Shown here piece after piece: positions 1 to 64,000 of a stretch of 64,000 nt of DNA (position 1 is its first letter; each line of letters begins with the position of its first letter). The DNA lies in contig NZ_JABBGA010000008.1 in NCBI RefSeq assembly GCF_012927165.1, positions 124,001-188,000 of the forward strand. The letters run 5' to 3'. The position numbers and the translations under genes are program-made. Origin of the DNA: Zoogloea dura (GTDB taxonomy: Bacteria; Pseudomonadota; Gammaproteobacteria; Burkholderiales; Rhodocyclaceae). A model generated the notes under the pieces. That model was given only the letters and a program-made list of their open reading frames with translations, had not been told where the DNA came from and searched no databases.

Positions 1-598
1 CGGCGCGCTGGTAGTCCTCGGCGCTCAGGCCCTTGCGGGCCAGCGGGTGGCTGGCCGCCACCAGGCACACCACCTCGTCCTCCAGCAGCATCGACAGGTG
101 CATGCGGTGGGGCGGTTCCGGCCAGTTGCCGATCACCACGTCCAGGTCGCCCTCGGCCAGGGAGCGCTCGAAGTCGAAGCTCGGCCCCAGCGACTGCAGG
201 CTCAGGCGCACCTGGGGCGCTTCCTTGCGGATCCGCTCCACCACCCCGGCCATGAAGATCGGCGCCAGGTAGTCCGGTGCACCGATGCGGAACTCGTAGC
301 GGCTGGTCTGCGGGTCGAAGGATTCCGGCGAGAAGGTCATCCGGTCGATCTCGGCCAGCGCGCCCTTGGCGTGGGAGAGCAGGGTGAGGGCCCGCTCGGT
401 GGGCACCATGCCGCTCTTCTCCCGCACCAGCAGCGGGTCGCCGAGGATCTGGCGAAGGCGCTTGAGGGCCAGGCTGACCGCCGGCTGCGACTGGTTCAGC
501 TTGAGGGCCGTGCGCGACACGCTGCGCTCGGTGACCAGCAGGCACAGCATGCGCAGCAGGTAGGTGTCGAGTTGGTCTTCGCTTCGTCGGCTGCTCAT
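1..598 (-). CDS. LysR-family transcriptional regulator (3' end outside window)
   Basis: The reverse-strand frame from the ATG at 598 runs open to the window edge, giving about 199 residues of a protein that is usually near 300. The N-terminus is a LysR winged helix-turn-helix (residues about 10-70, with LNQSQPAVSLALKRLRQILG followed by DPLLVRE), and the start of the substrate-binding domain follows. It is divergent from uraH, the classical arrangement for a LysR activator and its target. The shared region carries a perfect 12-bp palindrome at 653-664. It is therefore the likely regulator of urate catabolism, by inference from position; the ligand is unknown. Confidence 0.9.
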   Translation of the reverse strand, partial: MSSRRSEDQLDTYLLRMLCLLVTERSVSRTALKLNQSQPAVSLALKRLRQILGDPLLVREKSGMVPTERALTLLSHAKGALAEIDRMTFSPESFDPQTSRYEFRIGAPDYLAPIFMAGVVERIRKEAPQVRLSLQSLGPSFDFERSLAEGDLDVVIGNWPEPPHRMHLSMLLEDEVVCLVAASHPLARKGLSAEDYQRA

Positions 599-639
599 CG
601 GGGGCTCGCAGGGGGGGGCCGGGGGGCCAGGAAAATATC

Positions 640-700
640 AGAAACTATATACGGCTTATAAGCCCATATCCGATTTCTTAAGCGCGCCTCGCCCTACACT
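640..700 (+). promoter_or_regulatory. Divergent LysR/uraH promoter with palindromic operator
   Basis: GGCTTATAAGCC at 653-664 is a perfect palindrome, flanked by ATAT at 647-650 and 666-669. TACACT at 695-700 is a plausible -10 with no good -35, as expected for an activated promoter. The core TTATAA (656-661) begins exactly 39 bp before TACACT. The same spacing recurs upstream of the NCS2 permease and puuE genes. Confidence 0.6.
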
Positions 701-738
701 CGTCTCCATCCAATACAAGCACAACAAGGAGACAGACC

Positions 739-1089
739 ATGGGACGACTGACCACCCACGTGCTCGACACGGCCAACGGCCGGCCGGGCAACGGCATCGC
801 GGTGACCCTGTTCCGCATCGACGGCGGGCGCCGCGAGCTGCTGCGCACCCTCACCAACCACGATGGCCGCTGCGACCAGCCCCTGCTGCAGGGTGAGGCC
901 CTCGAGGCCGGCAGCTACGAGCTGGTCTTTGCCGCCGGCGACTACTTCCGCAGCCTCGGTGCGGCCCTTCCCGAGCCCCTGTTCGTCGATGAGGTGGTGC
1001 TGCGCTTCGGCATCGCCGACCCGTCCCAGCACTACCACGTGCCCCTGCTGGTCTCCCCGTGGAGCTACTCCACCTACCGCGGCAGCTGA
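739..1089 (+). CDS. uraH: 5-hydroxyisourate hydrolase
   Basis: This 116-residue transthyretin-like enzyme hydrolyses 5-hydroxyisourate, the product of urate oxidation, to OHCU. The N-terminal LTTHVLDT motif (His7), Arg44 in the HDGR segment, His98 in HYH and the C-terminal tetrapeptide YRGS are the family's active-site signatures. No signal peptide is present, so it acts in the cytoplasm. A strong AAGGAGA ribosome site lies just ahead of the ATG. It is the first gene of the uraH-puuD-uraD operon, with gaps of 34 and 21 bp. Confidence 0.97.
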   Translation: MGRLTTHVLDTANGRPGNGIAVTLFRIDGGRRELLRTLTNHDGRCDQPLLQGEALEAGSYELVFAAGDYFRSLGAALPEPLFVDEVVLRFGIADPSQHYHVPLLVSPWSYSTYRGS

Positions 1090-1123
1090 GCCCCGCCGCC
1101 TTTCCGCAAGAGACTGACGAGAC

Positions 1124-2317
1124 ATGGAAACCTATCTCCTCGACTGGGCCAACCTGCTGCTGCGCTGGCTCCACCTGATCACCGGCATCGCCTGGATCGG
1201 TGCATCCTTCTACTTCGTGATGCTCGACAACTCCCTGAGGCCGCCGAAGAAGGCCGCCGATGGCGAGCGCGGCGTCTTCGGCGAGCTGTGGGCCGTGCAT
1301 GGCGGCGGCTTCTACTGCAGCCAGAAATTCCTCACCGGGCCGAAGGGCGAACCCCTCAGCGACGACCTCCACTGGTCCAAGTGGGAGGCCTACACCACCT
1401 GGCTGTCGGGCATGAGCCTGCTGGTGGTGGTGTACTGGATCGGCGCTTCCAGCTACCTCATCGACAAGCAGGTGCTGGACATCGGCCAGGGCGCGGCGAT
1501 CGGCCTGTCGGTGGGCTTCCTGGCGGTCGGCTGGGTGGTGTATGACTTCCTGTGCCGCACGCTGATGGGCCGCGACGGCCTGCTCGCCGTGCTGGTCTTC
1601 ATCTTCGTGGTGGCCTGCGACTGGCTGCTGCACCAGGTGTTCTCGGCCCGCGGCGCCTACATCCACGTGGGGGCCATGCTCGGCACCATGATGGTGGCCA
1701 ATGTCTTCATCCACATCATTCCCGGCCAGAAGCGCATGGTCGAGCAGATCCGCGCCGGCCTGCCGGTGGACACCCGCCCCGGCCAGGTGGGCAAGCAGCG
1801 CTCGGTGCACAACACCTACTTCACGCTGCCGGTGCTGTTCATCATGATCAGCAACCACTACCCGATGACCTATTCCCACCCCCACGGCTGGCTGATCCTG
1901 GTGGTGATGATGCTGGCCGGCGTGCTGATCCGTCAGTTCTTCGTGCTGCGCCACCGGGGCCAGGTGAAGTGGTGGCTGCCCGCCGCCGGGGTGGCCCTGC
2001 TCGTCACACTGATCGTGCTGATGGCGCCCAAGACGGTGGATGCGGGCGGCGACAAGGTCAGCTTCGCGGCCTTCAGGCAGGTGGTGGATCACCGCTGCAC
2101 CACCTGTCACGCCGACAAGCCGACCCGCGAGGGCTTTGCCCAGCCGCCCAAGGGCGTGGTGCTGCAGACGCCGGAACAGATCGGCCAGCACGCCGCCAAG
2201 ATCGCCGAGACCGTTGCCAGCGGCTACATGCCCCTGGGCAACCTGACCGGCATCACCGACACGGAACGACAGCTCATCGCCCGCTGGTACGCCCAGGGCG
2301 CCCGGCTCGCCGACTGA
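1124..2317 (+). CDS. puuD: Membrane-bound urate hydroxylase with C-terminal cytochrome c (PuuD)
   Basis: The protein has 397 residues: an N-terminal multi-helix membrane region (about residues 10-300) with conserved His-rich helices, then a cytochrome c domain with heme site CTTCH at residues 325-329. This is the PuuD architecture, in which urate is oxidised to 5-hydroxyisourate and electrons go to cytochrome c rather than to O2 with H2O2 formation. Its position between uraH and uraD completes the urate-to-allantoin step. No soluble uricase gene was seen in the window. Confidence 0.95.
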   Translation: METYLLDWANLLLRWLHLITGIAWIGASFYFVMLDNSLRPPKKAADGERGVFGELWAVHGGGFYCSQKFLTGPKGEPLSDDLHWSKWEAYTTWLSGMSLLVVVYWIGASSYLIDKQVLDIGQGAAIGLSVGFLAVGWVVYDFLCRTLMGRDGLLAVLVFIFVVACDWLLHQVFSARGAYIHVGAMLGTMMVANVFIHIIPGQKRMVEQIRAGLPVDTRPGQVGKQRSVHNTYFTLPVLFIMISNHYPMTYSHPHGWLILVVMMLAGVLIRQFFVLRHRGQVKWWLPAAGVALLVTLIVLMAPKTVDAGGDKVSFAAFRQVVDHRCTTCHADKPTREGFAQPPKGVVLQTPEQIGQHAAKIAETVASGYMPLGNLTGITDTERQLIARWYAQGARLAD

Positions 2318-2338
2318 GGCCGGCCACGAGGACATCCC

Positions 2339-2854
2339 ATGACCACGACTACGCTCGAGACCCTCTCTGCCGCCGACCGCGACGGCTTCGTCGCCCGCCT
2401 GGCGGACATCTTTGAACACTCGCCCTGGATCCCCGAGCGGGCCTGGGCGGCCCGCCCCTTCGCCAGCGTCGACGCGCTCCACGCCGCCATGCTGGCGGTG
2501 CTGGACGCCGCCAGCGACGAGGAGAAGCTCGGCCTGATCCGCGCCCACCCGGAGCTGGCCGGCAAGGAAGCGGCCGCCGGCACCCTCACCACCGCGTCCA
2601 CCGGCGAGCAGCGCGGCGCCGGCCTGGACCAGTGCAGCGCCGAGGAACTGGCCCGCCTGCGCCGTCTCAATGCGCAGTACCGGGAGCGCTTCGGCTTCCC
2701 CTTCGTGATCGCGGTGAAGGGCCTGTCCCGCTACCAGATCATGGACGCCGTGGAGGCCCGTCTGGCCCGCGACCGGGCCGGCGAGTTCCGCACCTGCCTC
2801 ACTGAGATCGGCAAGATCGCCCGCTTCCGGCTGGACGCCCTGCTGGCGGTCTGA
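2339..2854 (+). CDS. uraD: OHCU decarboxylase
   Basis: The 171-residue protein converts 2-oxo-4-hydroxy-4-carboxy-5-ureidoimidazoline stereospecifically to S-allantoin. It carries the family motif HPELAGK with the catalytic histidine, the GEQRGAGL segment that binds substrate, and RFGFPFVIAVKG. No export signal is seen. It is the last gene of the urate operon; a rho-independent terminator follows at 2918-2964. Confidence 0.96.
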   Translation: MTTTTLETLSAADRDGFVARLADIFEHSPWIPERAWAARPFASVDALHAAMLAVLDAASDEEKLGLIRAHPELAGKEAAAGTLTTASTGEQRGAGLDQCSAEELARLRRLNAQYRERFGFPFVIAVKGLSRYQIMDAVEARLARDRAGEFRTCLTEIGKIARFRLDALLAV

Positions 2855-2917
2855 ACGATATTCACTGGCATGCAAGGGCGGTGGAGCCGCCTCTGCACAG
2901 CCAGCCTTCTCCTGCAA

Positions 2918-2964
2918 CCCACCGCCGGTTCTCCCTCCCTCCCGGCCGGTGGGCTTTTTTTTTT
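2918..2964. terminator. Bidirectional rho-independent terminator
   Basis: A CCCACCG-type arm at about 2918 pairs with CCGGTGGG at about 2946-2953 and is followed by ten T residues (2955-2964). The convergent genes uraD (+) and the Pal-like lipoprotein (-) end on either side, so it probably serves both. The reverse strand gives a weaker T-run. Confidence 0.85.
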
Positions 2965-2973
2965 GCGGGACGC

Positions 2974-3501
2974 TCAGCGGTCCTTGTGGGCGAAGTCCAC
3001 CCGGCGGTTCTCGGACCAGCAGCTCTCGTCGTGGCAGGTGGCGCGGGGCTTTTCGCTGCCGAAGCTGACCGCCTCGATGCGGCTGTCGGCCACGCCCATG
3101 TTCACCAGCGCCTTGCGAACGGCTTCGGCGCGCTTCTGACCCAGCGCCAGGTTGTATTCCCGGCTGCCGCGCTCGTCGGCATTGCCTTCCACGGAGATCA
3201 GGTCGCTCGCGGTGGCGGCGGTGAAGTCCGCCTGCTGCTTGACCACATCCTGGTAGCGGGCCGCCACGGTGAACTTGTCGTAATCGAAATACACGCTCTT
3301 CTTGGCCAGCTCGGTCCGCGCAGCAGCCAGGCGGCGAGCCTCCAGTTCGGCGGCGGACAGCTTGTCGGCGGCGACCGGGGCGGTGTTGGCCTGGGCCGCG
3401 GCAGGGGCGCTTTCCGGCGCGGTGACGGTCTTGGTTGCGGTGGTGGAACAGGCGGCAAGGGCGGCACAGGCCAGCAGGCTCGCCAGGACGGTTTGTTTCA
3501 T
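2974..3501 (-). CDS. OmpA/Pal-like outer-membrane lipoprotein
   Basis: Starting at the ATG at 3501 the product has 175 residues, beginning MKQTVLASLLACAALAAC with an LAAC lipobox (lipidated Cys at 18). The longer upstream frame would bury this signal. Residues about 65-175 form an OmpA-C peptidoglycan-binding domain with YFDYDKF, GNADERGSREYNLALGQKRA and the terminal ENRRVDF segment. It resembles Pal of the Tol-Pal system, but tolB and ybgF are not adjacent, so it is either a stand-alone paralogue or the displaced pal. Confidence 0.85.
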   Translation of the reverse strand: MKQTVLASLLACAALAACSTTATKTVTAPESAPAAAQANTAPVAADKLSAAELEARRLAAARTELAKKSVYFDYDKFTVAARYQDVVKQQADFTAATASDLISVEGNADERGSREYNLALGQKRAEAVRKALVNMGVADSRIEAVSFGSEKPRATCHDESCWSENRRVDFAHKDR

Positions 3502-3585
3502 GAAATCGAACTCCAGGACGGGGGCAGAAAGGGGAAACAAAAGCCCCACAGCCGGTTCAAGACGATCATGAGTACGGCTTTAGGG

Positions 3586-3615
3586 TTTGCGAAATTTATT
3601 GCTGCAAATTATATT
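3586..3615. promoter_or_regulatory. AT-rich divergent promoter region
   Basis: An unusually AT-rich patch in the 266-bp gap between the lipoprotein and antiporter genes. On the minus strand a perfect TATAAT lies at 3613-3608, 107 bp before the lipoprotein ATG. On the plus strand TTTGCG (3586-3591) and TATATT (3610-3615) are 18 bp apart and could drive the antiporter operon. No operator is obvious. Confidence 0.5.
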
Positions 3616-3767
3616 GATGGCAATCTATCTAGGAAAGGGGACGTCGGCCTTGCATGGCCGATGCGATTCGTACCCGTTCCATCAACGGGCAACCACCAGC
3701 AAGGAGACTTTGGAGGGCCTTCCGCGATCCCGGTTCAGGTCGGGGCGTGGAGCCCTCTGTTTTTTGC

Positions 3768-5003
3768 ATGCCGCTTTCCTTCAGCGATCTTGAACCATCC
3801 CCTTTGCTGCTGTTCGGACTGTTGCTGCTCGCCGGTACGGCGGGCGGAGAACTGAGTCGCCGAGTCTTCAATCTGCCACGCACCACAGGCTATGTGCTGG
3901 TGGGGGTCATGCTCGGCAACAGTGGTCTGCGCTGGGTCGATCCCTATGTGTTGGGGGCTGCCCAGTTTTTCATCTACCCGGCACTGGGTCTGATCCTGTT
4001 CGAACTGGGCAACCGCCTGCCCGCGCCAGGAGAGGGGTTTGACCGGCGCCTGGTATTGACCGGCTTGGCCGAAAGCGGCGGTGTGCTGGCCGTGGTCGGC
4101 GGCGTGCTGTTGTGGGCCGGCGCTGATCCACTGACGGCGGGCTTCGGTGCCGCGGTGGCGCTATCCACGTCGCCGGCGATCACCATTGCCACAACCGCCG
4201 ATGTGGGTGCCGATGGCCCTTCCACTCGTCGTTTGTATGGACTGGTCGCCATCAATGGTTGTGTGGCCTTCACCATGATGTGTCTGCTGCGCCCGCTGAT
4301 GCAGACCGACGATGCGGGACTCACGGTAGCCCACGTGGCAGGAGCCTTCGCCGAACTGCTGTTGTCCGTGGCGCTGGGGGCAGGCCTGGCGGCCCTGGCC
4401 TGCCGCGCGGCCGGCTGGCTTGGCCACCATGCGGAGCATCAGCATCTGATGCTGCTGGGTTTGATCGTGATCGGCACGGGGCTGCCCCTTAGCCTCGATG
4501 TGTCGCCGCTGCTCACGTTGCTGTCTTTTGGTGTGCTGACCCGCCTGTTAGACCGGCAGGGAAGGGTCGTAGCCCTGCGGATCGCATCGGATGCGCGGGT
4601 GTTCCTGGTGGTCACCTTCGTGCTGGCGGGGGCTGCCCTGGATATCGGCGAACTGCTCATGCACTGGCCGCTCGCGGTGGCCCTTGCGCTTGCACGATTC
4701 GGGGGCCACTGGGGTGTCCTGCATGTGGCAGGCCGTCTGGATGGGCAGGCGCCGGCGCTGGCCCTGTTCACTGCGGTGGGCTTACTGCCCATGTCCAGCG
4801 TGGCGCTGGTGCTGCTGGGCGATGCCGGCTTGGCCGGTAGTGACGCCCCGCATCTGGCGGGCGCTCTGATGGGGCTGATCGTGCTGATGCAACTGCTCGG
4901 CCCGCTCTGCACGCAACTGGCAATCATCGGCTTCGGCGAGGCGCGGCGCTACCAGCCTCGTCGCGGCAAGCGCCATCTGCCGAACGGAGCCCGTCCCTCA
5001 TGA
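3768..5003 (+). CDS. CPA2/Kef-type cation:proton antiporter A
   Basis: A polytopic membrane protein of about 411 residues with roughly 12 hydrophobic segments of the sodium/hydrogen exchanger fold (GYVLVGVMLGNSGLRW near the N-terminus, TAGFGAAVALSTSPAITIAT in the unwound-helix region). It has no TrkA-N/RCK cytoplasmic domain, unlike KefB/KefC. The ATG at 3768 follows the purine-rich GTGGAG only loosely; a frame open to 3654 exists, so the start is uncertain. It is the first gene of a five-gene operon and overlaps the next gene by ATGA (5000-5003). Confidence 0.82.
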   Translation: MPLSFSDLEPSPLLLFGLLLLAGTAGGELSRRVFNLPRTTGYVLVGVMLGNSGLRWVDPYVLGAAQFFIYPALGLILFELGNRLPAPGEGFDRRLVLTGLAESGGVLAVVGGVLLWAGADPLTAGFGAAVALSTSPAITIATTADVGADGPSTRRLYGLVAINGCVAFTMMCLLRPLMQTDDAGLTVAHVAGAFAELLLSVALGAGLAALACRAAGWLGHHAEHQHLMLLGLIVIGTGLPLSLDVSPLLTLLSFGVLTRLLDRQGRVVALRIASDARVFLVVTFVLAGAALDIGELLMHWPLAVALALARFGGHWGVLHVAGRLDGQAPALALFTAVGLLPMSSVALVLLGDAGLAGSDAPHLAGALMGLIVLMQLLGPLCTQLAIIGFGEARRYQPRRGKRHLPNGARPS

Positions 5004-6256
5004 CGATTCTGCGTGACGCCTGGGAGGCCCTGCAGGATCGCCTCTTCTTCCTCCCCCCTTTTCCAGATCAACTTGATGCCTTGGCTCTGTTCGCCCTGCT
5101 GCTGATCGCCGGCCTGGTGGTGGGGGAGTTGCTGCAGCGCCGTCTGGGGCTGTCGCGCCTCGTCGGCTATGTGCTGGCGGGCGCCGTGTGCGGTCCGGAG
5201 GGGTTGGGCTGGCTGGATGCCGAGGGGGTGGCGATGGCACGCCCCGTTGCAGATGTGGCTCTTGGGCTGTTGATGATGGAGACCGGGCGCAATCTGGATT
5301 GGCGCTGGCTCAGGCTCAATCCCGGCCTGTTGCGCAGCGCCGGCGCCGAGGCGGGGCTCGCCTTTGCCGGACTGTTTGCCTTTGCCTGGCTGGCGGTGGA
5401 TCTGTCACCCGCCTGGAGCGCGGCGACGGCTGCCATCGCCATGGCTTCCGCACCGGCGGTGGTGCTGCTCATCACCGAGGAGTGCCGGGCCGAGGGGCAG
5501 GTCGCACAGCGTACCCAGGTGCTCACTGCGATCAACTGTACAGCCTCATTTGTGGTGTTTGCGATAGTGCTGGGGGTCATCCATGCAGAGCAGTCGGGTG
5601 ACTGGCTCAACAGCCTGGCCCACCCCTGCTGGGTGGTAGGTGGCGGTGGCATCATCGCCTGGCTGTGCGCCCGCCTGGCCCTGGCGGTGGCGGCCCGGCA
5701 GTCCGGTGGTGCGCTGGCCCAGGTCTTTGTGCTGGTCGCGGCGGCCTTGCTTGCCATCGGGCTGGCACGCATGGTGGCAGTGCCGGTCTTCCTGTGCCTT
5801 TTCATGATGGGGCTTGCCTTGGGAAGCCTGGATCGCGGTCGCGTGCTGACCTACGCCAGCCTGCCTCAGGGGCATGGTCTCCTGGCCGTGGTCCTCTTCG
5901 TCGTCACGGGGGCCATGTTACCTCTCACCGACATGACCCCCCTGGCGGTGGCCCAGGTGCTGGGTTTGCTGTTGGTGCGCGGGCTGGCGAAGTTTGGCGG
6001 GGTTACTCTCGTCGGCCAGGCAGATCTGCCGATGGCCAAGCGGCGCCTGGTCGGGTTGGGCATCCAGCCGCTCTCCGCCACGGCCATCTTCATGGCGGCC
6101 GAACTGACGACGATCTATCCGGAGGTCAGCGGCCAGGCCCTGGTGCTGCCGCTGCTGGCAGCGGCGGTGATGGAGTTCATTGGCCCGCAATTGTGCCGTG
6201 CGGCGCTGGTGCGGGCGGGGGAGACGGCGCCGGCCGCCGGGAGGAGAACAGAATGA
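5000..6256 (+). CDS. CPA2/Kef-type cation:proton antiporter B
   Basis: A second exchanger-like membrane protein (418 residues, about 12 hydrophobic segments; LSRLVGYVLAGAVCGPEGLG near residue 50, MASAPAVVLLITEE near 155). Like its neighbour it ends after the membrane domain. The two are distant paralogues, and each is about the size of a full exchanger, so a heteromeric or divided-labour transporter is possible (inference). The start codon overlaps the stop of gene A and its own stop overlaps the ligase gene start (6253-6256), so translational coupling is likely. Confidence 0.85.
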   Translation: MTILRDAWEALQDRLFFLPPFPDQLDALALFALLLIAGLVVGELLQRRLGLSRLVGYVLAGAVCGPEGLGWLDAEGVAMARPVADVALGLLMMETGRNLDWRWLRLNPGLLRSAGAEAGLAFAGLFAFAWLAVDLSPAWSAATAAIAMASAPAVVLLITEECRAEGQVAQRTQVLTAINCTASFVVFAIVLGVIHAEQSGDWLNSLAHPCWVVGGGGIIAWLCARLALAVAARQSGGALAQVFVLVAAALLAIGLARMVAVPVFLCLFMMGLALGSLDRGRVLTYASLPQGHGLLAVVLFVVTGAMLPLTDMTPLAVAQVLGLLLVRGLAKFGGVTLVGQADLPMAKRRLVGLGIQPLSATAIFMAAELTTIYPEVSGQALVLPLLAAAVMEFIGPQLCRAALVRAGETAPAAGRRTE

Positions 6257-7404
6257 GCGATCTGGCGGGTCTGCGTTTTGCGTCGAGCCGTCCCCTGACC
6301 CTCGGGGTGGAGCTGGAATTGCAATTGGTGTCCCTGCGGGACTACGACCTTACCCGCGCGGCCACCGATCTGCTGGCCAGCTTGCCGGGTGATGACAGCC
6401 ATGGGGAGGTGAAGCTAGAGATCACCGAGAGCATGATCGAGGTGAACTCCAAGCCCCGTCAGGACATTGCCGGCATCGCGGCGGACCTGGAGGGCCTGCG
6501 GGCCTTGCTGGTTCGTCACTGCGGGCGCAACAACATCGCGGTGTGTGGTGGCGGAACCCATCCCTTCCATCGCTGGCCCGAGAGGCGTATCTCGCCTGGC
6601 GAGCGATTCGCGTTTCTGAACGAACGTTACGGCTACCTCAGCAAGCAGTTCACGGTGTTCGGCCAGCATATCCATGTGGGCGTGCGCTCCGGCGATGAGG
6701 CGATCTGGCTGACCCATGCCCTCAACGCCCACATCCCCTATTTCATTGCCCTGTCGGCCTCCTCGCCTTACATGGATGCCACCGACACAGGCTTCCAGTC
6801 GGCGCGGCTCAACGCCGTGTCGGCCTTTCCCCTGTCGGGGCAGGCCCCTGACGTCGCGGATTGGGCCGCCTTCCTCGACCACATGGCCTTGTTGCAGTCC
6901 TGCGGCGTAGCCGCGAGCATCAAGGATCTGTACTGGGATGTGCGCCCCAAGCCCGAGTACGGCACTGTTGAACTGCGCATCTGCGACACTCCGTTGAGCG
7001 TGGCGCGTGCGGTGCAACTTGCGGCCCTGGCGCAGTGTCTGTGCCGCTACCTGTTGCGGGAGCGGCCGCCGGTGGATCCGGTGCTGCAGACCTTGGTGGC
7101 CCGGCACAACAAGTTCCAGGCCTGCCGCTTTGGCTTCGAGGCTGAACTGGCTGACCCTCTACGCCGCGAGCCGCGGTGCCTGGCCACGGCGCTGGAGGCA
7201 TTGCTTGCCACGCTGGCAGGTGATGCCGCGGCGTTGGGCTGTTCCGGCCAGCTCAATGCATTGCGGGAAATCACCGAGGCTCGTGCTGGTGATGCCGCCT
7301 GGCTGCGTGCTCGGGCGGCGACGGGGCAGCATGCGTTCAATGAGCTGACCCGGCAAGCTGTTGAGCGCTTTGCCGAGCCATCCATACAAGGGGGGGGGAT
7401 CTAG
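6253..7404 (+). CDS. GCS2-type carboxylate-amine ligase (YbdK-like)
   Basis: The 383-residue protein has glutamate-cysteine ligase family 2 features: LGVELELQLV at the start of the domain, GEVKLEITESMIEVNS for ATP/Mg and glutamate binding, the GGTHPFHRW motif, GQHIHVGVRSGDEAI and the late YGTVELRICDTP. Characterised relatives ligate a carboxylate to an amine, giving gamma-glutamyl-type products; E. coli YbdK has weak gamma-glutamylcysteine ligase activity. It is cytoplasmic. Its coupling to two Kef-type antiporters is notable because Kef channels are gated by glutathione and its adducts. The true substrate is unknown. Confidence 0.88.
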   Translation: MSDLAGLRFASSRPLTLGVELELQLVSLRDYDLTRAATDLLASLPGDDSHGEVKLEITESMIEVNSKPRQDIAGIAADLEGLRALLVRHCGRNNIAVCGGGTHPFHRWPERRISPGERFAFLNERYGYLSKQFTVFGQHIHVGVRSGDEAIWLTHALNAHIPYFIALSASSPYMDATDTGFQSARLNAVSAFPLSGQAPDVADWAAFLDHMALLQSCGVAASIKDLYWDVRPKPEYGTVELRICDTPLSVARAVQLAALAQCLCRYLLRERPPVDPVLQTLVARHNKFQACRFGFEAELADPLRREPRCLATALEALLATLAGDAAALGCSGQLNALREITEARAGDAAWLRARAATGQHAFNELTRQAVERFAEPSIQGGGI

Positions 7405-8670
7405 ATGGCTATGCCGTCTGTGGCATCACTGGCATTGGGGCTGCTTGCCAGCGTGGTCTGTGCGCATGTGGGGGCAGCGTGCACGACGCGGGAGTCCCGG
7501 CCTGGCACCGAGGCAGGCAACGCCTGGGTGACGCGCGCAAACTGGCTGGAGGCCGGCACCCTGCGCTTCGGCGTGACCCGCCCGGCGCAATTCATGCCCG
7601 GGCTTAGCGTCGCGCCGGCCAGTGCGGCGGCGTCGCGGCCGGCGGCTTCCTGGCGCCTCGATCCGGACAGGGTATCGGTCACGGACCCGGCGGACGACAG
7701 CACACGCAGCCTGCGCTTCCTGCTTGAAAACCGGATCGACGCTGACGGGGTGATAATCCTCCGCCAGGGTCGAACCCTCCTCGACTACCGTCGCAGCGGC
7801 TTTGACCCCGCCGCTCCGCGCCTTCTCCAGTCAGCCACCCGACCCATCCTGGTCGCCTGGCTGGCCAGAGCTGCCAGCGAAGGTCGCCTGGCCCGGGACA
7901 AGGCCATTAACCGCCTCATTCCCGAGTTGGGTGATGTCAGGGAGTTGGGCAAGCGGCCCGTGCAGCGCCTTCTGGATGGGCGCACCGGTCTGGGCTGGGG
8001 GGATGACGAGATCGGTCAGTGGCGCAGCGTGGCGGGTTGGACCGCGGCCCCGGGGGCGGACCTGCGGGGTTGGCTCAAGGCTCGTCCTGTATGGCCGCGG
8101 GCCGAAGGAGAGCATGGAGCGGAGGCGATCGGTCCGGGGGGAGAGCTGCTGGTGTGGGTGGTCGAAAAGGCCCGGCGCCAGCCTGTCGCTGCGCTCCTGT
8201 GCGAGATGCAGGAACGCATCGGCGCCCGCCACCCCGCCTTCTGGGCGACCGACGGGGTCGGCACGGCGCTTGCGGATGGGCTGGCACTCAGCCTTGAAGA
8301 CTTTGCGAGTTTTGGTCAGGCGCTGCTGGACGCCCGCGGCCGCCCTGGTCGGCGCACTTATCTGCCCGCCTGGTTTGCCGATGCCCTGGCGGCGGGGGGG
8401 GGGCAGGACGCTGAGCGTCCGGCGGCCGTCAAGGCGCTTGGGGCGGACGTGGGCTGGCAGTACCATTTTGCCCACCCGGGTCGGCGAACCCGTCAGGCCG
8501 CCATCGTGGGGGAGAACGGCAGCAGCCTGCTGGTGGATTTCGATCGGGGGCTGGTCATCGCGATGTTTGCATCCCATGCCCAGCGGGAGTCGCCCCTCCT
8601 TATGGCGAGTTTGCGGCGGCTTTGGGAGATGCCCGTGAGCACGGGAGGGAGACGTGGCAAGAAAGGGTGA
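7405..8670 (+). CDS. Exported serine-hydrolase-like protein with degenerate active site
   Basis: The 421-residue product begins with a signal peptide (hydrophobic residues 5-24). Residues about 110-400 follow the beta-lactamase class C/6-aminohexanoate-dimer hydrolase pattern (GVIILRQGRTLLDYRRSGFD, later RLLDGRTGLGWGDDE). At the catalytic SxxK position it reads S143-A-T-R146, so the general-base lysine is arginine, and no clear YxN motif is visible. It may be a binding protein or an altered enzyme. The ATG follows the ligase stop directly, with no gap. Its codon use is less biased than that of the purine genes. Confidence 0.72.
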   Translation: MAMPSVASLALGLLASVVCAHVGAACTTRESRPGTEAGNAWVTRANWLEAGTLRFGVTRPAQFMPGLSVAPASAAASRPAASWRLDPDRVSVTDPADDSTRSLRFLLENRIDADGVIILRQGRTLLDYRRSGFDPAAPRLLQSATRPILVAWLARAASEGRLARDKAINRLIPELGDVRELGKRPVQRLLDGRTGLGWGDDEIGQWRSVAGWTAAPGADLRGWLKARPVWPRAEGEHGAEAIGPGGELLVWVVEKARRQPVAALLCEMQERIGARHPAFWATDGVGTALADGLALSLEDFASFGQALLDARGRPGRRTYLPAWFADALAAGGGQDAERPAAVKALGADVGWQYHFAHPGRRTRQAAIVGENGSSLLVDFDRGLVIAMFASHAQRESPLLMASLRRLWEMPVSTGGRRGKKG

Positions 8671-9178
8671 AATGCAGCGTCAGGGCTGGACGTTCCGCCT
8701 GGGCTGGGGACTCCTGCTGGCACTGGCCGTGCAGGCGCTGGCGGCCTCCGATCTGTGGCCGGAACGCTCCCGCGCGGTGCTGGTGCTGGCCGGCGAGTTC
8801 CAGGTGCCGGTGGAGCAGGCGGAGGGCGAGCGGGCCCTGACCCTGGCCCTGGACCCGCAGGAAGTGTTCGACGCGCGGGGCGAGACCATCCGTCCCGCCT
8901 GGCTGGGCTTCCTGCGCGGCCTGGCGTCCCAATTCCAGCCGGGCAGCGGCTTCCGCCTGGTCATCACCGGCTACGGCGACCGTCCGGCCAAGGGCTACAA
9001 CCCGGTGCTGCTGGGCAAGCGCGTGCGCGCCCTGCAGACCTTCCTGGCGGAGAACGGCCTGGCCATGACCTGGTCCCGCGCCGAGGTGAGGGAAGGCGAT
9101 GCCTACGAAGGCCCCGCCGAGATGCTCGACGAGGCCTGTTGCGGCAAGGTCATCACCCTCAAGCTGGTGGTCAGCTGA
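8654..9178 (+). CDS. Small exported protein with divergent OmpA-like domain
   Basis: A GTG start at 8654 is preceded by GGGAGGGAG and gives 174 residues; an ATG at 8672 behind AAGGG is a close alternative. A signal peptide ends near ALA-AS (about residues 29-31). The rest (about 75-150) has the spacing of an OmpA-C domain: a hydrophobic strand, FRLVITGYGDRP, then LGKRVRALQTFLAENGLA. Two cysteines (CC near residue 164) precede the C-terminus. It overlaps the preceding gene by 17 bp and closes the operon. Assignment to OmpA-like is by pattern only. Confidence 0.6.
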   Translation: MARKGEMQRQGWTFRLGWGLLLALAVQALAASDLWPERSRAVLVLAGEFQVPVEQAEGERALTLALDPQEVFDARGETIRPAWLGFLRGLASQFQPGSGFRLVITGYGDRPAKGYNPVLLGKRVRALQTFLAENGLAMTWSRAEVREGDAYEGPAEMLDEACCGKVITLKLVVS

Positions 9179-9189
9179 GGGGGCGGATC

Positions 9190-9897
9190 TCAGGACAGGG
9201 GCGCTGCGGACGGCGCCAGGGGCGACCCGAGGGCGCGGCCACAGGCCTGCCAGGCCTGGCCGCCATCGTCCTCGTCCACCAGTTGGGCATACTCGCGCAC
9301 CAGCTGGGCCAGCGAGTCCGTCTCCAGCTTGATGCCCAGGCGTGCCCGATGGACCTCCACGGTGCGCGGCGACACGCTCAGGGCACGGGCGATCTCCTTG
9401 TTGGTGAGGCCGGCCACCACCATCCCCAGCACTTCCCGCTCACGCCCTGACAGGCGGGCATAGAGCGCCCGCGTGCGCAGTTCGCGCTGGTGTCGTACCC
9501 GGTTGAGAACCTGGGTGCCGATCGCCTTGCGCAGGGATTCGGCCAGCACTTCCAGCGGAGCATCGAGGGGCAGGAAGTCTGTTGCGCCGGCACGGAAGGC
9601 GCGCCGGCACAGGTCCACATCGCCCCCGTCCGCTCCTGCCGCTGTGACGATCAGGGGGATTCCCGCGCCTTGCTGCTGCAGTGTCCCGAGCAGGCTCAGG
9701 GCGCCGTCGTCCGGAAGGGACGCGTCGGCCAGGATCACGCAGGCCCGGGATGGGTCGAGATCCACCAGCAGGCGCTCCGCGCTGGAGCAGTGATGCAGGC
9801 TGGCGCCGAGCTGGCGTGCCACGCGCTGGAGCCTGCCCGGCAGCTGCGGGGCGGTGTCGATCACGTGGATCAGGGGGGAGGAGGCAAGGGGGGGCAT
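9190..9897 (-). CDS. FixJ/NarL-type response regulator with degenerate receiver
   Basis: The 235-residue protein has an N-terminal receiver-like domain (about 8-125) and a C-terminal LuxR helix-turn-helix (LSGREREVLGMVVAGLTNKE at about 150, then SPRTVEVHR). The phospho-acceptor aspartate seems kept (Asp58 in ADASLP). The acidic pair near residue 14 reads DT rather than DD, and the conserved lysine of DFLxK is leucine (Leu111), so ordinary phosphorelay switching is doubtful. No histidine kinase gene is adjacent. It lies 13 bp downstream of the transporter gene on the same strand. Confidence 0.85.
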   Translation of the reverse strand: MPPLASSPLIHVIDTAPQLPGRLQRVARQLGASLHHCSSAERLLVDLDPSRACVILADASLPDDGALSLLGTLQQQGAGIPLIVTAAGADGGDVDLCRRAFRAGATDFLPLDAPLEVLAESLRKAIGTQVLNRVRHQRELRTRALYARLSGREREVLGMVVAGLTNKEIARALSVSPRTVEVHRARLGIKLETDSLAQLVREYAQLVDEDDGGQAWQACGRALGSPLAPSAAPLS

Positions 9898-9910
9898 GGC
9901 AGTCGGGGAG

Positions 9911-10807
9911 TCAGGGCCGTGAAGGTGGGCGGCGCAGGCCGGCGAGGCTGATCATGGCCAGGGCCAGGCCGATGAGCCCCATGCCGGCCATCTCCGCCGG
10001 GCTCGGGCGCTCGCCCAGCTGTAGCCAGCCGGACAGCACGCCGATGGCCGGGATGCCGAGGGCCGACAGGCCGGCGATGGCGGCGGGTAGGTGTTGCAGC
10101 ACATACAGCCACAACAGCCAGGCCAGCCCGGTGGCGAACAGGGCATTGAAGGCCAGGGCGCCATAGAAATACGGTGTGGCGTCGATCGGGCGTGACGGCA
10201 CCAGCAGGGCGGCCACGCACAGCACGATAGCGCCGAAAAGCATCTGCCAGGCGGTCAGGGCCAGCAGGTCCACCGCCTGTCGCTGGCGCAGGCGCTTGGC
10301 CACCACGGTGGCCAGGGCCCAGCACAGGCCGCCGCCCATGGCGAGCAGGTTGCTGAAGGCGCTGCCGCCCATCGACCAGGGTTCCAGGATCATCACCAGG
10401 CCGGCGGCGGCCACGCCGGTGGCGACCCACTGGGCGCTGCCGATCCGCTCGCCCAGCAACCAGGTGGCCAGCGGTGCCAGCCAGAAGGGCATGGTGTACA
10501 CCAACACGGCGGTCTTGCCGGCCCCGCCATTCACCAGCGCCCACTGGATCAGCAGGGTGAAGGCCGCCGTCTGCAGCAGGCCGAGCAGCACCACGTCGCG
10601 GCCGGGGATCCGCCGCATCGGCCGGCCCAGCACGCGCATGGTCGCAAACAGCGCGGCGGCGCCCAGTACCGTGCGGATCGCCGAGAAGTCGAGGGGCGAG
10701 GCGAGGCGCGCCACCTCCTTCATGACGACCCAGTTGTAGCCCCAGATCAGTGACAGGACGAGCAGGGCCAGCAGGGCGCGGCGGGGCAGGGCGGAGGAGG
10801 AGGTCAT
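9911..10807 (-). CDS. EamA-family drug/metabolite transporter
   Basis: A 298-residue membrane protein with ten predicted helices in two EamA repeats (first about 10-140 with LSLIWGYNWVVMKE, second about 150-290 with GGGLCWALATVVAKRL). Family members export metabolites or drugs; nothing here fixes the substrate. It is divergent from the purine permease and probably co-transcribed with the downstream LuxR-type gene. Confidence 0.88.
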   Translation of the reverse strand: MTSSSALPRRALLALLVLSLIWGYNWVVMKEVARLASPLDFSAIRTVLGAAALFATMRVLGRPMRRIPGRDVVLLGLLQTAAFTLLIQWALVNGGAGKTAVLVYTMPFWLAPLATWLLGERIGSAQWVATGVAAAGLVMILEPWSMGGSAFSNLLAMGGGLCWALATVVAKRLRQRQAVDLLALTAWQMLFGAIVLCVAALLVPSRPIDATPYFYGALAFNALFATGLAWLLWLYVLQHLPAAIAGLSALGIPAIGVLSGWLQLGERPSPAEMAGMGLIGLALAMISLAGLRRPPSRP

Positions 10808-10933
10808 GGCACTTCAGTGGAATCGTATTGAGGTCCGGCGCCAGGGCGTGGGAGGCCTGGCGGCAGGCAGGGCTCCCAGCATACGCAGAAGCCCTCCCCC
10901 AGGCACCCGCCGGGCCAGGTTCCCCGCCGCGGC

Positions 10934-11015
10934 TTCGATGTTGCACTGCGGTACGGGCAGAAGAGGGGCCGCATGCTCGGAGGAAGATTCGATGTTGCGA
11001 AGCAACAATATCGAA
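10934..11015. promoter_or_regulatory. Repeated TTCGATGTTGC operator-like sites
   Basis: TTCGATGTTGC occurs at 10934-10944 and again at 10988-10998. An inverted partner, GCAAC-AAT-ATCGAA, lies at 11002-11015 and makes a long dyad with the second copy. These sit upstream of the permease -10, within the 347-bp gap that otherwise holds only promoter sequence. They may bind a regulator of the permease or of the divergent transporter gene. Confidence 0.45.
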
Positions 11016-11025
11016 GCGCTTATTT

Positions 11026-11073
11026 CCCTTATCAGGACTCGGTTCAGCCAGCCGGAAACACGCCACCTACACT
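11026..11073 (+). promoter_or_regulatory. NCS2 permease promoter with shared TTATMA/TACACT layout
   Basis: TTATCA (11029-11034, in CTTATCAG) begins 39 bp before TACACT (11068-11073). Spacing and sequence match the uraH and puuE promoters. The start codon is 82 bp downstream of the -10. Confidence 0.55.
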
Positions 11074-11154
11074 GGCTCCAGATCCCGGTGCCTCCGGGCA
11101 TTTCTTCAGCGTCCGCAGAGACGCTCGAGCACACACAAGATAGAGGAGACCTCC

Positions 11155-12678
11155 ATGTCGGAGCATTCAAAGGAATCAAAGGTCCAGCCGGTTGATCCGG
11201 TGGACGAGCGCCTGCCCACCGGGCGCTTGTTCACCCTGGGCCTGCAGCACGTGCTGGTGATGTATGCAGGGGCGGTGGCGGTGCCGCTGATCGTCGGGCG
11301 GGCCCTCAAGCTCGATGCGGAACACGTGGCCATGCTGATCTCGGCCGACCTGTTCTGCTGCGGCCTGGTCACCCTGATCCAGTCCCTCGGCTTCGGCCGT
11401 CACTTCGGCATCAAGCTGCCGGTGATGATGGGTGTCACCTTTGCCGCGGTCGGCCCGATGGTCGCCATGGCCAATGTGCAGAGCGGCCCCGAGGGGGCGC
11501 GGGCGATCTTTGGCGCGATCATTGGCGCGGGCCTCATCTCGATCGCCATCGCGCCCTTGATGAGCCGCCTGCTGCGCTTCTTCCCGCCGGTGGTGACCGG
11601 CACCATCATCGCCATCATCGGGATCAGCCTGATGCGGGTCGGCATCGGTTGGGCCATGGGCGGCCCGGCGCCGCTGGCCCAGAGTGTCGATGTGCCCAGG
11701 CTGGTGGCCATGGTGGATGCGGCCAAGGCCAGGGCGGCCGAGTCTGCCGCCAGCCTGCCCCCCGGTGCCGCCGCGCCCGAGGTCAAGCTGCCCGGCCCGG
11801 TGCCCATGAAGGACAACCCCAACTACGGCGCCCTCGACAACATGGGCATCGCCGCCTTCGTGCTGGCCACCATCCTGCTGCTGGTGCGCTATGGCCGTGG
11901 CTTCGTGTCGAACATCGCCGTGCTGCTGGGCATCGTGATCGGCTGCGTGGTGGCGGCCGGCATGGGCAAGATGCACTTCGACAAGGTGGCCCAGGCCCAC
12001 TGGGTGGACATCGTCACCCCCTTCGCCTTCGGCATGCCCACCTTCGACATCGTGATGGTGCTGACCATGGCCCTGGTGATGGTGGTGGTGATGATCGAAT
12101 CCACCGGCATGTTCCTGGCCCTGTCCGAGATCACCGGCCGCAAGATCAGCCAGCAGGACCTCTCCAACGGCCTGCGTACCGATGGCCTGGGCACCGTGAT
12201 CGGCGGCCTCTTCAACACCTTCCCCTACACCAGCTTTTCGCAGAACGTGGGCCTGGTCGGCGTCACCGGGGTGAAGAGCCGCTGGGTCTGCGTGGCTGCC
12301 GGCATCATCATGGTGGTGCTCGGCATGCTGCCCAAGATGGCGGCCCTGGTGGAGTCGGTGCCCACCTTCGTGCTCGGTGGCGCTGGCCTGGTGATGTTCG
12401 GCATGGTGGCCGCCACCGGCGTGCGCATCCTCGCCAACGTGGATTTCAAGAGCAAGCGCAACAACCTGTACATCGTCGCCATCTCCATCGGCGCCGGCAT
12501 GATCCCCCTGGTGGCGCCGCGCTGGACCCAGCAGATGTCCCACAGCCTGCACCCCCTGCTGGAGTCCGGGATCCTGCTCACCTCCATCGCCGCCGTGGCG
12601 CTGAACCTCTACTTCAACGGCGGCAAGGCCGACGAGGCCGGGGCCATCGAAGCCGCCAAGGCCGCCGAAGCCCACTAA
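11155..12678 (+). CDS. NCS2-family purine (urate/xanthine) permease
   Basis: A 507-residue transporter with 12-14 membrane segments. Family signatures are GLQHVLVMYAG in helix 1 (conserved His), MIESTGMFLALSE in helix 8 (essential Glu) and QNVGLVGVTGVKSR, the NCS2 motif. A polar insertion of about 50 residues (near 175-225, Ala/Pro-rich) enlarges one loop compared with usual members near 460 residues. AGAGGAG precedes the ATG at 11155. Its place in the urate island supports urate or xanthine uptake; the exact substrate cannot be told from sequence. Confidence 0.93.
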   Translation: MSEHSKESKVQPVDPVDERLPTGRLFTLGLQHVLVMYAGAVAVPLIVGRALKLDAEHVAMLISADLFCCGLVTLIQSLGFGRHFGIKLPVMMGVTFAAVGPMVAMANVQSGPEGARAIFGAIIGAGLISIAIAPLMSRLLRFFPPVVTGTIIAIIGISLMRVGIGWAMGGPAPLAQSVDVPRLVAMVDAAKARAAESAASLPPGAAAPEVKLPGPVPMKDNPNYGALDNMGIAAFVLATILLLVRYGRGFVSNIAVLLGIVIGCVVAAGMGKMHFDKVAQAHWVDIVTPFAFGMPTFDIVMVLTMALVMVVVMIESTGMFLALSEITGRKISQQDLSNGLRTDGLGTVIGGLFNTFPYTSFSQNVGLVGVTGVKSRWVCVAAGIIMVVLGMLPKMAALVESVPTFVLGGAGLVMFGMVAATGVRILANVDFKSKRNNLYIVAISIGAGMIPLVAPRWTQQMSHSLHPLLESGILLTSIAAVALNLYFNGGKADEAGAIEAAKAAEAH

Positions 12679-12740
12679 GCCTTCCGCTCCACCCTCTCCC
12701 AGCTCCACCCTCAGCCAATCCGCCGTTCCGTCGCCATCGC

Positions 12741-12760
12741 GCGTGCAGTCCGCTGCACGC
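12741..12760. other. Stem-loop between permease and Tsx-like genes
   Basis: GCGTGCAG (12741-12748) and CTGCACGC (12753-12760) form a perfect 8-bp stem with a TCCG tetraloop. No T-run follows, so it is more likely an mRNA processing or stabilising hairpin than a terminator. Confidence 0.45.
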
Positions 12761-12807
12761 CGGGGCTTCGCTCGGCCATCGATCACAAGAAAAGAGGAGA
12801 CACGACC

Positions 12808-13662
12808 ATGATCCGCAGCCTCACCCTCGCCGCCCTGCTCGGCGCCATCGCCCCCGCCGCCCTTGCCGCCACCTGGAGCGACAGCTTCCTCGGCTACCGC
12901 TGGGGCACCCAGTTCCGCGAGCCGAACAACACCCAGGACGTGCGCAAGCATGTGCTGCAATTCACCCATGCCAGCGGCTATGCCACCGGCCAGAACTTCG
13001 TCAACCTGGACGTCCTGCAGTCCGACAAGAACGACCCGCTGTCCGGCGGCGGTTCCGGCGCCACCGAGTTCTACCTCACCTACCGCCACCAGCTGCACCT
13101 GGGCAAGCTGCTCGACAAGGACCTGTCCTTCGGCCCGGTCAAGGAAGTGGCCTTCACCGGCGGCTTCGACCTCAACACCAAGAACACCCGCTTCGCCCCC
13201 CGCAAGCGCCTGGTGGTGGCCGGCCCGACCCTCAAGTTCGACGTGCCCGGCTTCCTCGACGTGAGCCTGCTCGCCGGCAAGGAGTGGAACCACTGCGGCC
13301 TGGGCAGCCCGGCCTGCCCCGAGGCCGAGGTCGGCTTCGACCCGCAGCTGATCCTCAGCGTCAGCTGGGGCATCCCCTTCCAGGCGGCCTCCCTGCCCAT
13401 GAAGTTCCAGGGCTTCCTCAACTACAACACCGCCAAGGGCCGCGACTACGCCAAGGTGAAGACCGAGGCCGAGACCCTGATGCGCACCTCCCTGATGGTG
13501 GACGTCGGCCAGCTGGCGGGTAGCCGCAAGAACACCCTGCTCGCCGGGGTCGGCTACGAGCTGTGGCTCAACAAGTTCGGCAACCACGCCAACGCCGCCG
13601 GCGTGACCAAGCCGGGCATCAACACCCGTACGCCGACTCTCCAGCTGGAATGGCATTTCTGA
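12808..13662 (+). CDS. Tsx-like outer-membrane nucleoside/purine channel
   Basis: The 284-residue product has a Sec signal peptide (cleavage near ALA-AT, residue about 20). The body alternates polar and hydrophobic beta-strand residues and ends in an aromatic residue (LEWHF), as outer-membrane barrels do. The opening WSDSFLGYRWGTQFREP and the strands that follow resemble the Channel_Tsx/OmpK family, which passes nucleosides. Behind the purine permease gene it would supply the outer-membrane step. AGAGGAG lies before the ATG. Confidence 0.8.
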   Translation: MIRSLTLAALLGAIAPAALAATWSDSFLGYRWGTQFREPNNTQDVRKHVLQFTHASGYATGQNFVNLDVLQSDKNDPLSGGGSGATEFYLTYRHQLHLGKLLDKDLSFGPVKEVAFTGGFDLNTKNTRFAPRKRLVVAGPTLKFDVPGFLDVSLLAGKEWNHCGLGSPACPEAEVGFDPQLILSVSWGIPFQAASLPMKFQGFLNYNTAKGRDYAKVKTEAETLMRTSLMVDVGQLAGSRKNTLLAGVGYELWLNKFGNHANAAGVTKPGINTRTPTLQLEWHF

Positions 13663-13692
13663 TCCCGCTGCCGTATCCGGAGACTCATCCCC

Positions 13693-14976
13693 ATGCATGA
13701 AATCACCCGCGTCGAGGGCCTCGAGATCCTCGACTCCCGCGGCAACCCCACCCTGCAGGCCACGGTCACCCTGGCCTCGGGCCACCAGGGCACGGCGGCG
13801 GTGCCGTCCGGTGCCTCCACCGGCAAGCGCGAAGCCCTCGAGCTGCGCGACGGCGACCCGGCGCGCTTCGGCGGCAAGGGCGTGCGCCGCGCCCTGGCCC
13901 ACCTCGAAGGCCCCATCGCCGCCGCCCTGCGGGGCCGTGATGCCGCCGACCAGGCCGGCCTCGACCTGGCCCTGTGCGACCTCGACGGCACGGCCGACAA
14001 ATCCCGCCTGGGCGCCAACGCCCTCCTCGCCGCGTCGCTGGCCTGCGCCCACGCCGCGGCGGCCGGCCGCGGCCTGCCCCTGTACCGCCACCTCGCCGTG
14101 GACGGGCTCGAGCCGCTGCTGCCGGTGCCGCTGATGAACGTCATCAATGGCGGCGCCCATGCCAACAACAGCCTGGACATCCAGGAGTGCATGATCGTCC
14201 CCCACGGCTTCGAGCGCTTCGGCGAGGCCCTGCAGGCCGGCGTCGAAGTCTTCCACGCCCTGCGCAGCCTGCTGCAGCGCTACGGCCTGCCCACCGCGGT
14301 GGGGGACGAGGGCGGCTTTGCCCCCAACGTGGCCGGCACCCGCCAGGCCCTCGACCTGATCCTCGAAGCCATCCGCGCCGCCGGCTACCAGCCCGGCGAG
14401 CAGGTCGCCCTGGCCCTCGACTGCGCCGCCTCCGAGTTTCACCGGGACGACCGCTACGTGCTGGCCGGCGAGGCCCGCGCCTTCACCCGCGCCGAGTTCT
14501 CCGACTACCTGGCAAGCCTGGTGAATGACTACCCCATCGTCAGCATCGAGGACGGCATGGCCGAGGACGACCGGGCCGGCTGGGGCCAGCTCACCGACCG
14601 CCTGGGGCGGCGCATCCAGCTGGTCGGCGACGACCTCTTCGTCACCGACGTGCACCTGCTGGCCGAAGGCGTGGAGCACGGCCTGGGCAACGCCATCCTG
14701 ATCAAGCCCAACCAGATCGGCACCCTCGGCGAGACCCTGGCCGCCATGGCCTACGCCCGCCGCGCCGGCTACGCCGCCATCGCCTCCCACCGCTCCGGCG
14801 AGACCGGCGACACCACCATCGCCGACCTGGCCGTGGCCACCGCCTGCGGCCAGATCAAGACCGGCTCGGCGAGCCGCTCCGACCGCGTTGCCAAGTACAA
14901 CCGCCTGCTCGCCATCGAACGGGAGCTGGGCAGCGCCGCCCGCTTCGCCGGCACGGCGGCCCTCGGGCGCCACTGA
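13693..14976 (+). CDS. eno: Enolase, probably a pathway-dedicated paralogue
   Basis: The 427-residue protein converts 2-phosphoglycerate to phosphoenolpyruvate. It has all key enolase segments: [67 protein letters not shown] and [17 protein letters not shown]. The last reads GDTT where housekeeping enolases usually read EDTT, and GSASRSDR replaces GSLSRSER, consistent with a diverged copy. It sits in the purine island rather than beside pyrG/ftsB. With the glycerate kinase and pyruvate kinase nearby it can link glycerate to pyruvate. Confidence 0.93.
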
Positions 14977-14985
14977 GAGGCCGCC

Positions 14986-15498
14986 ATGCTGCTCGGACTG
15001 GCCCTGTTCTACGTGGGCGCGGTGCTGATCCTCAACGGCCTGTGGATGCTCGGCCGCATCGGCGACCGGGAGATCCCGGTGATCAACCTGTTCGCCGGCG
15101 GCCTCAGCCTGCTGGTGGCCCTCAAGCTGGCCTTCGGCGAAGGGGCCGACCTGGCCTCGGTGAAGGCGGCGGCCTTGTCGCTGCTCTTCTCCTTCACCTA
15201 CCTGTGGGTCGCCATCAACCGCTACAGCGGCGCCGACGGCCGCGGTCTGGGCTGGTTCAGCCTGTTCGTGGCGATCACCGCTGTGCCGGTAGCCGCCGAC
15301 GCCCTGGGCGCGGCCAGCTCGCCGGGTGAGTGGTGGCTGGGCCTGTCCTGGGTGGCCTGGTCGATACTCTGGCTGATGTTCTTCCTGCTGCTCGCCCTGG
15401 GCCGCCCCCTGGCCCGCTCCACCGCCTGCATGGCCATCGGGCAAGGCGTGCTGACCGGGTGGTTGCCGGGTTACCTGCTGCTGACGGGGGGGCTGTAG
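14986..15498 (+). CDS. AmiS/UreI-family urea/amide channel
   Basis: A 170-residue inner-membrane protein with six hydrophobic segments, starting MLLGLALFYVGAVLILNGLW, with YLWVAINRY in mid-protein, both typical of AmiS/UreI. Length matches AmiS (about 170). The family conducts urea and short amides. Urea is released twice by this pathway (allantoicase and ureidoglycolate lyase), so urea movement is the natural role. It follows enolase by 9 bp with GAGAGG as ribosome site. Confidence 0.85.
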   Translation: MLLGLALFYVGAVLILNGLWMLGRIGDREIPVINLFAGGLSLLVALKLAFGEGADLASVKAAALSLLFSFTYLWVAINRYSGADGRGLGWFSLFVAITAVPVAADALGAASSPGEWWLGLSWVAWSILWLMFFLLLALGRPLARSTACMAIGQGVLTGWLPGYLLLTGGL

Positions 15499-15516
15499 CT
15501 GTGTTTTGGGGGCTTT

Positions 15517-16103
15517 CCTTCGTTCCACGTTGGATTGGCCGGGATTTCGCCCCGGCGGGCGACCCCTTTCTTTGCGTCGCCAAAGAAAGGGGGAAAGAAA
15601 GGCGACCGGGCTTCCCCGGTCGTCCGCTTCGCGAACGACTCCCCTGCGCTGCTCGCATCGGGCGGCCGGCGCGGAACTCGTCGGCTACGCCTCCTCAGAC
15701 AGCCGCGCCGGAAAGCCCCGCCCGATACTGCGCTGCTCGGCGGGTCAGAACGGGCTTTCAGCAAGCACCGAGCCTCTACGGAAAGACCGGTGGGTGCGAG
15801 ACGCTGGGGTTTTGCTTTTCTCGTTGGAAGCCAACCTCGGCTTCAGCAAACGCGCGGTGTTTGCGAAAAGCCCGTTCCGACCCGCCGAGCAGCGGAACGG
15901 CAGGCGGGGTAGTCCGGCGCGGCTGTCTGAGCCCGCAGGGCGAGTTCCGCGCCGGCCGCCTGCCGTGAGCAGCGCAGGGCAGTCATTCGCGCAGCGAATG
16001 ACCGGGGAGGCGGGTCGCCTTCTTTGCCTTCTTTCTTGGCGAAGCAAGAAAGAAGGTCGCCCGCCGGGGCGAACTCCCGGCCAATCCAACGTGGAACGAA
16101 GGA
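15517..16103. repeat. Giant imperfect palindrome, copy 1 (about 590 bp)
   Basis: The left edge (CCTTCGTTCCACGTTGGATT...) is the reverse complement of the right edge (...AATCCAACGTGGAACGAAGG), and the match continues inward through arms of over 250 bp: GCCCCGGCGGGCGACC/GGTCGCCCGCCGGGGC, CCTGCGCTGCTC/GAGCAGCGCAGG, CAGACAGCCGCGCCGGA/TCCGGCGCGGCTGTCTG, and GCTCGGCGGGTC/GACCCGCCGAGC. The tip near 15822-15834 is a small GTTGG-AAG-CCAAC hairpin. A second copy in the same orientation lies at 23750-24341. Long open frames on both strands are by-products of GC-rich palindromic sequence; no transposase is encoded. Confidence 0.9.
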
Positions 16104-16139
16104 CCCCCTCCACCCCATACCAAAAGTACCGAAAGAACC

Positions 16140-16176
16140 GATCCCGCCAGCAATTCAAACGGGATCTGCAAATCCC
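16140..16176. promoter_or_regulatory. GGGAT dyads upstream of gcl
   Basis: GATCCCG (16140-16146) and CGGGATC (16160-16166) form a perfect 7-bp inverted repeat with a 13-bp spacer. GGGAT (16161-16165) also pairs with ATCCC (16172-16176). They lie 50-85 bp before gcl, the place for an operator of a glyoxylate-responsive regulator. The TTATMA/TACACT layout of the urate promoters is absent. Confidence 0.45.
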
Positions 16177-16223
16177 TAAGCTGTCCCCATCGACCCATCG
16201 GACAGACCTACAAGGAGACACAC

Positions 16224-17999
16224 ATGGCCCGAATGAGAGCAGTGGATGCAGCCGCCGCGGTGATGCGCAAGGAAGGCGTGGAGACCGTTTTCGGCGTGCC
16301 CGGCGCCGCCATCAACCCCCTTTACTCGGCGATGAAGAAGGACGGCGGCTTCAAGCATGTGCTGGCCCGCCACGTGGAGGGGGCCTCGCACATGGCAGAG
16401 GGCTTCACCCGCGCCCGGGCCGGCAACCTGGGGGTGTGCATCGGCACCTCCGGCCCGGCCGGCACCGACATGATCACCGGCCTGTATTCCGCCTCGGCGG
16501 ATTCCATCCCCATCCTGTGCATCACCGGCCAGGCCCCCCGCGCCCGCCTCTACAAGGAGGACTTCCAGGCGGTGGACATCGAGTCCATCGCCAAGCCGGT
16601 GACCAAGTGGGCCGTCACCGTGCGCGAGCCGGCCCTGGTGCCGCGGGTCTTCCAGCAGGCCTTCCACATCATGCGTTCCGGCCGGCCCGGCCCGGTGCTG
16701 ATCGACCTGCCCTTCGACGTGCAGATGGCCGAGATCGAGTTCGACATCGACACCTACGAAGCGCTGCCCCTGCACAAGCCGGCCGCCAGCCGCGCCCAGG
16801 CCGAGAAGGCCGTGGCCATGCTCAACGCCGCCGAGCGCCCGCTGATCGTGGCCGGCGGCGGGGTCATCAATGCCGACGCGGCGGCCCGCCTGCAGGAATT
16901 CGCCGAGCTCACCGGCGTGCCGGTGATCCCCACCCTGATGGGCTGGGGCAGCCTCCCCGACGACCACCCGCTGATGGCCGGCATGGTCGGGCTGCAGACC
17001 TCCCACCGCTACGGCAACGCGACCATGCTGGCCTCCGACTTCGTGATCGGCATCGGCAACCGCTGGGCCAACCGCCACACCGGCTCGGTGGAGGTGTACA
17101 CCGAGGGCCGCAAGTTCGTGCATATCGACATCGAGCCGACCCAGATCGGCCGCGTCTTCGGGCCGGACTACGGGATCGTCTCCGACGCCGGCGCGGCCCT
17201 CGACCAGCTGATCGCGGTGGCCCGCGACCTGAAGGCGGCCGGCCAGCTGCCCTGCCGCAAGGCCTGGGCCGCCGACTGCCAGGAGCGCAAGCGCACCCTG
17301 CTGCGCAAGACCCACTTCGACACCACGCCGATGAAGCCCCAGCGCGTGTACGAAGAGATGAACAAGGCCTTCGGCCAGGACACCTGCTATGTCAGCACCA
17401 TCGGCCTGTCGCAGATCGCCGCGGCCCAGTTCCTGCACGTGTACAAGCCCCGCCACTGGATCAACTGCGGCCAGGCCGGCCCTCTCGGGTGGACCATCCC
17501 GGCGGCCCTCGGCGTGTGCGCGGCCGACCCGCAGCGCAAGGTGGTGGCCATCTCCGGCGACTACGACTTCCAGTTCATGATCGAAGAGCTGGCCGTCGGC
17601 GCCCAGTTCAAGCTGCCCTACCTGCACGTGGTGGTGAACAACGCCTACCTGGGCCTGATCCGCCAGTCCCAGCGCGGCTTCGACATGGACTACTGCGTGC
17701 AGCTGGCCTTCGAGAACATCAACGCCCCCGAAACCGAAGGCTACGGCGTCGACCACGTCACGGTGGTCGAAGGCCTGGGCTGCAAGGCCATCCGCGTGCG
17801 CCAGGCCGCGGACATCCAGCCGGCCTTCGCCCAGGCCCGTGCCTGGATGGAGGCGTTCCGCGTGCCGGTGGTGGTCGAGATCATCCTCGAACGGGTGACC
17901 AACATCTCGATGGGCACCGAGATCAACGCCATCAACGAGTTCGAGGAGCTGGCCGAGAAGGGTGCCGACGCCCCCACCGCCATCGCCCTGCTGGATTGA
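16224..17999 (+). CDS. gcl: Glyoxylate carboligase
   Basis: A 591-residue ThDP enzyme that condenses two glyoxylate to tartronate semialdehyde plus CO2. It follows E. coli Gcl almost throughout: [31 protein letters not shown] (valine where most ThDP enzymes have the catalytic glutamate, a Gcl hallmark), [13 protein letters not shown] and the ThDP/Mg segment ISGDYDFQF...[11 protein letters not shown] strong AAGGAGA precedes the ATG. It is the first gene of the glyoxylate-to-pyruvate operon and lies 120 bp after palindrome copy 1. Confidence 0.98.
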
Positions 18000-18012
18000 A
18001 CGCTGTGTGCCC

Positions 18013-18030
18013 GGGCGGCTGAAGCCGCCC
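18013..18030. other. Small GC stem-loop in gcl-hyi gap
   Basis: GGGCGGC and GCCGCCC pair around a TGAA loop in the 48-bp gap between gcl and hyi, followed by CCTACAAAGGA. No T-run follows. Possible intercistronic mRNA-stabilising element. Confidence 0.4.
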
Positions 18031-18047
18031 CTACAAAGGAAAAGACC

Positions 18048-18821
18048 ATGCCGCGCTTTGCTGCCAATCTCTCAATGCTGTTCACCGAGCTGCCCTTCAT
18101 GGAGCGCTTCGGCGCCGCCGCCGCGGCCGGTTTCAAGGGGGTGGAATACCTCTTCCCCTATGCCTTCGCCAAGGAAGACCTGGCCGCCGGGCTGGCCCGC
18201 CACGGCCTGGTGCAGGTGCTGCACAACCTGCCCGCCGGCAACTGGGAGGCCGGCGAGCGGGGCATCGCCTGCCACCCGGAGCGGGTTGCCGAATTCCGCG
18301 ACGGCGTTGCCCGGGCCATCGACTACGCCACCGCCCTGGGCTGCACCCAGCTCAACTGCCTGGCCGGCATCGCCCCGGCCGGCGTGTCCGCCGAAGTGCT
18401 GCGCGAGACCTTCGTGGCCAACCTGCGCTTTGCCGCGGCGCAGCTCGAGGAGGCCGGCATCCGCCTGCTGATCGAGCCGATCAACACCTACGACATTCCC
18501 GGCTTCTACCTCAACCGGACTGCCCAGGCCGCGGAGATCCTCGACGCGGTGGGCTCGGCCAACCTCTTCATCCAGTACGACATCTACCACGCCCAGCGCA
18601 TGGAGGGCGAACTGGCCGCCACCATCGCCCGCCACCTGCCGCGCATCGCCCACATCCAGCTGGCCGACAACCCGGGCCGCCACGAGCCGGACAGCGGCGA
18701 GATCCACTACCCCTGGCTGCTGCGCCACATCGACGGCCTGGGCTACGAGGGCTGGATCGGCTGCGAATACAAGCCGGCCACCACCACCGCCGAAGGGCTC
18801 GGTTGGCTCCAGGCCTACTGA
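18048..18821 (+). CDS. hyi: Hydroxypyruvate isomerase
   Basis: The 257-residue TIM-barrel protein of the xylose-isomerase-like family interconverts hydroxypyruvate and tartronate semialdehyde. It begins MPRFAANLSMLFTELPFMER, typical of Hyi, and carries LIEPINTYDIPGFYL, QYDIYHAQRMEG and HIQLADNPGRHEPDSGE, which hold the metal-binding Glu/Asp/His residues. It is cytoplasmic and sits between gcl and glxR in the standard order. Confidence 0.96.
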   Translation: MPRFAANLSMLFTELPFMERFGAAAAAGFKGVEYLFPYAFAKEDLAAGLARHGLVQVLHNLPAGNWEAGERGIACHPERVAEFRDGVARAIDYATALGCTQLNCLAGIAPAGVSAEVLRETFVANLRFAAAQLEEAGIRLLIEPINTYDIPGFYLNRTAQAAEILDAVGSANLFIQYDIYHAQRMEGELAATIARHLPRIAHIQLADNPGRHEPDSGEIHYPWLLRHIDGLGYEGWIGCEYKPATTTAEGLGWLQAY

Positions 18822-18872
18822 AGCCCCCACCCCGACGAGACCCCCACAAAGACAAGGACAGGAGACAAGATC

Positions 18873-19766
18873 ATGGCAAACATCGGATTCATCGGCCTCG
18901 GCATCATGGGCGCCCCCATGGCCGGCCACCTCATCGCCGGCGGCCACACCGTGCACACCTACACCCACGGCGCCACCCCGGCGGCCCTCGTCGAAGCCGG
19001 CGCCAAAGCCTGCACCAGCGGTGCCGAGGTGGCGCGGGCGGCCGACATCATCATCACCATGGTGCCCGACACCCCCCACGTGGAGGACGCCCTGTTCAAT
19101 GCCGAGGGCGTCGCCGCCGGCCTCAGCCCGGGCAAGATCGTGGTGGACATGAGCTCCATCTCCCCGGTGGCCACCAAGGGCTTCGCCCAGCGCATCCAGG
19201 CCCTCGGTTGTGACTACCTGGACGCCCCGGTGTCCGGCGGCGAGGTGGGCGCCCAGGCCGCCAGCCTGACCATCATGGTCGGCGGCAGCGAGGCCGCCTT
19301 CGACAAGGTGAAGCCCCTGTTCGAGCTGATGGGCAGGAACATCACCCTGGTGGGGGGCAACGGCGACGGCCAGATCACCAAGGTGGCCAACCAGATCATC
19401 GTGGCGCTGACCATCGAGGCGGTGGGCGAGGCCCTGCTGCTGGCCGCCAAGGCCGGTGCCGACCCGGCCAGGGTGCGCCAGGCCCTGATGGGCGGCTTCG
19501 CCAACTCGCGCATCCTCGAGGTGCACGGCGAGCGCATGGTGAAGCGGACCTTCGACCCGGGCTTCCGCATCGAACTGCACCAGAAGGACCTCAACCTGGC
19601 CCTCACCACCGGCCGCCAGCTCGGCGTGCCGCTGCCCAACACCGCCACCGCCCAGGAGCTCTTCAACGCCTGCGCGGCCCATGGCGGCGCCGGCTGGGAC
19701 CACTCCGCCCTGGTGCGGGCGCTGGAGAAGATGGCCAACTTCGAGATCGGCCAGCAGGCCGCCTGA
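18873..19766 (+). CDS. glxR: Tartronate semialdehyde reductase
   Basis: The 297-residue beta-hydroxyacid dehydrogenase reduces tartronate semialdehyde to D-glycerate with NAD(P)H. The N-terminal nucleotide site is FIGLGIMGAPMAGHLIAGGH (residues about 5-24). The substrate-binding DAPVSGGEVGAQAASLTIMV and the catalytic lysine in NQIIVALTIEAVGEALLLA (preceded by ITKVA) match the family. A GGAGA ribosome site precedes the ATG. Confidence 0.96.
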   Translation: MANIGFIGLGIMGAPMAGHLIAGGHTVHTYTHGATPAALVEAGAKACTSGAEVARAADIIITMVPDTPHVEDALFNAEGVAAGLSPGKIVVDMSSISPVATKGFAQRIQALGCDYLDAPVSGGEVGAQAASLTIMVGGSEAAFDKVKPLFELMGRNITLVGGNGDGQITKVANQIIVALTIEAVGEALLLAAKAGADPARVRQALMGGFANSRILEVHGERMVKRTFDPGFRIELHQKDLNLALTTGRQLGVPLPNTATAQELFNACAAHGGAGWDHSALVRALEKMANFEIGQQAA

Positions 19767-19777
19767 GGAGCCGAGCC

Positions 19778-20200
19778 ATGCGCCACCTTGCCATCGAAGT
19801 GGGCTCGCGGCGCTTCGTCGCGCGCCTGGAGGAAGAGGCCGCGCCGAAGACCTGCGCGGCCTTCCTGAAGATGCTGCCCTTCTCCAACCAGGTCATCCAC
19901 TCCCGCTGGAGCGGCGAGGCGGTGTGGGTGCCGCTGGCCGATTTCGACACCGGCCTGGATTTCGAGAACCACACCAGCCACCCCTCGCGCGGCGACGTGC
20001 TGCTCTACCCGGGCGGCTTCTCGGAGACCGAGATCCTGTTTGCCTACGGCAGCTGCCGCTTTGCCAGCAAGATGGGGCAACTGGCCGGCAACCACTTCCT
20101 GACCGTGGTGGAAGGGGCAGACCAGCTCATGGACATGGGCCGCGAGGTGTTGTGGAAGGGGGCGCAGTGGGTGAGGTTCATCGACCTGGGCAAGCGCTGA
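19778..20200 (+). CDS. DUF3830 family protein (cyclophilin-like fold)
   Basis: This 140-residue protein begins MRHLAIEVGSRRFVARLEEE and has AAPKTCAAFLKMLPF followed by IHSRWSGEAVWVPL and GDVLLYPGG, the layout of the small cyclophilin-like DUF3830 family. Its function is not established; relatives often sit in ureide or amidohydrolase clusters, and here it lies 11 bp behind glxR. There are no membrane or export signals. A second small cyclophilin-like protein is encoded at 25645-26034. Confidence 0.75.
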   Translation: MRHLAIEVGSRRFVARLEEEAAPKTCAAFLKMLPFSNQVIHSRWSGEAVWVPLADFDTGLDFENHTSHPSRGDVLLYPGGFSETEILFAYGSCRFASKMGQLAGNHFLTVVEGADQLMDMGREVLWKGAQWVRFIDLGKR

Positions 20201-20242
20201 GCCGGGATTCAAGGCGCCGGGCTGCGGCAGTCGGGCTCCGGC

Positions 20243-20494
20243 TTGGAAGGGTCCAAATCCGCGCTGGAACATTCCATCTCAAACATGGAAGCGTCCAGAT
20301 CAGGGATGGAACATTCCATCCCGAACATGGAAGTGTCCAAGTCCGGGATGGACGCGTCCAAGTCTGATTTGAACGCGTCCAGATCGGAGATGGACACTTC
20401 CAACCCGGACCTGGACTTGTGCAAATCAGGGATGGACAGGTCCAAGTCAGGCTTGGAACGGTCCAAGTCTGATATGAAAGCAGCTATGGCCGAC
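20243..20494. repeat. Degenerate 21-bp tandem array (about 12 units)
   Basis: Units begin at 20243, 20264, 20285 and every 21 bp to 20474. The consensus is approximately ATGGACGCGTCCAAGTCAGG plus one base. Most units keep a TGGA-N4-TCCA dyad. The array fills most of the 332-bp gap between the DUF3830 and glycerate kinase genes. Because the period is seven codons, frames stay open on both strands and read as heptads, which is not evidence of coding. Confidence 0.85.
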
Positions 20495-20532
20495 CCCCGC
20501 AGGGCGGCGTCCCATCGATCAAAGGACAGAAC

Positions 20533-21798
20533 ATGACTTCCTCTTCCCCCCGTGACCTGCTCCAGGCCCTGTTCGCCGCGGCGGTCAATGCCGCCCAGCC
20601 GGAGCACTGCATCCCGCGCTTCCTGCCGGCGCCGCCCAAGGGGCGGACCCTGGTGATCGGGGCCGGCAAGGCCTCGGCGGCGATGGCCCGGGCCCTCGAG
20701 CGCCACTGGCCGGGCGAGCTGTCCGGGCTGGTGGTGACGCGCTATGGCTACGCCGTGCCCTGCGAACGCATCGAGATCGTCGAGGCGGCCCACCCGGTGC
20801 CCGACGCAGCCGGCCGCGAGGCCGCCGGCCGGCTGCTGGCACTGGTGCAGGGCCTCAGCGCCGACGACCTGGTGATCTGCCTGATCTCCGGCGGCGGCTC
20901 GGCCCTGCTGCCGCTGCCCGGCGAGGGCGTCAGCCTGGAGGACAAGCAGGCCATCAACCGGGCCCTGCTCAAGTCCGGCGCCACCATCTCGGAGATGAAC
21001 TGCGTGCGCCGCCACCTCTCGGCCATCAAGGGCGGGCGCCTGGCGGCGGCCTGCCATCCGGCGCGGGTGGTGAACCTGTTGATCTCCGACGTGCCCGGCG
21101 ACAACCCGATGGACATCGCCTCCGGCCCCACCGTGGCCGACCCCACCAGCTGCGCCGACGCACTGGAGATCGTGCGCCGCTACGCCATCGATCTGCCCGC
21201 CGGGGCCCGGGCCCTGCTCGACAGCGGCCGCGGCGAGACGGTGAAGCCGGGCGACCCCCGCCTCGCCGCCGTCGAGACCCACCTGGTGGCCACCCCCCAG
21301 ATGGCCCTCGAAGCCGCCGCCGGGGTGGCCCGGGCGGCCGGCATCACCCCCGTGCTGCTGGGCGACAGCATCGAGGGCGAAGCCCGCGACGTGGGCAAGG
21401 TGATGGCCGCCATCGCCCTGCAGGTCAAGCGCCACGGCCAGCCGGTGGCCGCCCCCTGCGTGCTGCTGTCCGGCGGCGAGACCACCGTGACCGTGCGCGG
21501 CACCGGGCGCGGCGGGCGCAACGTGGAGTTCCTGCTGTCCCTGGCGGTGGCCCTGGACGGCGCCGCCGGCATCCACGCGGTGGCCGGCGATACCGACGGC
21601 GTGGACGGCCTGGAGGAGATCGCCGGGGCCCTGGTGGCCCCCGACACCCTGGCCCGCGCCTGGGCCCGGGGCATCCGCCCCCGTGACAGCCTCGACAACA
21701 ACGACGGCCACGGCTTCTTCGACGCCCTGGGCGACAGCCTGGTCACCGGCCCGACCCTGACCAACGTGAATGACTTCCGGGCCATCCTGATCGGCTAG
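20533..21798 (+). CDS. ttuD: Glycerate kinase, MOFRL type (glycerate 2-kinase)
   Basis: The 421-residue protein phosphorylates D-glycerate; class members studied give 2-phosphoglycerate. It has the DUF4147 N-terminal domain with GKASAAMARALE, LISGGGSALLPLP and EMNCVRRHLSAIKGG, and a C-terminal MOFRL domain with LLSGGETTVTVRGTGRGGRN and AGDTDGVDG. Older annotation calls this family hydroxypyruvate reductase TtuD. It acts after GlxR and feeds enolase. The array at 20243-20494 lies directly upstream, leaving room for a weak ribosome site (AAAGGA). Confidence 0.93.
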   Translation: MTSSSPRDLLQALFAAAVNAAQPEHCIPRFLPAPPKGRTLVIGAGKASAAMARALERHWPGELSGLVVTRYGYAVPCERIEIVEAAHPVPDAAGREAAGRLLALVQGLSADDLVICLISGGGSALLPLPGEGVSLEDKQAINRALLKSGATISEMNCVRRHLSAIKGGRLAAACHPARVVNLLISDVPGDNPMDIASGPTVADPTSCADALEIVRRYAIDLPAGARALLDSGRGETVKPGDPRLAAVETHLVATPQMALEAAAGVARAAGITPVLLGDSIEGEARDVGKVMAAIALQVKRHGQPVAAPCVLLSGGETTVTVRGTGRGGRNVEFLLSLAVALDGAAGIHAVAGDTDGVDGLEEIAGALVAPDTLARAWARGIRPRDSLDNNDGHGFFDALGDSLVTGPTLTNVNDFRAILIG

Positions 21799-21832
21799 TG
21801 CCCGGCCGAACACACCCAAAGAGGAGACACAC

Positions 21833-22267
21833 ATGAAGACCACCCACGCATTGACGCTGGACGACGTAAAACGCATCGCCAGCGCCGCCGAGGCCGAGGC
21901 ACGGGCCTGTGGCTGGGCCGTGAGCATCGCCGTGTGCGATGCCGGCGGCCACGCCCTGTGGCTGCAGCGCATGGACGACGCGCCCCTGATGAGCGCCGCC
22001 GTGGCCCCCGAGAAGGCCCGCACCAGCGTGCTCTCCGGCAAGCCCAGCAAGACCTATGAGGACATGGTCAACAACGGCCGCATCGCCGCCCTGGCCATGC
22101 CGGTGGTGCCCCTGGAAGGCGGCGAGCCGATCATCGTCGACGGGGTGGTGATCGGCGCGGTGGGCGTCTCCGGCGTCAAGGCCGGCGAGGACGCCCAGGT
22201 GGCGCGGGCCGGAGTCGCCGCCCTTGCCGCCCTTGGCGGGCTGGTGCAGGAAAGGCGGGTGGCCTGA
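21833..22267 (+). CDS. GlcG/HbpS family protein
   Basis: The 144-residue protein is a single GlcG/HbpS domain (LTLDDVKRIASAAEAEA, SIAVCDAGGHALWLQRMDDA, KARTSVLSGKPS, then GVVIGAVGVSG). HbpS members bind heme, while GlcG accompanies glycolate/glyoxylate genes without a settled function. AGAGGAGA precedes the ATG. Its last base overlaps the pyk start (TGATG, 22265-22269). Confidence 0.85.
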   Translation: MKTTHALTLDDVKRIASAAEAEARACGWAVSIAVCDAGGHALWLQRMDDAPLMSAAVAPEKARTSVLSGKPSKTYEDMVNNGRIAALAMPVVPLEGGEPIIVDGVVIGAVGVSGVKAGEDAQVARAGVAALAALGGLVQERRVA

Positions 22268-23715
22268 TGAAACGCGATCGCCGCTCCCGCATCCTGGCCA
22301 CCCTCGGGCCGGCCAGCTCCACCGTCGAACGCATCCGCGAGCTGTGCGCGGCCGGCGCCGACGTGTTCCGCCTCAACTTCAGCCACGGCAGCCATGCCGA
22401 CCATGCCGAGCGCCTCAAGCTGATCCGCCAGGTGGAGGCCGAGCGCGGCCACCCCATCGGCGTGCTGATGGATCTGCAGGGCCCCAAGCTGCGGGTCGGG
22501 CGCATGGCCGGCGGCAAGGTGCTGCTCGAGGCGGGCCAGCCCTTCCGCCTCGACCTCGATCCGGCGGAGGGCGATGCCAGCCGCGCCGGTCTGCCCCATC
22601 CGGAGATCTTCGCCGCGCTGGAGGCCGGCACCGAGCTGCTGCTCGACGACGGCAAGCTGCGCCTGCGGGTGGACCGCTTCGGCCCCGACTTCGCCGAGAC
22701 CACCGTGCTGGTGGGGGGGGCCCTGTCCGACCGCAAGGGTGTCAACGTGCCTGGCGTGCTGCTGCCCATCTCCCCCCTCACCGCCAAGGACCGGGCCGAC
22801 CTGGCCTTCGGCCTGGAGCTGGGCGTGGACTGGGTGGCCCTGTCCTTCGTGCAGCGTCCGGAGGACATCCGCGAGGCCCGCGAGCTGATCGGCGACAGGG
22901 CCTGGATCATGGCCAAGCTCGAGAAGCCGGCCGCCATCGACCACCTGGACGCCATCGTGGCCCTGGCCGACGGGGTCATGGTGGCCCGCGGCGACCTGGG
23001 CGTCGAGCTGCCGCCCCAGCAGGTGCCGGTGCTCCAGCGCCGCATCGTGCGCGCCGCCCGCAAGGCCGGCCGCCCGGTGGTGGTGGCCACCCAGATGCTC
23101 GAATCGATGATCAGCGCCCCGGTGCCGACCCGCGCCGAAGCCTCCGACGTGGCCACCGCGGTGTACGAGGGCGCCGACGCGGTGATGCTGTCCGCCGAGT
23201 CCGCCTCCGGCCTGTACCCGGTGGAGGCGGTGAGCATCATGGATCACATCATCGGCGAGGTGGAGCGCGACCCGGCCTGGCGCACCGAGCTGGAGGCCAG
23301 CCACACCCCGGCCGAGGCCAACACCCCGGACGCCATCTGCTGCGCCCTGCGGCGGGTGGCCGAACTGCTCGAGCCGGCCGCCACGGTGGCCTTCACCAGC
23401 TCCGGCTTCAGCGCCCTGCGGGCCAGCCGCGAGCGCCCCCTGGCGCCCATCCTGGCCCTCACCCCACGCCTCGCCACGGCGCGCCGCCTGGCCCTGGTGT
23501 GGGGCGTGCTGCCGGTGCCCTTCGACGAGGTGCATGACGTGGCCGAGATGATCGAGCACGCCACCGCCGCCACCCTCAAGGCCGGCGTGGCCCAGCCCGG
23601 CGACACCGTGGTGGTGGTGGCCGGCCTGCCCTTCGGCCAGCAGGGCAGCACCAACCTGCTGCATGTGGCGAGGGTGCCGGGGGTGCCGGGGGTGCCGGGG
23701 GTGCCGGGGGTGTAG
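22267..23715 (+). CDS. pyk: Pyruvate kinase with VPG-repeat tail
   Basis: The 482-residue enzyme converts phosphoenolpyruvate plus ADP to pyruvate plus ATP. Key segments are RILATLGPASSTVERI, FRLNFSHGSHADH, DLQGPKLRVG, AKLEKPAAIDHLDAI (catalytic Lys), DGVMVARGDLGVELP and VATQMLESMI. The coding end contains four tandem GTGCCGGGG units (23674-23709), giving a VPGVPGVPGVPGV tail that looks like a microsatellite expansion. It is coupled to the GlcG gene and ends the glyoxylate operon just before palindrome copy 2. Confidence 0.96.
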   Translation: MKRDRRSRILATLGPASSTVERIRELCAAGADVFRLNFSHGSHADHAERLKLIRQVEAERGHPIGVLMDLQGPKLRVGRMAGGKVLLEAGQPFRLDLDPAEGDASRAGLPHPEIFAALEAGTELLLDDGKLRLRVDRFGPDFAETTVLVGGALSDRKGVNVPGVLLPISPLTAKDRADLAFGLELGVDWVALSFVQRPEDIREARELIGDRAWIMAKLEKPAAIDHLDAIVALADGVMVARGDLGVELPPQQVPVLQRRIVRAARKAGRPVVVATQMLESMISAPVPTRAEASDVATAVYEGADAVMLSAESASGLYPVEAVSIMDHIIGEVERDPAWRTELEASHTPAEANTPDAICCALRRVAELLEPAATVAFTSSGFSALRASRERPLAPILALTPRLATARRLALVWGVLPVPFDEVHDVAEMIEHATAATLKAGVAQPGDTVVVVAGLPFGQQGSTNLLHVARVPGVPGVPGVPGV

Positions 23716-23749
23716 GGGTGGGGGCACCTCGGTGCCTTTGCTGAACGGT

Positions 23750-24341
23750 TTTCCTTTGTTTTACGTTGGATTGGCCGGGAATTCGCCCCGGCGGGCGACC
23801 CCTTTCTTTGCGTCGCCAAAGAAAGGGGGAAAGAAAGGCGACCCGGCTTCCCCGGTCGTTCGCGTTGCGAACGACTCCCCTGCGCTGCTCGCATCGTGCG
23901 GCCGGCGCGGAACTCGTCGGCTACGCCTCCTCAGACAGCCGCGCCGGAAAGCCCCGCCCGCTGCTGCGCTGCTCGGCGGGTCAGAACGGGCTTTCAGCAA
24001 GCACCGAGCCTCTACGGAAAGACCGGTGGGTGCGAGACGCTGGGGTTGTGCTTGTGCGTTGATCATCACGCTCTGCTTCAGCAAACGCGCGGTGTTTGCG
24101 AAAAGCCCGTTCCGACCCGCCGAGCAGCGGAACGGCAGGCGGGGTAGTCCGGCGCGGCTGTTTGAGCCCGCAGGGCGAGTTCCGCGCCGGCCGCCTGCCG
24201 TGAGCAGCGCAGGGCAGTCATTCGCGCAGCGAATGACCGGGGAGGCGGGTCGCCTTCTTTGCCTCCTTTCTTGGCGAAGCAAGAAAGGAGGTCGCCCGCC
24301 GGGGCGAAATCCCGGCCAATTCAACGTGGAAAAAAGGAAAG
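23750..24341. repeat. Giant imperfect palindrome, copy 2 (about 590 bp)
   Basis: Nearly identical to 15517-16103 and in the same orientation. Edges are TACGTTGGATTGGCCGGG on the left and CCCGGCCAATTCAACGTGG on the right. The arms match copy 1 at most positions, but the central roughly 30 bp differ completely. The tip here is GCGT-TGATCATC-ACGC (24056-24071) instead of GTTGG-AAG-CCAAC, so the ability to form a terminal hairpin is kept while its sequence is not. The rest of the 751-bp gap (24342-24466) holds the LysR gene leader and nothing else evident. Confidence 0.9.
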
Positions 24342-24466
24342 CCCACCAGCAAAGCCACCCCAGCACCCGAACGCAAAATGACTGACAGTCCCCCAGCAGG
24401 CATTGATCCAGCGCCCCTCACCGTACCCCTTCATATCGTCCCCACACCGACAAAGGAACCCTCACC

Positions 24467-25372
24467 ATGGACCGCTACACCGAACTGCGCAGCTTCGTGC
24501 TCGTCGCCGAGAAGGGCAGCTTCGCCTCGGCCGCGCTGCTCGAACAGGTGACGCCGGTGGTCATGGGCCGGCGGCTGGATGCGCTGGAAGGCCGCCTCGG
24601 CGTGAAGCTGATGCACCGCTCCACCCGCGGCCTGCACCTCACCGACCTGGGTGAGCGCTACCTGGAACAGGCCCGCCAGCTGCTGAAGGACTTCGACGAG
24701 GTGGAGGCGGGCATCAGCGCCGGGCGCCACACCGTGCGCGGCCACCTGGTGGTGTCGGCCCCGGCCGCCTTCGGGCGCCGCCACGTGGCCCCCCACGGCC
24801 CGGGCTTCCAGGCCCTGCACCCGGACATCAAACTGTCCTTCAACCTCACCGACAGCGTGGTGGACCTGGTGCGCGAAGGCTACGACATGGGCATCCGCAT
24901 CGGCGAGGTGACCGACCCCAACTACGTGGCGGTGCGCCTCTACCCCAACCGCCGGGTGGTGTGCGGCACCCCGGCCTACTTCGCCACCCACGGCACGCCG
25001 CGCAGCCTGGAAGACCTGGCCGCCCACAACTGCCTGGCCTTCAACCTGCAAGGCGGCCAGCAGCGCGGCTGGTCCTTCCGCAAGGACGGCAAGCCCGTCG
25101 CCCTGCGCGTCAGCGGCAACCTCGACTGCAACGACGGCGAGCTGCTCTACGACTGGGTCCGGCAAGGCCTCGGCATCGGCTGGCGCTCCACCTGGGAGAT
25201 CGAAGGCGAACTCAAGCGCGGCGAACTCGTCACCGTGCTCGACGACTTCGCCCTCAGCGCCTACGACATCCAGGCCGTCTACCCCCAGCAGCGCTACCTG
25301 CCGGCCAAGGTGAGGCACTTCATGGATTACCTGAAGGGGATCTACCAGACGGAGGGGTATTGGGAGCGCTGA
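24467..25372 (+). CDS. LysR-family transcriptional regulator
   Basis: A 301-residue LysR protein of the CrgA-like group: helix-turn-helix at residues 1-60 (YTELRSFVLVAEKGSFASAA, RRLDALEGRLGVKLMHRSTR), linker helix, then the effector domain (about 90-295). AAAGGA precedes the ATG. It follows the glyoxylate operon and palindrome copy 2, so a role in glyoxylate or purine genes is possible but unproven. Confidence 0.92.
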   Translation: MDRYTELRSFVLVAEKGSFASAALLEQVTPVVMGRRLDALEGRLGVKLMHRSTRGLHLTDLGERYLEQARQLLKDFDEVEAGISAGRHTVRGHLVVSAPAAFGRRHVAPHGPGFQALHPDIKLSFNLTDSVVDLVREGYDMGIRIGEVTDPNYVAVRLYPNRRVVCGTPAYFATHGTPRSLEDLAAHNCLAFNLQGGQQRGWSFRKDGKPVALRVSGNLDCNDGELLYDWVRQGLGIGWRSTWEIEGELKRGELVTVLDDFALSAYDIQAVYPQQRYLPAKVRHFMDYLKGIYQTEGYWER

Positions 25373-25589
25373 GGGTGTTGCGCGTAACCACATCGGCCGC
25401 GGTGAGCTGTCGGTAAGCTGCGTCCGGTGCGGAGAATGCACTCTGGAGCTCGCGCTTGAGCGCTTTGAAGGCAGTCTGATCCGTGTCGAGCGGGCGCGTG
25501 CAAATGCTCTCACTGGCCCCCGGACCCTTTCGCGCGGTGATGCCGGCATTTGGCGCGGGCTTGGACTCAGATGAGGTGGATCGACTCAT
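25320..25589 (-). CDS. Possible orphan antitoxin-like small protein
   Basis: The ATG at 25589 follows a good GGAG site and gives 89 residues. The segment ESICTRPLDTDQTAFKALKR and on through LTAADVVTRN resembles C-terminal parts of addiction-module antitoxins, which often end soon after such an RN. Here the frame continues 20 residues into the convergent LysR gene, and no toxin gene follows. It may be a decayed antitoxin that lost its stop and partner, or a chance frame. I do not recognise a definite family. Confidence 0.35.
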   Translation of the reverse strand: MSRSTSSESKPAPNAGITARKGPGASESICTRPLDTDQTAFKALKRELQSAFSAPDAAYRQLTAADVVTRNTLSAPNTPPSGRSPSGNP

Positions 25590-25644
25590 GCCAGGCTCCA
25601 GGACAAACAATGGGTATCAACGGTATCCAATCGCGGCTCGTTGC

Positions 25645-26034
25645 TCAAGCTAAGGTCGTCTCGTCGGCGTCTCCGTTGTCCGTCAGCCTGCTAAGCACCA
25701 GCAGGTGCCCGTTGCGCACCCCCTCCAGCGCCGCCGGGTCCCCTTCCAGGCGCCCAAGCACATTGCACGGCGAGGCCAGCCGTGCGGCCTGGCCCGGGCA
25801 CAGCGGCACGGTGAGGGATGCGCCCTCGATCCAGTAGCACAGCGTCCCCGCTTCCACCACCTGCCGCGCTCCCGCCTCGCGCTTCAGGCCCAGTGCCGCG
25901 CTCAGCCGCATCTCCACACCGCGCCGGCTGGCGTTGGCGTGGATGGGCAGGGCCGAGAAGACGGCGCGGGCGCTGGGCGTGTCGAAAAGCCGGGCCGGCA
26001 CCTGGCCGTGGTCCCAGGAAATGAGGATGCGCAT
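25645..26034 (-). CDS. Cyclophilin-like fold protein (PF04126-type)
   Basis: The product from the ATG at 26034 has 129 residues. Features are MRILISWDHGQVPARLFDTP, SALPIHANASRRGVEMRL, VVEAGTLCYWIEGASL and SPCNVLGRLEGD, the layout of the bacterial cyclophilin-like (TM1367-type) family. No prolyl isomerase activity is established for these. A longer upstream frame would run into the oppositely oriented gene and is not credible. This is the second cyclophilin-like protein within 6 kb. Confidence 0.75.
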   Translation of the reverse strand: MRILISWDHGQVPARLFDTPSARAVFSALPIHANASRRGVEMRLSAALGLKREAGARQVVEAGTLCYWIEGASLTVPLCPGQAARLASPCNVLGRLEGDPAALEGVRNGHLLVLSRLTDNGDADETTLA

Positions 26035-26226
26035 GGGGGCGGCGGAATGATCGTCTGGGGGCTGACGATAGCGCCGCGTGGAGGAGGGGGGAATGGGCGG
26101 TGGGGTATTGACTGACGGTACGGGTGGCGTGGGGATGCGAGCTCGGGAAGCCGGAAGCCATGGACTGCTCCCCGAATCCCCGGTTGTAATGGCGTTACTC
26201 GACTTATTCCAACCGAAAGCCAGCCC

Positions 26227-26652
26227 ATGACCAAATGGATCCTCATCGCCATCGTCGCCTTTGTCGCCTTCTTCCACTGGAATTCCGGCCGCACCGCGCG
26301 GGCCTTTGAAAAGGCCACCGCCGAGATCCAGCGCCGCGCGCCCTTCGAGGTGACGCCGGAGGTGCGCCTGGACAAGGCCGAGCTCAAGGGCAAGGAACTG
26401 GCCTTGTCGCTGACCCTGCTGGACGAGGAGGCCGATGCGCCCTTCGTGGAGCAACAGCAGAACATCCACCTGCTCAAGACCCAGCTGATCAAGGGCTGGT
26501 GCGCCAACAAGGACCTGCGGCCGGCGATCAACGACGGCTACGTGATCGCCGTGACGGCCCGGCGCGGGGATGGTTCGGAGCTGACCCGGGTGCGGGTGAA
26601 CGAGGAGGAGTGCATCTGCGCGGTGCAGGGGGATATCTGCGTGATCCGCTAG
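26227..26652 (+). CDS. Hypothetical membrane-anchored protein
   Basis: This 141-residue protein is not recognised. An uncleaved N-terminal hydrophobic segment (residues 4-16, ILIAIVAFVAFFHW) is followed by a soluble domain with charged helices and a cysteine-containing C-terminus (Cys in WCANKDL, then ECICAVQGDICVIR). It could be an inner-membrane-anchored periplasmic protein with disulfides. Only a weak ribosome site is seen. Confidence 0.65.
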   Translation: MTKWILIAIVAFVAFFHWNSGRTARAFEKATAEIQRRAPFEVTPEVRLDKAELKGKELALSLTLLDEEADAPFVEQQQNIHLLKTQLIKGWCANKDLRPAINDGYVIAVTARRGDGSELTRVRVNEEECICAVQGDICVIR

Positions 26653-26708
26653 CCAGGGAGGGGGCGTCCGGCTCTCGGCAAGACCCGTGCATCCGTGGGT
26701 TCGACCTT

Positions 26709-26732
26709 GCCCGGAGGTGTCTTCCTCCGGGC
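26709..26732. terminator. Stem-loop between convergent genes
   Basis: GCCCGGAGG (26709-26717) and CCTCCGGGC (26724-26732) form a perfect 9-bp stem with a 6-base loop, in the 112-bp gap between two convergent genes. The T-run is poor (TGTCCTGT), so termination efficiency is uncertain. Confidence 0.5.
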
Positions 26733-26764
26733 TGTCCTGTCAGGGCCTTGCGGCCCGCTGCGCC

Positions 26765-27394
26765 TTACTCCGGCTTGCGTGCCACCATCCCGATCAGCGC
26801 CGACTTGCCCTTGTGGGCCTTGCCCTCGGTGATGTCTTCCTCGTATTCGACGAGTTCCTCGATCTCCCAGTCGGCGAAGGCCTCCTCAAGGAGTTCGGGG
26901 GTGTACAGGTTTTCCACGGCGGAGGGCCCGCCGGTGCCGTACTCGAGCTGTTTCTGGGTGTAGCCCTGCAGCAGGATGCGGCCGCCGGGGCGGGTGAGCT
27001 GTTTCATCACGTCGAACTGGCGCTCGCGCCATTCGGGGCCGACGAACTGGATGAAGATGCCCACCACCCAGTCGAAGGCGTTGTGGAGTTCGGCGGGGGG
27101 CCAGCCGGGCGCGAACATGTCGGCTTGCAGGAAGCGTACGTCCATCTTGCGGCCGAGGGCGAGGCGGCGGGCCTTCTCGACGGCCACCGCCGAGAGTTCG
27201 ATGGCGGTGACCTCCAGCCCCTGTTCCGCCAGCCATACGGAGTTGCGACCTTCCCCGTCGGCGACCGACAGGGCCGTGCTGCCATTGCTCAAGAGTTCGT
27301 GCCGGTGGGCGAGGAAGCGGTTCGGCTCGGTGCCGAACAGGTAGTCATCGCCGGCATCCCGGTAGCGCGTGCTCCACAGGGCTTCCTGGTTCAT
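26765..27394 (-). CDS. Class I SAM-dependent methyltransferase (TehB/TPMT-like)
   Basis: The ATG at 27394 lies 6 bases behind GAGGAG and gives 209 residues; an ATG 7 codons upstream has a poorer site. SAM motif I is ALSVADGEGRNSVWLAEQG (about residues 42-60), followed by AIELS and the FLQADMF/DWVVGIF segments. It resembles the small TehB/thiopurine methyltransferase-type family; the substrate cannot be told. It is a single gene, convergent with the hypothetical protein gene. Confidence 0.85.
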   Translation of the reverse strand: MNQEALWSTRYRDAGDDYLFGTEPNRFLAHRHELLSNGSTALSVADGEGRNSVWLAEQGLEVTAIELSAVAVEKARRLALGRKMDVRFLQADMFAPGWPPAELHNAFDWVVGIFIQFVGPEWRERQFDVMKQLTRPGGRILLQGYTQKQLEYGTGGPSAVENLYTPELLEEAFADWEIEELVEYEEDITEGKAHKGKSALIGMVARKPE

Positions 27395-27496
27395 GGGTGG
27401 CTCCTCATCGTTCATGGTAGGGCGTGCTCCCTTGCGGTGAGTCCGCCGCCGTCCCGGTGGACGGCAACCGGATCGGACAGCGGATCGGGTGCACCG

Positions 27497-27531
27497 GTTC
27501 AGCGCGGCTGCATGGGCACTATAATCCCGGC
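27497..27531 (+). promoter_or_regulatory. Promoter giving a leaderless marR mRNA
   Basis: A perfect TATAAT at 27520-27525 is followed by only six bases before the ATG at 27532, so transcription would start at or within a base or two of the start codon. The -35 is weak. No ribosome-binding site is present. The same layout occurs at 30811-30823. Confidence 0.6.
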
Positions 27532-28035
27532 ATGCCTATTGTTCATGCTCCTCTGGTGGTCGCGGGCGACCACGACGACCTGTCCCTGGCCGTGTTGCGC
27601 CAGTTCCGCGTGATCTTTGGCTCGGTGCGCCAGCATTTCCGCGAGATCGAGCAGCAGTGCGGCGTGTCCGGCTCCCAGCTGTGGCTGCTGCACGAGATTG
27701 CACGCACGCCGGGTATTGGCGTGTCGGCCCTGGCCCAGCGCCTGTCCATCCACCAGTCCACCTGCAGCCAGCTGGTGGACAAGCTCGAGGTGCGCGGCCT
27801 GGTGCGCAAGGAGCGTGGGCGGGAAGACCAGCGCCGGGTGGGGCTGGCCCTGGCCGAGGGGGCGGAGACGATGCTGGCGGCGGCGCCAGGCCCGGTCGAA
27901 GGCGTGCTGCCGGAGGCCCTGGAGGGGCTGCCGGAAGACATCCTGCGCCAGCTCAACGGTGGCCTGGCCCAGCTCATCGAGCGCCTGGCGCGGCGCGACG
28001 AGCCCTCTGCCGGACGGCATCTGTCCGAGCTGTGA
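27532..28035 (+). CDS. MarR-family transcriptional regulator
   Basis: The product from the ATG at 27532 has 167 residues. A MarR winged helix lies at about residues 45-120: GVSGSQLWLLHEIARTPGIG, LAQRLSIHQSTCSQLVDKLE and the wing RGREDQRRVGLALAEG. The start is chosen because TATAAT sits just before it. It is directly upstream of puuE on the same strand, so control of allantoin use is plausible but untested. Confidence 0.88.
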   Translation: MPIVHAPLVVAGDHDDLSLAVLRQFRVIFGSVRQHFREIEQQCGVSGSQLWLLHEIARTPGIGVSALAQRLSIHQSTCSQLVDKLEVRGLVRKERGREDQRRVGLALAEGAETMLAAAPGPVEGVLPEALEGLPEDILRQLNGGLAQLIERLARRDEPSAGRHLSEL

Positions 28036-28088
28036 GGCGGTCTGCCGTGCGCCCGCCACCGGGCGGCATACGACAAGCCTGATATCCG

Positions 28089-28133
28089 TTATAAGCATTC
28101 CTGCACGCACGCCGGGGGCTGGGCTCCTACACT
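28089..28133 (+). promoter_or_regulatory. puuE promoter with shared TTATMA/TACACT layout
   Basis: TTATAA (28089-28094, in GTTATAAGC) begins 39 bp before TACACT (28128-28133), matching the uraH and permease promoters in sequence and spacing. The puuE ATG is 40 bp past the -10. Confidence 0.55.
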
Positions 28134-28172
28134 TCGGGCATCACTTAGCGACATGAGTAGCCGGAGCCCGAC

Positions 28173-29120
28173 ATGCCTGTTCTGCCCCCCACCTCCCTTG
28201 ATCCCGCCTATCCCCGCGACCTGATCGGCTACGGCCGCAAGCCGCCCTTCGCCGACTGGCCGGGCAAGGCCAGGGTGGCGGTGCAGTTCGTCCTCAATTA
28301 CGAGGAGGGCGGCGAGAACAGTGTGCTGCATGGCGATGCGGGTAGCGAACAGTTCCTGTCCGAGCTGTTCAACCCGGCCAGCTACCCGGACCGCCATCTG
28401 TCGATGGAGGGGGTCTACGAGTACGGCTCGCGGGTCGGGGTGTGGCGCATCCTGCGGGAGTTCGAGCGGCGCGGCCTGCCGATGACCATCTTCGGCGTGT
28501 CGATGGCCCTGCAGCGCCACCCGGAACTGACCGCCGCCTTCCGCGAGCTGGGCCACGAGATCGCCTGCCACGGCTGGCGCTGGATCCACTACCAGAACGT
28601 GGACGAGGCCACCGAGCGCGAGCACATGCGCATCGGCATGGAGATCATCGAGCAGCTTACCGGCGAGCGCGCGCTGGGCTGGTACACCGGCCGGGATTCG
28701 CCCAACACCCGCCGCCTGGTGGCCGACTACGGCGGCTTCCTGTACGACTCGGATTACTACGGTGACGACCTGCCCTTCTGGACTCCGGTGCAGAAGACCG
28801 ACGGCAGCCAGGTGCCCCACCTGGTGGTGCCCTACACCCTCGACACCAACGACATGCGCTTCTCGCTGCCCCAGGGTTTCTCCCACGGCGATGAGTTCTT
28901 TGAATACCTGCGCGATGCTTTCGACGTGATGTACGAGGAGGGCGACGAGCGGCCGGCCATGCTCAGCGTCGGCATGCACTGCCGCCTGCTGGGGCGCCCG
29001 GGGCGCTTCCTCGCTCTGCAGCGCTTTCTCGACCATATCGAAAAGCATGATCGGGTGTGGGTATGCCGGCGGGTGGATATTGCCCGCCATTGGATGGAGA
29101 AGCACCCCTTCCGGGGCTGA
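28173..29120 (+). CDS. puuE: Allantoinase, polysaccharide-deacetylase type
   Basis: The 315-residue protein hydrolyses S-allantoin to allantoate. It is the PuuE type (NodB-like fold, metal-independent) rather than the amidohydrolase AllB. Signatures are [60 protein letters not shown] and [12 protein letters not shown]. It is the first gene of the puuE-alc-allA operon. Confidence 0.97.
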
Positions 29121-29194
29121 GCACCCGTCTGCATCTGCCCGCATTGACCTCTCAGCGACAACCAAACCCCAACAGATTCCAAGGAGACTTACCC

Positions 29195-30241
29195 ATGGCC
29201 AGCCATACCCCCGGCGCCCCCGTCTTTGCCCCCGCCGCCGACCTGCCCGACTGGGCCCTGCGTTCGGTGGATCTCGCCAACCCGCGCCTGGGTGCCCGGG
29301 CCTTGTACGCCTCGGACGATTTCTTCGCCGAGGTGTCGCGCATGCTCAACCCGGAGCCGGCGCAGTTCGTGCCCGGCAAGTTCGACACCAACGGCAAGTG
29401 GATGGACGGCTGGGAGTCCCGCCGCAAGCGCGTGGCCGGCCACGACTGGGCGCTGCTGAAGCTGGGCGTGAAGGGCATCATCCGCGGCTTCGACGTGGAC
29501 ACCAGCCACTTCACCGGCAACTACCCGCCGGCGGTGTCCATCGAGGCCACCGTGTCGGCCAGCGATGAGGTAGAGGCCCTCAAGGCGGCCACCTGGACCG
29601 AGATCCTGCCGGCCACGCCGCTCGGCCCCAACAGCCACCACATCCTGGAATGCGCCAGCGCCGACGCCTGGACCCACCTGCGGGTGAACATCTACCCGGA
29701 CGGCGGCATCGCCCGGTTGCGCGTGTATGGGCGCCCGGTGGGGGCGCTGGAGAGCCTCACCGGCGACGAGACCATCGACCTGCTGGCGATGGAGAACGGC
29801 GGCCGCGCCGTGTCGTGGAACGACGCCAGTTTCGGCTCCACCGTGGCGGCGCTGCTGCTGCCCGGGCGTGGCCAGAACATGGGCGATGGCTGGGAGACCC
29901 GGCGCCGCCGCGAGCCGGGCAACGACTGGTGCGTGCTGGAGCTGGGCGCCCCGGGCACGGTGGACCGGATCGAAGTGGACACCGCCTTCTTCAAGGGCAA
30001 CTACCCGGACCGCTGCTCCATCCAGGCTGCTTACGTGAGCGGCGGCACCGACCGCTCGATCACCACCCAGTCCATGTTCTGGCAGACCCTGCTGCCGGAG
30101 CAGAAGCTGCAGATGGACGCGGTGCACAGCTTCAGCGAAGAGATCGCCCGGCTCGGCCCGATCACCCACGTGCGTTTCAACATCTTCCCCGACGGTGGCG
30201 TGTCGCGCCTGCGCCTGTGGGGCAAGGTCGAGAAGAAGTAA
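29195..30241 (+). CDS. alc: Allantoicase
   Basis: The 348-residue enzyme hydrolyses allantoate to S-ureidoglycolate and urea. It shows the two-repeat allantoicase fold: each half has a [12 protein letters not shown] / [12 protein letters not shown] segment, a [15 protein letters not shown] / [14 protein letters not shown] segment and a [16 protein letters not shown] / [15 protein letters not shown] segment. An AAGGAGA site supports the ATG at 29195 over the longer frame. Confidence 0.97.
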
Positions 30242-30251
30242 GGGGCGCGCC

Positions 30252-30782
30252 ATGAGCGGCATCCAGGACTTGCAGGACATTCACGACCTCCGGGTCGAGC
30301 CCCTCACCCGGGAGGCCTTCGCACCCTTCGGCGACGTCATCGAGGCCAGCGACGCGGTGCGCCACTTCACCATCAACGGCGGCAACACCGAGCGCTACCA
30401 CGACCTGGCGAATGTCGAGCCGGGGCCGGAGGGCAAGGTGATCGTCTCGATCTTCCGCGGCCAGCCGCGCAGCCTGCCCTTCGTGGTGGAGATGATGGAG
30501 CGCCACCCGCTGGGCAGCCAGGCCTTCATGCCCCTCAACGGCAAGCCCTACCTGGTGGTGGTGGCGGAGGCCGGTGATCCGCCCGGGGTGGGCGATCTGC
30601 GGGTCTTCCTGGCGCGCGGCGACCAGGGCGTCAACTACGCCCGCGGGGTGTGGCACCACCCGCTGCTGGCCCTTGGGTCAGTGTGCGACTTCCTGGTGGT
30701 GGACCGCAGCGGGATTGCTGCCAACAGCGCCCCCAACTGCGACGAGGTTCCCATCACCCCGGCGGGCCGCATCCCGGCCTGA
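30252..30782 (+). CDS. allA: Ureidoglycolate lyase
   Basis: The 176-residue cupin-like enzyme splits S-ureidoglycolate to glyoxylate and urea. Motifs are [64 protein letters not shown] and DFLVVDRSG. It follows alc by 10 bp and supplies glyoxylate to Gcl, closing the ureide half of the pathway. Confidence 0.97.
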
Positions 30783-30785
30783 GCC

Positions 30786-30823
30786 TTGCTGCCCGGGTCG
30801 GCGCGGGGCTTACAATCCCGCGC
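30786..30823 (+). promoter_or_regulatory. Promoter giving a leaderless TPR-gene mRNA
   Basis: TACAAT at 30811-30816 is followed by CCCGCGC and then ATG at 30824, placing the transcription start at the start codon. TTGCTG (30786-30791) is a candidate -35 at 19 bp. No ribosome site is present. Confidence 0.55.
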
Positions 30824-32197
30824 ATGGACAACCCCTTCCTGACCCGGGCCGAGCTGCTGTTCTTCCAGGACCGGCATGCCGAGGCCCTGCGCACGGCCCG
30901 CATGGGCCTGGCGCTGTTTACGGACGACCCCGACCTGCTCGAGATCGTCGCCCACTGCGCCAGCGTGCTCGGCGACGTGGACGAGGCCGCAGCCTGCTGG
31001 GCACGTCTGGCTACCCTGTGCCCCGAAGCGGCCGAGCCCCGCAATGAAAGAGCCATCCTGCTCGGCCGGCTGGGGCGGGTGGAGGAGGCCGAGGCGGAGT
31101 TCCGCGCCGCCATCGAGCGTGCCCCCGGCTGGGCCGCGACCCATTCCAACCTGGGCACCCTGCTGGCCGACCTGGCCCGCGACGGGGAGGCCGAGGCCTG
31201 CTTCCGCCGCGCCCTGGCGCTGGATCCGGATTCCGCCGTGGCGGCCAGGAACCTGGGCCAGCTGCTGCTCGCCACGGGCCGCTTCGACGAAGGCTGGGCC
31301 CTCCACGAGAGCCGCCTGCGGGAGACCCCGCCGGTGTCGGTGCCCGCCGACATGCCCTGCCGCTTCTGGCAGGGTGAGCCACTGGCCGGCAGGTCCGTGC
31401 TGGTGCTGCCCGAGCAGGGCCTGGGCGACGAGATCCAGTTCAGCCGCTACCTGCCGTGGCTCAAGGCCCAGGGCGCGGCGCGGGTCACCCTGGTCTGCCG
31501 GGCGGCCCAGAAGGCCTTGTTTGCCAGCCTGGCCGGCGTGGACCAGCTGCTCGCGCTGGAGGACGAGGCCGACGGCCTGCTCGAGGCCCACGACTACTGG
31601 ACCCTGCTGCTGAGCCTGCCCTTCCGCGCGGCGACCCGCGCCGACAGCATCCCCGCCGACCTTCCCTACCTGCACCCCGACCCGCTGCGCCAGGCCGCGC
31701 TGGCGCCGCTCCTTGCCGGCGCCGGGCGCAAGGTGGGCCTGGTGTGGCGGGGCAATCCGGCCCACGCCAACGACCGCGACCGCTCCCTGCCCGACCTGTC
31801 GCTGCTGGCGCCCCTGTGGGCGGTGCCGGGGCTGCGCTTCTTCAGCCTGCAGGTCCCCGCGCAGCCGTTGCCAGCGGGGCTACATGAGGGGCTGCCGCTG
31901 ACCAACCTGGCGCCGCATCTGCATGACTTCGCCGACACCGCCGCCGTGCTGGCCGGGCTGGATCTGCTGATCTCGGTGGATACCTCCAGCGCCCACCTGG
32001 CCGGCGCGCTGGGCCTGCCCTGCTGGCTGCTGCTCCCCGCCTGGCGCTGCGACTGGCGCTGGCAGCGGGGGCGCAGCGACAGCCCGTGGTATCCGCGCAC
32101 CCGCCTGTTCCGCCAGTCGCACCGCGGCGAGTGGGGAGAGGTGGTCGAGGCGGTGGGCCGGGCGCTGGCCGGATGGGCGGCGGGGCCGCCCGCCTGA
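30824..32197 (+). CDS. TPR protein with family-9-like glycosyltransferase domain
   Basis: The 457-residue protein starts with tetratricopeptide repeats (about residues 1-150; NLGTLLADLARDGEAEACFR, LDPDSAVAARNLGQLLLATG). The C-terminal part resembles glycosyltransferase family 9/SPINDLY-like domains (LPEQGLGDEIQFSRYLPWL near 200, DLLISVDTSSAHLAGALGLP near 380). It may glycosylate proteins or cell-surface carbohydrate; the acceptor is unknown. The start is fixed by the promoter just before it. Confidence 0.8.
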   Translation: MDNPFLTRAELLFFQDRHAEALRTARMGLALFTDDPDLLEIVAHCASVLGDVDEAAACWARLATLCPEAAEPRNERAILLGRLGRVEEAEAEFRAAIERAPGWAATHSNLGTLLADLARDGEAEACFRRALALDPDSAVAARNLGQLLLATGRFDEGWALHESRLRETPPVSVPADMPCRFWQGEPLAGRSVLVLPEQGLGDEIQFSRYLPWLKAQGAARVTLVCRAAQKALFASLAGVDQLLALEDEADGLLEAHDYWTLLLSLPFRAATRADSIPADLPYLHPDPLRQAALAPLLAGAGRKVGLVWRGNPAHANDRDRSLPDLSLLAPLWAVPGLRFFSLQVPAQPLPAGLHEGLPLTNLAPHLHDFADTAAVLAGLDLLISVDTSSAHLAGALGLPCWLLLPAWRCDWRWQRGRSDSPWYPRTRLFRQSHRGEWGEVVEAVGRALAGWAAGPPA

Positions 32198-32218
32198 GGT
32201 CTGATGTCTGCCGGTCAA

Positions 32219-32260
32219 CGCACAAGGGGCCACGCGAGCGCGGCCCCTTGTGCGTTTGAA
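32219..32260. terminator. Strong stem-loop between convergent genes
   Basis: CGCACAAGGGGCC (32219-32231) and GGCCCCTTGTGCG (32242-32254) form a perfect 13-bp stem with a 10-base loop, between the convergent TPR and lipoprotein genes. The T-run (TTTGAAAAT) is short but present on both sides, so it can serve both directions. Confidence 0.75.
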
Positions 32261-32268
32261 AATGGATT

Positions 32269-33075
32269 TCAGACGCCGTTGAAGCGCAGCAGCGTGGTCC
32301 GCGCCGTGATGGTGCCGTTGCCGTCGGCGCTCTGCAGGAAGAGGCCGCGGTAGGGGCCTTCGGCGACGCTCCAGCTGGTGGACTTGGTGGTGATGCCGTC
32401 CATGGTGGTCTCGCTGCTCATCTTGCAAGCCTTGAAGCTACCCGCCGGCACGCTGATGGTCTCGGTGCCGAGGAAGGTTTCCTTGAGGGTCTGGGTCTTG
32501 TCGGGAGAAGCCGCGGGGCCCTCGAACTTGACCGTGTACGTATAGCTGCGGGGCGTGTTGAGGGGCAGGGTGTAGGGCTTGCGCAGGGCGGGGTCGATGG
32601 AGGTGGTGGTGCTCACCGAGACGCCCAGGGTGGACACCAGGCTGATCTGCCCGAAGGTGACCGCTTCGCTGCTTTCCAGGCGGGTGTAGTTCTTCACCTG
32701 AGTTGTGCTGCCGGCACCGATACCTGTCGTGATGGTGGTGTCCACCTGAAGTTCGGTAGCGGTGTTGCCCTTGAAGGTGGTGCTGCCATTGACGGTGTAG
32801 CGGTTGCTGGTGGCCGTGGCCACGGAGCCGCTGCCGTCCAGGTTCTGCACGTCGATCTGGTAGTTGTTGCCGGTGGTGTACAGCGCGGCATTGGTGAAGC
32901 AGTCCCCCGAGTCGCTGCCGGCAGTGGTGGTGGTGCCGGTGCCCGTTCCGCCGCTGCCGGCTGAAGACCCGCTGCCCGCCGCGCTGCTGGAGGGGGTACC
33001 GGACGAGCCTCCATCGCTGCCGCAGGCGGACAGCAGGACGGACAGCATGAGAACGGACAGCAGCTTCAGCTTCAT
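32269..33075 (-). CDS. Hypothetical lipoprotein
   Basis: The product from the ATG at 33075 has 268 residues and begins MKLKLLSVLMLSVLLSAC with a clear lipobox. A 40-residue Ser/Gly/Thr linker follows, then a beta-rich domain with many Thr/Ser (residues about 60-268, including SVPAGSFKACKMSSETTMDG). The family is unknown to me. It is probably anchored in a membrane facing the periplasm. GGGAG precedes the ATG; a longer frame lacks a ribosome site. Confidence 0.8.
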   Translation of the reverse strand: MKLKLLSVLMLSVLLSACGSDGGSSGTPSSSAAGSGSSAGSGGTGTGTTTTAGSDSGDCFTNAALYTTGNNYQIDVQNLDGSGSVATATSNRYTVNGSTTFKGNTATELQVDTTITTGIGAGSTTQVKNYTRLESSEAVTFGQISLVSTLGVSVSTTTSIDPALRKPYTLPLNTPRSYTYTVKFEGPAASPDKTQTLKETFLGTETISVPAGSFKACKMSSETTMDGITTKSTSWSVAEGPYRGLFLQSADGNGTITARTTLLRFNGV

Positions 33076-33265
33076 CGAACCAATCTCCCGGAATGGATAG
33101 TCATGTGGGTTGAGGGCAGGCGCAGGCGGCTTGCGTGGCAGGGGCCTCGGTACGTAAAGAAGTGTAAGGAATGACCTTCGGGCCGCCCGTGATGAAGCGC
33201 CGTCGCCATGGGCATACTTCACGGATCGCAGCATTCGCCGGGGGGGCGGCGATCACGGGCGTTTC

Positions 33266-33279
33266 TTGGCGCAGATCAA
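33266..33279 (+). promoter_or_regulatory. FNR/Dnr-type box upstream of napF
   Basis: TTGGC-GCAG-ATCAA matches TTGAT-N4-ATCAA with a perfect right half-site, 57 bp ahead of the napF start. This supports anaerobic or NO-linked control of the nap operon. Confidence 0.65.
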
Positions 33280-33336
33280 GGTTTCCAGCGGGGGAGAGGC
33301 CTAGCATCGGCCCATCTGAAAGACCCCGAGCCCCTC

Positions 33337-33846
33337 ATGGATGTTTCCCGACGGCGGTTTCTCGGTGGGCGTGCGCCGCTTCCGGCGCCTTTCCGCCCGC
33401 CCTGGAGCCTGTCCGAGCCTCTCTTCCTCGATCGCTGCAGCCGCTGCGATGACTGCGTGAAAGCGTGTCCCACCGGCCTGCTGCAGCGGGGGGAGAGCGG
33501 CCATCCGGTGGCTGACTTCATGCAGGCCGCCTGCACCCTGTGCGGTGATTGCAGCCGGGCCTGTCCGACGGGAGCGATCGCCTCCCTCGACGGAGCCGAC
33601 GTGCCGGGCCCCTGGTCTTTCGGCATTGCCATCGGCGAGGGCTGCCTGGCCCACCAGAACGTGGAGTGCCGCGTCTGCGGCGAAATCTGCGACACCGGTG
33701 CGATCCGTTTCCGGCCCCGCCTTGGCGGCGTGCCCCTGCCCGAGGTGGACAACACCTCATGCACCGGCTGCGGCGCCTGCCTGGCTCCCTGTCCCGTGGT
33801 CGCCATCCAGCGGGTGGCGACCCCCACTGCCCCGGAGGGCTCATGA
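33337..33846 (+). CDS. napF: Ferredoxin-type protein NapF
   Basis: The 169-residue protein starts with a twin-arginine-like SRRRFLGGRAP segment and carries several [4Fe-4S] Cys clusters: CSRCDDCVKACP, CTLCGDCSRACP, CRVCGEIC and CTGCGACLAPCP. NapF is thought to help mature NapA in the cytoplasm. The ATG at 33337 is the plausible start although its ribosome site is weak. It is the first gene of nap and overlaps napD by ATGA. Confidence 0.95.
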   Translation: MDVSRRRFLGGRAPLPAPFRPPWSLSEPLFLDRCSRCDDCVKACPTGLLQRGESGHPVADFMQAACTLCGDCSRACPTGAIASLDGADVPGPWSFGIAIGEGCLAHQNVECRVCGEICDTGAIRFRPRLGGVPLPEVDNTSCTGCGACLAPCPVVAIQRVATPTAPEGS

Positions 33847-34142
33847 ACATCGTCAGTCTCGTCCTGCGCATCAAGCCGGAGACCCGTGCCGAGGCGGAAG
33901 CCGCCTTGTGTGCCTACCCCGGCGTCGAATGCCACGGCATGTCGGATGACGGCAAGCTCGTCGTCACCGTCGAGGATGCGGAAGGGGCGGCCATGTCCGA
34001 CACCCTGATCGCCCTGCACCGGGTGCCCCAGGTGCTGGCCGCCACCCTGGCCTACGAGCACACCAACGTCCCCTCCGGTGACGCCCCCCTTTCGAATCAA
34101 GCGCAAGCAGCGCATTCCCCCTGCGAGGAGGCCCAATCATGA
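33843..34142 (+). CDS. napD: NapD, NapA signal-peptide chaperone
   Basis: A 99-residue protein beginning [19 protein letters not shown], with [14 protein letters not shown] and the [15 protein letters not shown] segment, matching NapD. It binds the Tat signal of NapA during cofactor loading. A tail of about 20 residues follows the usual NapD end. It overlaps napF and napA by four bases each. Confidence 0.95.
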
Positions 34143-36697
34143 GCATCAATCGACGCGACTTCATCAAGACCCAGGCCATCGCCGCGGCCGCCGCCACGGC
34201 CGGCATCTCCGTGCCCGCCATCGCGGCGAAGAAGGACGAGGCCCCCGCCCCCGCCGAGAACGGCGCCGCCGTCCGCTGGGACAAGGCGCCCTGCCGCTTC
34301 TGCGGCACCGGCTGTTCGGTGCTGGTGGGCGTGCAGAACGGCCGCGTGGTGGCCACCCAGGGTGACCCGGACGCCGCGGTGAACCGCGGCCTCAACTGCA
34401 TCAAGGGCTACTTCCTGTCCAAGATCATGTACGGCGAAGACCGCCTGACCCGCCCCATGCTGCGCATGAAGGACGGCAAGTACAGCAAGGATGGCGAATT
34501 CGCACCGATCAGCTGGAATCAGGCCTTCGACATCATGGCCGAGAAGTGGAAGGCCGCCCTCAAGGCCGAAGGCCCGGGCTCGATCGCCATGTTCGGCTCC
34601 GGCCAGTGGACCATCTTCGAGGGCTATGCCGCCTCCAAGCTGATGAAGGCCGGCTTCCGCTCCAACAACCTGGACCCCAACGCCCGCCACTGCATGGCCT
34701 CGGCGGTGACCGGCTTCATGCGCACCTTCGGCATGGACGAGCCGATGGGCTGCTACGACGACATCGAGCAGTCCGACGCCTTCGTGCTGTGGGGCTCCAA
34801 CATGGCCGAGATGCACCCCATCCTGTGGACCCGCATCACCGACCGCCGCCTGACCAAGACCGACGTGCAGGTGCACGTGCTGTCCACCTTCGAGCACCGC
34901 AGTTTCGAGCTGGCCGACAACGGCATGGTCTTCGTGCCCAACACCGACCTGGCCATCCTCAACTACATCTGCAACCACATCATCCAGTCGGGCAAGGTCA
35001 ACCAGGAGTTCGTGAAGAAGAACGTGAACTTCAAGATCGGCGAGACCGACATCGGCTTCGGCCTGCGTCCGGCCCACGCGCTGGAGAAGGATGCCAAGTT
35101 CAACGGCTATCCCGGCGCCGACGGCAAGCCCAAGAACAACCCCGGCGATGCCCGCCCGAGCAGCTTCGAGGAGTTCAAGAAGTTCGTCTCCGAATACACC
35201 CTCGAGAAGGTCTCCAAGCTCTCCGGCGTGCCCGCCGAGCGCCTCAAGAAGCTGGCCGAGCTGTATGCCGACCCGAACAAGAAGGTGGTCAGCTTCTGGA
35301 CCATGGGCTTCAACCAGCACACCCGCGGCACCTGGGTGAACAACATGATCTACAACGTCCACCTGCTGGTGGGCAAGATCTCCACCCCGGGCTCCGGCCC
35401 CTTCTCCCTCACCGGCCAGCCCTCCGCCTGCGGCACCGCCCGGGAAGTGGGCACCTTCGCCCACCGCCTGCCGGCCGACATGCTGGTGACCAACCCCGAG
35501 CACCGCAAGCATGCCGAGGAGATCTGGCAGCTGCCGGAAGGCACCATCCCCGACAAGATCGGCCTGCACGCCGTGGCCCAGAGCCGCGCCCTGAAGGACA
35601 GCAAGCTCAAGTGCTACTGGACCAGCACCACCAACAACATGCAGGCGGGCCCCAACGTCAACCAGGAAATCTACCCGGGCTGGCGCAACCCGGCCGCCTT
35701 CGTGGTGGTCTCCGACGTGTACCCCACCGTATCTGCCCTGGCCGCCGACCTGATCCTGCCGGCCGCCATGTGGACCGAGAAGGAAGGCGCCTTCGGCAAC
35801 GCCGAGCGGCGCACCCAGGTGTGGCGCCAGCAGGTCAAGGCGCCGGGCGAGGCCAAGTCCGACCTGTGGCAGTTCATGGAGTTTTCCAAGCGCTTCAAGG
35901 TGGAAGAGGTGTGGCCGGCCGAGCTGATCGCCAAGAAGCCCGAGCTGAAGGGCAAGACCCTGTTCGACGTGCTCTACGCCAACAAGGTGGTGAACAAGTT
36001 CCCGAAGAGTGACGTGCAGAAGGTGAACGAGCACGCCATCAAGGGCTACACCAACGACGAGGCCGAGGTGTACGGCTTCTACGTGCAGAAGGGCCTGTTC
36101 GAGGAGTACGCCCAGTTCGGCCGCGGTCACGGCCACGACCTGGCCCCCTTCGACGTTTATCACAAGGCCCGCGGCCTGCGCTGGCCGGTGGTGGATGGCA
36201 AGGAGACCCTGTGGCGCTACCGCGAAGGCTACGACCCCTACGTCAAGGCCGGCGAGGGCGTGAAGTTCTACGGTCACAAGGACGGCAAGGCGGTGATCTT
36301 CGCGCTGCCCTACCAGGACCCCCCCGAGAAGCCCGATGCCGAGTTCGACATGTGGCTGTGCACCGGCCGCGTGCTGGAACACTGGCACACCGGCTCGATG
36401 ACCCGCCGGGTGCCCGAGCTGCACAAGGCGGTGCCGGAGGCCCAGATCTTCATGCACCCGGACGACGCCAAGAAGCGCGGCCTGCAGCGCGGCATGGTGG
36501 TCAAGGTGCTGTCGCGGCGCGGCGAGATGATCGGCCGCATCGAGACCAAGGGCCGCAACAAACCGCCGGTCGGGCTGATCTTCGTGCCCTTCTTCGACGA
36601 GTCGAAGCTGGTCAACAAGCTCACCCTTGATGCCACCTGCCCGATCTCGAAGCAGACCGACTTCAAGAAGTGCGCCGTCAAGGTGGTTCGCGCCTGA
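34139..36697 (+). CDS. napA: Periplasmic nitrate reductase catalytic subunit
   Basis: The 852-residue Mo-bis-MGD enzyme reduces nitrate to nitrite in the periplasm. It has a Tat signal ([20 protein letters not shown]), a [4Fe-4S] site (CRFCGTGC and the fourth Cys in GLNC), and the molybdenum-ligating Cys in [10 protein letters not shown]. Molybdopterin domains continue to the C-terminus. The length is slightly above the usual 830. Confidence 0.99.
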
Positions 36698-36727
36698 CGT
36701 TTTCCATGGAGGCGGCTGCGGCCGCCC

Positions 36728-37678
36728 ATGGGCTCACTGCGCCTTCCAGACACCGTCATGGACACCCCACGACCTCTCCGCCAGCCCGCCGCGGTGCCGC
36801 CACCGGTATCGGCGGCGCGGCGCAGGTTCATCAACAGCATCGCCGCGGCAGCGGGCGGTGGGTGTCTGCTCGCCCTCGGGGCGGGGCTGTATTCCCGTAG
36901 TGCGTCGGCCCTGCCGGCCCAGGCCCTGCGTCCGCCCGGCGCCCTGCCGGAAGCGGACTTCCTGGCGGCCTGCGTGCGCTGCGGCCTGTGTGTGCGCGAC
37001 TGCCCCTACGACACCCTGAAACTGTCCGACCTGGGCGACCCGGTGCCCACCGGCACCCCCTATTTCCGTGCCCGCCAGATCCCCTGCGAGATGTGCGAGG
37101 ACATTCCCTGCGTGAAGGCCTGCCCCACCGGGGCGCTGGACCGGCAGCTCACCGACATCAACCAGGCCCGCATGGGCCTCGCCGCGCTGGTGGACCACGA
37201 GAGCTGCCTCAATTTTCTCGGCCTGCGCTGCGACGTGTGCTACCGGGTCTGCCCGGTGATCGACAAGGCGATCACCCTGGAGCCCCAGCACAACCCGCGC
37301 TCCGACCGCCACGCCATGCTGCTGCCCACCGTCCATTCGGACGCCTGCACCGGCTGCGGCAAGTGCGAGAAATCCTGCGTGCTGCCCGAAGCGGCGATCA
37401 AGGTCTTCCCGCGCCAGCTGGCCCAGGGGGCGCTGCCCGCCCACTACCGCAAGGGCTGGGAGGAAAAGGCCCGCCACGGCGGGTCGCTGATCGGCGAACA
37501 GGTCGAGATGCCGGTGCGCGGCTTCGACGGCTCCACCGCCGGCCGGGCGCCCACCGAGTTGCCCACCGCGCCGTCGGCGCCGGTCGCTCCGGAGGCCGCA
37601 CCCGCCATGCCGCCCAAGGCCACCCTGCCGGTACGGCCCGCGCCGCGGGGGGGCCTCGACTCCCACTGGAAGCCCTGA
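36728..37678 (+). CDS. napG: Ferredoxin-type quinol-side protein NapG
   Basis: A Tat-exported protein with four [4Fe-4S] motifs: [35 protein letters not shown] and [11 protein letters not shown]. The Tat motif is [13 protein letters not shown] codons at 36728 and 36758 are both possible; GGAGG sits rather far from the first, so the length is 316 or 306 residues. A Pro/Ala-rich tail of about 55 residues extends past the last cluster. NapGH pass electrons from quinol toward NapC/B. Confidence 0.95.
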
Positions 37679-37680
37679 TC

Positions 37681-38526
37681 ATGGCCGCCACCGCGTCCAC
37701 CTCCTCGCGCAGCCTGTGGCAGCGTCAGCGCTGGTTGATCCTGCGCCGCTGCAGCCAGGCGCTGATCCTGCTCGCCTTCCTCAGTGGCCCGTGGTTCGGG
37801 GTGTGGATCGCCAAGGGCAACCTGTCGTCCTCCCTGACCCTCGGCGTGCTGCCCCTCACCGATCCGCTGCTGGTGCTGCAGACCCTCGCCACCGGTCATC
37901 TGCCCTATTCCAGCGCCCTGATCGGTGCGGCCATCGTGCTGGCCTTCTACCTGCTGATCGGCGGGCGGGTGTTCTGCAGCTGGGTGTGCCCGGTGAACGT
38001 GGTCACCGACGCCGCCGCCTGGACGCGCCGCCGCCTCGGCATCAAGACCGGCCGGGTGCCCGACGCCAACACCCGCCTGTGGCTGCTCGCCGGCCTGCTG
38101 CTGGCCGCGGCCCTCACCGGCAGCCTGGCCTGGGAGTGGCTCAATCCGGTGTCGCTGCTGCACCGCGGCCTGATCTTCGGCATGGGCGGCGGGCTGATGG
38201 TGATCGCCGGCATCTTCATCTACGACGTGTTCGTGGCCAGCCGCGGCTGGTGCGGCCACCTGTGCCCGATGGGCGCCTTCTACGGCCTGCTCGGCCGCAA
38301 GGCCCTGCTGCGGGTCGCCGCGCCCGCCCGCAAGGCCTGCGACGACTGCATGGACTGCTTCACCGTCTGCCCCGAACCCCAGGTGATCCGTCCTGCCCTG
38401 AAGGCCGTCGGGCAGACCCACCCCCTGATCCTGGCGGCCGACTGCACCACCTGCGGCCGCTGTATCGATGTATGTGACAAACAGGTTTTCAAGATGACCC
38501 ATAGGTTCGACCAAAGGAGCGAGTGA
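37681..38526 (+). CDS. napH: Membrane ferredoxin protein NapH
   Basis: The 281-residue protein has about four membrane helices and the NapH/NosR-type motifs CSWVCPVN and CGHLCPMGA, plus C-terminal [4Fe-4S] motifs CDDCMDCFTVCP and CTTCGRCIDVC on the cytoplasmic side. It partners with NapG. It starts two bases after the napG stop, and its TGA overlaps the napB ATG by one base. Confidence 0.96.
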   Translation: MAATASTSSRSLWQRQRWLILRRCSQALILLAFLSGPWFGVWIAKGNLSSSLTLGVLPLTDPLLVLQTLATGHLPYSSALIGAAIVLAFYLLIGGRVFCSWVCPVNVVTDAAAWTRRRLGIKTGRVPDANTRLWLLAGLLLAAALTGSLAWEWLNPVSLLHRGLIFGMGGGLMVIAGIFIYDVFVASRGWCGHLCPMGAFYGLLGRKALLRVAAPARKACDDCMDCFTVCPEPQVIRPALKAVGQTHPLILAADCTTCGRCIDVCDKQVFKMTHRFDQRSE

Positions 38527-39005
38527 TGAACAAGCCGACCTTCCCCTTCGCCCGCGCACGGGCTGCCGCCCTCGTCCTGGCCTTGCTGCCGGCCCTGCTC
38601 CTGCCCACCGCCGTACCGGCTGCCAGCGAGGCTCCGGTCAAGCTGCAGACCCTGCGGGGTGCCGAGATCAACGCCTCTGACCCGGAGGGCGACGGCACCC
38701 GCTATGGCCGCGACCAGGCACCCCTGCCGCGCGACTTCGTGCAGCAGCCGCCGTTGATCCCGCATGCCATCAAGGGTTACAACATCACCAAGAACTTCAA
38801 CAAGTGCCTGGACTGCCACGCCTGGGCGCGCGCCAAGGAGACCGGCGCCACCAAGATCTCGGTGACCCACTTCAAGGACCGGGAAGGCCAGGAGCTGTCC
38901 AGCGTGTCGCCGCGCCGCTACTTCTGCAACCAGTGCCACGTGCCGCAGAGCGACGCCAAGCCGCTGGTCGGCAACACCTTCAAGCCCGGCACCGGCATGC
39001 GCTGA
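38526..39005 (+). CDS. napB: Diheme cytochrome c subunit NapB
   Basis: The 159-residue periplasmic protein has a Sec signal (about residues 1-32) and two heme sites, CLDCH and CNQCH. It passes electrons to NapA. AAAGGAG seven bases ahead of the ATG at 38526 decides this start over the GTG one codon upstream. Confidence 0.97.
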   Translation: MNKPTFPFARARAAALVLALLPALLLPTAVPAASEAPVKLQTLRGAEINASDPEGDGTRYGRDQAPLPRDFVQQPPLIPHAIKGYNITKNFNKCLDCHAWARAKETGATKISVTHFKDREGQELSSVSPRRYFCNQCHVPQSDAKPLVGNTFKPGTGMR

Positions 39006-39029
39006 CGCCTGGATAACGGGAGATCTGCA

Positions 39030-39683
39030 ATGGATACCAACAAGAAAGGCCTGATCGGCCGCCTCCGCGCCACCGGCTGGGGCTTTGCCGCCATGCTGTT
39101 CATCGGCGGCATCCTGTTCTGGGGCGCCTTCAACACGGCCATGGAATGGACCAACCGGGAAGCGTTCTGCATCTCCTGCCACGAGATGAAGGACAACGTG
39201 TACCAGGAGTACCGCAGCACCATCCACGCCTCCAACCGCTCCGGCGTGCGGGCCACCTGCCCGGACTGCCACGTGCCCAAGGAGTGGGGCCCCAAGATGA
39301 TCCGCAAGATCCAGGCGTCCAACGAGGTCCTGCACAAGATCCTCGGCTCCATCGACACACCCGAGAAGTTCAACGCCAAGCGCCTGGAACTGGCCAAGCA
39401 TGAATGGGAACGGATGAAGAAGACCGACTCCCGCGAATGCCGCAACTGCCACAACTTCGACGGCTTCGACTACGCCGAGCAGGGCCGCCGCTCGTCCAAG
39501 ATGCACCAGACCGGCCTCAACGAAGGCAAGACCTGCATCGACTGCCACAAGGGCATCGCCCACACCCTGCCCGAAGTGGAACAGGCCATCGGCGCGCCCA
39601 AGCACGGCGCCACCCCGGAAGAATTCCACCCGCCGGTGAAGCCCGAGGAAACCAAGCCCGAAGCCGACAAGTCCAAGAGCTAA
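39030..39683 (+). CDS. napC: Tetraheme quinol dehydrogenase NapC
   Basis: The 217-residue protein has one N-terminal membrane anchor (about 18-38) and four heme sites: CISCH, CPDCH, CRNCH and CIDCH. It takes electrons from the quinol pool for NapB/NapA. A charged Pro/Glu/Lys tail ends the protein. It closes napFDAGHBC; no napE is present. Confidence 0.97.
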   Translation: MDTNKKGLIGRLRATGWGFAAMLFIGGILFWGAFNTAMEWTNREAFCISCHEMKDNVYQEYRSTIHASNRSGVRATCPDCHVPKEWGPKMIRKIQASNEVLHKILGSIDTPEKFNAKRLELAKHEWERMKKTDSRECRNCHNFDGFDYAEQGRRSSKMHQTGLNEGKTCIDCHKGIAHTLPEVEQAIGAPKHGATPEEFHPPVKPEETKPEADKSKS

Positions 39684-39748
39684 GAAGGAACAAAGGGGGG
39701 AGAGAGCGCAGTACCGCCGGGTCGCAAGGCCTGGCAAAAGGGGAGTGG

Positions 39749-39780
39749 ACGGGCCGCAATTGCGGCCCGTTCGCTTTTTG
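39749..39780 (+). terminator. nap operon terminator
   Basis: A perfect palindrome at 39749-39770 (arm ACGGGCCGCAA) is followed by TCGCTTTTT. It lies 66 bp after the napC stop. Confidence 0.9.
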
Positions 39781-39781
39781 G

Positions 39782-40054
39782 GGGAGCCGCTTACCCTCGA
39801 AGGGCAGTGGGTTGTCTGCGGAGGGAAGCCAGTTCAAGCCGGACACGAAGCCACTGGCCCTGGAGGGAAGCTCGCCTCCCTCGGCGCCGGACTTGTTCAC
39901 CTCGCGGGGAAACATGTTCACTCCGGAGACGAACTTGCTGGGCTCAAAGTCTGGCGAGTTCAGCTCCGAGCCCGGTGAGTTTCCATCGGAGCGGGGTGTC
40001 ACCTCGGTCGGAGCCCAACTGACTGCCCTCCGAGGGAAACAAGTTGGGCTCGGA
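39782..40054. repeat. Degenerate 21-bp tandem array (about 13 units)
   Basis: Units start at 39782, 39803, 39824 and every 21 bp, with a consensus near GGAAGCNNGTTCACCTCGGAG. Clear examples are GGAAACATGTTCACTCCGGA at 39908 and GGAAGCCAGTTCAAGCCGGA at 39824. It fills the gap between the nap terminator and the PEP-CTERM gene end. Period and core (GGAA, GTYCA, CCGG) resemble the array at 20243-20494. Confidence 0.75.
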
Positions 40055-40077
40055 GGGTATCTCGACCTGTTGGCGAC

Positions 40078-40683
40078 TCAGTGTGCCTGCCTGCGTCGCC
40101 GGGCCAGCACCATTCCGGCCAGGCCGGCAGCGGCAAGGGCCAGGGTGGCCGGCTCCGGAATGGCGGTGGCGTCGATCCGCACCCCCAGGTCCAGGTAGTC
40201 GAAGTAGTTGCGGCCCCAGTCGAGCCAGTCTCCCCCCGAGTGCTGGGCATATTCATCCAGCGGGTTCGGTGCCTTGCCCGGGTGGATGCCCTTGATGCCG
40301 CCGTCCGGCTCGAAGGACACCCAGTAGGTGCCGGGGCCGATGAGCCAGTCCAGGCCGAAGACGCCGTACCAGTCCAGGCTGCTCGCCCCGGGCAGTGCGT
40401 GGCTCTGGCTGAACAGCACGCTGCCCGGAATGTTGCCGGCGTCCTGGTGCAGGCGGATCGTCACCGAGCCTGGGGCATTTTCGATATTTGAGTAATAGCC
40501 TTCTATCGACTGAATCTTCTGCCCTGTGCTCACCGAGAACTCGCCGGCGAAGTACTGGGCGGGCTCGAAAGCCCAGGGCTCTCCGCTGATGCCGGGTCCG
40601 GTGTCCACGATGTAGGCCGCGGTGGCGGGCAGGGGGGACAGAAGCACCAGGACGGCCGTGCCGAGGCGTTGCAGGGGGTGCAT
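40078..40683 (-). CDS. PEP-CTERM sorting-domain exported protein
   Basis: The ATG at 40683 lies seven bases behind AGAGGAG and gives 201 residues with a Sec signal (about 8-25). The C-terminus is a textbook PEP-CTERM tail: IPEPATLALAAAGLAGMVLA then RRRRQAH, the sorting signal for an exosortase/EpsH system. The body is beta-rich without a recognised domain. The genome should encode an exosortase elsewhere. Confidence 0.9.
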   Translation of the reverse strand: MHPLQRLGTAVLVLLSPLPATAAYIVDTGPGISGEPWAFEPAQYFAGEFSVSTGQKIQSIEGYYSNIENAPGSVTIRLHQDAGNIPGSVLFSQSHALPGASSLDWYGVFGLDWLIGPGTYWVSFEPDGGIKGIHPGKAPNPLDEYAQHSGGDWLDWGRNYFDYLDLGVRIDATAIPEPATLALAAAGLAGMVLARRRRQAH

Positions 40684-40749
40684 GTGACGACTCCTCTGGA
40701 AGATGTGCATTGCGGACAGGCTTTCCTTCCCAGGCGGCGGCCGTCAGGC

Positions 40750-41880
40750 TCAGCGGTGCTTCTGCCGGAAGCCGTCCATGAACTCCACCAGCTTTTCCAC
40801 CGCGTCCAGCCCCAGCCCGTTATAGAGCGAGGCGCGGATGCCACCGATGCTGCGGTGGCCGCCCAGCCCGGAGAAGCCGGCGGCTTGCGCGGCGCCGAGG
40901 AATTCGGCTTCCAGGCAGGGGGTTTCGAGGCGGAACACGGCGTTCATCAGGGAGCGGTCGGCGACGGCCGCGTGGCCCTTGTAGAAGCCGTCGCTGCTGT
41001 CCAGGGTCTGGTAGAGCAGGGCGGCCTTGGCCCGGTTCAGGCGGTCCATGGCGGCCAGGCCGCCAACCTGGTCGCGCAGCCAGCGGGTGACCAGCAGCAC
41101 CACGTAGATGGCGAACACCGGCGGGGTGTTGAGGATGGAGTGGGCGGCGATCTGGGCCCGGTAGTCGAGGAAGCCGGGCAGGTTGTCCGGGGCTGCCTTG
41201 AGCAGGGCGTCCCTGAGCACCACTACGGTGACACCGGCTGGGCCGATGTTCTTTTGCGCGTGGGCGTAGATCATGTCGAAGCGCGAGTAGTCGCCGGGGG
41301 CGGACAGGAAGTCCGAGGACATGTCGCAGATGCGCGGTACGTCGTCGCGCCCGAGCATGCGGTGGAACTGCAGGCCCTCCACGGTCTCGTTGGAGACGTA
41401 GTGCAGGTAGGGGGCGTCGGCGTCGAAGTGCAGCTCGTCGTCCGTCGGGAGGCGCCGGAAGCCCTCTGCCGCACCGCTCCAGGCCACCCGCACGGGGCCC
41501 ACGCGGCTGGCTTCGGGCAGGGCCTTGCCACTCCAGTAGCCGGTATGCAGGTAGTCGGCCGCGTGCTTGCGGCCGGCCAGCAGGGCCATCGGCAGCATGC
41601 TGAACTGCTGGGTGGCGCCGCCCTGCAGGAACAGCACGTGGTAGTCGGCGGGCAGCCCCAGCAGGCTGCGGATGTTGTCTTCCAGCTCGGCCACCACTGC
41701 GGCGAACCAGTCGGAGCGGTGGCTGATGCCGAGGATGGACAGGCCCACGCCGGGCACGCTGGCGATGGATTCCTGGACCTGTTGCAGCACCGCGGCGGGC
41801 AGCACGCCCGGCCCACCTGAGAAGTTGAGGGCGTTGCGCGGGTTGGCGGCGGGGTTGAGTGCGTGGGCTGGGCGGTTCAT
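40750..41880 (-). CDS. serC: Phosphoserine aminotransferase
   Basis: The 376-residue class V aminotransferase converts 3-phosphohydroxypyruvate and glutamate to phosphoserine. It follows SerC closely: LNFSGGPGVLPAAVLQQVQE, GISHRSDWF, FLQGGATQQF, the PLP lysine in AHAQKNIGPAGVTVV, and GGHRSIGGIRASLYNG at the end. It starts inside the stop of the upstream ATP-grasp gene (41877-41880), so the two are co-translated. The usual gyrA-serC-pheA context is absent, so this may be a second copy. Confidence 0.93.
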   Translation of the reverse strand: MNRPAHALNPAANPRNALNFSGGPGVLPAAVLQQVQESIASVPGVGLSILGISHRSDWFAAVVAELEDNIRSLLGLPADYHVLFLQGGATQQFSMLPMALLAGRKHAADYLHTGYWSGKALPEASRVGPVRVAWSGAAEGFRRLPTDDELHFDADAPYLHYVSNETVEGLQFHRMLGRDDVPRICDMSSDFLSAPGDYSRFDMIYAHAQKNIGPAGVTVVVLRDALLKAAPDNLPGFLDYRAQIAAHSILNTPPVFAIYVVLLVTRWLRDQVGGLAAMDRLNRAKAALLYQTLDSSDGFYKGHAAVADRSLMNAVFRLETPCLEAEFLGAAQAAGFSGLGGHRSIGGIRASLYNGLGLDAVEKLVEFMDGFRQKHR

Positions 41881-43115
41881 GCGGACGGGTTGGCGCTCTC
41901 GGGCTGGGGGCGCCGGGCGGCGCGGGCGGCCAGGCAGGCCTCGAAGGCGTGCCGGACCTTGAGCATGTGGGTCTGCTTGTAGGGGAACAGGTCTGCCGGG
42001 TCCATGGCGTGCACCACCATGGCGTGGTCCATCTCGAAGACCAGCAGTTGGCCGTCGCGGGTTTCGGCGCAGTCGATGCAAAGATAGTCCAGGCCGGAGC
42101 GGCGGTATACGGCCTCCAGCGCCGGGGCGTGGCGCCGCGCGAAGTCGGCGAAGTGCTCCATGAAGGCCTGCTCCTCGGCGCGCTTGGCGGCGTCCTCGTA
42201 CATCCCGGCGTTGAGGTAGTGGATCATCCAGTGGCTCGAGACGCCCATGTGACAGGCGAAGGGCTGGCCGTCGATGAGGGCCACGCGGTATTTGCGGAAG
42301 CGCCCGTCGGTGCCGCTGTAGTCGATGAAGCGGGACAGGTAGAACTCCGTCTCGCTGACCCGCGACAGGTAGCCGGGGATGTCGTCAGCCGAGTCGAGGC
42401 GGTCCAGGTCGCGCCCGGCCTGGGAGCCGATCGGGCGCAGGATGATCGGGAAGCTGCAGCCCTCGAAGACGTCTTCGATGCGCGCCGTGCCCATCACCAT
42501 CGCCACCAGGGTGGCCCGGGAGACCAGGCGGGTGGGCGGCATGAGCAGGCCGGGGACGTCGCCGAGCAGGGCGCTGGCGCGGCCGCGTTCGGTGTTGCGG
42601 ATGGCCGCCGGGGTGTTGATCACCGGGCACGGCCAGTCGGCCAGCAGAAACTCCAGGGCGTCCAGGATGGGGCGGGTGTCGGTGGTGTCGGAGAGGGCCA
42701 GCAGCAGCACGTCGTGTTCCGGCAGGCCCGCCGGCAGGGGCATGTCGGGGGTGGCGTAGGCGTAGACGAGATCGATGTCCTCGCTCTTCTCGAGCAGGCA
42801 GTCCACCGGGGTGTTCTCTGCCAGGTCGCCCGCCGACAGCAGCACCAGCAGCCGCAGCCGGGCCGGCTGGTGCTGGGCCGGCAGGGCATGGATGCGCTGC
42901 ATCTGCAGGGCCTGCTCCTGCATGGTCAGGCCCAGCTGGCGCTCGCCGATGGCAAAGAAGGCGGTGGACAGGTTCATCCACAGGGACGGGTTGTCCTCGT
43001 CCTGGCCTGCCTTGTCGAGCAGCGCCTGGGCGATCTGGCGCAGATCGGCGCCGTTGATGCTCAGGCGCAGGAAAGGGGCGAGGCCGAGAAAGTCGTTTTC
43101 AGTTCGGGAGGGCAT
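41877..43115 (-). CDS. TPR/ATP-grasp-like ligase
   Basis: The product from the ATG at 43115 has 412 residues. Residues about 20-90 look like short TPR helices (NPSLWMNLSTAFFAIGERQ). The C-terminal part (about 190-400) resembles an RimK-type ATP-grasp: GCSFPIILRPIGSQAG, FRKYRVALIDGQPFACHM and DYLCIDCAETRDGQLLVFEM. ATP-grasp enzymes form amide or related bonds through acyl phosphates; the substrates are unknown. It is translationally coupled to serC. The start is uncertain because no strong ribosome site is seen. Confidence 0.7.
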   Translation of the reverse strand: MPSRTENDFLGLAPFLRLSINGADLRQIAQALLDKAGQDEDNPSLWMNLSTAFFAIGERQLGLTMQEQALQMQRIHALPAQHQPARLRLLVLLSAGDLAENTPVDCLLEKSEDIDLVYAYATPDMPLPAGLPEHDVLLLALSDTTDTRPILDALEFLLADWPCPVINTPAAIRNTERGRASALLGDVPGLLMPPTRLVSRATLVAMVMGTARIEDVFEGCSFPIILRPIGSQAGRDLDRLDSADDIPGYLSRVSETEFYLSRFIDYSGTDGRFRKYRVALIDGQPFACHMGVSSHWMIHYLNAGMYEDAAKRAEEQAFMEHFADFARRHAPALEAVYRRSGLDYLCIDCAETRDGQLLVFEMDHAMVVHAMDPADLFPYKQTHMLKVRHAFEACLAARAARRPQPESANPSA

Positions 43116-43223
43116 GGGCTCGGAAGAGGCGGGTTGCGGGTGTCCGGCAGGTGGCTGCGGGGCCCGATTATCAGCCCTGGCCACGGGCTTGACTACTGCG
43201 GGCGCAAGGCTGATCCGGCTGGA

Positions 43224-43237
43224 TTGACCCGAGTCAA
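43224..43237 (+). promoter_or_regulatory. Dnr/NnrR-type box upstream of norC
   Basis: TTGAC-CCGA-GTCAA is a perfect inverted repeat of the FNR/Dnr family, 73 bp before the norC start. TTGAC half-sites are favoured by the NO-responsive Dnr/NnrR branch, which fits nor control. Confidence 0.75.
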
Positions 43238-43310
43238 GGACGTGGACCCCACCGATCCGGAATATCCGCCCCAAGCTGCGCCGTGCAGCGATGCCATCCA
43301 GGGAGGTTCC

Positions 43311-43736
43311 ATGAGCGGGACATTCACAAAATCCATGGCGCGAAACATCTTTTACGGGGGCACCGTGTTTTTTGCGCTCCTGTTCCTCGCGCTGACCTTC
43401 GATTCGATGCAGACCCTGCCCAAGCGCGACAACCGGGCCAACCTGACACCGGCCGTTGTGGCGGGCAAGAAGGTCTGGGAAGTGAACAACTGCATCGGTT
43501 GTCACACCTTGCTGGGCGAGGGCGCCTACTTCGCGCCTGAGCTGGGCAACGTCTACAAGCGCCGCGGGCCTGAATTCATCAAGGCCTGGATCCAGTCCCA
43601 GCCCACGGGTGCCCCGGGGCGCCGGCAGATGCCCAATTTCCATCTGACCGAGCAGCAATTGAACGACCTGGTGGAGTTCCTGAAGTACAGCTCAGAGATC
43701 AATACCGCCAACTGGCCGCCCAACATCGAAGGCTGA
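43311..43736 (+). CDS. norC: Nitric oxide reductase cytochrome c subunit
   Basis: The 141-residue protein has an N-terminal membrane anchor (about 12-32) and one heme site, CIGCH (near residue 61), followed by GEGAYFAPEL and the axial Met in RRQMPNFH. It feeds electrons to NorB. GGGAGG just before the ATG decides the start. Confidence 0.97.
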   Translation: MSGTFTKSMARNIFYGGTVFFALLFLALTFDSMQTLPKRDNRANLTPAVVAGKKVWEVNNCIGCHTLLGEGAYFAPELGNVYKRRGPEFIKAWIQSQPTGAPGRRQMPNFHLTEQQLNDLVEFLKYSSEINTANWPPNIEG

Positions 43737-45143
<1,407 letters not shown>

Positions 45144-45168
45144 TCCTCCCCGTTCCGCAGCATCACCG

Positions 45169-45193
45169 AGCCCGGCCTCGTGCCGGGCTTTTT
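45169..45193 (+). terminator. norCB terminator
   Basis: AGCCCGGC and GCCGGGCT pair around CTCGT and are followed by a T-run. It lies 26 bp after the norB stop. Confidence 0.85.
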
Positions 45194-45264
45194 CATTCAG
45201 GTCCGGAGAAAAGTCCTTTGAGTGTCATGGCCTTGTGAAACAGTCCTCAAGAAGGAGTGGCTTA

Positions 45265-45278
45265 TTGACGTAGATCAA
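45265..45278 (+). promoter_or_regulatory. FNR/Dnr-type box upstream of chemoreceptor gene
   Basis: TTGAC-GTAG-ATCAA has both half-sites of the FNR family, 30 bp before the chemoreceptor ATG. An AAAGGAG ribosome site overlaps its end. Confidence 0.65.
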
Positions 45279-45308
45279 AGGAGAAACAACTTTTTACTGG
45301 TGTGAAAC

Positions 45309-47306
45309 ATGGCCTGGAAAGACCTCGGTCTGCGGACCCGATTGATCGCCGCGACGGTGTCCACCGTCGTGCTTGGATTTACCCTTACCCTGGGAATCGT
45401 CACTTCAAAGAGCTATGACGCCGCGCGCCAGGAGGGCGAAGCCCTGGCGCAGGCCGAGGCCGGCAACGCCGCCGGCCAGATCCAGTCGCGGCTGGGGCGC
45501 GCGATGACGGTGTCGCGCAGCCTGGCCTATGCCCTGGAAGGCATGGACAAGGCTGGCGAGCACAGCCGCAGCGGCGTGAATGCGGTGCTGCGCCACGGCC
45601 TCGAGTCCCAGCCCGAGCTGCTGGGCCTGTATACCGGCTGGGAGCCCGATGCCTTCGACGGCGACGACAAGCGTTTCGCCGGCAAGGAGGGCCACGACGA
45701 CAGCGGCCGCTTCATCCCCTACTGGCACCGGGGTTCCGGCCAGCCGGCCCTGGAGCCGCTGGTTGACTACACCAAGGACGGCGCCGGCGACTACTACCTG
45801 CTGCCCAAGCGCAGCGGCAAGGCTCAGCTCGTCGACCCCTACTTCTATGCCCTGGGCGGCAAGCAGGTGCTGATCACTTCGCTGGTCCAGCCGGTGATGC
45901 GGGCGGGGCGCTTCGTCGGCATTGCCGGCGTGGACATCGCCCTCGATGCGCTGCAGAAGGAGCTGGGCGCGATCCGGCCGCTGGGCGTCGGGCACGTTGC
46001 GCTGTATGCGGGCTCCGGACTCGTCGTCTCCCATCCGGACTCCGCCTTGCTCGGCAAGCCTGCCAGCCTGCCCGCGGAGGTGGCCAGCGCACTCAAGGAA
46101 GGGCGCCCGCTGCGCTGGGCCGACAAGGACGGCATGGTGAATTTCCTGGTGCCGATCCGCGTCGACGGCCTGGATGCCCACTGGGGTACCGTGGTCAGCG
46201 TGCCCGATGCGGCCATCGTGGCCTCCGCCGAGACGGTGCGCACCACCGCCATCCTCTTCGGGGTGGTCAGCGTGCTGTTGATCTCGGGCGTGCTCTACGC
46301 CCTGCTCACCGCCCTTACCCGCCCGCTGGCGCGCCTGTCGGCGGCCATGGCCGAACTGGCCAGCGGCGACGCCGACCTGACGCGCCGGGTGCCCATCGAG
46401 CGGAATGACGAACTGGGGCGCACCGCCGCCTCCCTCAACACCTTCCTGGACCGCCTGCAGGGCATGTTCCGGGAAGTCCGGGACGAGAGCGTGGCGCTGG
46501 CCGGCGGTCTGCGTTCGGTGGCGGCGTCCACCGGCCAGGTGGCGGAAAGCTCGCGCACGGTGGCCGACACCACCAGCGAGAACGCCGCCACCATCGAGGA
46601 GATCACCGTTTCCAGCGGCCACATCGCCGACCACGCGCGGGAAGCCGACGAGGTCATGCTGGCCACCCGCGCGCAGTCGCGCCGCAGTGGCGAGGCCGTG
46701 CGCGCCATGGAAGGGCAGATGCGCAGCATCGGCGCGACCATCGAGCAGCTGGCTACGGCCCTGGGTGGCGTGGCCTCCCGCTCCCAGCAGGTGGCAGGGG
46801 TGGTCCAGGTGATCCGCGAGGTGGCCGACCAGACCAATCTGCTGGCCCTCAATGCGGCCATCGAAGCGGCCCGTGCCGGCGAGCAGGGGCGCGGCTTTGC
46901 CGTGGTGGCCGACGAGGTGCGCAAGCTGGCCGAGCGCACCGGCTCTGCCACGCTCGAGATCAGCTCGACCATCGAGTTCATGCGCAACGAGATGGAGCAG
47001 GCGGTCAGCGGCATGAACGGTACCCGCCAGGAGGTGGAGAACGGCATCGCCAGCGCCAGCGTGGTGGCCCGCGAGATCACCACCATCGACGACAGCATGG
47101 ACGCGGCGGCCGGCCGGGTTCGGGAGATCGCCGAAGCGACCCGCGAACAGTCGGCGGCCACCACGGCCCTGGCCCGCTCCGTGGAGCTCACCTCCAACAT
47201 GGTCCAGAGCACCGACAGCGCCATCCAGGAAAGCTCCAGCACCGTGTCCAGGCTGGAGCAGACCTCCGGTCGCCTGGGCGACCTGGTGTCGCGCTTCCGG
47301 CTCTGA
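45309..47306 (+). CDS. Methyl-accepting chemotaxis protein with Cache sensor
   Basis: The 665-residue receptor has a first membrane helix (about 13-33), a large periplasmic double-Cache sensor (about 40-305; [37 protein letters not shown]), a second helix (about 315-337), a HAMP domain and a C-terminal signalling domain with [20 protein letters not shown]. No C-terminal CheR pentapeptide is seen. The FNR-type box and neighbouring norCB suggest a taxis receptor used during anaerobic nitrogen-oxide respiration; the ligand is unknown. Confidence 0.93.
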
Positions 47307-47308
47307 GA

Positions 47309-47325
47309 GGCACCAGGCTGGTGCC
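47309..47325. promoter_or_regulatory. NtrC-like enhancer site
   Basis: GGCACCA-GGC-TGGTGCC is a perfect dyad matching the NtrC site GCACCA-N3-TGGTGC, 141 bp upstream of a sigma-54 promoter. It starts three bases after the chemoreceptor stop; no T-run follows, so it is not a typical terminator. Confidence 0.65.
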
Positions 47326-47466
47326 TCCGGACTGCCTGGCGCCCCGGAATGGGGGCGTGGGCGCAGGGGAGTGCCGGATTATCCGCATCGGATAGTCCGG
47401 CCAGATCCCCGCCAGGCCCCTTCTCCGGGCCCGTGATGGCCCGGAGAAGGGCGCCACACCACGATC

Positions 47467-47480
47467 GGCACAAGATTTGC
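47467..47480 (+). promoter_or_regulatory. Sigma-54 promoter of amtB
   Basis: GGCAC-AAGAT-TTGC has GG and GC separated by exactly ten bases, the -24/-12 signature. The amtB ATG is 49 bp past the GC. Confidence 0.75.
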
Positions 47481-47528
47481 TGCATGTGCACATCCGCCTG
47501 ACCAGGCGATGTGCCATTGAGGACTTTC

Positions 47529-48815
47529 ATGCCGGCAAGCTGTGCCAGACGCCCTTCCCGATACCTGCCCCTTCTTCTGTTGGCGCTTCCTTTGGGCGCC
47601 CATGCCCAGGGCAGCAGTGGGCCCGATGCGGGTCATACGGCCTGGATGCTGGTGGCGACGGCCCTTGTGATGTTGATGACACTGCCGGGGCTGGCCCTGT
47701 TCTACGGCGGCATGGTGCGCCAGAAGAACGTGCTGGCCACCATGACCCAGACCTTTTCCATTGCCGCGGTGGTGACCCTCACCTGGTGCGCCCTGGGCTA
47801 CAGCCTGGCCCTGCGGCCGGGCTCCGGCTTTGTCGGCGGGCTGGATCGCCTGTTCCTGGGCGGCCTCGGCGTGGACTCCTTGAGCGGTGATGCGGCCCAT
47901 GCGATTCCCGAATCCGTGTTCGCCATGTTCCAGCTCAGCTTCGCGATCATCACCACGGCCCTGGTGCCGGGGGCCTTCGCCGAGCGCATGCGCTTCCCCG
48001 CCGTGCTGCTGTTCGCGGCCTTGTGGTCGGTGCTGGTGTATGCCCCGGTGGCCCACTGGGTGTGGGCGCCCGAGGGCTGGCTGGCCCGCCTGGGGGCGCT
48101 GGACTTCGCAGGTGGGACGGTAGTGCATGTCAATGCGGGGGTGGCCGGCCTGGTCTGCGCCCTCTACATCGGGCCGCGCAGCGGCTATGGCCGTCAGGCG
48201 ATGACGCCCTACAACCTGGCCCTGACCCTGGCTGGTGCGGCCCTGTTGTGGATCGGCTGGTTCGGCTTCAATGCCGGCTCTGCGCTGGCTGCCGACGGAC
48301 GCGCCGGCATGGCGATGCTGGTCACCCAGCTGGCGGCGGCCACCGCCGCGGTGGCCTGGACGGGCGCCGAATGGTTGTCGCGCGGCCGCCCCAGCGCCCT
48401 CGGTCTGGTGTCCGGCGCGGTGGGGGGGCTGGTTGCCATCACCCCGGCCTCCGGCTTCGTGACGCCGAGCTCCGCTTTGCTCATCGGCCTGGTGGCCGGG
48501 GTGGGCTGCTACCTGGGCGCCACCTCCCTGAAACGCCTGCTCCGCTGCGACGATGCGCTGGATGCCTTTGGCATTCACGGGGTCGGCGGCATTCTCGGGG
48601 CCGTGCTGACCGGCTGGCTGGCAAACCCGGCGGTCGGCGGCGCGCATGGCGACATCCTGGCTCAGCTGGCGGGTGTCGGGGCCACCGTGGTTTACAGCGG
48701 CATGATGACCCTCGCCATCCTGATCCTGGTGAACCGGATGGTCGGGCTGCGCGTCAGCGAGAGCACCGAAACGGACGGGCTGGATCTCGTCGAACACGGC
48801 GAAGCGGTCGCCTGA
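47529..48815 (+). CDS. amtB: Ammonium transporter AmtB
   Basis: The 428-residue protein has a signal-peptide-like first helix and eleven membrane segments of the Amt family: TLPGLALFYGGMVRQKNVLA, FAIITTALVPGAFAERM, GGTVVHVNAGVAGL (pore His), FGFNAGSALAADG and FGIHGVGGILG (second pore His). GAGG six bases ahead supports the ATG at 47529. It is a nitrogen-limitation gene, as the sigma-54 and NtrC-like sites suggest. glnK does not follow; a small unknown gene does. Confidence 0.95.
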   Translation: MPASCARRPSRYLPLLLLALPLGAHAQGSSGPDAGHTAWMLVATALVMLMTLPGLALFYGGMVRQKNVLATMTQTFSIAAVVTLTWCALGYSLALRPGSGFVGGLDRLFLGGLGVDSLSGDAAHAIPESVFAMFQLSFAIITTALVPGAFAERMRFPAVLLFAALWSVLVYAPVAHWVWAPEGWLARLGALDFAGGTVVHVNAGVAGLVCALYIGPRSGYGRQAMTPYNLALTLAGAALLWIGWFGFNAGSALAADGRAGMAMLVTQLAAATAAVAWTGAEWLSRGRPSALGLVSGAVGGLVAITPASGFVTPSSALLIGLVAGVGCYLGATSLKRLLRCDDALDAFGIHGVGGILGAVLTGWLANPAVGGAHGDILAQLAGVGATVVYSGMMTLAILILVNRMVGLRVSESTETDGLDLVEHGEAVA

Positions 48816-48853
48816 CCGGTCGCCTTCCGCATTCCGAACCTGAAGGAGCTTCC

Positions 48854-49165
48854 ATGGAATCCGATTCCGTCATCTACGGCCTGCTTGGACGCATCCACCT
48901 GTTGCTGCGGCGGGTGACCAACCGCATCACCGACGTGGAGTACATGCGGGTGAACAAGGACTACGCCCGGGAGGTGCTGCAACTGGCGCTGGCCACGGGA
49001 CACCCGGAGCTGGCCGAGCTGTGCGCCCGCCTGCGGACCGCCATGGAGCTGGACGAAGCGCCGCCGGAGCTGGAGGTGGCCGGACCGGGCCTGCTCGACA
49101 GGTTGCGCGCCGCACGTCCCAAGGCGACCCATCCCACCGAGCGTTACGTGGGCTCCCTGCGCTGA
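48854..49165 (+). CDS. Hypothetical protein downstream of amtB
   Basis: This 103-residue cytoplasmic protein is not recognised. It is largely helical and charged (SVIYGLLGRIHLLLRRVTNR, YAREVLQLALATGHPELAEL). AAGGAG precedes the ATG, and the gene lies 38 bp after amtB, so it is likely co-transcribed under sigma-54. Confidence 0.75.
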   Translation: MESDSVIYGLLGRIHLLLRRVTNRITDVEYMRVNKDYAREVLQLALATGHPELAELCARLRTAMELDEAPPELEVAGPGLLDRLRAARPKATHPTERYVGSLR

Positions 49166-49209
49166 GGCTCCGACACCATGCCGCCTGGGGGGGCGGACCT
49201 GCGGAGGGT

Positions 49210-49698
49210 TCAGCCGCGGCGCCGGTTGGCACCAAAGGGGCGCCGGCCGGGGCCGCGGCCACGCTGGGCGTCCTCGTCCACCTTGGGCTTGGGCATCAGC
49301 AGGTTCTTGCCGCCCTGCTTGGCGGCCACGGCATGCGCGGCCATGGCTTCCTCGAACTGCTCCGTGCTCATCGGCACCGACGGGCTCTTCTCGGCCGGCA
49401 TATAGGCCGACAGGCGTTCCCGGACCAGGAAGACCCGCTCGCTGGTGTCGGCCTTCTTGGGGAGCTTTTCACCGAGGGCCTGGCCCGCCGGGGTCAGGGC
49501 ATAGCCGCCCTCGGCCGCGACGATCAGGCCGTGGGTGGCAAAGCGCCGGAAGGACTCCGCCCACAGGTTGCCCGAGGTGACCGGGCAGCCCAGCACATCG
49601 GCGGCGGCCACGATCTCGACCAGCTCGGCAGGCCGCCTTTTGGAGGCAATCAGGGTGGCCAGCAGCAACTGGGCGTCGATATCGTTGGTCGGGTACAT
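49210..49698 (-). CDS. Hypothetical winged-helix-like protein
   Basis: The product from the ATG at 49698 (GAAGG eight bases ahead) has 162 residues. Residues about 5-85 look like a winged-helix module (DAQLLLATLIASKRRPAELV, SFRRFATHGLIVAAEGGYAL). The tail is basic and ends in GRGPGRRPFGANRRRG, suggesting nucleic-acid contact. No family is recognised. Confidence 0.65.
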   Translation of the reverse strand: MYPTNDIDAQLLLATLIASKRRPAELVEIVAAADVLGCPVTSGNLWAESFRRFATHGLIVAAEGGYALTPAGQALGEKLPKKADTSERVFLVRERLSAYMPAEKSPSVPMSTEQFEEAMAAHAVAAKQGGKNLLMPKPKVDEDAQRGRGPGRRPFGANRRRG

Positions 49699-49774
49699 GG
49701 TGGGGCCTTCGTGCCGGTTGATCCTCAAGGCGTGCAATGATGCCTCAATCGGGCCCTCTTCCGCGCAGGTAATG

Positions 49775-51208
49775 TCAGGTCGCGGCATCCGCCGGGGGCC
49801 AGGGCAGTACATGCTGCAGCTCGGCGGGCGTCAGCGGCTCGATCCACTCGAGCTGTTTTTCAAGGACCGCCACGGTGGCTTCGGAGGCGTCGCCACGCCG
49901 TTTCTCGAGGCGCTCGGCGAGAGTTTCAAAAGGTGCCGTGCAGGCCAGTATGGCAAAGCTGGCGCCATGGTTGGCCGCCAGGGTGTGGAAGTCGTCCCGC
50001 TCCGCCCGCTTCAGGAAGGCCGCGTCGATGATCAAGGACCAGCCCGCGTCGAGGATCATGGCGGTCTGCCGGGCCAGCCGGGAGAAGGTGCGGCGGGTGG
50101 CGTCCGGCGTATAGATGCTGGCCCCCGGCGAGCTGTCGCTGCGGGCCAGCGGGGCCAGGCCGTGCAGGCGCTTGCGCTCCACGTCGGAGCGCAAGCACAG
50201 GGTGGCCGCCCGGGGATCGGCCGTCAGCAACTGGCGGCTGTGGGTGGTCTTGCCCGAGCCGGACAGACCGTAGGTGATCACCAGGCGGGGCGGCGGCGGG
50301 CAGGTCAGGTGTTCGGCCAGCGCCAGATAGCGCTCCAGGCCGGCCGGGTCGCCGGACAGGGCAGCCACCTTGGCGCGCACCATCGCCTTGTACACCGCGT
50401 AAAAGCGCAGCACCGGCACGGCCTCGTAATCCCCCGATTCACTCAGCCATTCGTTGAGCAGCCAGCCGGCCAGGTCGGGGCGGCCCCGGTCGAGCAGGTC
50501 CATCCAGGTGAAGGCCAGCTCCGAGGCCACGTCGATCCAGCGCAGGCTGTCGTTGAATTCGATGCAGTCGAAGGGGGTGACCTGCCCGCCCAGCAGCACC
50601 AGGTTGCCCAGGTGCAGATCGCCGTGGCCCTCGCGGATGCGGCCCTGGGCCTTGCGCGCCGCGAAGCTGTCGCGCAGGCGCGCGAACTCGTTGCGGGTCC
50701 AGCCGGCCAGGCAGTCCAGGCGGTTGCTTGCGGCGGGGGCGAGGCTGAGCAGGGCGGTGAAGTTGTCCATGGCCGGCCCCATGACCTCCCCGGGTTCGCC
50801 GAAGGGGCTGGCCGGCCCGGCCACCGGGGCCTGGCGCTGGAAGGCGTGGACCACCCGGGCCAGGCCACTCAGGTGGGCGGGGCTCAGGGCGCCGCGCTCG
50901 CAGACATGGTCCAGGCGCTGGCCCTCGTCGAAGCGGCGCATCTTCACGGCCCATTCGCCGCTGTCGTCCACCGGCTCCAGGCCCAGGTAGAGGTCGGGGG
51001 CGAAGACCCGGTTCAGGCGCAGCTCCTCGGTGCAGTTGAAGTGGCGCTTGGCCGGGGTGCTGTAGTCGAGGAAGGGCAGGCTGAGCGGCTTCTTGATCTT
51101 CCAGGCGAAGCCGTCGGCCAGCAGGAGCCAGGAAATGTGCGTCTCGACGACCTCCGCGCCGAGCCGCGCCCGGAAGCGTTCCAGCCAGTCGGGCAGGGGT
51201 GTGCTCAT
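49775..51208 (-). CDS. Aminoglycoside-phosphotransferase-like/AAA P-loop kinase fusion
   Basis: The 477-residue protein has an N-terminal kinase-like part (about 1-320) with the catalytic-loop motif EGHGDLHLGNLVLLGG and the metal-binding aspartate in FDCIEFND. The C-terminal part (about 325-470) is a P-loop kinase with YGLSGSGKTTHSRQLL. Such fusions are common but uncharacterised. It overlaps the CdsA-like gene by ATGA (51205-51208) and ends the minus-strand lipid-type operon. Confidence 0.85.
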   Translation of the reverse strand: MSTPLPDWLERFRARLGAEVVETHISWLLLADGFAWKIKKPLSLPFLDYSTPAKRHFNCTEELRLNRVFAPDLYLGLEPVDDSGEWAVKMRRFDEGQRLDHVCERGALSPAHLSGLARVVHAFQRQAPVAGPASPFGEPGEVMGPAMDNFTALLSLAPAASNRLDCLAGWTRNEFARLRDSFAARKAQGRIREGHGDLHLGNLVLLGGQVTPFDCIEFNDSLRWIDVASELAFTWMDLLDRGRPDLAGWLLNEWLSESGDYEAVPVLRFYAVYKAMVRAKVAALSGDPAGLERYLALAEHLTCPPPPRLVITYGLSGSGKTTHSRQLLTADPRAATLCLRSDVERKRLHGLAPLARSDSSPGASIYTPDATRRTFSRLARQTAMILDAGWSLIIDAAFLKRAERDDFHTLAANHGASFAILACTAPFETLAERLEKRRGDASEATVAVLEKQLEWIEPLTPAELQHVLPWPPADAAT

Positions 51209-52149
51209 GCGACCCACCAGTAACGGACGATGTGGAAGAAGATGGGCGCCGAGAAGCTGATCGAATCCACCCGGTCGAGCATGCCGCCGTGCCCCTCGAT
51301 CATCGAGCCCCAGTCCTTGACACCCCGGTCGCGCTTGATGGCCGACAGGACAAAGCCGCCGAAGAAGCCCATCACGTTGATGACCAGGGCGATCAGCGCG
51401 GCCTCCAGTACCGTGAAGGGGGTGATCCACCACAGGGCGGCGCCCACCGCGGTGGAGGTGAGCACCCCGCCCACCAGGCCCTCGACGGTCTTCGACGGGG
51501 AAATCGCCGGCGACACCTTGCGCTTGCCGATGAGCTTGCCCCACACGTACTGGAACACGTCGCTGGACTGCACGGTGAGCACCAGGAAGACGATCAGCAG
51601 CATGTTGCGCCCGGCGTAGCCGTCGATATCCAGGGTGAGCAGGGCCGGCACGTGAGACAGGCAGTACACGCAGATCATCAGCCCCCACTGGACCTTGGCA
51701 GCCCGCTCCAGGAAGCGCGTGGTGTCGGCTCCCAGGGAAGCGGAAATGGGCAGCAGCAGGAAGGCATAGACCGGGATCAGGATGGAGAACAGCCCGTACC
51801 AGTCGATGCCGATCAGGATGTACTGGGCCGGCAGGAAGACGAAGAAGCTCCACAGCAGGGCGCGGTGGTCGCCGATGCGGGTGTGGGTGAGGGAGATGAA
51901 CTCCCGCAGGCACTGGAAGGAGATGAAGGCGAACAGCGCGATCACGCCGCCCTTGCCGAGCCAGATGGCTGCGCCGATCAGGGCGATCATGGCCCACCAG
52001 GCCTTGATGCGGGCGTTGAGGTTGTCGATGACGCCGTGGGGGGCGCCGGGCGAGATGCGCCACTTGAGGCCGGCGCCGATCAGGCTGAAGACCGCCAGCA
52101 GCCCGAAGATCCCGGCAAAGACGGTGAAGAGGTCGGAGGAGGCGTTCAT
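51205..52149 (-). CDS. ynbB: CdsA-like phosphatidate cytidylyltransferase (YnbB-like)
   Basis: A 314-residue membrane protein with about eight helices and the CdsA signature near the end: KRKVSPAISPSKTVEGLVGG, FVLSAIKRDRGVKDWGSMIE and GHGGMLDRVDS. The reaction expected is CTP plus phosphatidate to CDP-diacylglycerol. Position among YnbA-, YnbC- and YnbD-like genes points to the YnbB branch rather than the housekeeping CdsA beside dxr. Confidence 0.9.
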   Translation of the reverse strand: MNASSDLFTVFAGIFGLLAVFSLIGAGLKWRISPGAPHGVIDNLNARIKAWWAMIALIGAAIWLGKGGVIALFAFISFQCLREFISLTHTRIGDHRALLWSFFVFLPAQYILIGIDWYGLFSILIPVYAFLLLPISASLGADTTRFLERAAKVQWGLMICVYCLSHVPALLTLDIDGYAGRNMLLIVFLVLTVQSSDVFQYVWGKLIGKRKVSPAISPSKTVEGLVGGVLTSTAVGAALWWITPFTVLEAALIALVINVMGFFGGFVLSAIKRDRGVKDWGSMIEGHGGMLDRVDSISFSAPIFFHIVRYWWVA

Positions 52150-52153
52150 GGCG

Positions 52154-52777
52154 TCAGTCGGTGGGCGGGGCGAGGTCGAGCAGTGCGGCCCGGGCGCGGG
52201 TCAGGAAGGCGTCGCGGCTTTCACCCTCAACGGGGACGAGGGGCGGGCCGAAGCTCAGGGTGCACAGCAGGGGCACCGGGATCAGGCTGCCCTTGGGCAT
52301 CACCCGGCCGAGGTTCTCGATCCAAACCGGTACCAGCTCGGCTTCGGGGTGGGCACGGGCCAGGTGGTGCAGGCCGCTCTTGAAGGGCAGCAGGCCCTCG
52401 CCCATGTTGCGGGTGCCCTCGGGAAAGAGGATCAGGGACTCGCCGGCGGCCAGGGCCGTGCCCATCTGTTCCACCGGGTTGGGGCCGTGGCGTTCTGGGC
52501 GGCGGTCGATGCACACGCCGTTGAAGACCCTCTCGATCAGAAAGCGGCGCAGCGGCGTGGTCAGCCAGTAATCGGCGCCGGCCACCGGGCGGGTCCGGCG
52601 GCGCAGGGCTGGAGGCAGCGAGGCCCAGATCAGCACGAAATCCCCGTGGCTGCGGTGGTTGGCGAAATACACCCGGGTGCGCGGCGCCGGCTCGCAGCCC
52701 AGCCACAGGGCGCGGACGCCGGTGAGCAGGCGGGCGAAGCCGCACAGCAGGGAGCCGAGGAGGCGGTCGAGGGACAT
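52154..52777 (-). CDS. PlsC-like 1-acyl-glycerol-3-phosphate acyltransferase
   Basis: The 207-residue protein has the acyltransferase motifs NHRSHGDF (HX4D) and FPEGTRNMGEG, with a hydrophobic N-terminus (about 5-25). It would acylate a lysophosphatidate-like acceptor. It lies 4 bp upstream of the CdsA-like gene, so its product could be that enzyme's substrate. E. coli ynbABCD lacks such a gene. Confidence 0.88.
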   Translation of the reverse strand: MSLDRLLGSLLCGFARLLTGVRALWLGCEPAPRTRVYFANHRSHGDFVLIWASLPPALRRRTRPVAGADYWLTTPLRRFLIERVFNGVCIDRRPERHGPNPVEQMGTALAAGESLILFPEGTRNMGEGLLPFKSGLHHLARAHPEAELVPVWIENLGRVMPKGSLIPVPLLCTLSFGPPLVPVEGESRDAFLTRARAALLDLAPPTD

Positions 52778-53244
52778 CAGTTCATTCCTGCCTGGAGCAG
52801 GCGCCAGGCCACGGCGCCAAGGATAGCCGCAAGCTCGACGAGCAGTGCGACGAGTTGATGACGGAACAGGCGCAGGGCGGCCCGGGCCCGCTCCTCAAGC
52901 GGACGTGGCGGCGGGGACTTGCCGAAGAGCGTGCCGAGGGCCTGGTCGAAGGCGGCCAGGTCTGCGTCAGGGGAGCCGTCGGGCCGTCCCCATTGCGCGG
53001 CCCAGGTGGCGAAGAGACGGGCGTCCAGGTCGCAGCGCAGGGCGTAGTAGTGCTGCGCCAGACCGGCGCCGATGGCGAGGGCCGTCAGCAGGGTGCCGGC
53101 CAGGCCGGCCGGCGGCAAGAGCAGACTGGCGACGCCGAGGAGCAGCAGGCCACCGGCGAGGCGGCTGCAGCTGCGGGCCTGGGCCAGGGTGGCGGCGGCC
53201 AGGTGGGCGGTGGCTACCGCCTGGCGGGTATCAGGCGCCACCAT
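52777..53244 (-). CDS. Small membrane protein of lipid-type operon
   Basis: The product from the ATG at 53244 has 155 residues, with two or three membrane helices (GLLLLGVASLLLPPAGLAGT, LLTALAIGAGLAQHYYAL and a C-terminal LVALLVELAAILGAVAW). No domain is recognised. It overlaps the upstream gene by 14 bp and its stop abuts the PlsC-like start, so it belongs to the operon. Confidence 0.75.
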   Translation of the reverse strand: MVAPDTRQAVATAHLAAATLAQARSCSRLAGGLLLLGVASLLLPPAGLAGTLLTALAIGAGLAQHYYALRCDLDARLFATWAAQWGRPDGSPDADLAAFDQALGTLFGKSPPPRPLEERARAALRLFRHQLVALLVELAAILGAVAWRLLQAGMN

Positions 53245-54568
53245 GGGTCTCCAGGGGGGACGACAAGCCGGCCAGGGCCTGGCGATGGGCTGGCCCGAGG
53301 ACGATGCCCGGCCGGCCTCGCCGCAGCAGCGCTTCGGCGGCTTCGACGCTGGCGGCGCGGCCACTGATCAGCAGCCAGGCCGCCACCGCGCTGGCGCTGC
53401 GCGAGTAGCCCAGGGCGCAGCACACCAGAACTGGCCCACCGTGGGCATGCAGGGCCTCGAGCTGGGTGGCTGCCTGCTCGAGCTGCGCTGTCGTGGGCGG
53501 CAGCAGGTCGAGCCAGGGCAGCCCGGCATAGCGCCAGGAGCCGCGGGGGGCTGGCAGCTCGGCAGTGAGGTCGAGCAGGGCGCGGAAGCCGCCGGCCGCC
53601 ATGTCGCGGGCGTCGGGCATGCGGCCCAGCCAGATGCCGTCGACGATCAGGTCGGGGGCGGGGCGGCGGCGCGTCCACAGGCGTGAATTGAGCCAGGCGC
53701 CGAGGGTGTAGGGGGCCAGCAGCAGGGCGGCCCCCAGGCTGTGCCGGCCATCGCGTTTCTGAAAGCCGGCGGGGCCGAGCCAGGCGTAGTTGAGCGCCAC
53801 CAGGCCCAGCGCGGTGGCCGGCCAGAGCAGCCACAGGGCGCCGTCCCCGAGGAGTCCGGCGAGGCCGCCGCAGGCCACGGCGCCCAGCAGGTAGCGGCCG
53901 GCCAGGCGCCGGGCCGCGGGCGATGCCCGCCCAGCAGTGGCGAAGGGCGTCGACCCCGCATCGGGCCACAGCCACAGGCACAGCAGGCCGACCAGCGCGC
54001 CGCTGGGCAGGTCGATGAAGTGGTGCTGGTAGGTGGTGAGCACCGACACGGCGATCAGTACGGCCCATACATGCACGGCCAGGCGCAGCCCGCCCCGGCT
54101 GGCCGCAGCGAAGCGCACCCACAGGATCACCAGCAGGCTGATGTGTAGCGATGGCGCCTGGTTGTAGGGCTGGTCGAAGCTCGCCAGGGCCTCGAAGAGG
54201 CCGCCGAAGAGACCGTCGGTGACCGGCCGGGCGAAGCTGAAGCGCAGCGGGAACAGCAGGAAGCAGGCCACCGACACGAGCTGGGCGGTGAGCAGGCGCA
54301 GGGCGTGGCGATCCACCTGCAGGGTGTTGCGGCAGAGCAGGAAGGACAGGCCGTAGAACAGGTCGATGGACCAGTAGGGCAGGATGGTCCAGGGCATGAA
54401 GGGGATGTGCCGCTCCCAGCCGAAGACCACCGCGTCGCTCACCTGCCAGCGGGCGGCCATGGCGTTGGCGAAGCCGTAGCTCAGGAAGAAGAAAGGCCCG
54501 AGGAACAGCAGCCAGGCCACGCCCCGCCGCCAGGGCAGGGTCTCCGCAGGCGCTGTGTCCTTGCTCAC
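53231..54568 (-). CDS. ynbD: PAP2/dual-specificity phosphatase fusion (YnbD-like)
   Basis: Starting at the GTG that overlaps the previous stop (GTGA, 54565-54568), the protein has 445 residues. Residues about 15-290 are membrane-spanning with the PAP2-type pieces QAPSLHISLL and YQHHFIDLPSGALVG. Residues about 310-440 are a dual-specificity phosphatase with the Cys loop VCCALGYSRSASAV. It would dephosphorylate a lipid phosphate or head group (inference). An ATG at 54610 is an alternative start. Confidence 0.88.
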   Translation of the reverse strand: MSKDTAPAETLPWRRGVAWLLFLGPFFFLSYGFANAMAARWQVSDAVVFGWERHIPFMPWTILPYWSIDLFYGLSFLLCRNTLQVDRHALRLLTAQLVSVACFLLFPLRFSFARPVTDGLFGGLFEALASFDQPYNQAPSLHISLLVILWVRFAAASRGGLRLAVHVWAVLIAVSVLTTYQHHFIDLPSGALVGLLCLWLWPDAGSTPFATAGRASPAARRLAGRYLLGAVACGGLAGLLGDGALWLLWPATALGLVALNYAWLGPAGFQKRDGRHSLGAALLLAPYTLGAWLNSRLWTRRRPAPDLIVDGIWLGRMPDARDMAAGGFRALLDLTAELPAPRGSWRYAGLPWLDLLPPTTAQLEQAATQLEALHAHGGPVLVCCALGYSRSASAVAAWLLISGRAASVEAAEALLRRGRPGIVLGPAHRQALAGLSSPLETHGGA

Positions 54569-56322
54569 GTCGGCCGCCGTCGTGCCAGGGACACGGTGAA
54601 AATGCCCCATTCGTCGATGCGCTGGGTGAGCTTGTCGAAACCGGCCTCGTCCACCAGCTGGTCCATTTCGGCCTGGCTGCGCCGGCGCATCACCCAGGCC
54701 TCGCCACCCCGGTAGCTGGTCAGGGCGCGGGCGATCAGCTCCAGCTGGGGATGCCAGGGCTGACCCGTGTACAGCAGGTAGCCACCGGGCTCGACGGCCT
54801 GTGCCATGCCGGCCAGGGAGCGGCGCACCATGCCGTTGTCGGGAAAGAGTTCGTACAGCCCGGAGACGATGCCGACGGTCGGCCGCGGCGACACGGCCGC
54901 CACTGAGGCCTGGTCGAAGGCGTCGCCCTTTTCGAAACGGGCGGTGTCCTGCAGGCCTTTGGCGCGGATCAGGGCGGCGCCGTCGCGCACATTGATGTCG
55001 CTGAAGTCGCGCAGCAGGATGGAGTCGGGCCGGCGGGGGGCGCCTTCGAGGGCTTCCAGCACGTAGCGGCCATGGCCGGCGGCGATGTCGAGGACCCGCT
55101 GGGGGCGGCCTTCCTGCTGCAGGCGCTGGAGGGCCAGACGCAGCAGTTCCTCAAGGTGCAGCTTGCGCTGGCGGATGCCGCGCCAGCCGATCGCATCCAG
55201 GTAGTTGCGGTCGATGGCCCGGCCGATGGGGCCGGCGCCCGCCGGGGTGTTGCGATAGACGTAGTCGAGGGTGCTGCCGGAGTCGAAGCCGGTGCGGTGC
55301 CCCAGGGCCACCCCTTCGGACAGCAGGCCGCCCAGTTTCAGGCTGGCCCGGTAAGCCGACCAGTAGAGGCCCCGCGGGCTGAGGGCCGGCAGCGGGCGGG
55401 ACAGCGCCTCGGCCTCGTCGCGGCTCGGGCCGTGCTGGTCCGCGTTGCGCAGGTCGGGGCGGCTGGCGGGCTCGGCGAAGCGGCGCAGGATGAAGTCATG
55501 GATGCGGGCCAGGGCTGGCGCCCGGTCCTTCTCGCCGAGGGTATCGTGGTAGAAGCCGTCGAGGACGTGCTTTTCCTTGACGGTTGAGCCCAGCCGCTCG
55601 AAGAAGGCATGCTGGGGGCCGTGATGAACGACCCAGTCGGCGCCGGAGATCAGCAGCTGGGTGGGCAGGGTGATGGCCTGGGCGTCGGCGACCACCCGCT
55701 CCGCTGCCTCGTAGAGGCCGAGCAGGATGTTCACCGAGATGGCCCGGGCGATCAGCGGGTCGCTGTCGTAGGAGGCCTGGCGTACCGGGTCGTGGGTGAG
55801 GAACTTCGCCTTCACGTAGCTATTGACGAAGAAGTTGCCGCGCAGCTTCTGCAGCAGGGTCAGCCCGGGCCGCGCGAAGGGCACGTAGAGCTTGACCCTG
55901 AAGGCCGGTGAGGCGAGCACCAGGCAGCGTACCGGCGGCGCGTAGTCGTGGGCCCAGGTGGATACCAGCACGGCCCCCACGCTCTGGGCCAGCACGGCCA
56001 TGTCGGCCAGCGCGATGCCGTGGGCGTCGCGGATGTGCTCGACAAAGGTTTGCACGTCCCGCACCGAGGTGCCGAAGCTGGGCGACCAGCCCCGCTCGCC
56101 GGGGGACAGGCCGTGGCCGCGGGCGTCCCAGGCGAAGAAGTCGAAACCGGGCAGATCCAGTTCGTCCACCAGGTGGACCAGCCGCCCGGAGTGTTCGTGG
56201 CCCCGGTGGAACATCACCACGGCGCCGCGGGACGGCTGGGTGGCCGGCCAGTGGCGGTAGAACAGGGAGACCCCGTCGTGGGTCGTGAAGTGGTGTTCCG
56301 AAACGGCTCGGGGGCTCGACAT
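54565..56322 (-). CDS. ynbC: Alpha/beta hydrolase-SAM methyltransferase fusion (YnbC-like)
   Basis: At 585 residues, it equals E. coli YnbC in length. Residues about 1-290 are a monoacylglycerol-lipase-like hydrolase (FAWDARGHGLSPGERG, nucleophile Ser in LAQSVGAVLV, Asp in GADWVVHHG, His in GFYHDTLG). Residues about 330-585 are a class I methyltransferase (VLDIAAGHGRYVLEAL). The pair could trim and methylate a lipid, but the activity is unknown. The ATG at 56322 fits the hydrolase start. Confidence 0.9.
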   Translation of the reverse strand: MSSPRAVSEHHFTTHDGVSLFYRHWPATQPSRGAVVMFHRGHEHSGRLVHLVDELDLPGFDFFAWDARGHGLSPGERGWSPSFGTSVRDVQTFVEHIRDAHGIALADMAVLAQSVGAVLVSTWAHDYAPPVRCLVLASPAFRVKLYVPFARPGLTLLQKLRGNFFVNSYVKAKFLTHDPVRQASYDSDPLIARAISVNILLGLYEAAERVVADAQAITLPTQLLISGADWVVHHGPQHAFFERLGSTVKEKHVLDGFYHDTLGEKDRAPALARIHDFILRRFAEPASRPDLRNADQHGPSRDEAEALSRPLPALSPRGLYWSAYRASLKLGGLLSEGVALGHRTGFDSGSTLDYVYRNTPAGAGPIGRAIDRNYLDAIGWRGIRQRKLHLEELLRLALQRLQQEGRPQRVLDIAAGHGRYVLEALEGAPRRPDSILLRDFSDINVRDGAALIRAKGLQDTARFEKGDAFDQASVAAVSPRPTVGIVSGLYELFPDNGMVRRSLAGMAQAVEPGGYLLYTGQPWHPQLELIARALTSYRGGEAWVMRRRSQAEMDQLVDEAGFDKLTQRIDEWGIFTVSLARRRPT

Positions 56323-56332
56323 GAAGCGCCTT

Positions 56333-56950
56333 TCAGCGCGGACGGGCCTGGGCCACGCCGCCGCGGATACGGTTATGGATATTGAGCAGGATGGCCGCCG
56401 CAGCGACCGGCAGGATCCACGCCGTCCAGCCGGGCAGGCTGCCGGCCAGGCCCAGCCACAGGCCGAGGGCGCCGAACAGGAAGGCCCGGTCGCTCTTGCC
56501 CATGGGGCCGTCGTAGCGGCGCGGGGCACCGACCATGGGGCCGAGGGCGCCGGCCATCTCGGACACCGCGGAGAGGAAGATCAGGGCGCCCACGTCGGCC
56601 CAGGAGAAGGGCGCTACCCACACGAAGGGCAGGTACAGGGCGGCGTCGGAGATGACGTCGGAGAGTTCGTTGAGGTAGGCCCCCAGCGCCGACTGCTGGC
56701 CGAATTCCCGGGCCAGCATGCCGTCGACAGCGTTGAAGGCCATGCGCAGGAACATCCACAGGGGCAGCAGCAGGAAGGCCGTGGTGGCCTCGGGGTGGAG
56801 GAACAGCCAGGCGCCCAGCGCGAGGGACACGGCCATCGCCGCCAGGGTCACCTGGTTGGCCGTGACGCCGGCTGCGGCGAAGCGCGCCACGAGGGGGCGC
56901 AGCAGGGCCTGGAAGCGGGGCTTGAGCTGGTAGATGCTGATCATCGTCAC
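56333..56950 (-). CDS. ynbA: CDP-alcohol phosphatidyltransferase (YnbA-like)
   Basis: The 205-residue membrane enzyme transfers a phosphatidyl group from a CDP-linked donor to an alcohol. The CDP-alcohol motif reads N-A-V-DG-ML-AR, then G-AYL-N-ELS-D. Two of the four metal-binding aspartates are thus asparagine in this protein. A GTG overlapping the upstream stop (56947-56950) or the ATG at 56944 can start it. Confidence 0.88.
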   Translation of the reverse strand: MTMISIYQLKPRFQALLRPLVARFAAAGVTANQVTLAAMAVSLALGAWLFLHPEATTAFLLLPLWMFLRMAFNAVDGMLAREFGQQSALGAYLNELSDVISDAALYLPFVWVAPFSWADVGALIFLSAVSEMAGALGPMVGAPRRYDGPMGKSDRAFLFGALGLWLGLAGSLPGWTAWILPVAAAAILLNIHNRIRGGVAQARPR

Positions 56951-58248
56951 AAGGTCTTGGCCTGGGCCTGCCCCCGGCCGTAGAGGTGATGGGCGAGGAT
57001 CGACAGGCTCGGATTGTTGGGCAGGATCTGGCCGTTCACCTCAAGGATGGGGGTGCCGATCGCGCCGGTGATGCCGGCCCGCTGCAAGTGGGCGTTGAGC
57101 CTGTCCTCGGCGGCGGAGTCCTCGTCGATCATGTACTCCGTGAAGCGGACGCCCATGTGTTCGAACTGGCGGCGCTTCTCGGTGCAGTAGCCGCAGGTGG
57201 TCAGGGAATACATGACGATCCGGTCGCGATGGGCATCGTAGCGTGCCATGAAGGCCGCCTCGTCGCCCTGTTGCGTGGATGCCAGCCCGGCGATCCGGCT
57301 GGGGTCGGGCAGGCCGTCGGGGGTGAAGCGGGCCATCACGCCGGCGCCTGCCACTGCCACCACCAGGGCGCCGGCCAGGGCCGGGATGCCCACCGGGCGG
57401 CGGCGCGGGCCCCAGGCGTTGTGCTCTTTCTGGCCAGGCACCAGGAGCAGGGCGAGCCCGGCGATGAAGCCGACCACCGGGATCAGGGTGGCGAGGGACC
57501 ACCAGCCCTTGAAACCCAGGTCGTGGCAGCGCAGCACGCTGGCGCGCACGCCCCACACCGCCAGCATCAGCAGCAGGGCCAGGCCGAGCAGGATGCCCGG
57601 CATGCCAAGGAACAGCATGACGGGCATCAGCAGCATGGCGGCGGCGAAGCCCAGGAAGGCGCTCTGCAGGTAGGCGCTGCGGCCGAAGCGCCCGTCCAGG
57701 CCGAAACCGAACAGCGGTGTGTCGCCGCTGGCTTCGTCATCGGGTAAGGGGGACTGCCGCAGCGCGGCGGCCGGCGCAGTGCGCTCGCTGGCCATGGCCT
57801 GGGCGGCGGCTGTGTAGCGGGGCATGTCGATGGAGCAGGCCCGGCACAGGGTGCGGGGAGGCTGCTGTTCTCCGCAGGCCGGGCAGGTGATGGTGGCGGC
57901 CTTGTCTTCGGCCGGCACCGGCGAGGGTGGCACGGGGCTTTCGGCGCCGCCGGCGTGTTTCGGGGCGGCGGCGGGGGGAGCGAGGGGGGGCGCGGACCCG
58001 GCGGCGGCCATCTCAGGCAGCGGCGGCTCCACCACCACCTTCAGGCCGATGCCGGTGAGGGTGCTCAGGTAGTGCTCGGCCTGCCAGGTGGCGAGGCCCT
58101 TGCGGAGCGTGACCCGCTCGCCGGAGAAGACACGGTCCAGGGTGTCGGCCGGGCATTTGAGCAGGCCCTGGAGGGCGGCGCGGGTGGTGGCAGGATCATG
58201 GCCCGGCAGGACTTCGCCGAAAAACAGGATCTCGTGGGTGGTCGTCAC
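56947..58248 (-). CDS. Zinc-ribbon/DUF805/glutaredoxin multidomain protein
   Basis: The 433-residue protein joins an N-terminal soluble domain (about 1-75), a Pro/Ala linker, a zinc-ribbon-like CPACGEQQPPRTLCRAC (about 120-137), a four-helix DUF805-like membrane region (about 175-290) and a C-terminal glutaredoxin domain with active site CGYC and GTPILEVNGQ. It may be a membrane-anchored thiol oxidoreductase. It is the first gene of the minus-strand operon and overlaps the next by four bases. Confidence 0.83.
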   Translation of the reverse strand: MTTTHEILFFGEVLPGHDPATTRAALQGLLKCPADTLDRVFSGERVTLRKGLATWQAEHYLSTLTGIGLKVVVEPPLPEMAAAGSAPPLAPPAAAPKHAGGAESPVPPSPVPAEDKAATITCPACGEQQPPRTLCRACSIDMPRYTAAAQAMASERTAPAAALRQSPLPDDEASGDTPLFGFGLDGRFGRSAYLQSAFLGFAAAMLLMPVMLFLGMPGILLGLALLLMLAVWGVRASVLRCHDLGFKGWWSLATLIPVVGFIAGLALLLVPGQKEHNAWGPRRRPVGIPALAGALVVAVAGAGVMARFTPDGLPDPSRIAGLASTQQGDEAAFMARYDAHRDRIVMYSLTTCGYCTEKRRQFEHMGVRFTEYMIDEDSAAEDRLNAHLQRAGITGAIGTPILEVNGQILPNNPSLSILAHHLYGRGQAQAKTL

Positions 58249-58409
58249 GGGAGGCTTCCGGGAAAGGGTGGAAGGGGTGCGAACGGCATTCTAAGGGGCC
58301 CCCGGTGTCGCGGCAATGACGGCGGGCTGCGGGTCGTGGCGGATCACGCGTGCCGCTTCACCTGCCCCGCCGGCGGTGCTATCGTCGTCGCCCCACCGGA
58401 GAACGCACC

Positions 58410-58661
58410 ATGTCCCAGCCCGTCTGCTTCCCCCTCACCCGAGCGCGCGACCTGGCCGAGGCCGAGGCGCAGATCGCCGTGATCCGGGGCCTGCTGGCCG
58501 ACGCCGGACTGAGCCACCGCAATCCGCCGCCGGCGCCCACCACCTGTTGCGGGCGGGGCTGCAACGGCTGCGTCTGGGAGGGCTTCTACGCGGCCCTGGG
58601 GTGGTGGAAGGATGACGCCCGGGAACTGCTGGCCGGGCTGGCCGGAAATGCCGCGGCCTGA
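58410..58661 (+). CDS. Small oxidoreductase-like cysteine-rich protein
   Basis: The 83-residue protein ends with PTTCCGRGCNGCVWEGFYAA, the CCGxGCxxCVW signature of the oxidoreductase-like domain. Function is not established. The ATG at 58410 begins just after an ACCGGAGAACGC ribosome region. It is convergent with nothing and precedes the SAH riboswitch. Confidence 0.75.
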   Translation: MSQPVCFPLTRARDLAEAEAQIAVIRGLLADAGLSHRNPPPAPTTCCGRGCNGCVWEGFYAALGWWKDDARELLAGLAGNAAA

Positions 58662-58701
58662 CTTGGCAGCGCACCTGAAAACCCCGTAAAATCCGTGCCT
58701 T

Positions 58702-58766
58702 GTCGAGGAGCGTTGCGACCCGTGAAAATGCGGGCCAGGCTCGGCAACCAACAACGGCGCTCGCAA
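58702..58766 (+). ncRNA. S-adenosylhomocysteine (SAH) riboswitch aptamer
   Basis: The core GAGGAGCGTTGCGACC at 58705-58720, then GCCAGGCTCGGCAA and ACGGCGCTCGC at about 58754-58764, match the SAH riboswitch consensus. GAGGAGCG pairs in the pseudoknot/P1 scheme with the GCGCTC segment. These riboswitches turn genes on when SAH accumulates. The target here is metH, which remakes methionine from homocysteine. Confidence 0.88.
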
Positions 58767-58800
58767 ACCTTCCAGCCGGGTTTGCCGCGCCGTTCGCTTT
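58755..58800 (+). terminator. Riboswitch expression-platform terminator
   Basis: CGGCGCTCGCAAACC (58755-58769) pairs with GGTTTGCCGCGCCG (58779-58792), followed by TTCGCTTTT. Its 5' arm reuses the last aptamer segment, so aptamer folding and terminator folding exclude each other, as expected for an ON switch. Confidence 0.7.
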
Positions 58801-58856
58801 TGTGAAGCGTCCGAGGCGCCTGCCGGCTGTGTTCACCCGCATCCAGAGGTAGATCC

Positions 58857-62576
<3,720 letters not shown>

Positions 62577-62604
62577 ACGGGCTCCGGCTGGGCGGGTTAC
62601 GATC

Positions 62605-63003
62605 ATGACGCCCTGGCAGGTTCCCGAAGACGAGATCACCTTCATCCCCATCCGCGCCCAGGGCGCGGGTGGGCAGAACGTGAACAAGGTATCGTCGGCG
62701 GTGCATCTGCGCTTTGACATCAAGGCCTCGTCGATGCCCGAGGCCGTGCGCGAGCGCCTGCTCCAGCTGGGCGACCAGCGCATCAGCAAGGATGGCGTGA
62801 TCGTCATCAAGGCCCAGACCTTCCGCAGCCTCGAGAAGAACCGCCAGGAGGCGGTGCTGCGCCTGCAGGAACTCATCGACCGGGCCGCCCATGTGCCCAA
62901 GACCCGGCGGCCGACCCGTCCGACCCGTGGCTCGGTGACCCGCCGCCTCGAGGGCAAGGCCCGCCACGGCGCCATCAAGGCCGCCCGCCGGCGGGTGGAC
63001 TAG
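62605..63003 (+). CDS. arfB: Alternative ribosome-rescue factor ArfB (YaeJ)
   Basis: The 132-residue release-factor-like protein has the peptidyl-tRNA hydrolase motif GAGGQNVNKVSSAVHLRFD and a basic C-terminal tail (ARHGAIKAARRRVD) that enters the empty mRNA channel. It rescues stalled ribosomes. It lies 28 bp after metH. Confidence 0.95.
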   Translation: MTPWQVPEDEITFIPIRAQGAGGQNVNKVSSAVHLRFDIKASSMPEAVRERLLQLGDQRISKDGVIVIKAQTFRSLEKNRQEAVLRLQELIDRAAHVPKTRRPTRPTRGSVTRRLEGKARHGAIKAARRRVD

Positions 63004-63096
63004 CCTCAAGTAGGGGATAATCCATCCCCCGCACGTGCCGGTCCCGATACGGGCCGCGCAGTCTCCCTTTTTCCTGCCCCGTCCGGGGCCTCTCCC

Positions 63097-63195
63097 ATGC
63101 AAAACCAACGCTTCATCGCCGGCAATGGCGCCTTCCTTGAGCACTTCTTCCGCCACACGCAGGGCAAGCTTCACCCGCAGCAGGTGAGCGCATGA
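63097..63195 (+). CDS. Possible 32-residue small protein coupled to RIO kinase gene
   Basis: An ATG at 63097 opens a 32-codon frame (MQNQRFIAGNGAFLEHFFRH then TQGKLHPQQVSA) whose TGA overlaps the RIO kinase ATG (ATGA, 63192-63195). Coupled overlaps of this kind are common for real genes in this window. The ribosome site is weak (GGGGCC) and no homologue is known to me. It may be a small protein or a leader peptide. Confidence 0.45.
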   Translation: MQNQRFIAGNGAFLEHFFRHTQGKLHPQQVSA

Positions 63196-64000
63196 AGACG
63201 CCCGCCCGGATCGAACCCCTGGTCGTCGATGGCCTGGTGGACAGCGTGCTGCGCCAGCTCATGAGCGGCAAGGAGGCCATGGTCTACGTCGTCCAGTGCG
63301 GCGACGAGATCCGCTGCGCCAAGGTCTACAAGGAGGCCAACAAGCGCGGCTTCCACACCGCCGTGGATTACACCGAAGGCCGCAAGGTCAAGAACAGCCG
63401 CCAGGCCCGGGCCATGGCCAAGCGCTCCCGCTATGGCCGCGAGGAGCAGGAAGCGGCCTGGCAGCATGCCGAGGTGGATGCCCTGCGCCGCCTGGCCGCA
63501 GCCGGCGTGCGGGTGCCCACGCCCTACCAGTTTCATGAGGGTGTGCTGCTGATGGAGCTGGTGGCGGACGAGGACGGAGAGCCTGCCCCGCGCCTCAACG
63601 ACCTGGCCTTGAGCGCCGAGGATGCCCTGCGCTTCCACGCCGAGCTGATCCGCCAGGTGGTGCGCATGCTGTGCGCCGGCATCGTCCATGGCGACCTGTC
63701 CGAGTACAACGTGCTGGTGGATGCCGCCGGCCCGGTGATCATCGACCTGCCCCAGGCGGTGGATGCGGCGGCCAACAACAACGCCCGGCGCATGCTGGAG
63801 CGGGACGTGGACAACCTGAGCGCCTATTTCGGCCAGTTTGCCCCCGAGTTGCTGGCCACCCGCTATGGTCCGGAGATCTGGACCCTCTACGAGAACGGGG
63901 CCCTGCATCCGGACAGCCCGCTGACCGGGCGTTTCGAGGAGGCCGAGGTCGAAGTGAACCTGGACGAGGTGATCCAGGTGATCGATGCCGCCCAGGCCGA
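63192..64000 (+). CDS. RIO1-family serine protein kinase (3' end outside window)
   Basis: About 269 residues are visible. RIO kinase features are LMSGKEAMVYVVQCGDEIRC (with ATP-binding Lys in CAKVYKE), the catalytic loop IVHGDLSEYNVLV and the metal-binding segment VIIDLPQAVD. Bacterial members resemble the Pseudomonas RIO1-type kinases; substrates are unknown. The frame runs off the window. Confidence 0.92.
   Translation, partial: MKTPARIEPLVVDGLVDSVLRQLMSGKEAMVYVVQCGDEIRCAKVYKEANKRGFHTAVDYTEGRKVKNSRQARAMAKRSRYGREEQEAAWQHAEVDALRRLAAAGVRVPTPYQFHEGVLLMELVADEDGEPAPRLNDLALSAEDALRFHAELIRQVVRMLCAGIVHGDLSEYNVLVDAAGPVIIDLPQAVDAAANNNARRMLERDVDNLSAYFGQFAPELLATRYGPEIWTLYENGALHPDSPLTGRFEEAEVEVNLDEVIQVIDAAQA

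Follow-up and report, generated by a model that had tools for sequence, protein, structure and literature searches.

The YbdK ligase gene is linked to antiporter-fold proteins lacking the ion-binding aspartate in Zoogloea and other Burkholderiales

Why is a carboxylate-amine ligase encoded directly behind two antiporter-like membrane proteins? The question is raised by a locus in a 64,000-nucleotide stretch of Zoogloea dura DNA (contig NZ_JABBGA010000008.1, positions 124,001 to 188,000; hereafter the window). A first-pass annotation described it as a five-gene operon at 3768-9178, encoding two Kef-like antiporters, a GCS2-type ligase, an inactive-looking serine hydrolase and an OmpA-like protein, and read it as a self-contained ion-efflux or envelope-stress module. 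The observation of the operon is confirmed, and the interpretation is partly supported.

All five open reading frames were found at these coordinates on the forward strand. K1 (3768-5003, 411 aa) and K2 (5000-6256, 418 aa) are antiporter-fold membrane proteins and are followed by the carboxylate-amine ligase YbdK (6253-7404), the 6-aminohexanoate-dimer-hydrolase-like protein SerH with a beta-lactamase fold (7405-8670) and a small OmpA-like protein that is predicted to be exported (8672-9178). Both ATGA overlaps (5000-5003, 6253-6256) and the zero-base junction at 7404/7405 are present as described. The 17-bp overlap proposed for 8654-8670 exists only if the last gene starts at GTG 8654; a start at the in-frame ATG 8672, behind AGAAAGGG, is more likely and leaves a 1-bp gap, and the corresponding gap in two relatives (L046, L047) is 2 bp. 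Codon use was said to be less extreme than in the neighboring genes, which holds for four of the five genes (K1, K2, YbdK and SerH, with a GC3 of 0.75-0.81), but not for the OmpA-like gene (0.917); the flanking values (0.84-0.96) come from 11 measured genes. The GC3 of all called window genes was set aside, some of these genes having been mis-framed by the simple gene caller. All five families occur in the same order in four other genomes of the genus (L044-L047). With this recurrence in the genus, and that of the antiporter-YbdK pair across the order, the five-gene arrangement exceeds chance.

The ligase (P0003) resembles E. coli YbdK and the GCS2 ligases: it scores 457.8 bits against the NCBIfam YbdK equivalog NF010040, above the cut-off of 425, and 1r8g and 1tt4 are relatives. 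The GhExE metal/ATP signature reads GVELE. All but one of 100 linked YbdK gene calls keep the signature, and the one without it (L221) is a call with a late start. The protein is a putative ligase joining amines to glutamate-like acids. The structure of YbdK was solved about two decades ago, and the enzyme is not known to have a settled role; E. coli ybdK is not known to lie in an antiporter-ligase operon of this kind.

K2 matches PF00999 with 64.6 bits (cut-off 26.2), and its predicted model (pLDDT 91) has the sodium/proton exchanger fold. It resembles NHA2 (Z 35.5), NapA (Z 35.1) and KefC (Z 29.2, 369 residues), so that it has the same fold as NHA2 and the CPA2 antiporters (NapA, KefC) over about 367-386 residues at Z 29-35. 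K1 has no Pfam or NCBIfam match; its 30% identity to K2 points to the same predicted fold. Of the description as Kef-like antiporters, the exchanger fold therefore stands, while the RCK domain and the ion-binding aspartate (D156 in KefC) are both absent. These two losses bear on the original proposal of glutathione-gated, Kef-type K+ efflux supplied by a local ligand-making ligase. The PF00999 match of K2 speaks for it, as does the weak gamma-glutamyl-cysteine ligase activity reported for E. coli YbdK. However, no RCK/TrkA domain was found in K1 or K2 among matches sought at E up to 1, and the glutathione site of KefC is described as sitting in that domain (PMC11150392). Glutathione gating of K1 and K2 is rejected for the missing domain, and with the aspartate missing as well, we regard the proposal as a whole as hardly credible. 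The term ‘antiporter’ accordingly denotes a fold in what follows and not a demonstrated activity.

The position of KefC D156 is occupied by Cys in K2 and Gly in K1. Where outgroup antiporters carry the DD motif, K2 has N179/C180 and K1 reads AIN-GC; independent profile alignments match the K2 pair to Q155/D156 of KefC as well as to the ND pair of MjNhaP1. No acid was found at either DD position in 88 homologue rows from 78 of the 80 best named loci (L183 and L221 are too short to score), and none occurs at the second, essential position in any linked row examined. One linked member outside these rows, G351 (L117), retains an acid at the first position. The ion-binding aspartate is reported for 94% of the cation/proton antiporters analyzed in PMC6181914, and the D156N variant of KefC is described as showing no bound K+ (PMC11150392). 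The whole clade has thus kept the exchanger fold and lost an acid regarded as essential, which allows for two outcomes, a rebuilt site or a changed cargo; the absence of the acidic residue that sodium and potassium pumps need suggests a different cargo.

A rebuilt site would leave a cation/proton antiporter with relocated acids, in which E94 and E117, both gained in K2, could as carboxylates still bind the cation, with exchange tuned by the ligase product or by a stress signal. This reading retains the ion-efflux module of the first-pass annotation without its glutathione-RCK step. An acid occupies position 94 in 86 of 87 linked rows and position 117 in 78 of them, and 75 of 88 rows retain Lys331, a feature shared with the CPA2/NHA2 proteins; E117 sits, like Glu214 of NHA2, on the helix that precedes the broken one, a likeness by helix only. 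Genes of an osmotic flavor also occur nearby, namely OtsB-like (6/100 loci), OtsA-like (4/100) and MscS-like (3/100) genes, with one representative per cluster scanned. In contrast, the essential second motif position is acid-free in all linked rows examined, a D-to-N exchange alone abolishes the K+ density in KefC, and the K1 proteins often lack the lysine and, outside Zoogloea, also E117. We consider relocated acids unlikely. K1/K2-type proteins differ from CPA2 antiporters and NHA2 not only by the empty ion-binding position and the missing RCK domain, but also by family-specific features (the acids at 94 and 117, and Arg171) and by the ligase gene tied to them.

How constant is this tie? 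Of the 69 YbdK genes found in 250 genomes of the order, 61 have an antiporter-like gene immediately 5', with 26-134 nt between the profile ends, and eight lack such a neighbor. The same holds for 80 of the 80 best named loci, a count that is biased because these loci were chosen by similarity. The linkage counts, inside and outside the order, rest on six-frame profile searches or genome-search coordinates, as the gene caller missed genes (e.g., in L119, L120, L122, and L056); the counts of other neighboring genes (C26, Ots, and MscS) rest on gene calls. The linked pair is present in 22 named genera amid differing surrounding genes, and a second, diverged pair occurs in the same Zoogloea genome. 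A conserved module linking YbdK to antiporter-fold proteins is thereby borne out, with the families adjacent in other genomes too, and the window operon represents the extended, Zoogloea-type form of a two-gene module that is widespread in Burkholderiales. Outside the order, none of 20 fetched loci (from 68 genomes with a YbdK above cut-off) has an antiporter beside YbdK, and comparison of the genome match lists gave no out-of-order YbdK next to such a gene. Among the named metagenome-assembled loci, two are titled as belonging outside the order (L179, Lysobacter; L189, Acidiferrobacteraceae).

Conversely, acid-less relatives with an NN motif also exist without YbdK (14 of 14 fetched), and a few examined neighbors gave no constant partner: MutS in L112, a second PF00999 antiporter in L111, a DRL-type oxidoreductase in L231 and L234, and HD-domain proteins in L235 and L238. 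The unlinked antiporters G543, G515, G446, G409, G469, and G533 and the unlinked YbdKs G477, G540, and G552 were left out. A DapB-like gene 5' of the K2 homologue is not treated as core because it was tested only in L161 (Pfam) and L168 (NCBIfam, below cut-off). In the open-access literature searched, carboxylate-amine ligase, proton antiporter and Peptidase C26 were not found combined, even pairwise. Papers naming ybdK together with an antiporter are, by their titles, about genome-wide surveys of E. coli or B. subtilis.

Adjacency alone is no proof of functional coupling, and the near confinement of the link to one order, with 0/20 outside it, would agree with a pair formed once and kept by descent as a frozen gene order. 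Against such inertia, the pair has been kept over 22 genera at short spacing amid changing neighbors, and two diverged copies coexist in one genome; we consider mere descent very unlikely. The close neighborhood with one enzyme would also fit a receptor-enzyme pair, in which the acid-less protein would no longer transport but serve as a sensor of ions or of the amide that governs the ligase, like some signaling proteins with an exchanger fold. The loss of the ion-binding acids from a retained fold agrees with a sensor, but conservation of the broken-helix region and of K331 suggests that a pathway has been retained, and the domain search found no extra signaling domain on K1 or K2. A sensor is, in our view, distinctly unlikely.

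The partner enzyme seen most often in the clustered loci is a PuuD-like C26 gamma-glutamyl hydrolase, encoded within four genes of the linked pair at 58 of 100 loci, or 52 of 94 distinct loci after removal of six duplicated contigs. As it is near only one of ten linked loci from the phylum sample (L114-L123) and present in 12 of 22 named genera, we treat it as a frequent partner and not as core. The domain is clear in the five members scanned (PF07722, E 6e-51 to 9e-55), and the catalytic residues are intact, with the Cys kept in 58/58 and His-Pro-Glu in 57/58. No C26 gene was found at 20 YbdK loci from outside the order, nor at 17 loci with an unlinked acid-less antiporter or five with an unlinked YbdK. 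There is none beside the window operon either; the genome's copy lies elsewhere (C34), directly after the second antiporter-YbdK pair (L043). With this copy elsewhere and the OmpA-like gene variable, ‘self-contained’ was too strong a description.

A ligase, a hydrolase of the C26/PuuD class and a membrane transporter likewise make up the gamma-glutamyl-putrescine pathway, in which PuuA is the ligase and PuuP the transporter. Unlike that pathway, the module has a GCS2 ligase instead of a glutamine synthetase and a transporter with an antiporter fold, and three scanned C26 members reach only 72-92 bits against the PuuD equivalog (cut-off 266). Neighborhoods combining a ligase with a glutamine-amidotransferase-like thiol peptidase have been described (Iyer et al., 2008; PMC2588565), but their ligase family is separate from that of YbdK; the words ‘antiporter’ and ‘transporter’ are absent from the main text of that paper.

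We tentatively favor the reading that YbdK, C26 and the acid-less transporter form a gamma-glutamyl-type amide module, whose cargo would be the amide or its precursor and not K+/H+. YbdK would spend ATP in the cytoplasm on coupling an amine with the gamma-carboxylate of glutamate or of a similar acid, the acid-less transporter would carry the resulting amide, or else its precursor, through the inner membrane, and C26 would cleave the gamma-glutamyl-type amide and so reverse the YbdK step. K1 may be a second, accessory paralogue, perhaps the heterodimer partner of K2. We infer this chemistry in these species, together with the substrate and the direction of transport. A bolder version, in which the exchanger fold has been rebuilt as an organic amide or amine carrier coupled to gamma-glutamylation, with the ligase making or trapping the cargo and C26 freeing it, is conceivable but doubtful. 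If this bolder version is true, a ligase-coupled transport system would be widespread in Burkholderiales and the orphan enzyme YbdK would gain a physiological role, which might lie in osmotic adjustment. A frequent partner of YbdK in one order and a hydrolase that could undo its product focus the search on metabolites and on assays of transport, and the antiporter-fold partner offers a natural test of the exchanger mechanism.

In the Zoogloea-type operon, SerH has NylB-type amide hydrolases as its nearest solved relatives, both by profile (best E 7e-24) and by fold (model pLDDT 75.8; match to 4gb7 with E 1.6e-18 and TM 0.66). It shares the fold of the NylB 6-aminohexanoate-dimer hydrolase, but its family lacks the catalytic Lys of the SxxK motif, which is Arg or His in 26/26 gene calls (21/21 distinct members), including the window protein (SATR). 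The catalytic Ser is replaced in 19 of 21 distinct members and retained in the window protein. The serine hydrolase thus looks inactive, as first proposed. Its N-terminus is signal-like by eye and export is predicted; in the favored amide module SerH might sit in the periplasm and bind the amide as a pseudo-amidase. The OmpA-like protein also has a signal-like N-terminus by eye. It has no Pfam match, and the relative in L047 reaches 20.5 bits for the OmpA domain (cut-off 27.2). One relative retains the OmpA-like gene without the other four.

Upstream of K1, a weak sigma-70-like promoter match (TTGCGA-17-TATATT, 3587-3615, forward strand) is the single one found, with 0.4 expected in shuffled sequence. 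No known riboswitch was found in the leader by Rfam at E up to 1, and terminator-like sites in 3500-9900 are fewer than in shuffled sequence. When 23 genomes of the genus were searched at the DNA level, one good leader match lay outside the window, in G010 (79%), and the others were short, with E 0.008 or worse. The leader (3701-3767, forward strand) contains an SD-like AAGGAGA, then a long hairpin with a U-run that abuts the K1 start codon; the fold of 3622-3770 has a z of -2.84, and the layout is the same in two relatives (L044, L045).

The five open reading frames of the operon (window 3768-9178) and most of their tight junctions are present as described in the first-pass annotation. The 17-bp overlap claimed before the fifth gene rests on a GTG start at 8654; a start at ATG 8672 is more likely for this OmpA-like gene, judged from the SD-like AGAAAGGG upstream of this ATG and from the spacing in relatives, with a gap of 2 bp at the SerH/OmpA-like junction in loci L046 and L047. 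The less extreme codon use noted earlier holds for genes one to four (GC3 0.752, 0.809, 0.784, and 0.773) but not for the fifth (0.917). The second protein, K2, matches PF00999 (64.6 bits), while K1, a divergent homologue of K2 with 30% identity, has no Pfam or NCBIfam match at E up to 1. The ligase (P0003) scores above the YbdK equivalog cut-off (457.8 versus 425 bits) and also matches the solved YbdK 1r8g. Searched as a single sequence, SerH gave no match in Pfam or NCBIfam. A profile built from 15 relatives points to 6-aminohexanoate-dimer hydrolases (best E 7.2e-24), and a fold search with the predicted model (pLDDT 75.8) returned the same fold. Among 21 distinct members of the SerH family the catalytic Lys is replaced in all and the Ser in 19, being retained in the window protein and in L158. 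The OmpA-like protein has weak matches only.

The antiporter and ligase genes form a recurrent pair. In a sample of 250 genomes from the order, which we take to be Burkholderiales sensu lato, 69 YbdK genes are spread over 65 genomes, and 78 genomes carry 86 antiporter-like genes. An antiporter gene lies 26-134 nt upstream of the YbdK gene on the same strand (distance between profile ends) in 61/69 cases. The other eight YbdKs lack a paired antiporter, and the five of them that were fetched have none nearby; 25 antiporter genes are unpaired, including two K1-type genes inside paired operons (G000, the window's own genome, and G434). The pair is found in all of the best 80 of at least 564 matches to the YbdK alignment, a set picked by similarity with several species for some genera, and in none of the 20 out-of-order YbdK loci fetched. 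Two metagenome-assembled loci among the 80 bear the names of taxa not in the order, Lysobacter (L179) and Acidiferrobacteraceae (L189). The window itself is G000:C78:124001-188000. Its genome (5.83 Mb) encodes a second, diverged pair (G000:C34:322555-325675; L043), located 3' of MacB/FtsX-type ABC transporter genes. Directly 5' of K2, L161 carries a DapB-like reductase gene (2958-3713, by Pfam), as does L168 at the same positions, with a score under the NCBIfam dapB cut-off.

The linked transporters lack the acidic pair of the antiporter DD motif. Distant antiporters (L095-L110) have Asp at the second position in 15/16 (exception L099), and the equivalent Asp is given as present in 94% of sequences analysed in the available text of PMC6181914. 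In the acid-less clade the first position is N, S or G and the second S, C, G, N, A, T, M or V in 88/88 rows, which come from 78/80 loci of the best 80 of at least 564 matches (L183 and L221 are too short to score); in a single linked member (G351, L117), the first position alone retains Asp (ALDCV). In profile alignments to PDB sequences, K2 N179/C180 align with KefC Q155/D156 and the MjNhaP1 ND pair. Cation antiport with relocated acids would be one way to read these proteins, with an acid at position 94 in 86/87 linked members and at 117 in 78/87 and Lys331 retained in 75/88; against it, KefC D156N showed no bound K+ (accessible part of PMC11150392), and we consider this reading a live but less likely alternative. 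The predicted K2 model (pLDDT 91.0, pTM 0.88) shows the pair of broken helices typical of the fold and matches NHA2 (Z 35.5), NapA (Z 35.1), and KefC (Z 29.2). A sensor role, which would fit a fold kept after loss of the motif, is a live alternative too, rated slightly lower than relocated-acid antiport. Unlinked acid-less relatives from the order (n=14) have an NN motif with Gln or Arg at position 94, and L056, likewise unlinked, has Glu there. The NN-motif relatives (L231-L244, L111-L113) have no YbdK or C26 (PuuD-like gamma-glutamyl hydrolase) gene nearby and no constant neighbour among those scanned. In a midpoint-rooted tree of 122 sequences made by a quick method, the DD, NN, and K1 groups are each split off by one branch (support 100, 99, and 100), the remainder being linked K2-type sequences.

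Neighbours were clustered at 100 linked loci (the 80 best-matching of at least 564, 19 others, and the window). Within four genes, C26 occurs in 58, SerH in 26, a MarR-like regulator (assigned from matches under the cut-off) in 15, and an OmpA-like gene in eight; after removal of six contigs occurring twice, the 94 distinct loci give 52, 21, 14, and six, respectively. C26 is present in 42/80 loci and 12/22 genera of the best 80 of at least 564 matches, one family-level name being excluded from the genus tally. The Cys is found in 58/58 C26 genes and His-Pro-Glu in 57/58, one gene being truncated by a contig end. No C26 gene was found in control loci (0/20 out-of-order YbdK, 0/17 unlinked antiporter, 0/5 unlinked YbdK), and the only C26 gene in the window's genome to match the query lies immediately 3' of the second antiporter-YbdK pair (L043). 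Against its generality, C26 is present in only 1/10 of the linked loci that came from the phylum sample.

As a member of its family (Iyer et al., 2008; PMC2588565, available text), YbdK would link an amine to a gamma-carboxylate. Studies of the E. coli enzyme point the same way. The transporters would carry the amide or its precursor. Amide metabolism combined with such transport is the function that we tentatively favor for the operon, inferring substrate, direction, and coupling. A related idea appears in Iyer et al. (2008), where a ligase of a different family lies beside an amidotransferase-like peptidase. In the portions of the open-access literature available, we found neither the antiporter-YbdK pair described nor any acid-less antiporter clade with a tie to a ligase. 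A hint of osmotic adjustment comes from OtsB-like genes near six linked loci, OtsA-like genes near four, and MscS-like genes near three, with one representative per cluster scanned. Trehalose-synthesis-like genes (OtsA and/or OtsB), some with MscS-like genes, occur at L172, L190, L195, L062, L214, and L228, from several lineages.

All five families recur, in the same gene order as in the window, in four other genomes (L044-L047). Among 23 genus genomes, the window's own included, K1 orthologues (identity at least 54%) occur in ten, directly 5' of K2 in nine; in G016, K1 and K2 are on separate contigs. K2-YbdK operons without K1 also exist (e.g., G005, G007, G009, G011, G017). Strong matches place SerH orthologues in 15/23 genomes (a fragment in G021). 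Outside the genus, homologues of K1, K2, YbdK, and SerH occur together in seven Dechloromonas, Accumulibacter, and Azonexus loci; in five of them, C26 separates K1 from K2.

In the leader (window 3701-3767), an SD-like motif (AAGGAGA) is followed by a long hairpin, with a U-run abutting the start codon (fold z -2.84); the leader may act as an attenuator, or its hairpin may sequester the SD sequence. L044 and L045 share this layout, and L049, which has lost K1, retains a remnant of it; the layout is absent from L046-L048, L077, and L078. In the close relative G010 (L253, G010:C315), Pal is followed by the leader (79% identical) and directly by the OmpA-like gene (protein 88.5% identical to the window's), then by a response regulator and the near end of EamA, with no match to K1, K2, YbdK or SerH in this locus. 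Similarity to the window reaches 3784, a few codons inside K1, and restarts at 8644, in the final 27 bases of SerH. With traces of both ends, this gap reads as a putative natural deletion of K1-K2-YbdK-SerH. Because of its boundaries and the GC3 difference, we take the unit here to be the first four genes. The flanks (window 739-2854 and 10750-19766), read from translations without a family scan, resemble purine and glyoxylate catabolism: urate hydroxylase, HIU hydrolase, OHCU decarboxylase, nucleobase permease, glyoxylate carboligase, hydroxypyruvate isomerase, and tartronate semialdehyde reductase. A Pal-like gene, read in the same way, also lies in the operon flank.
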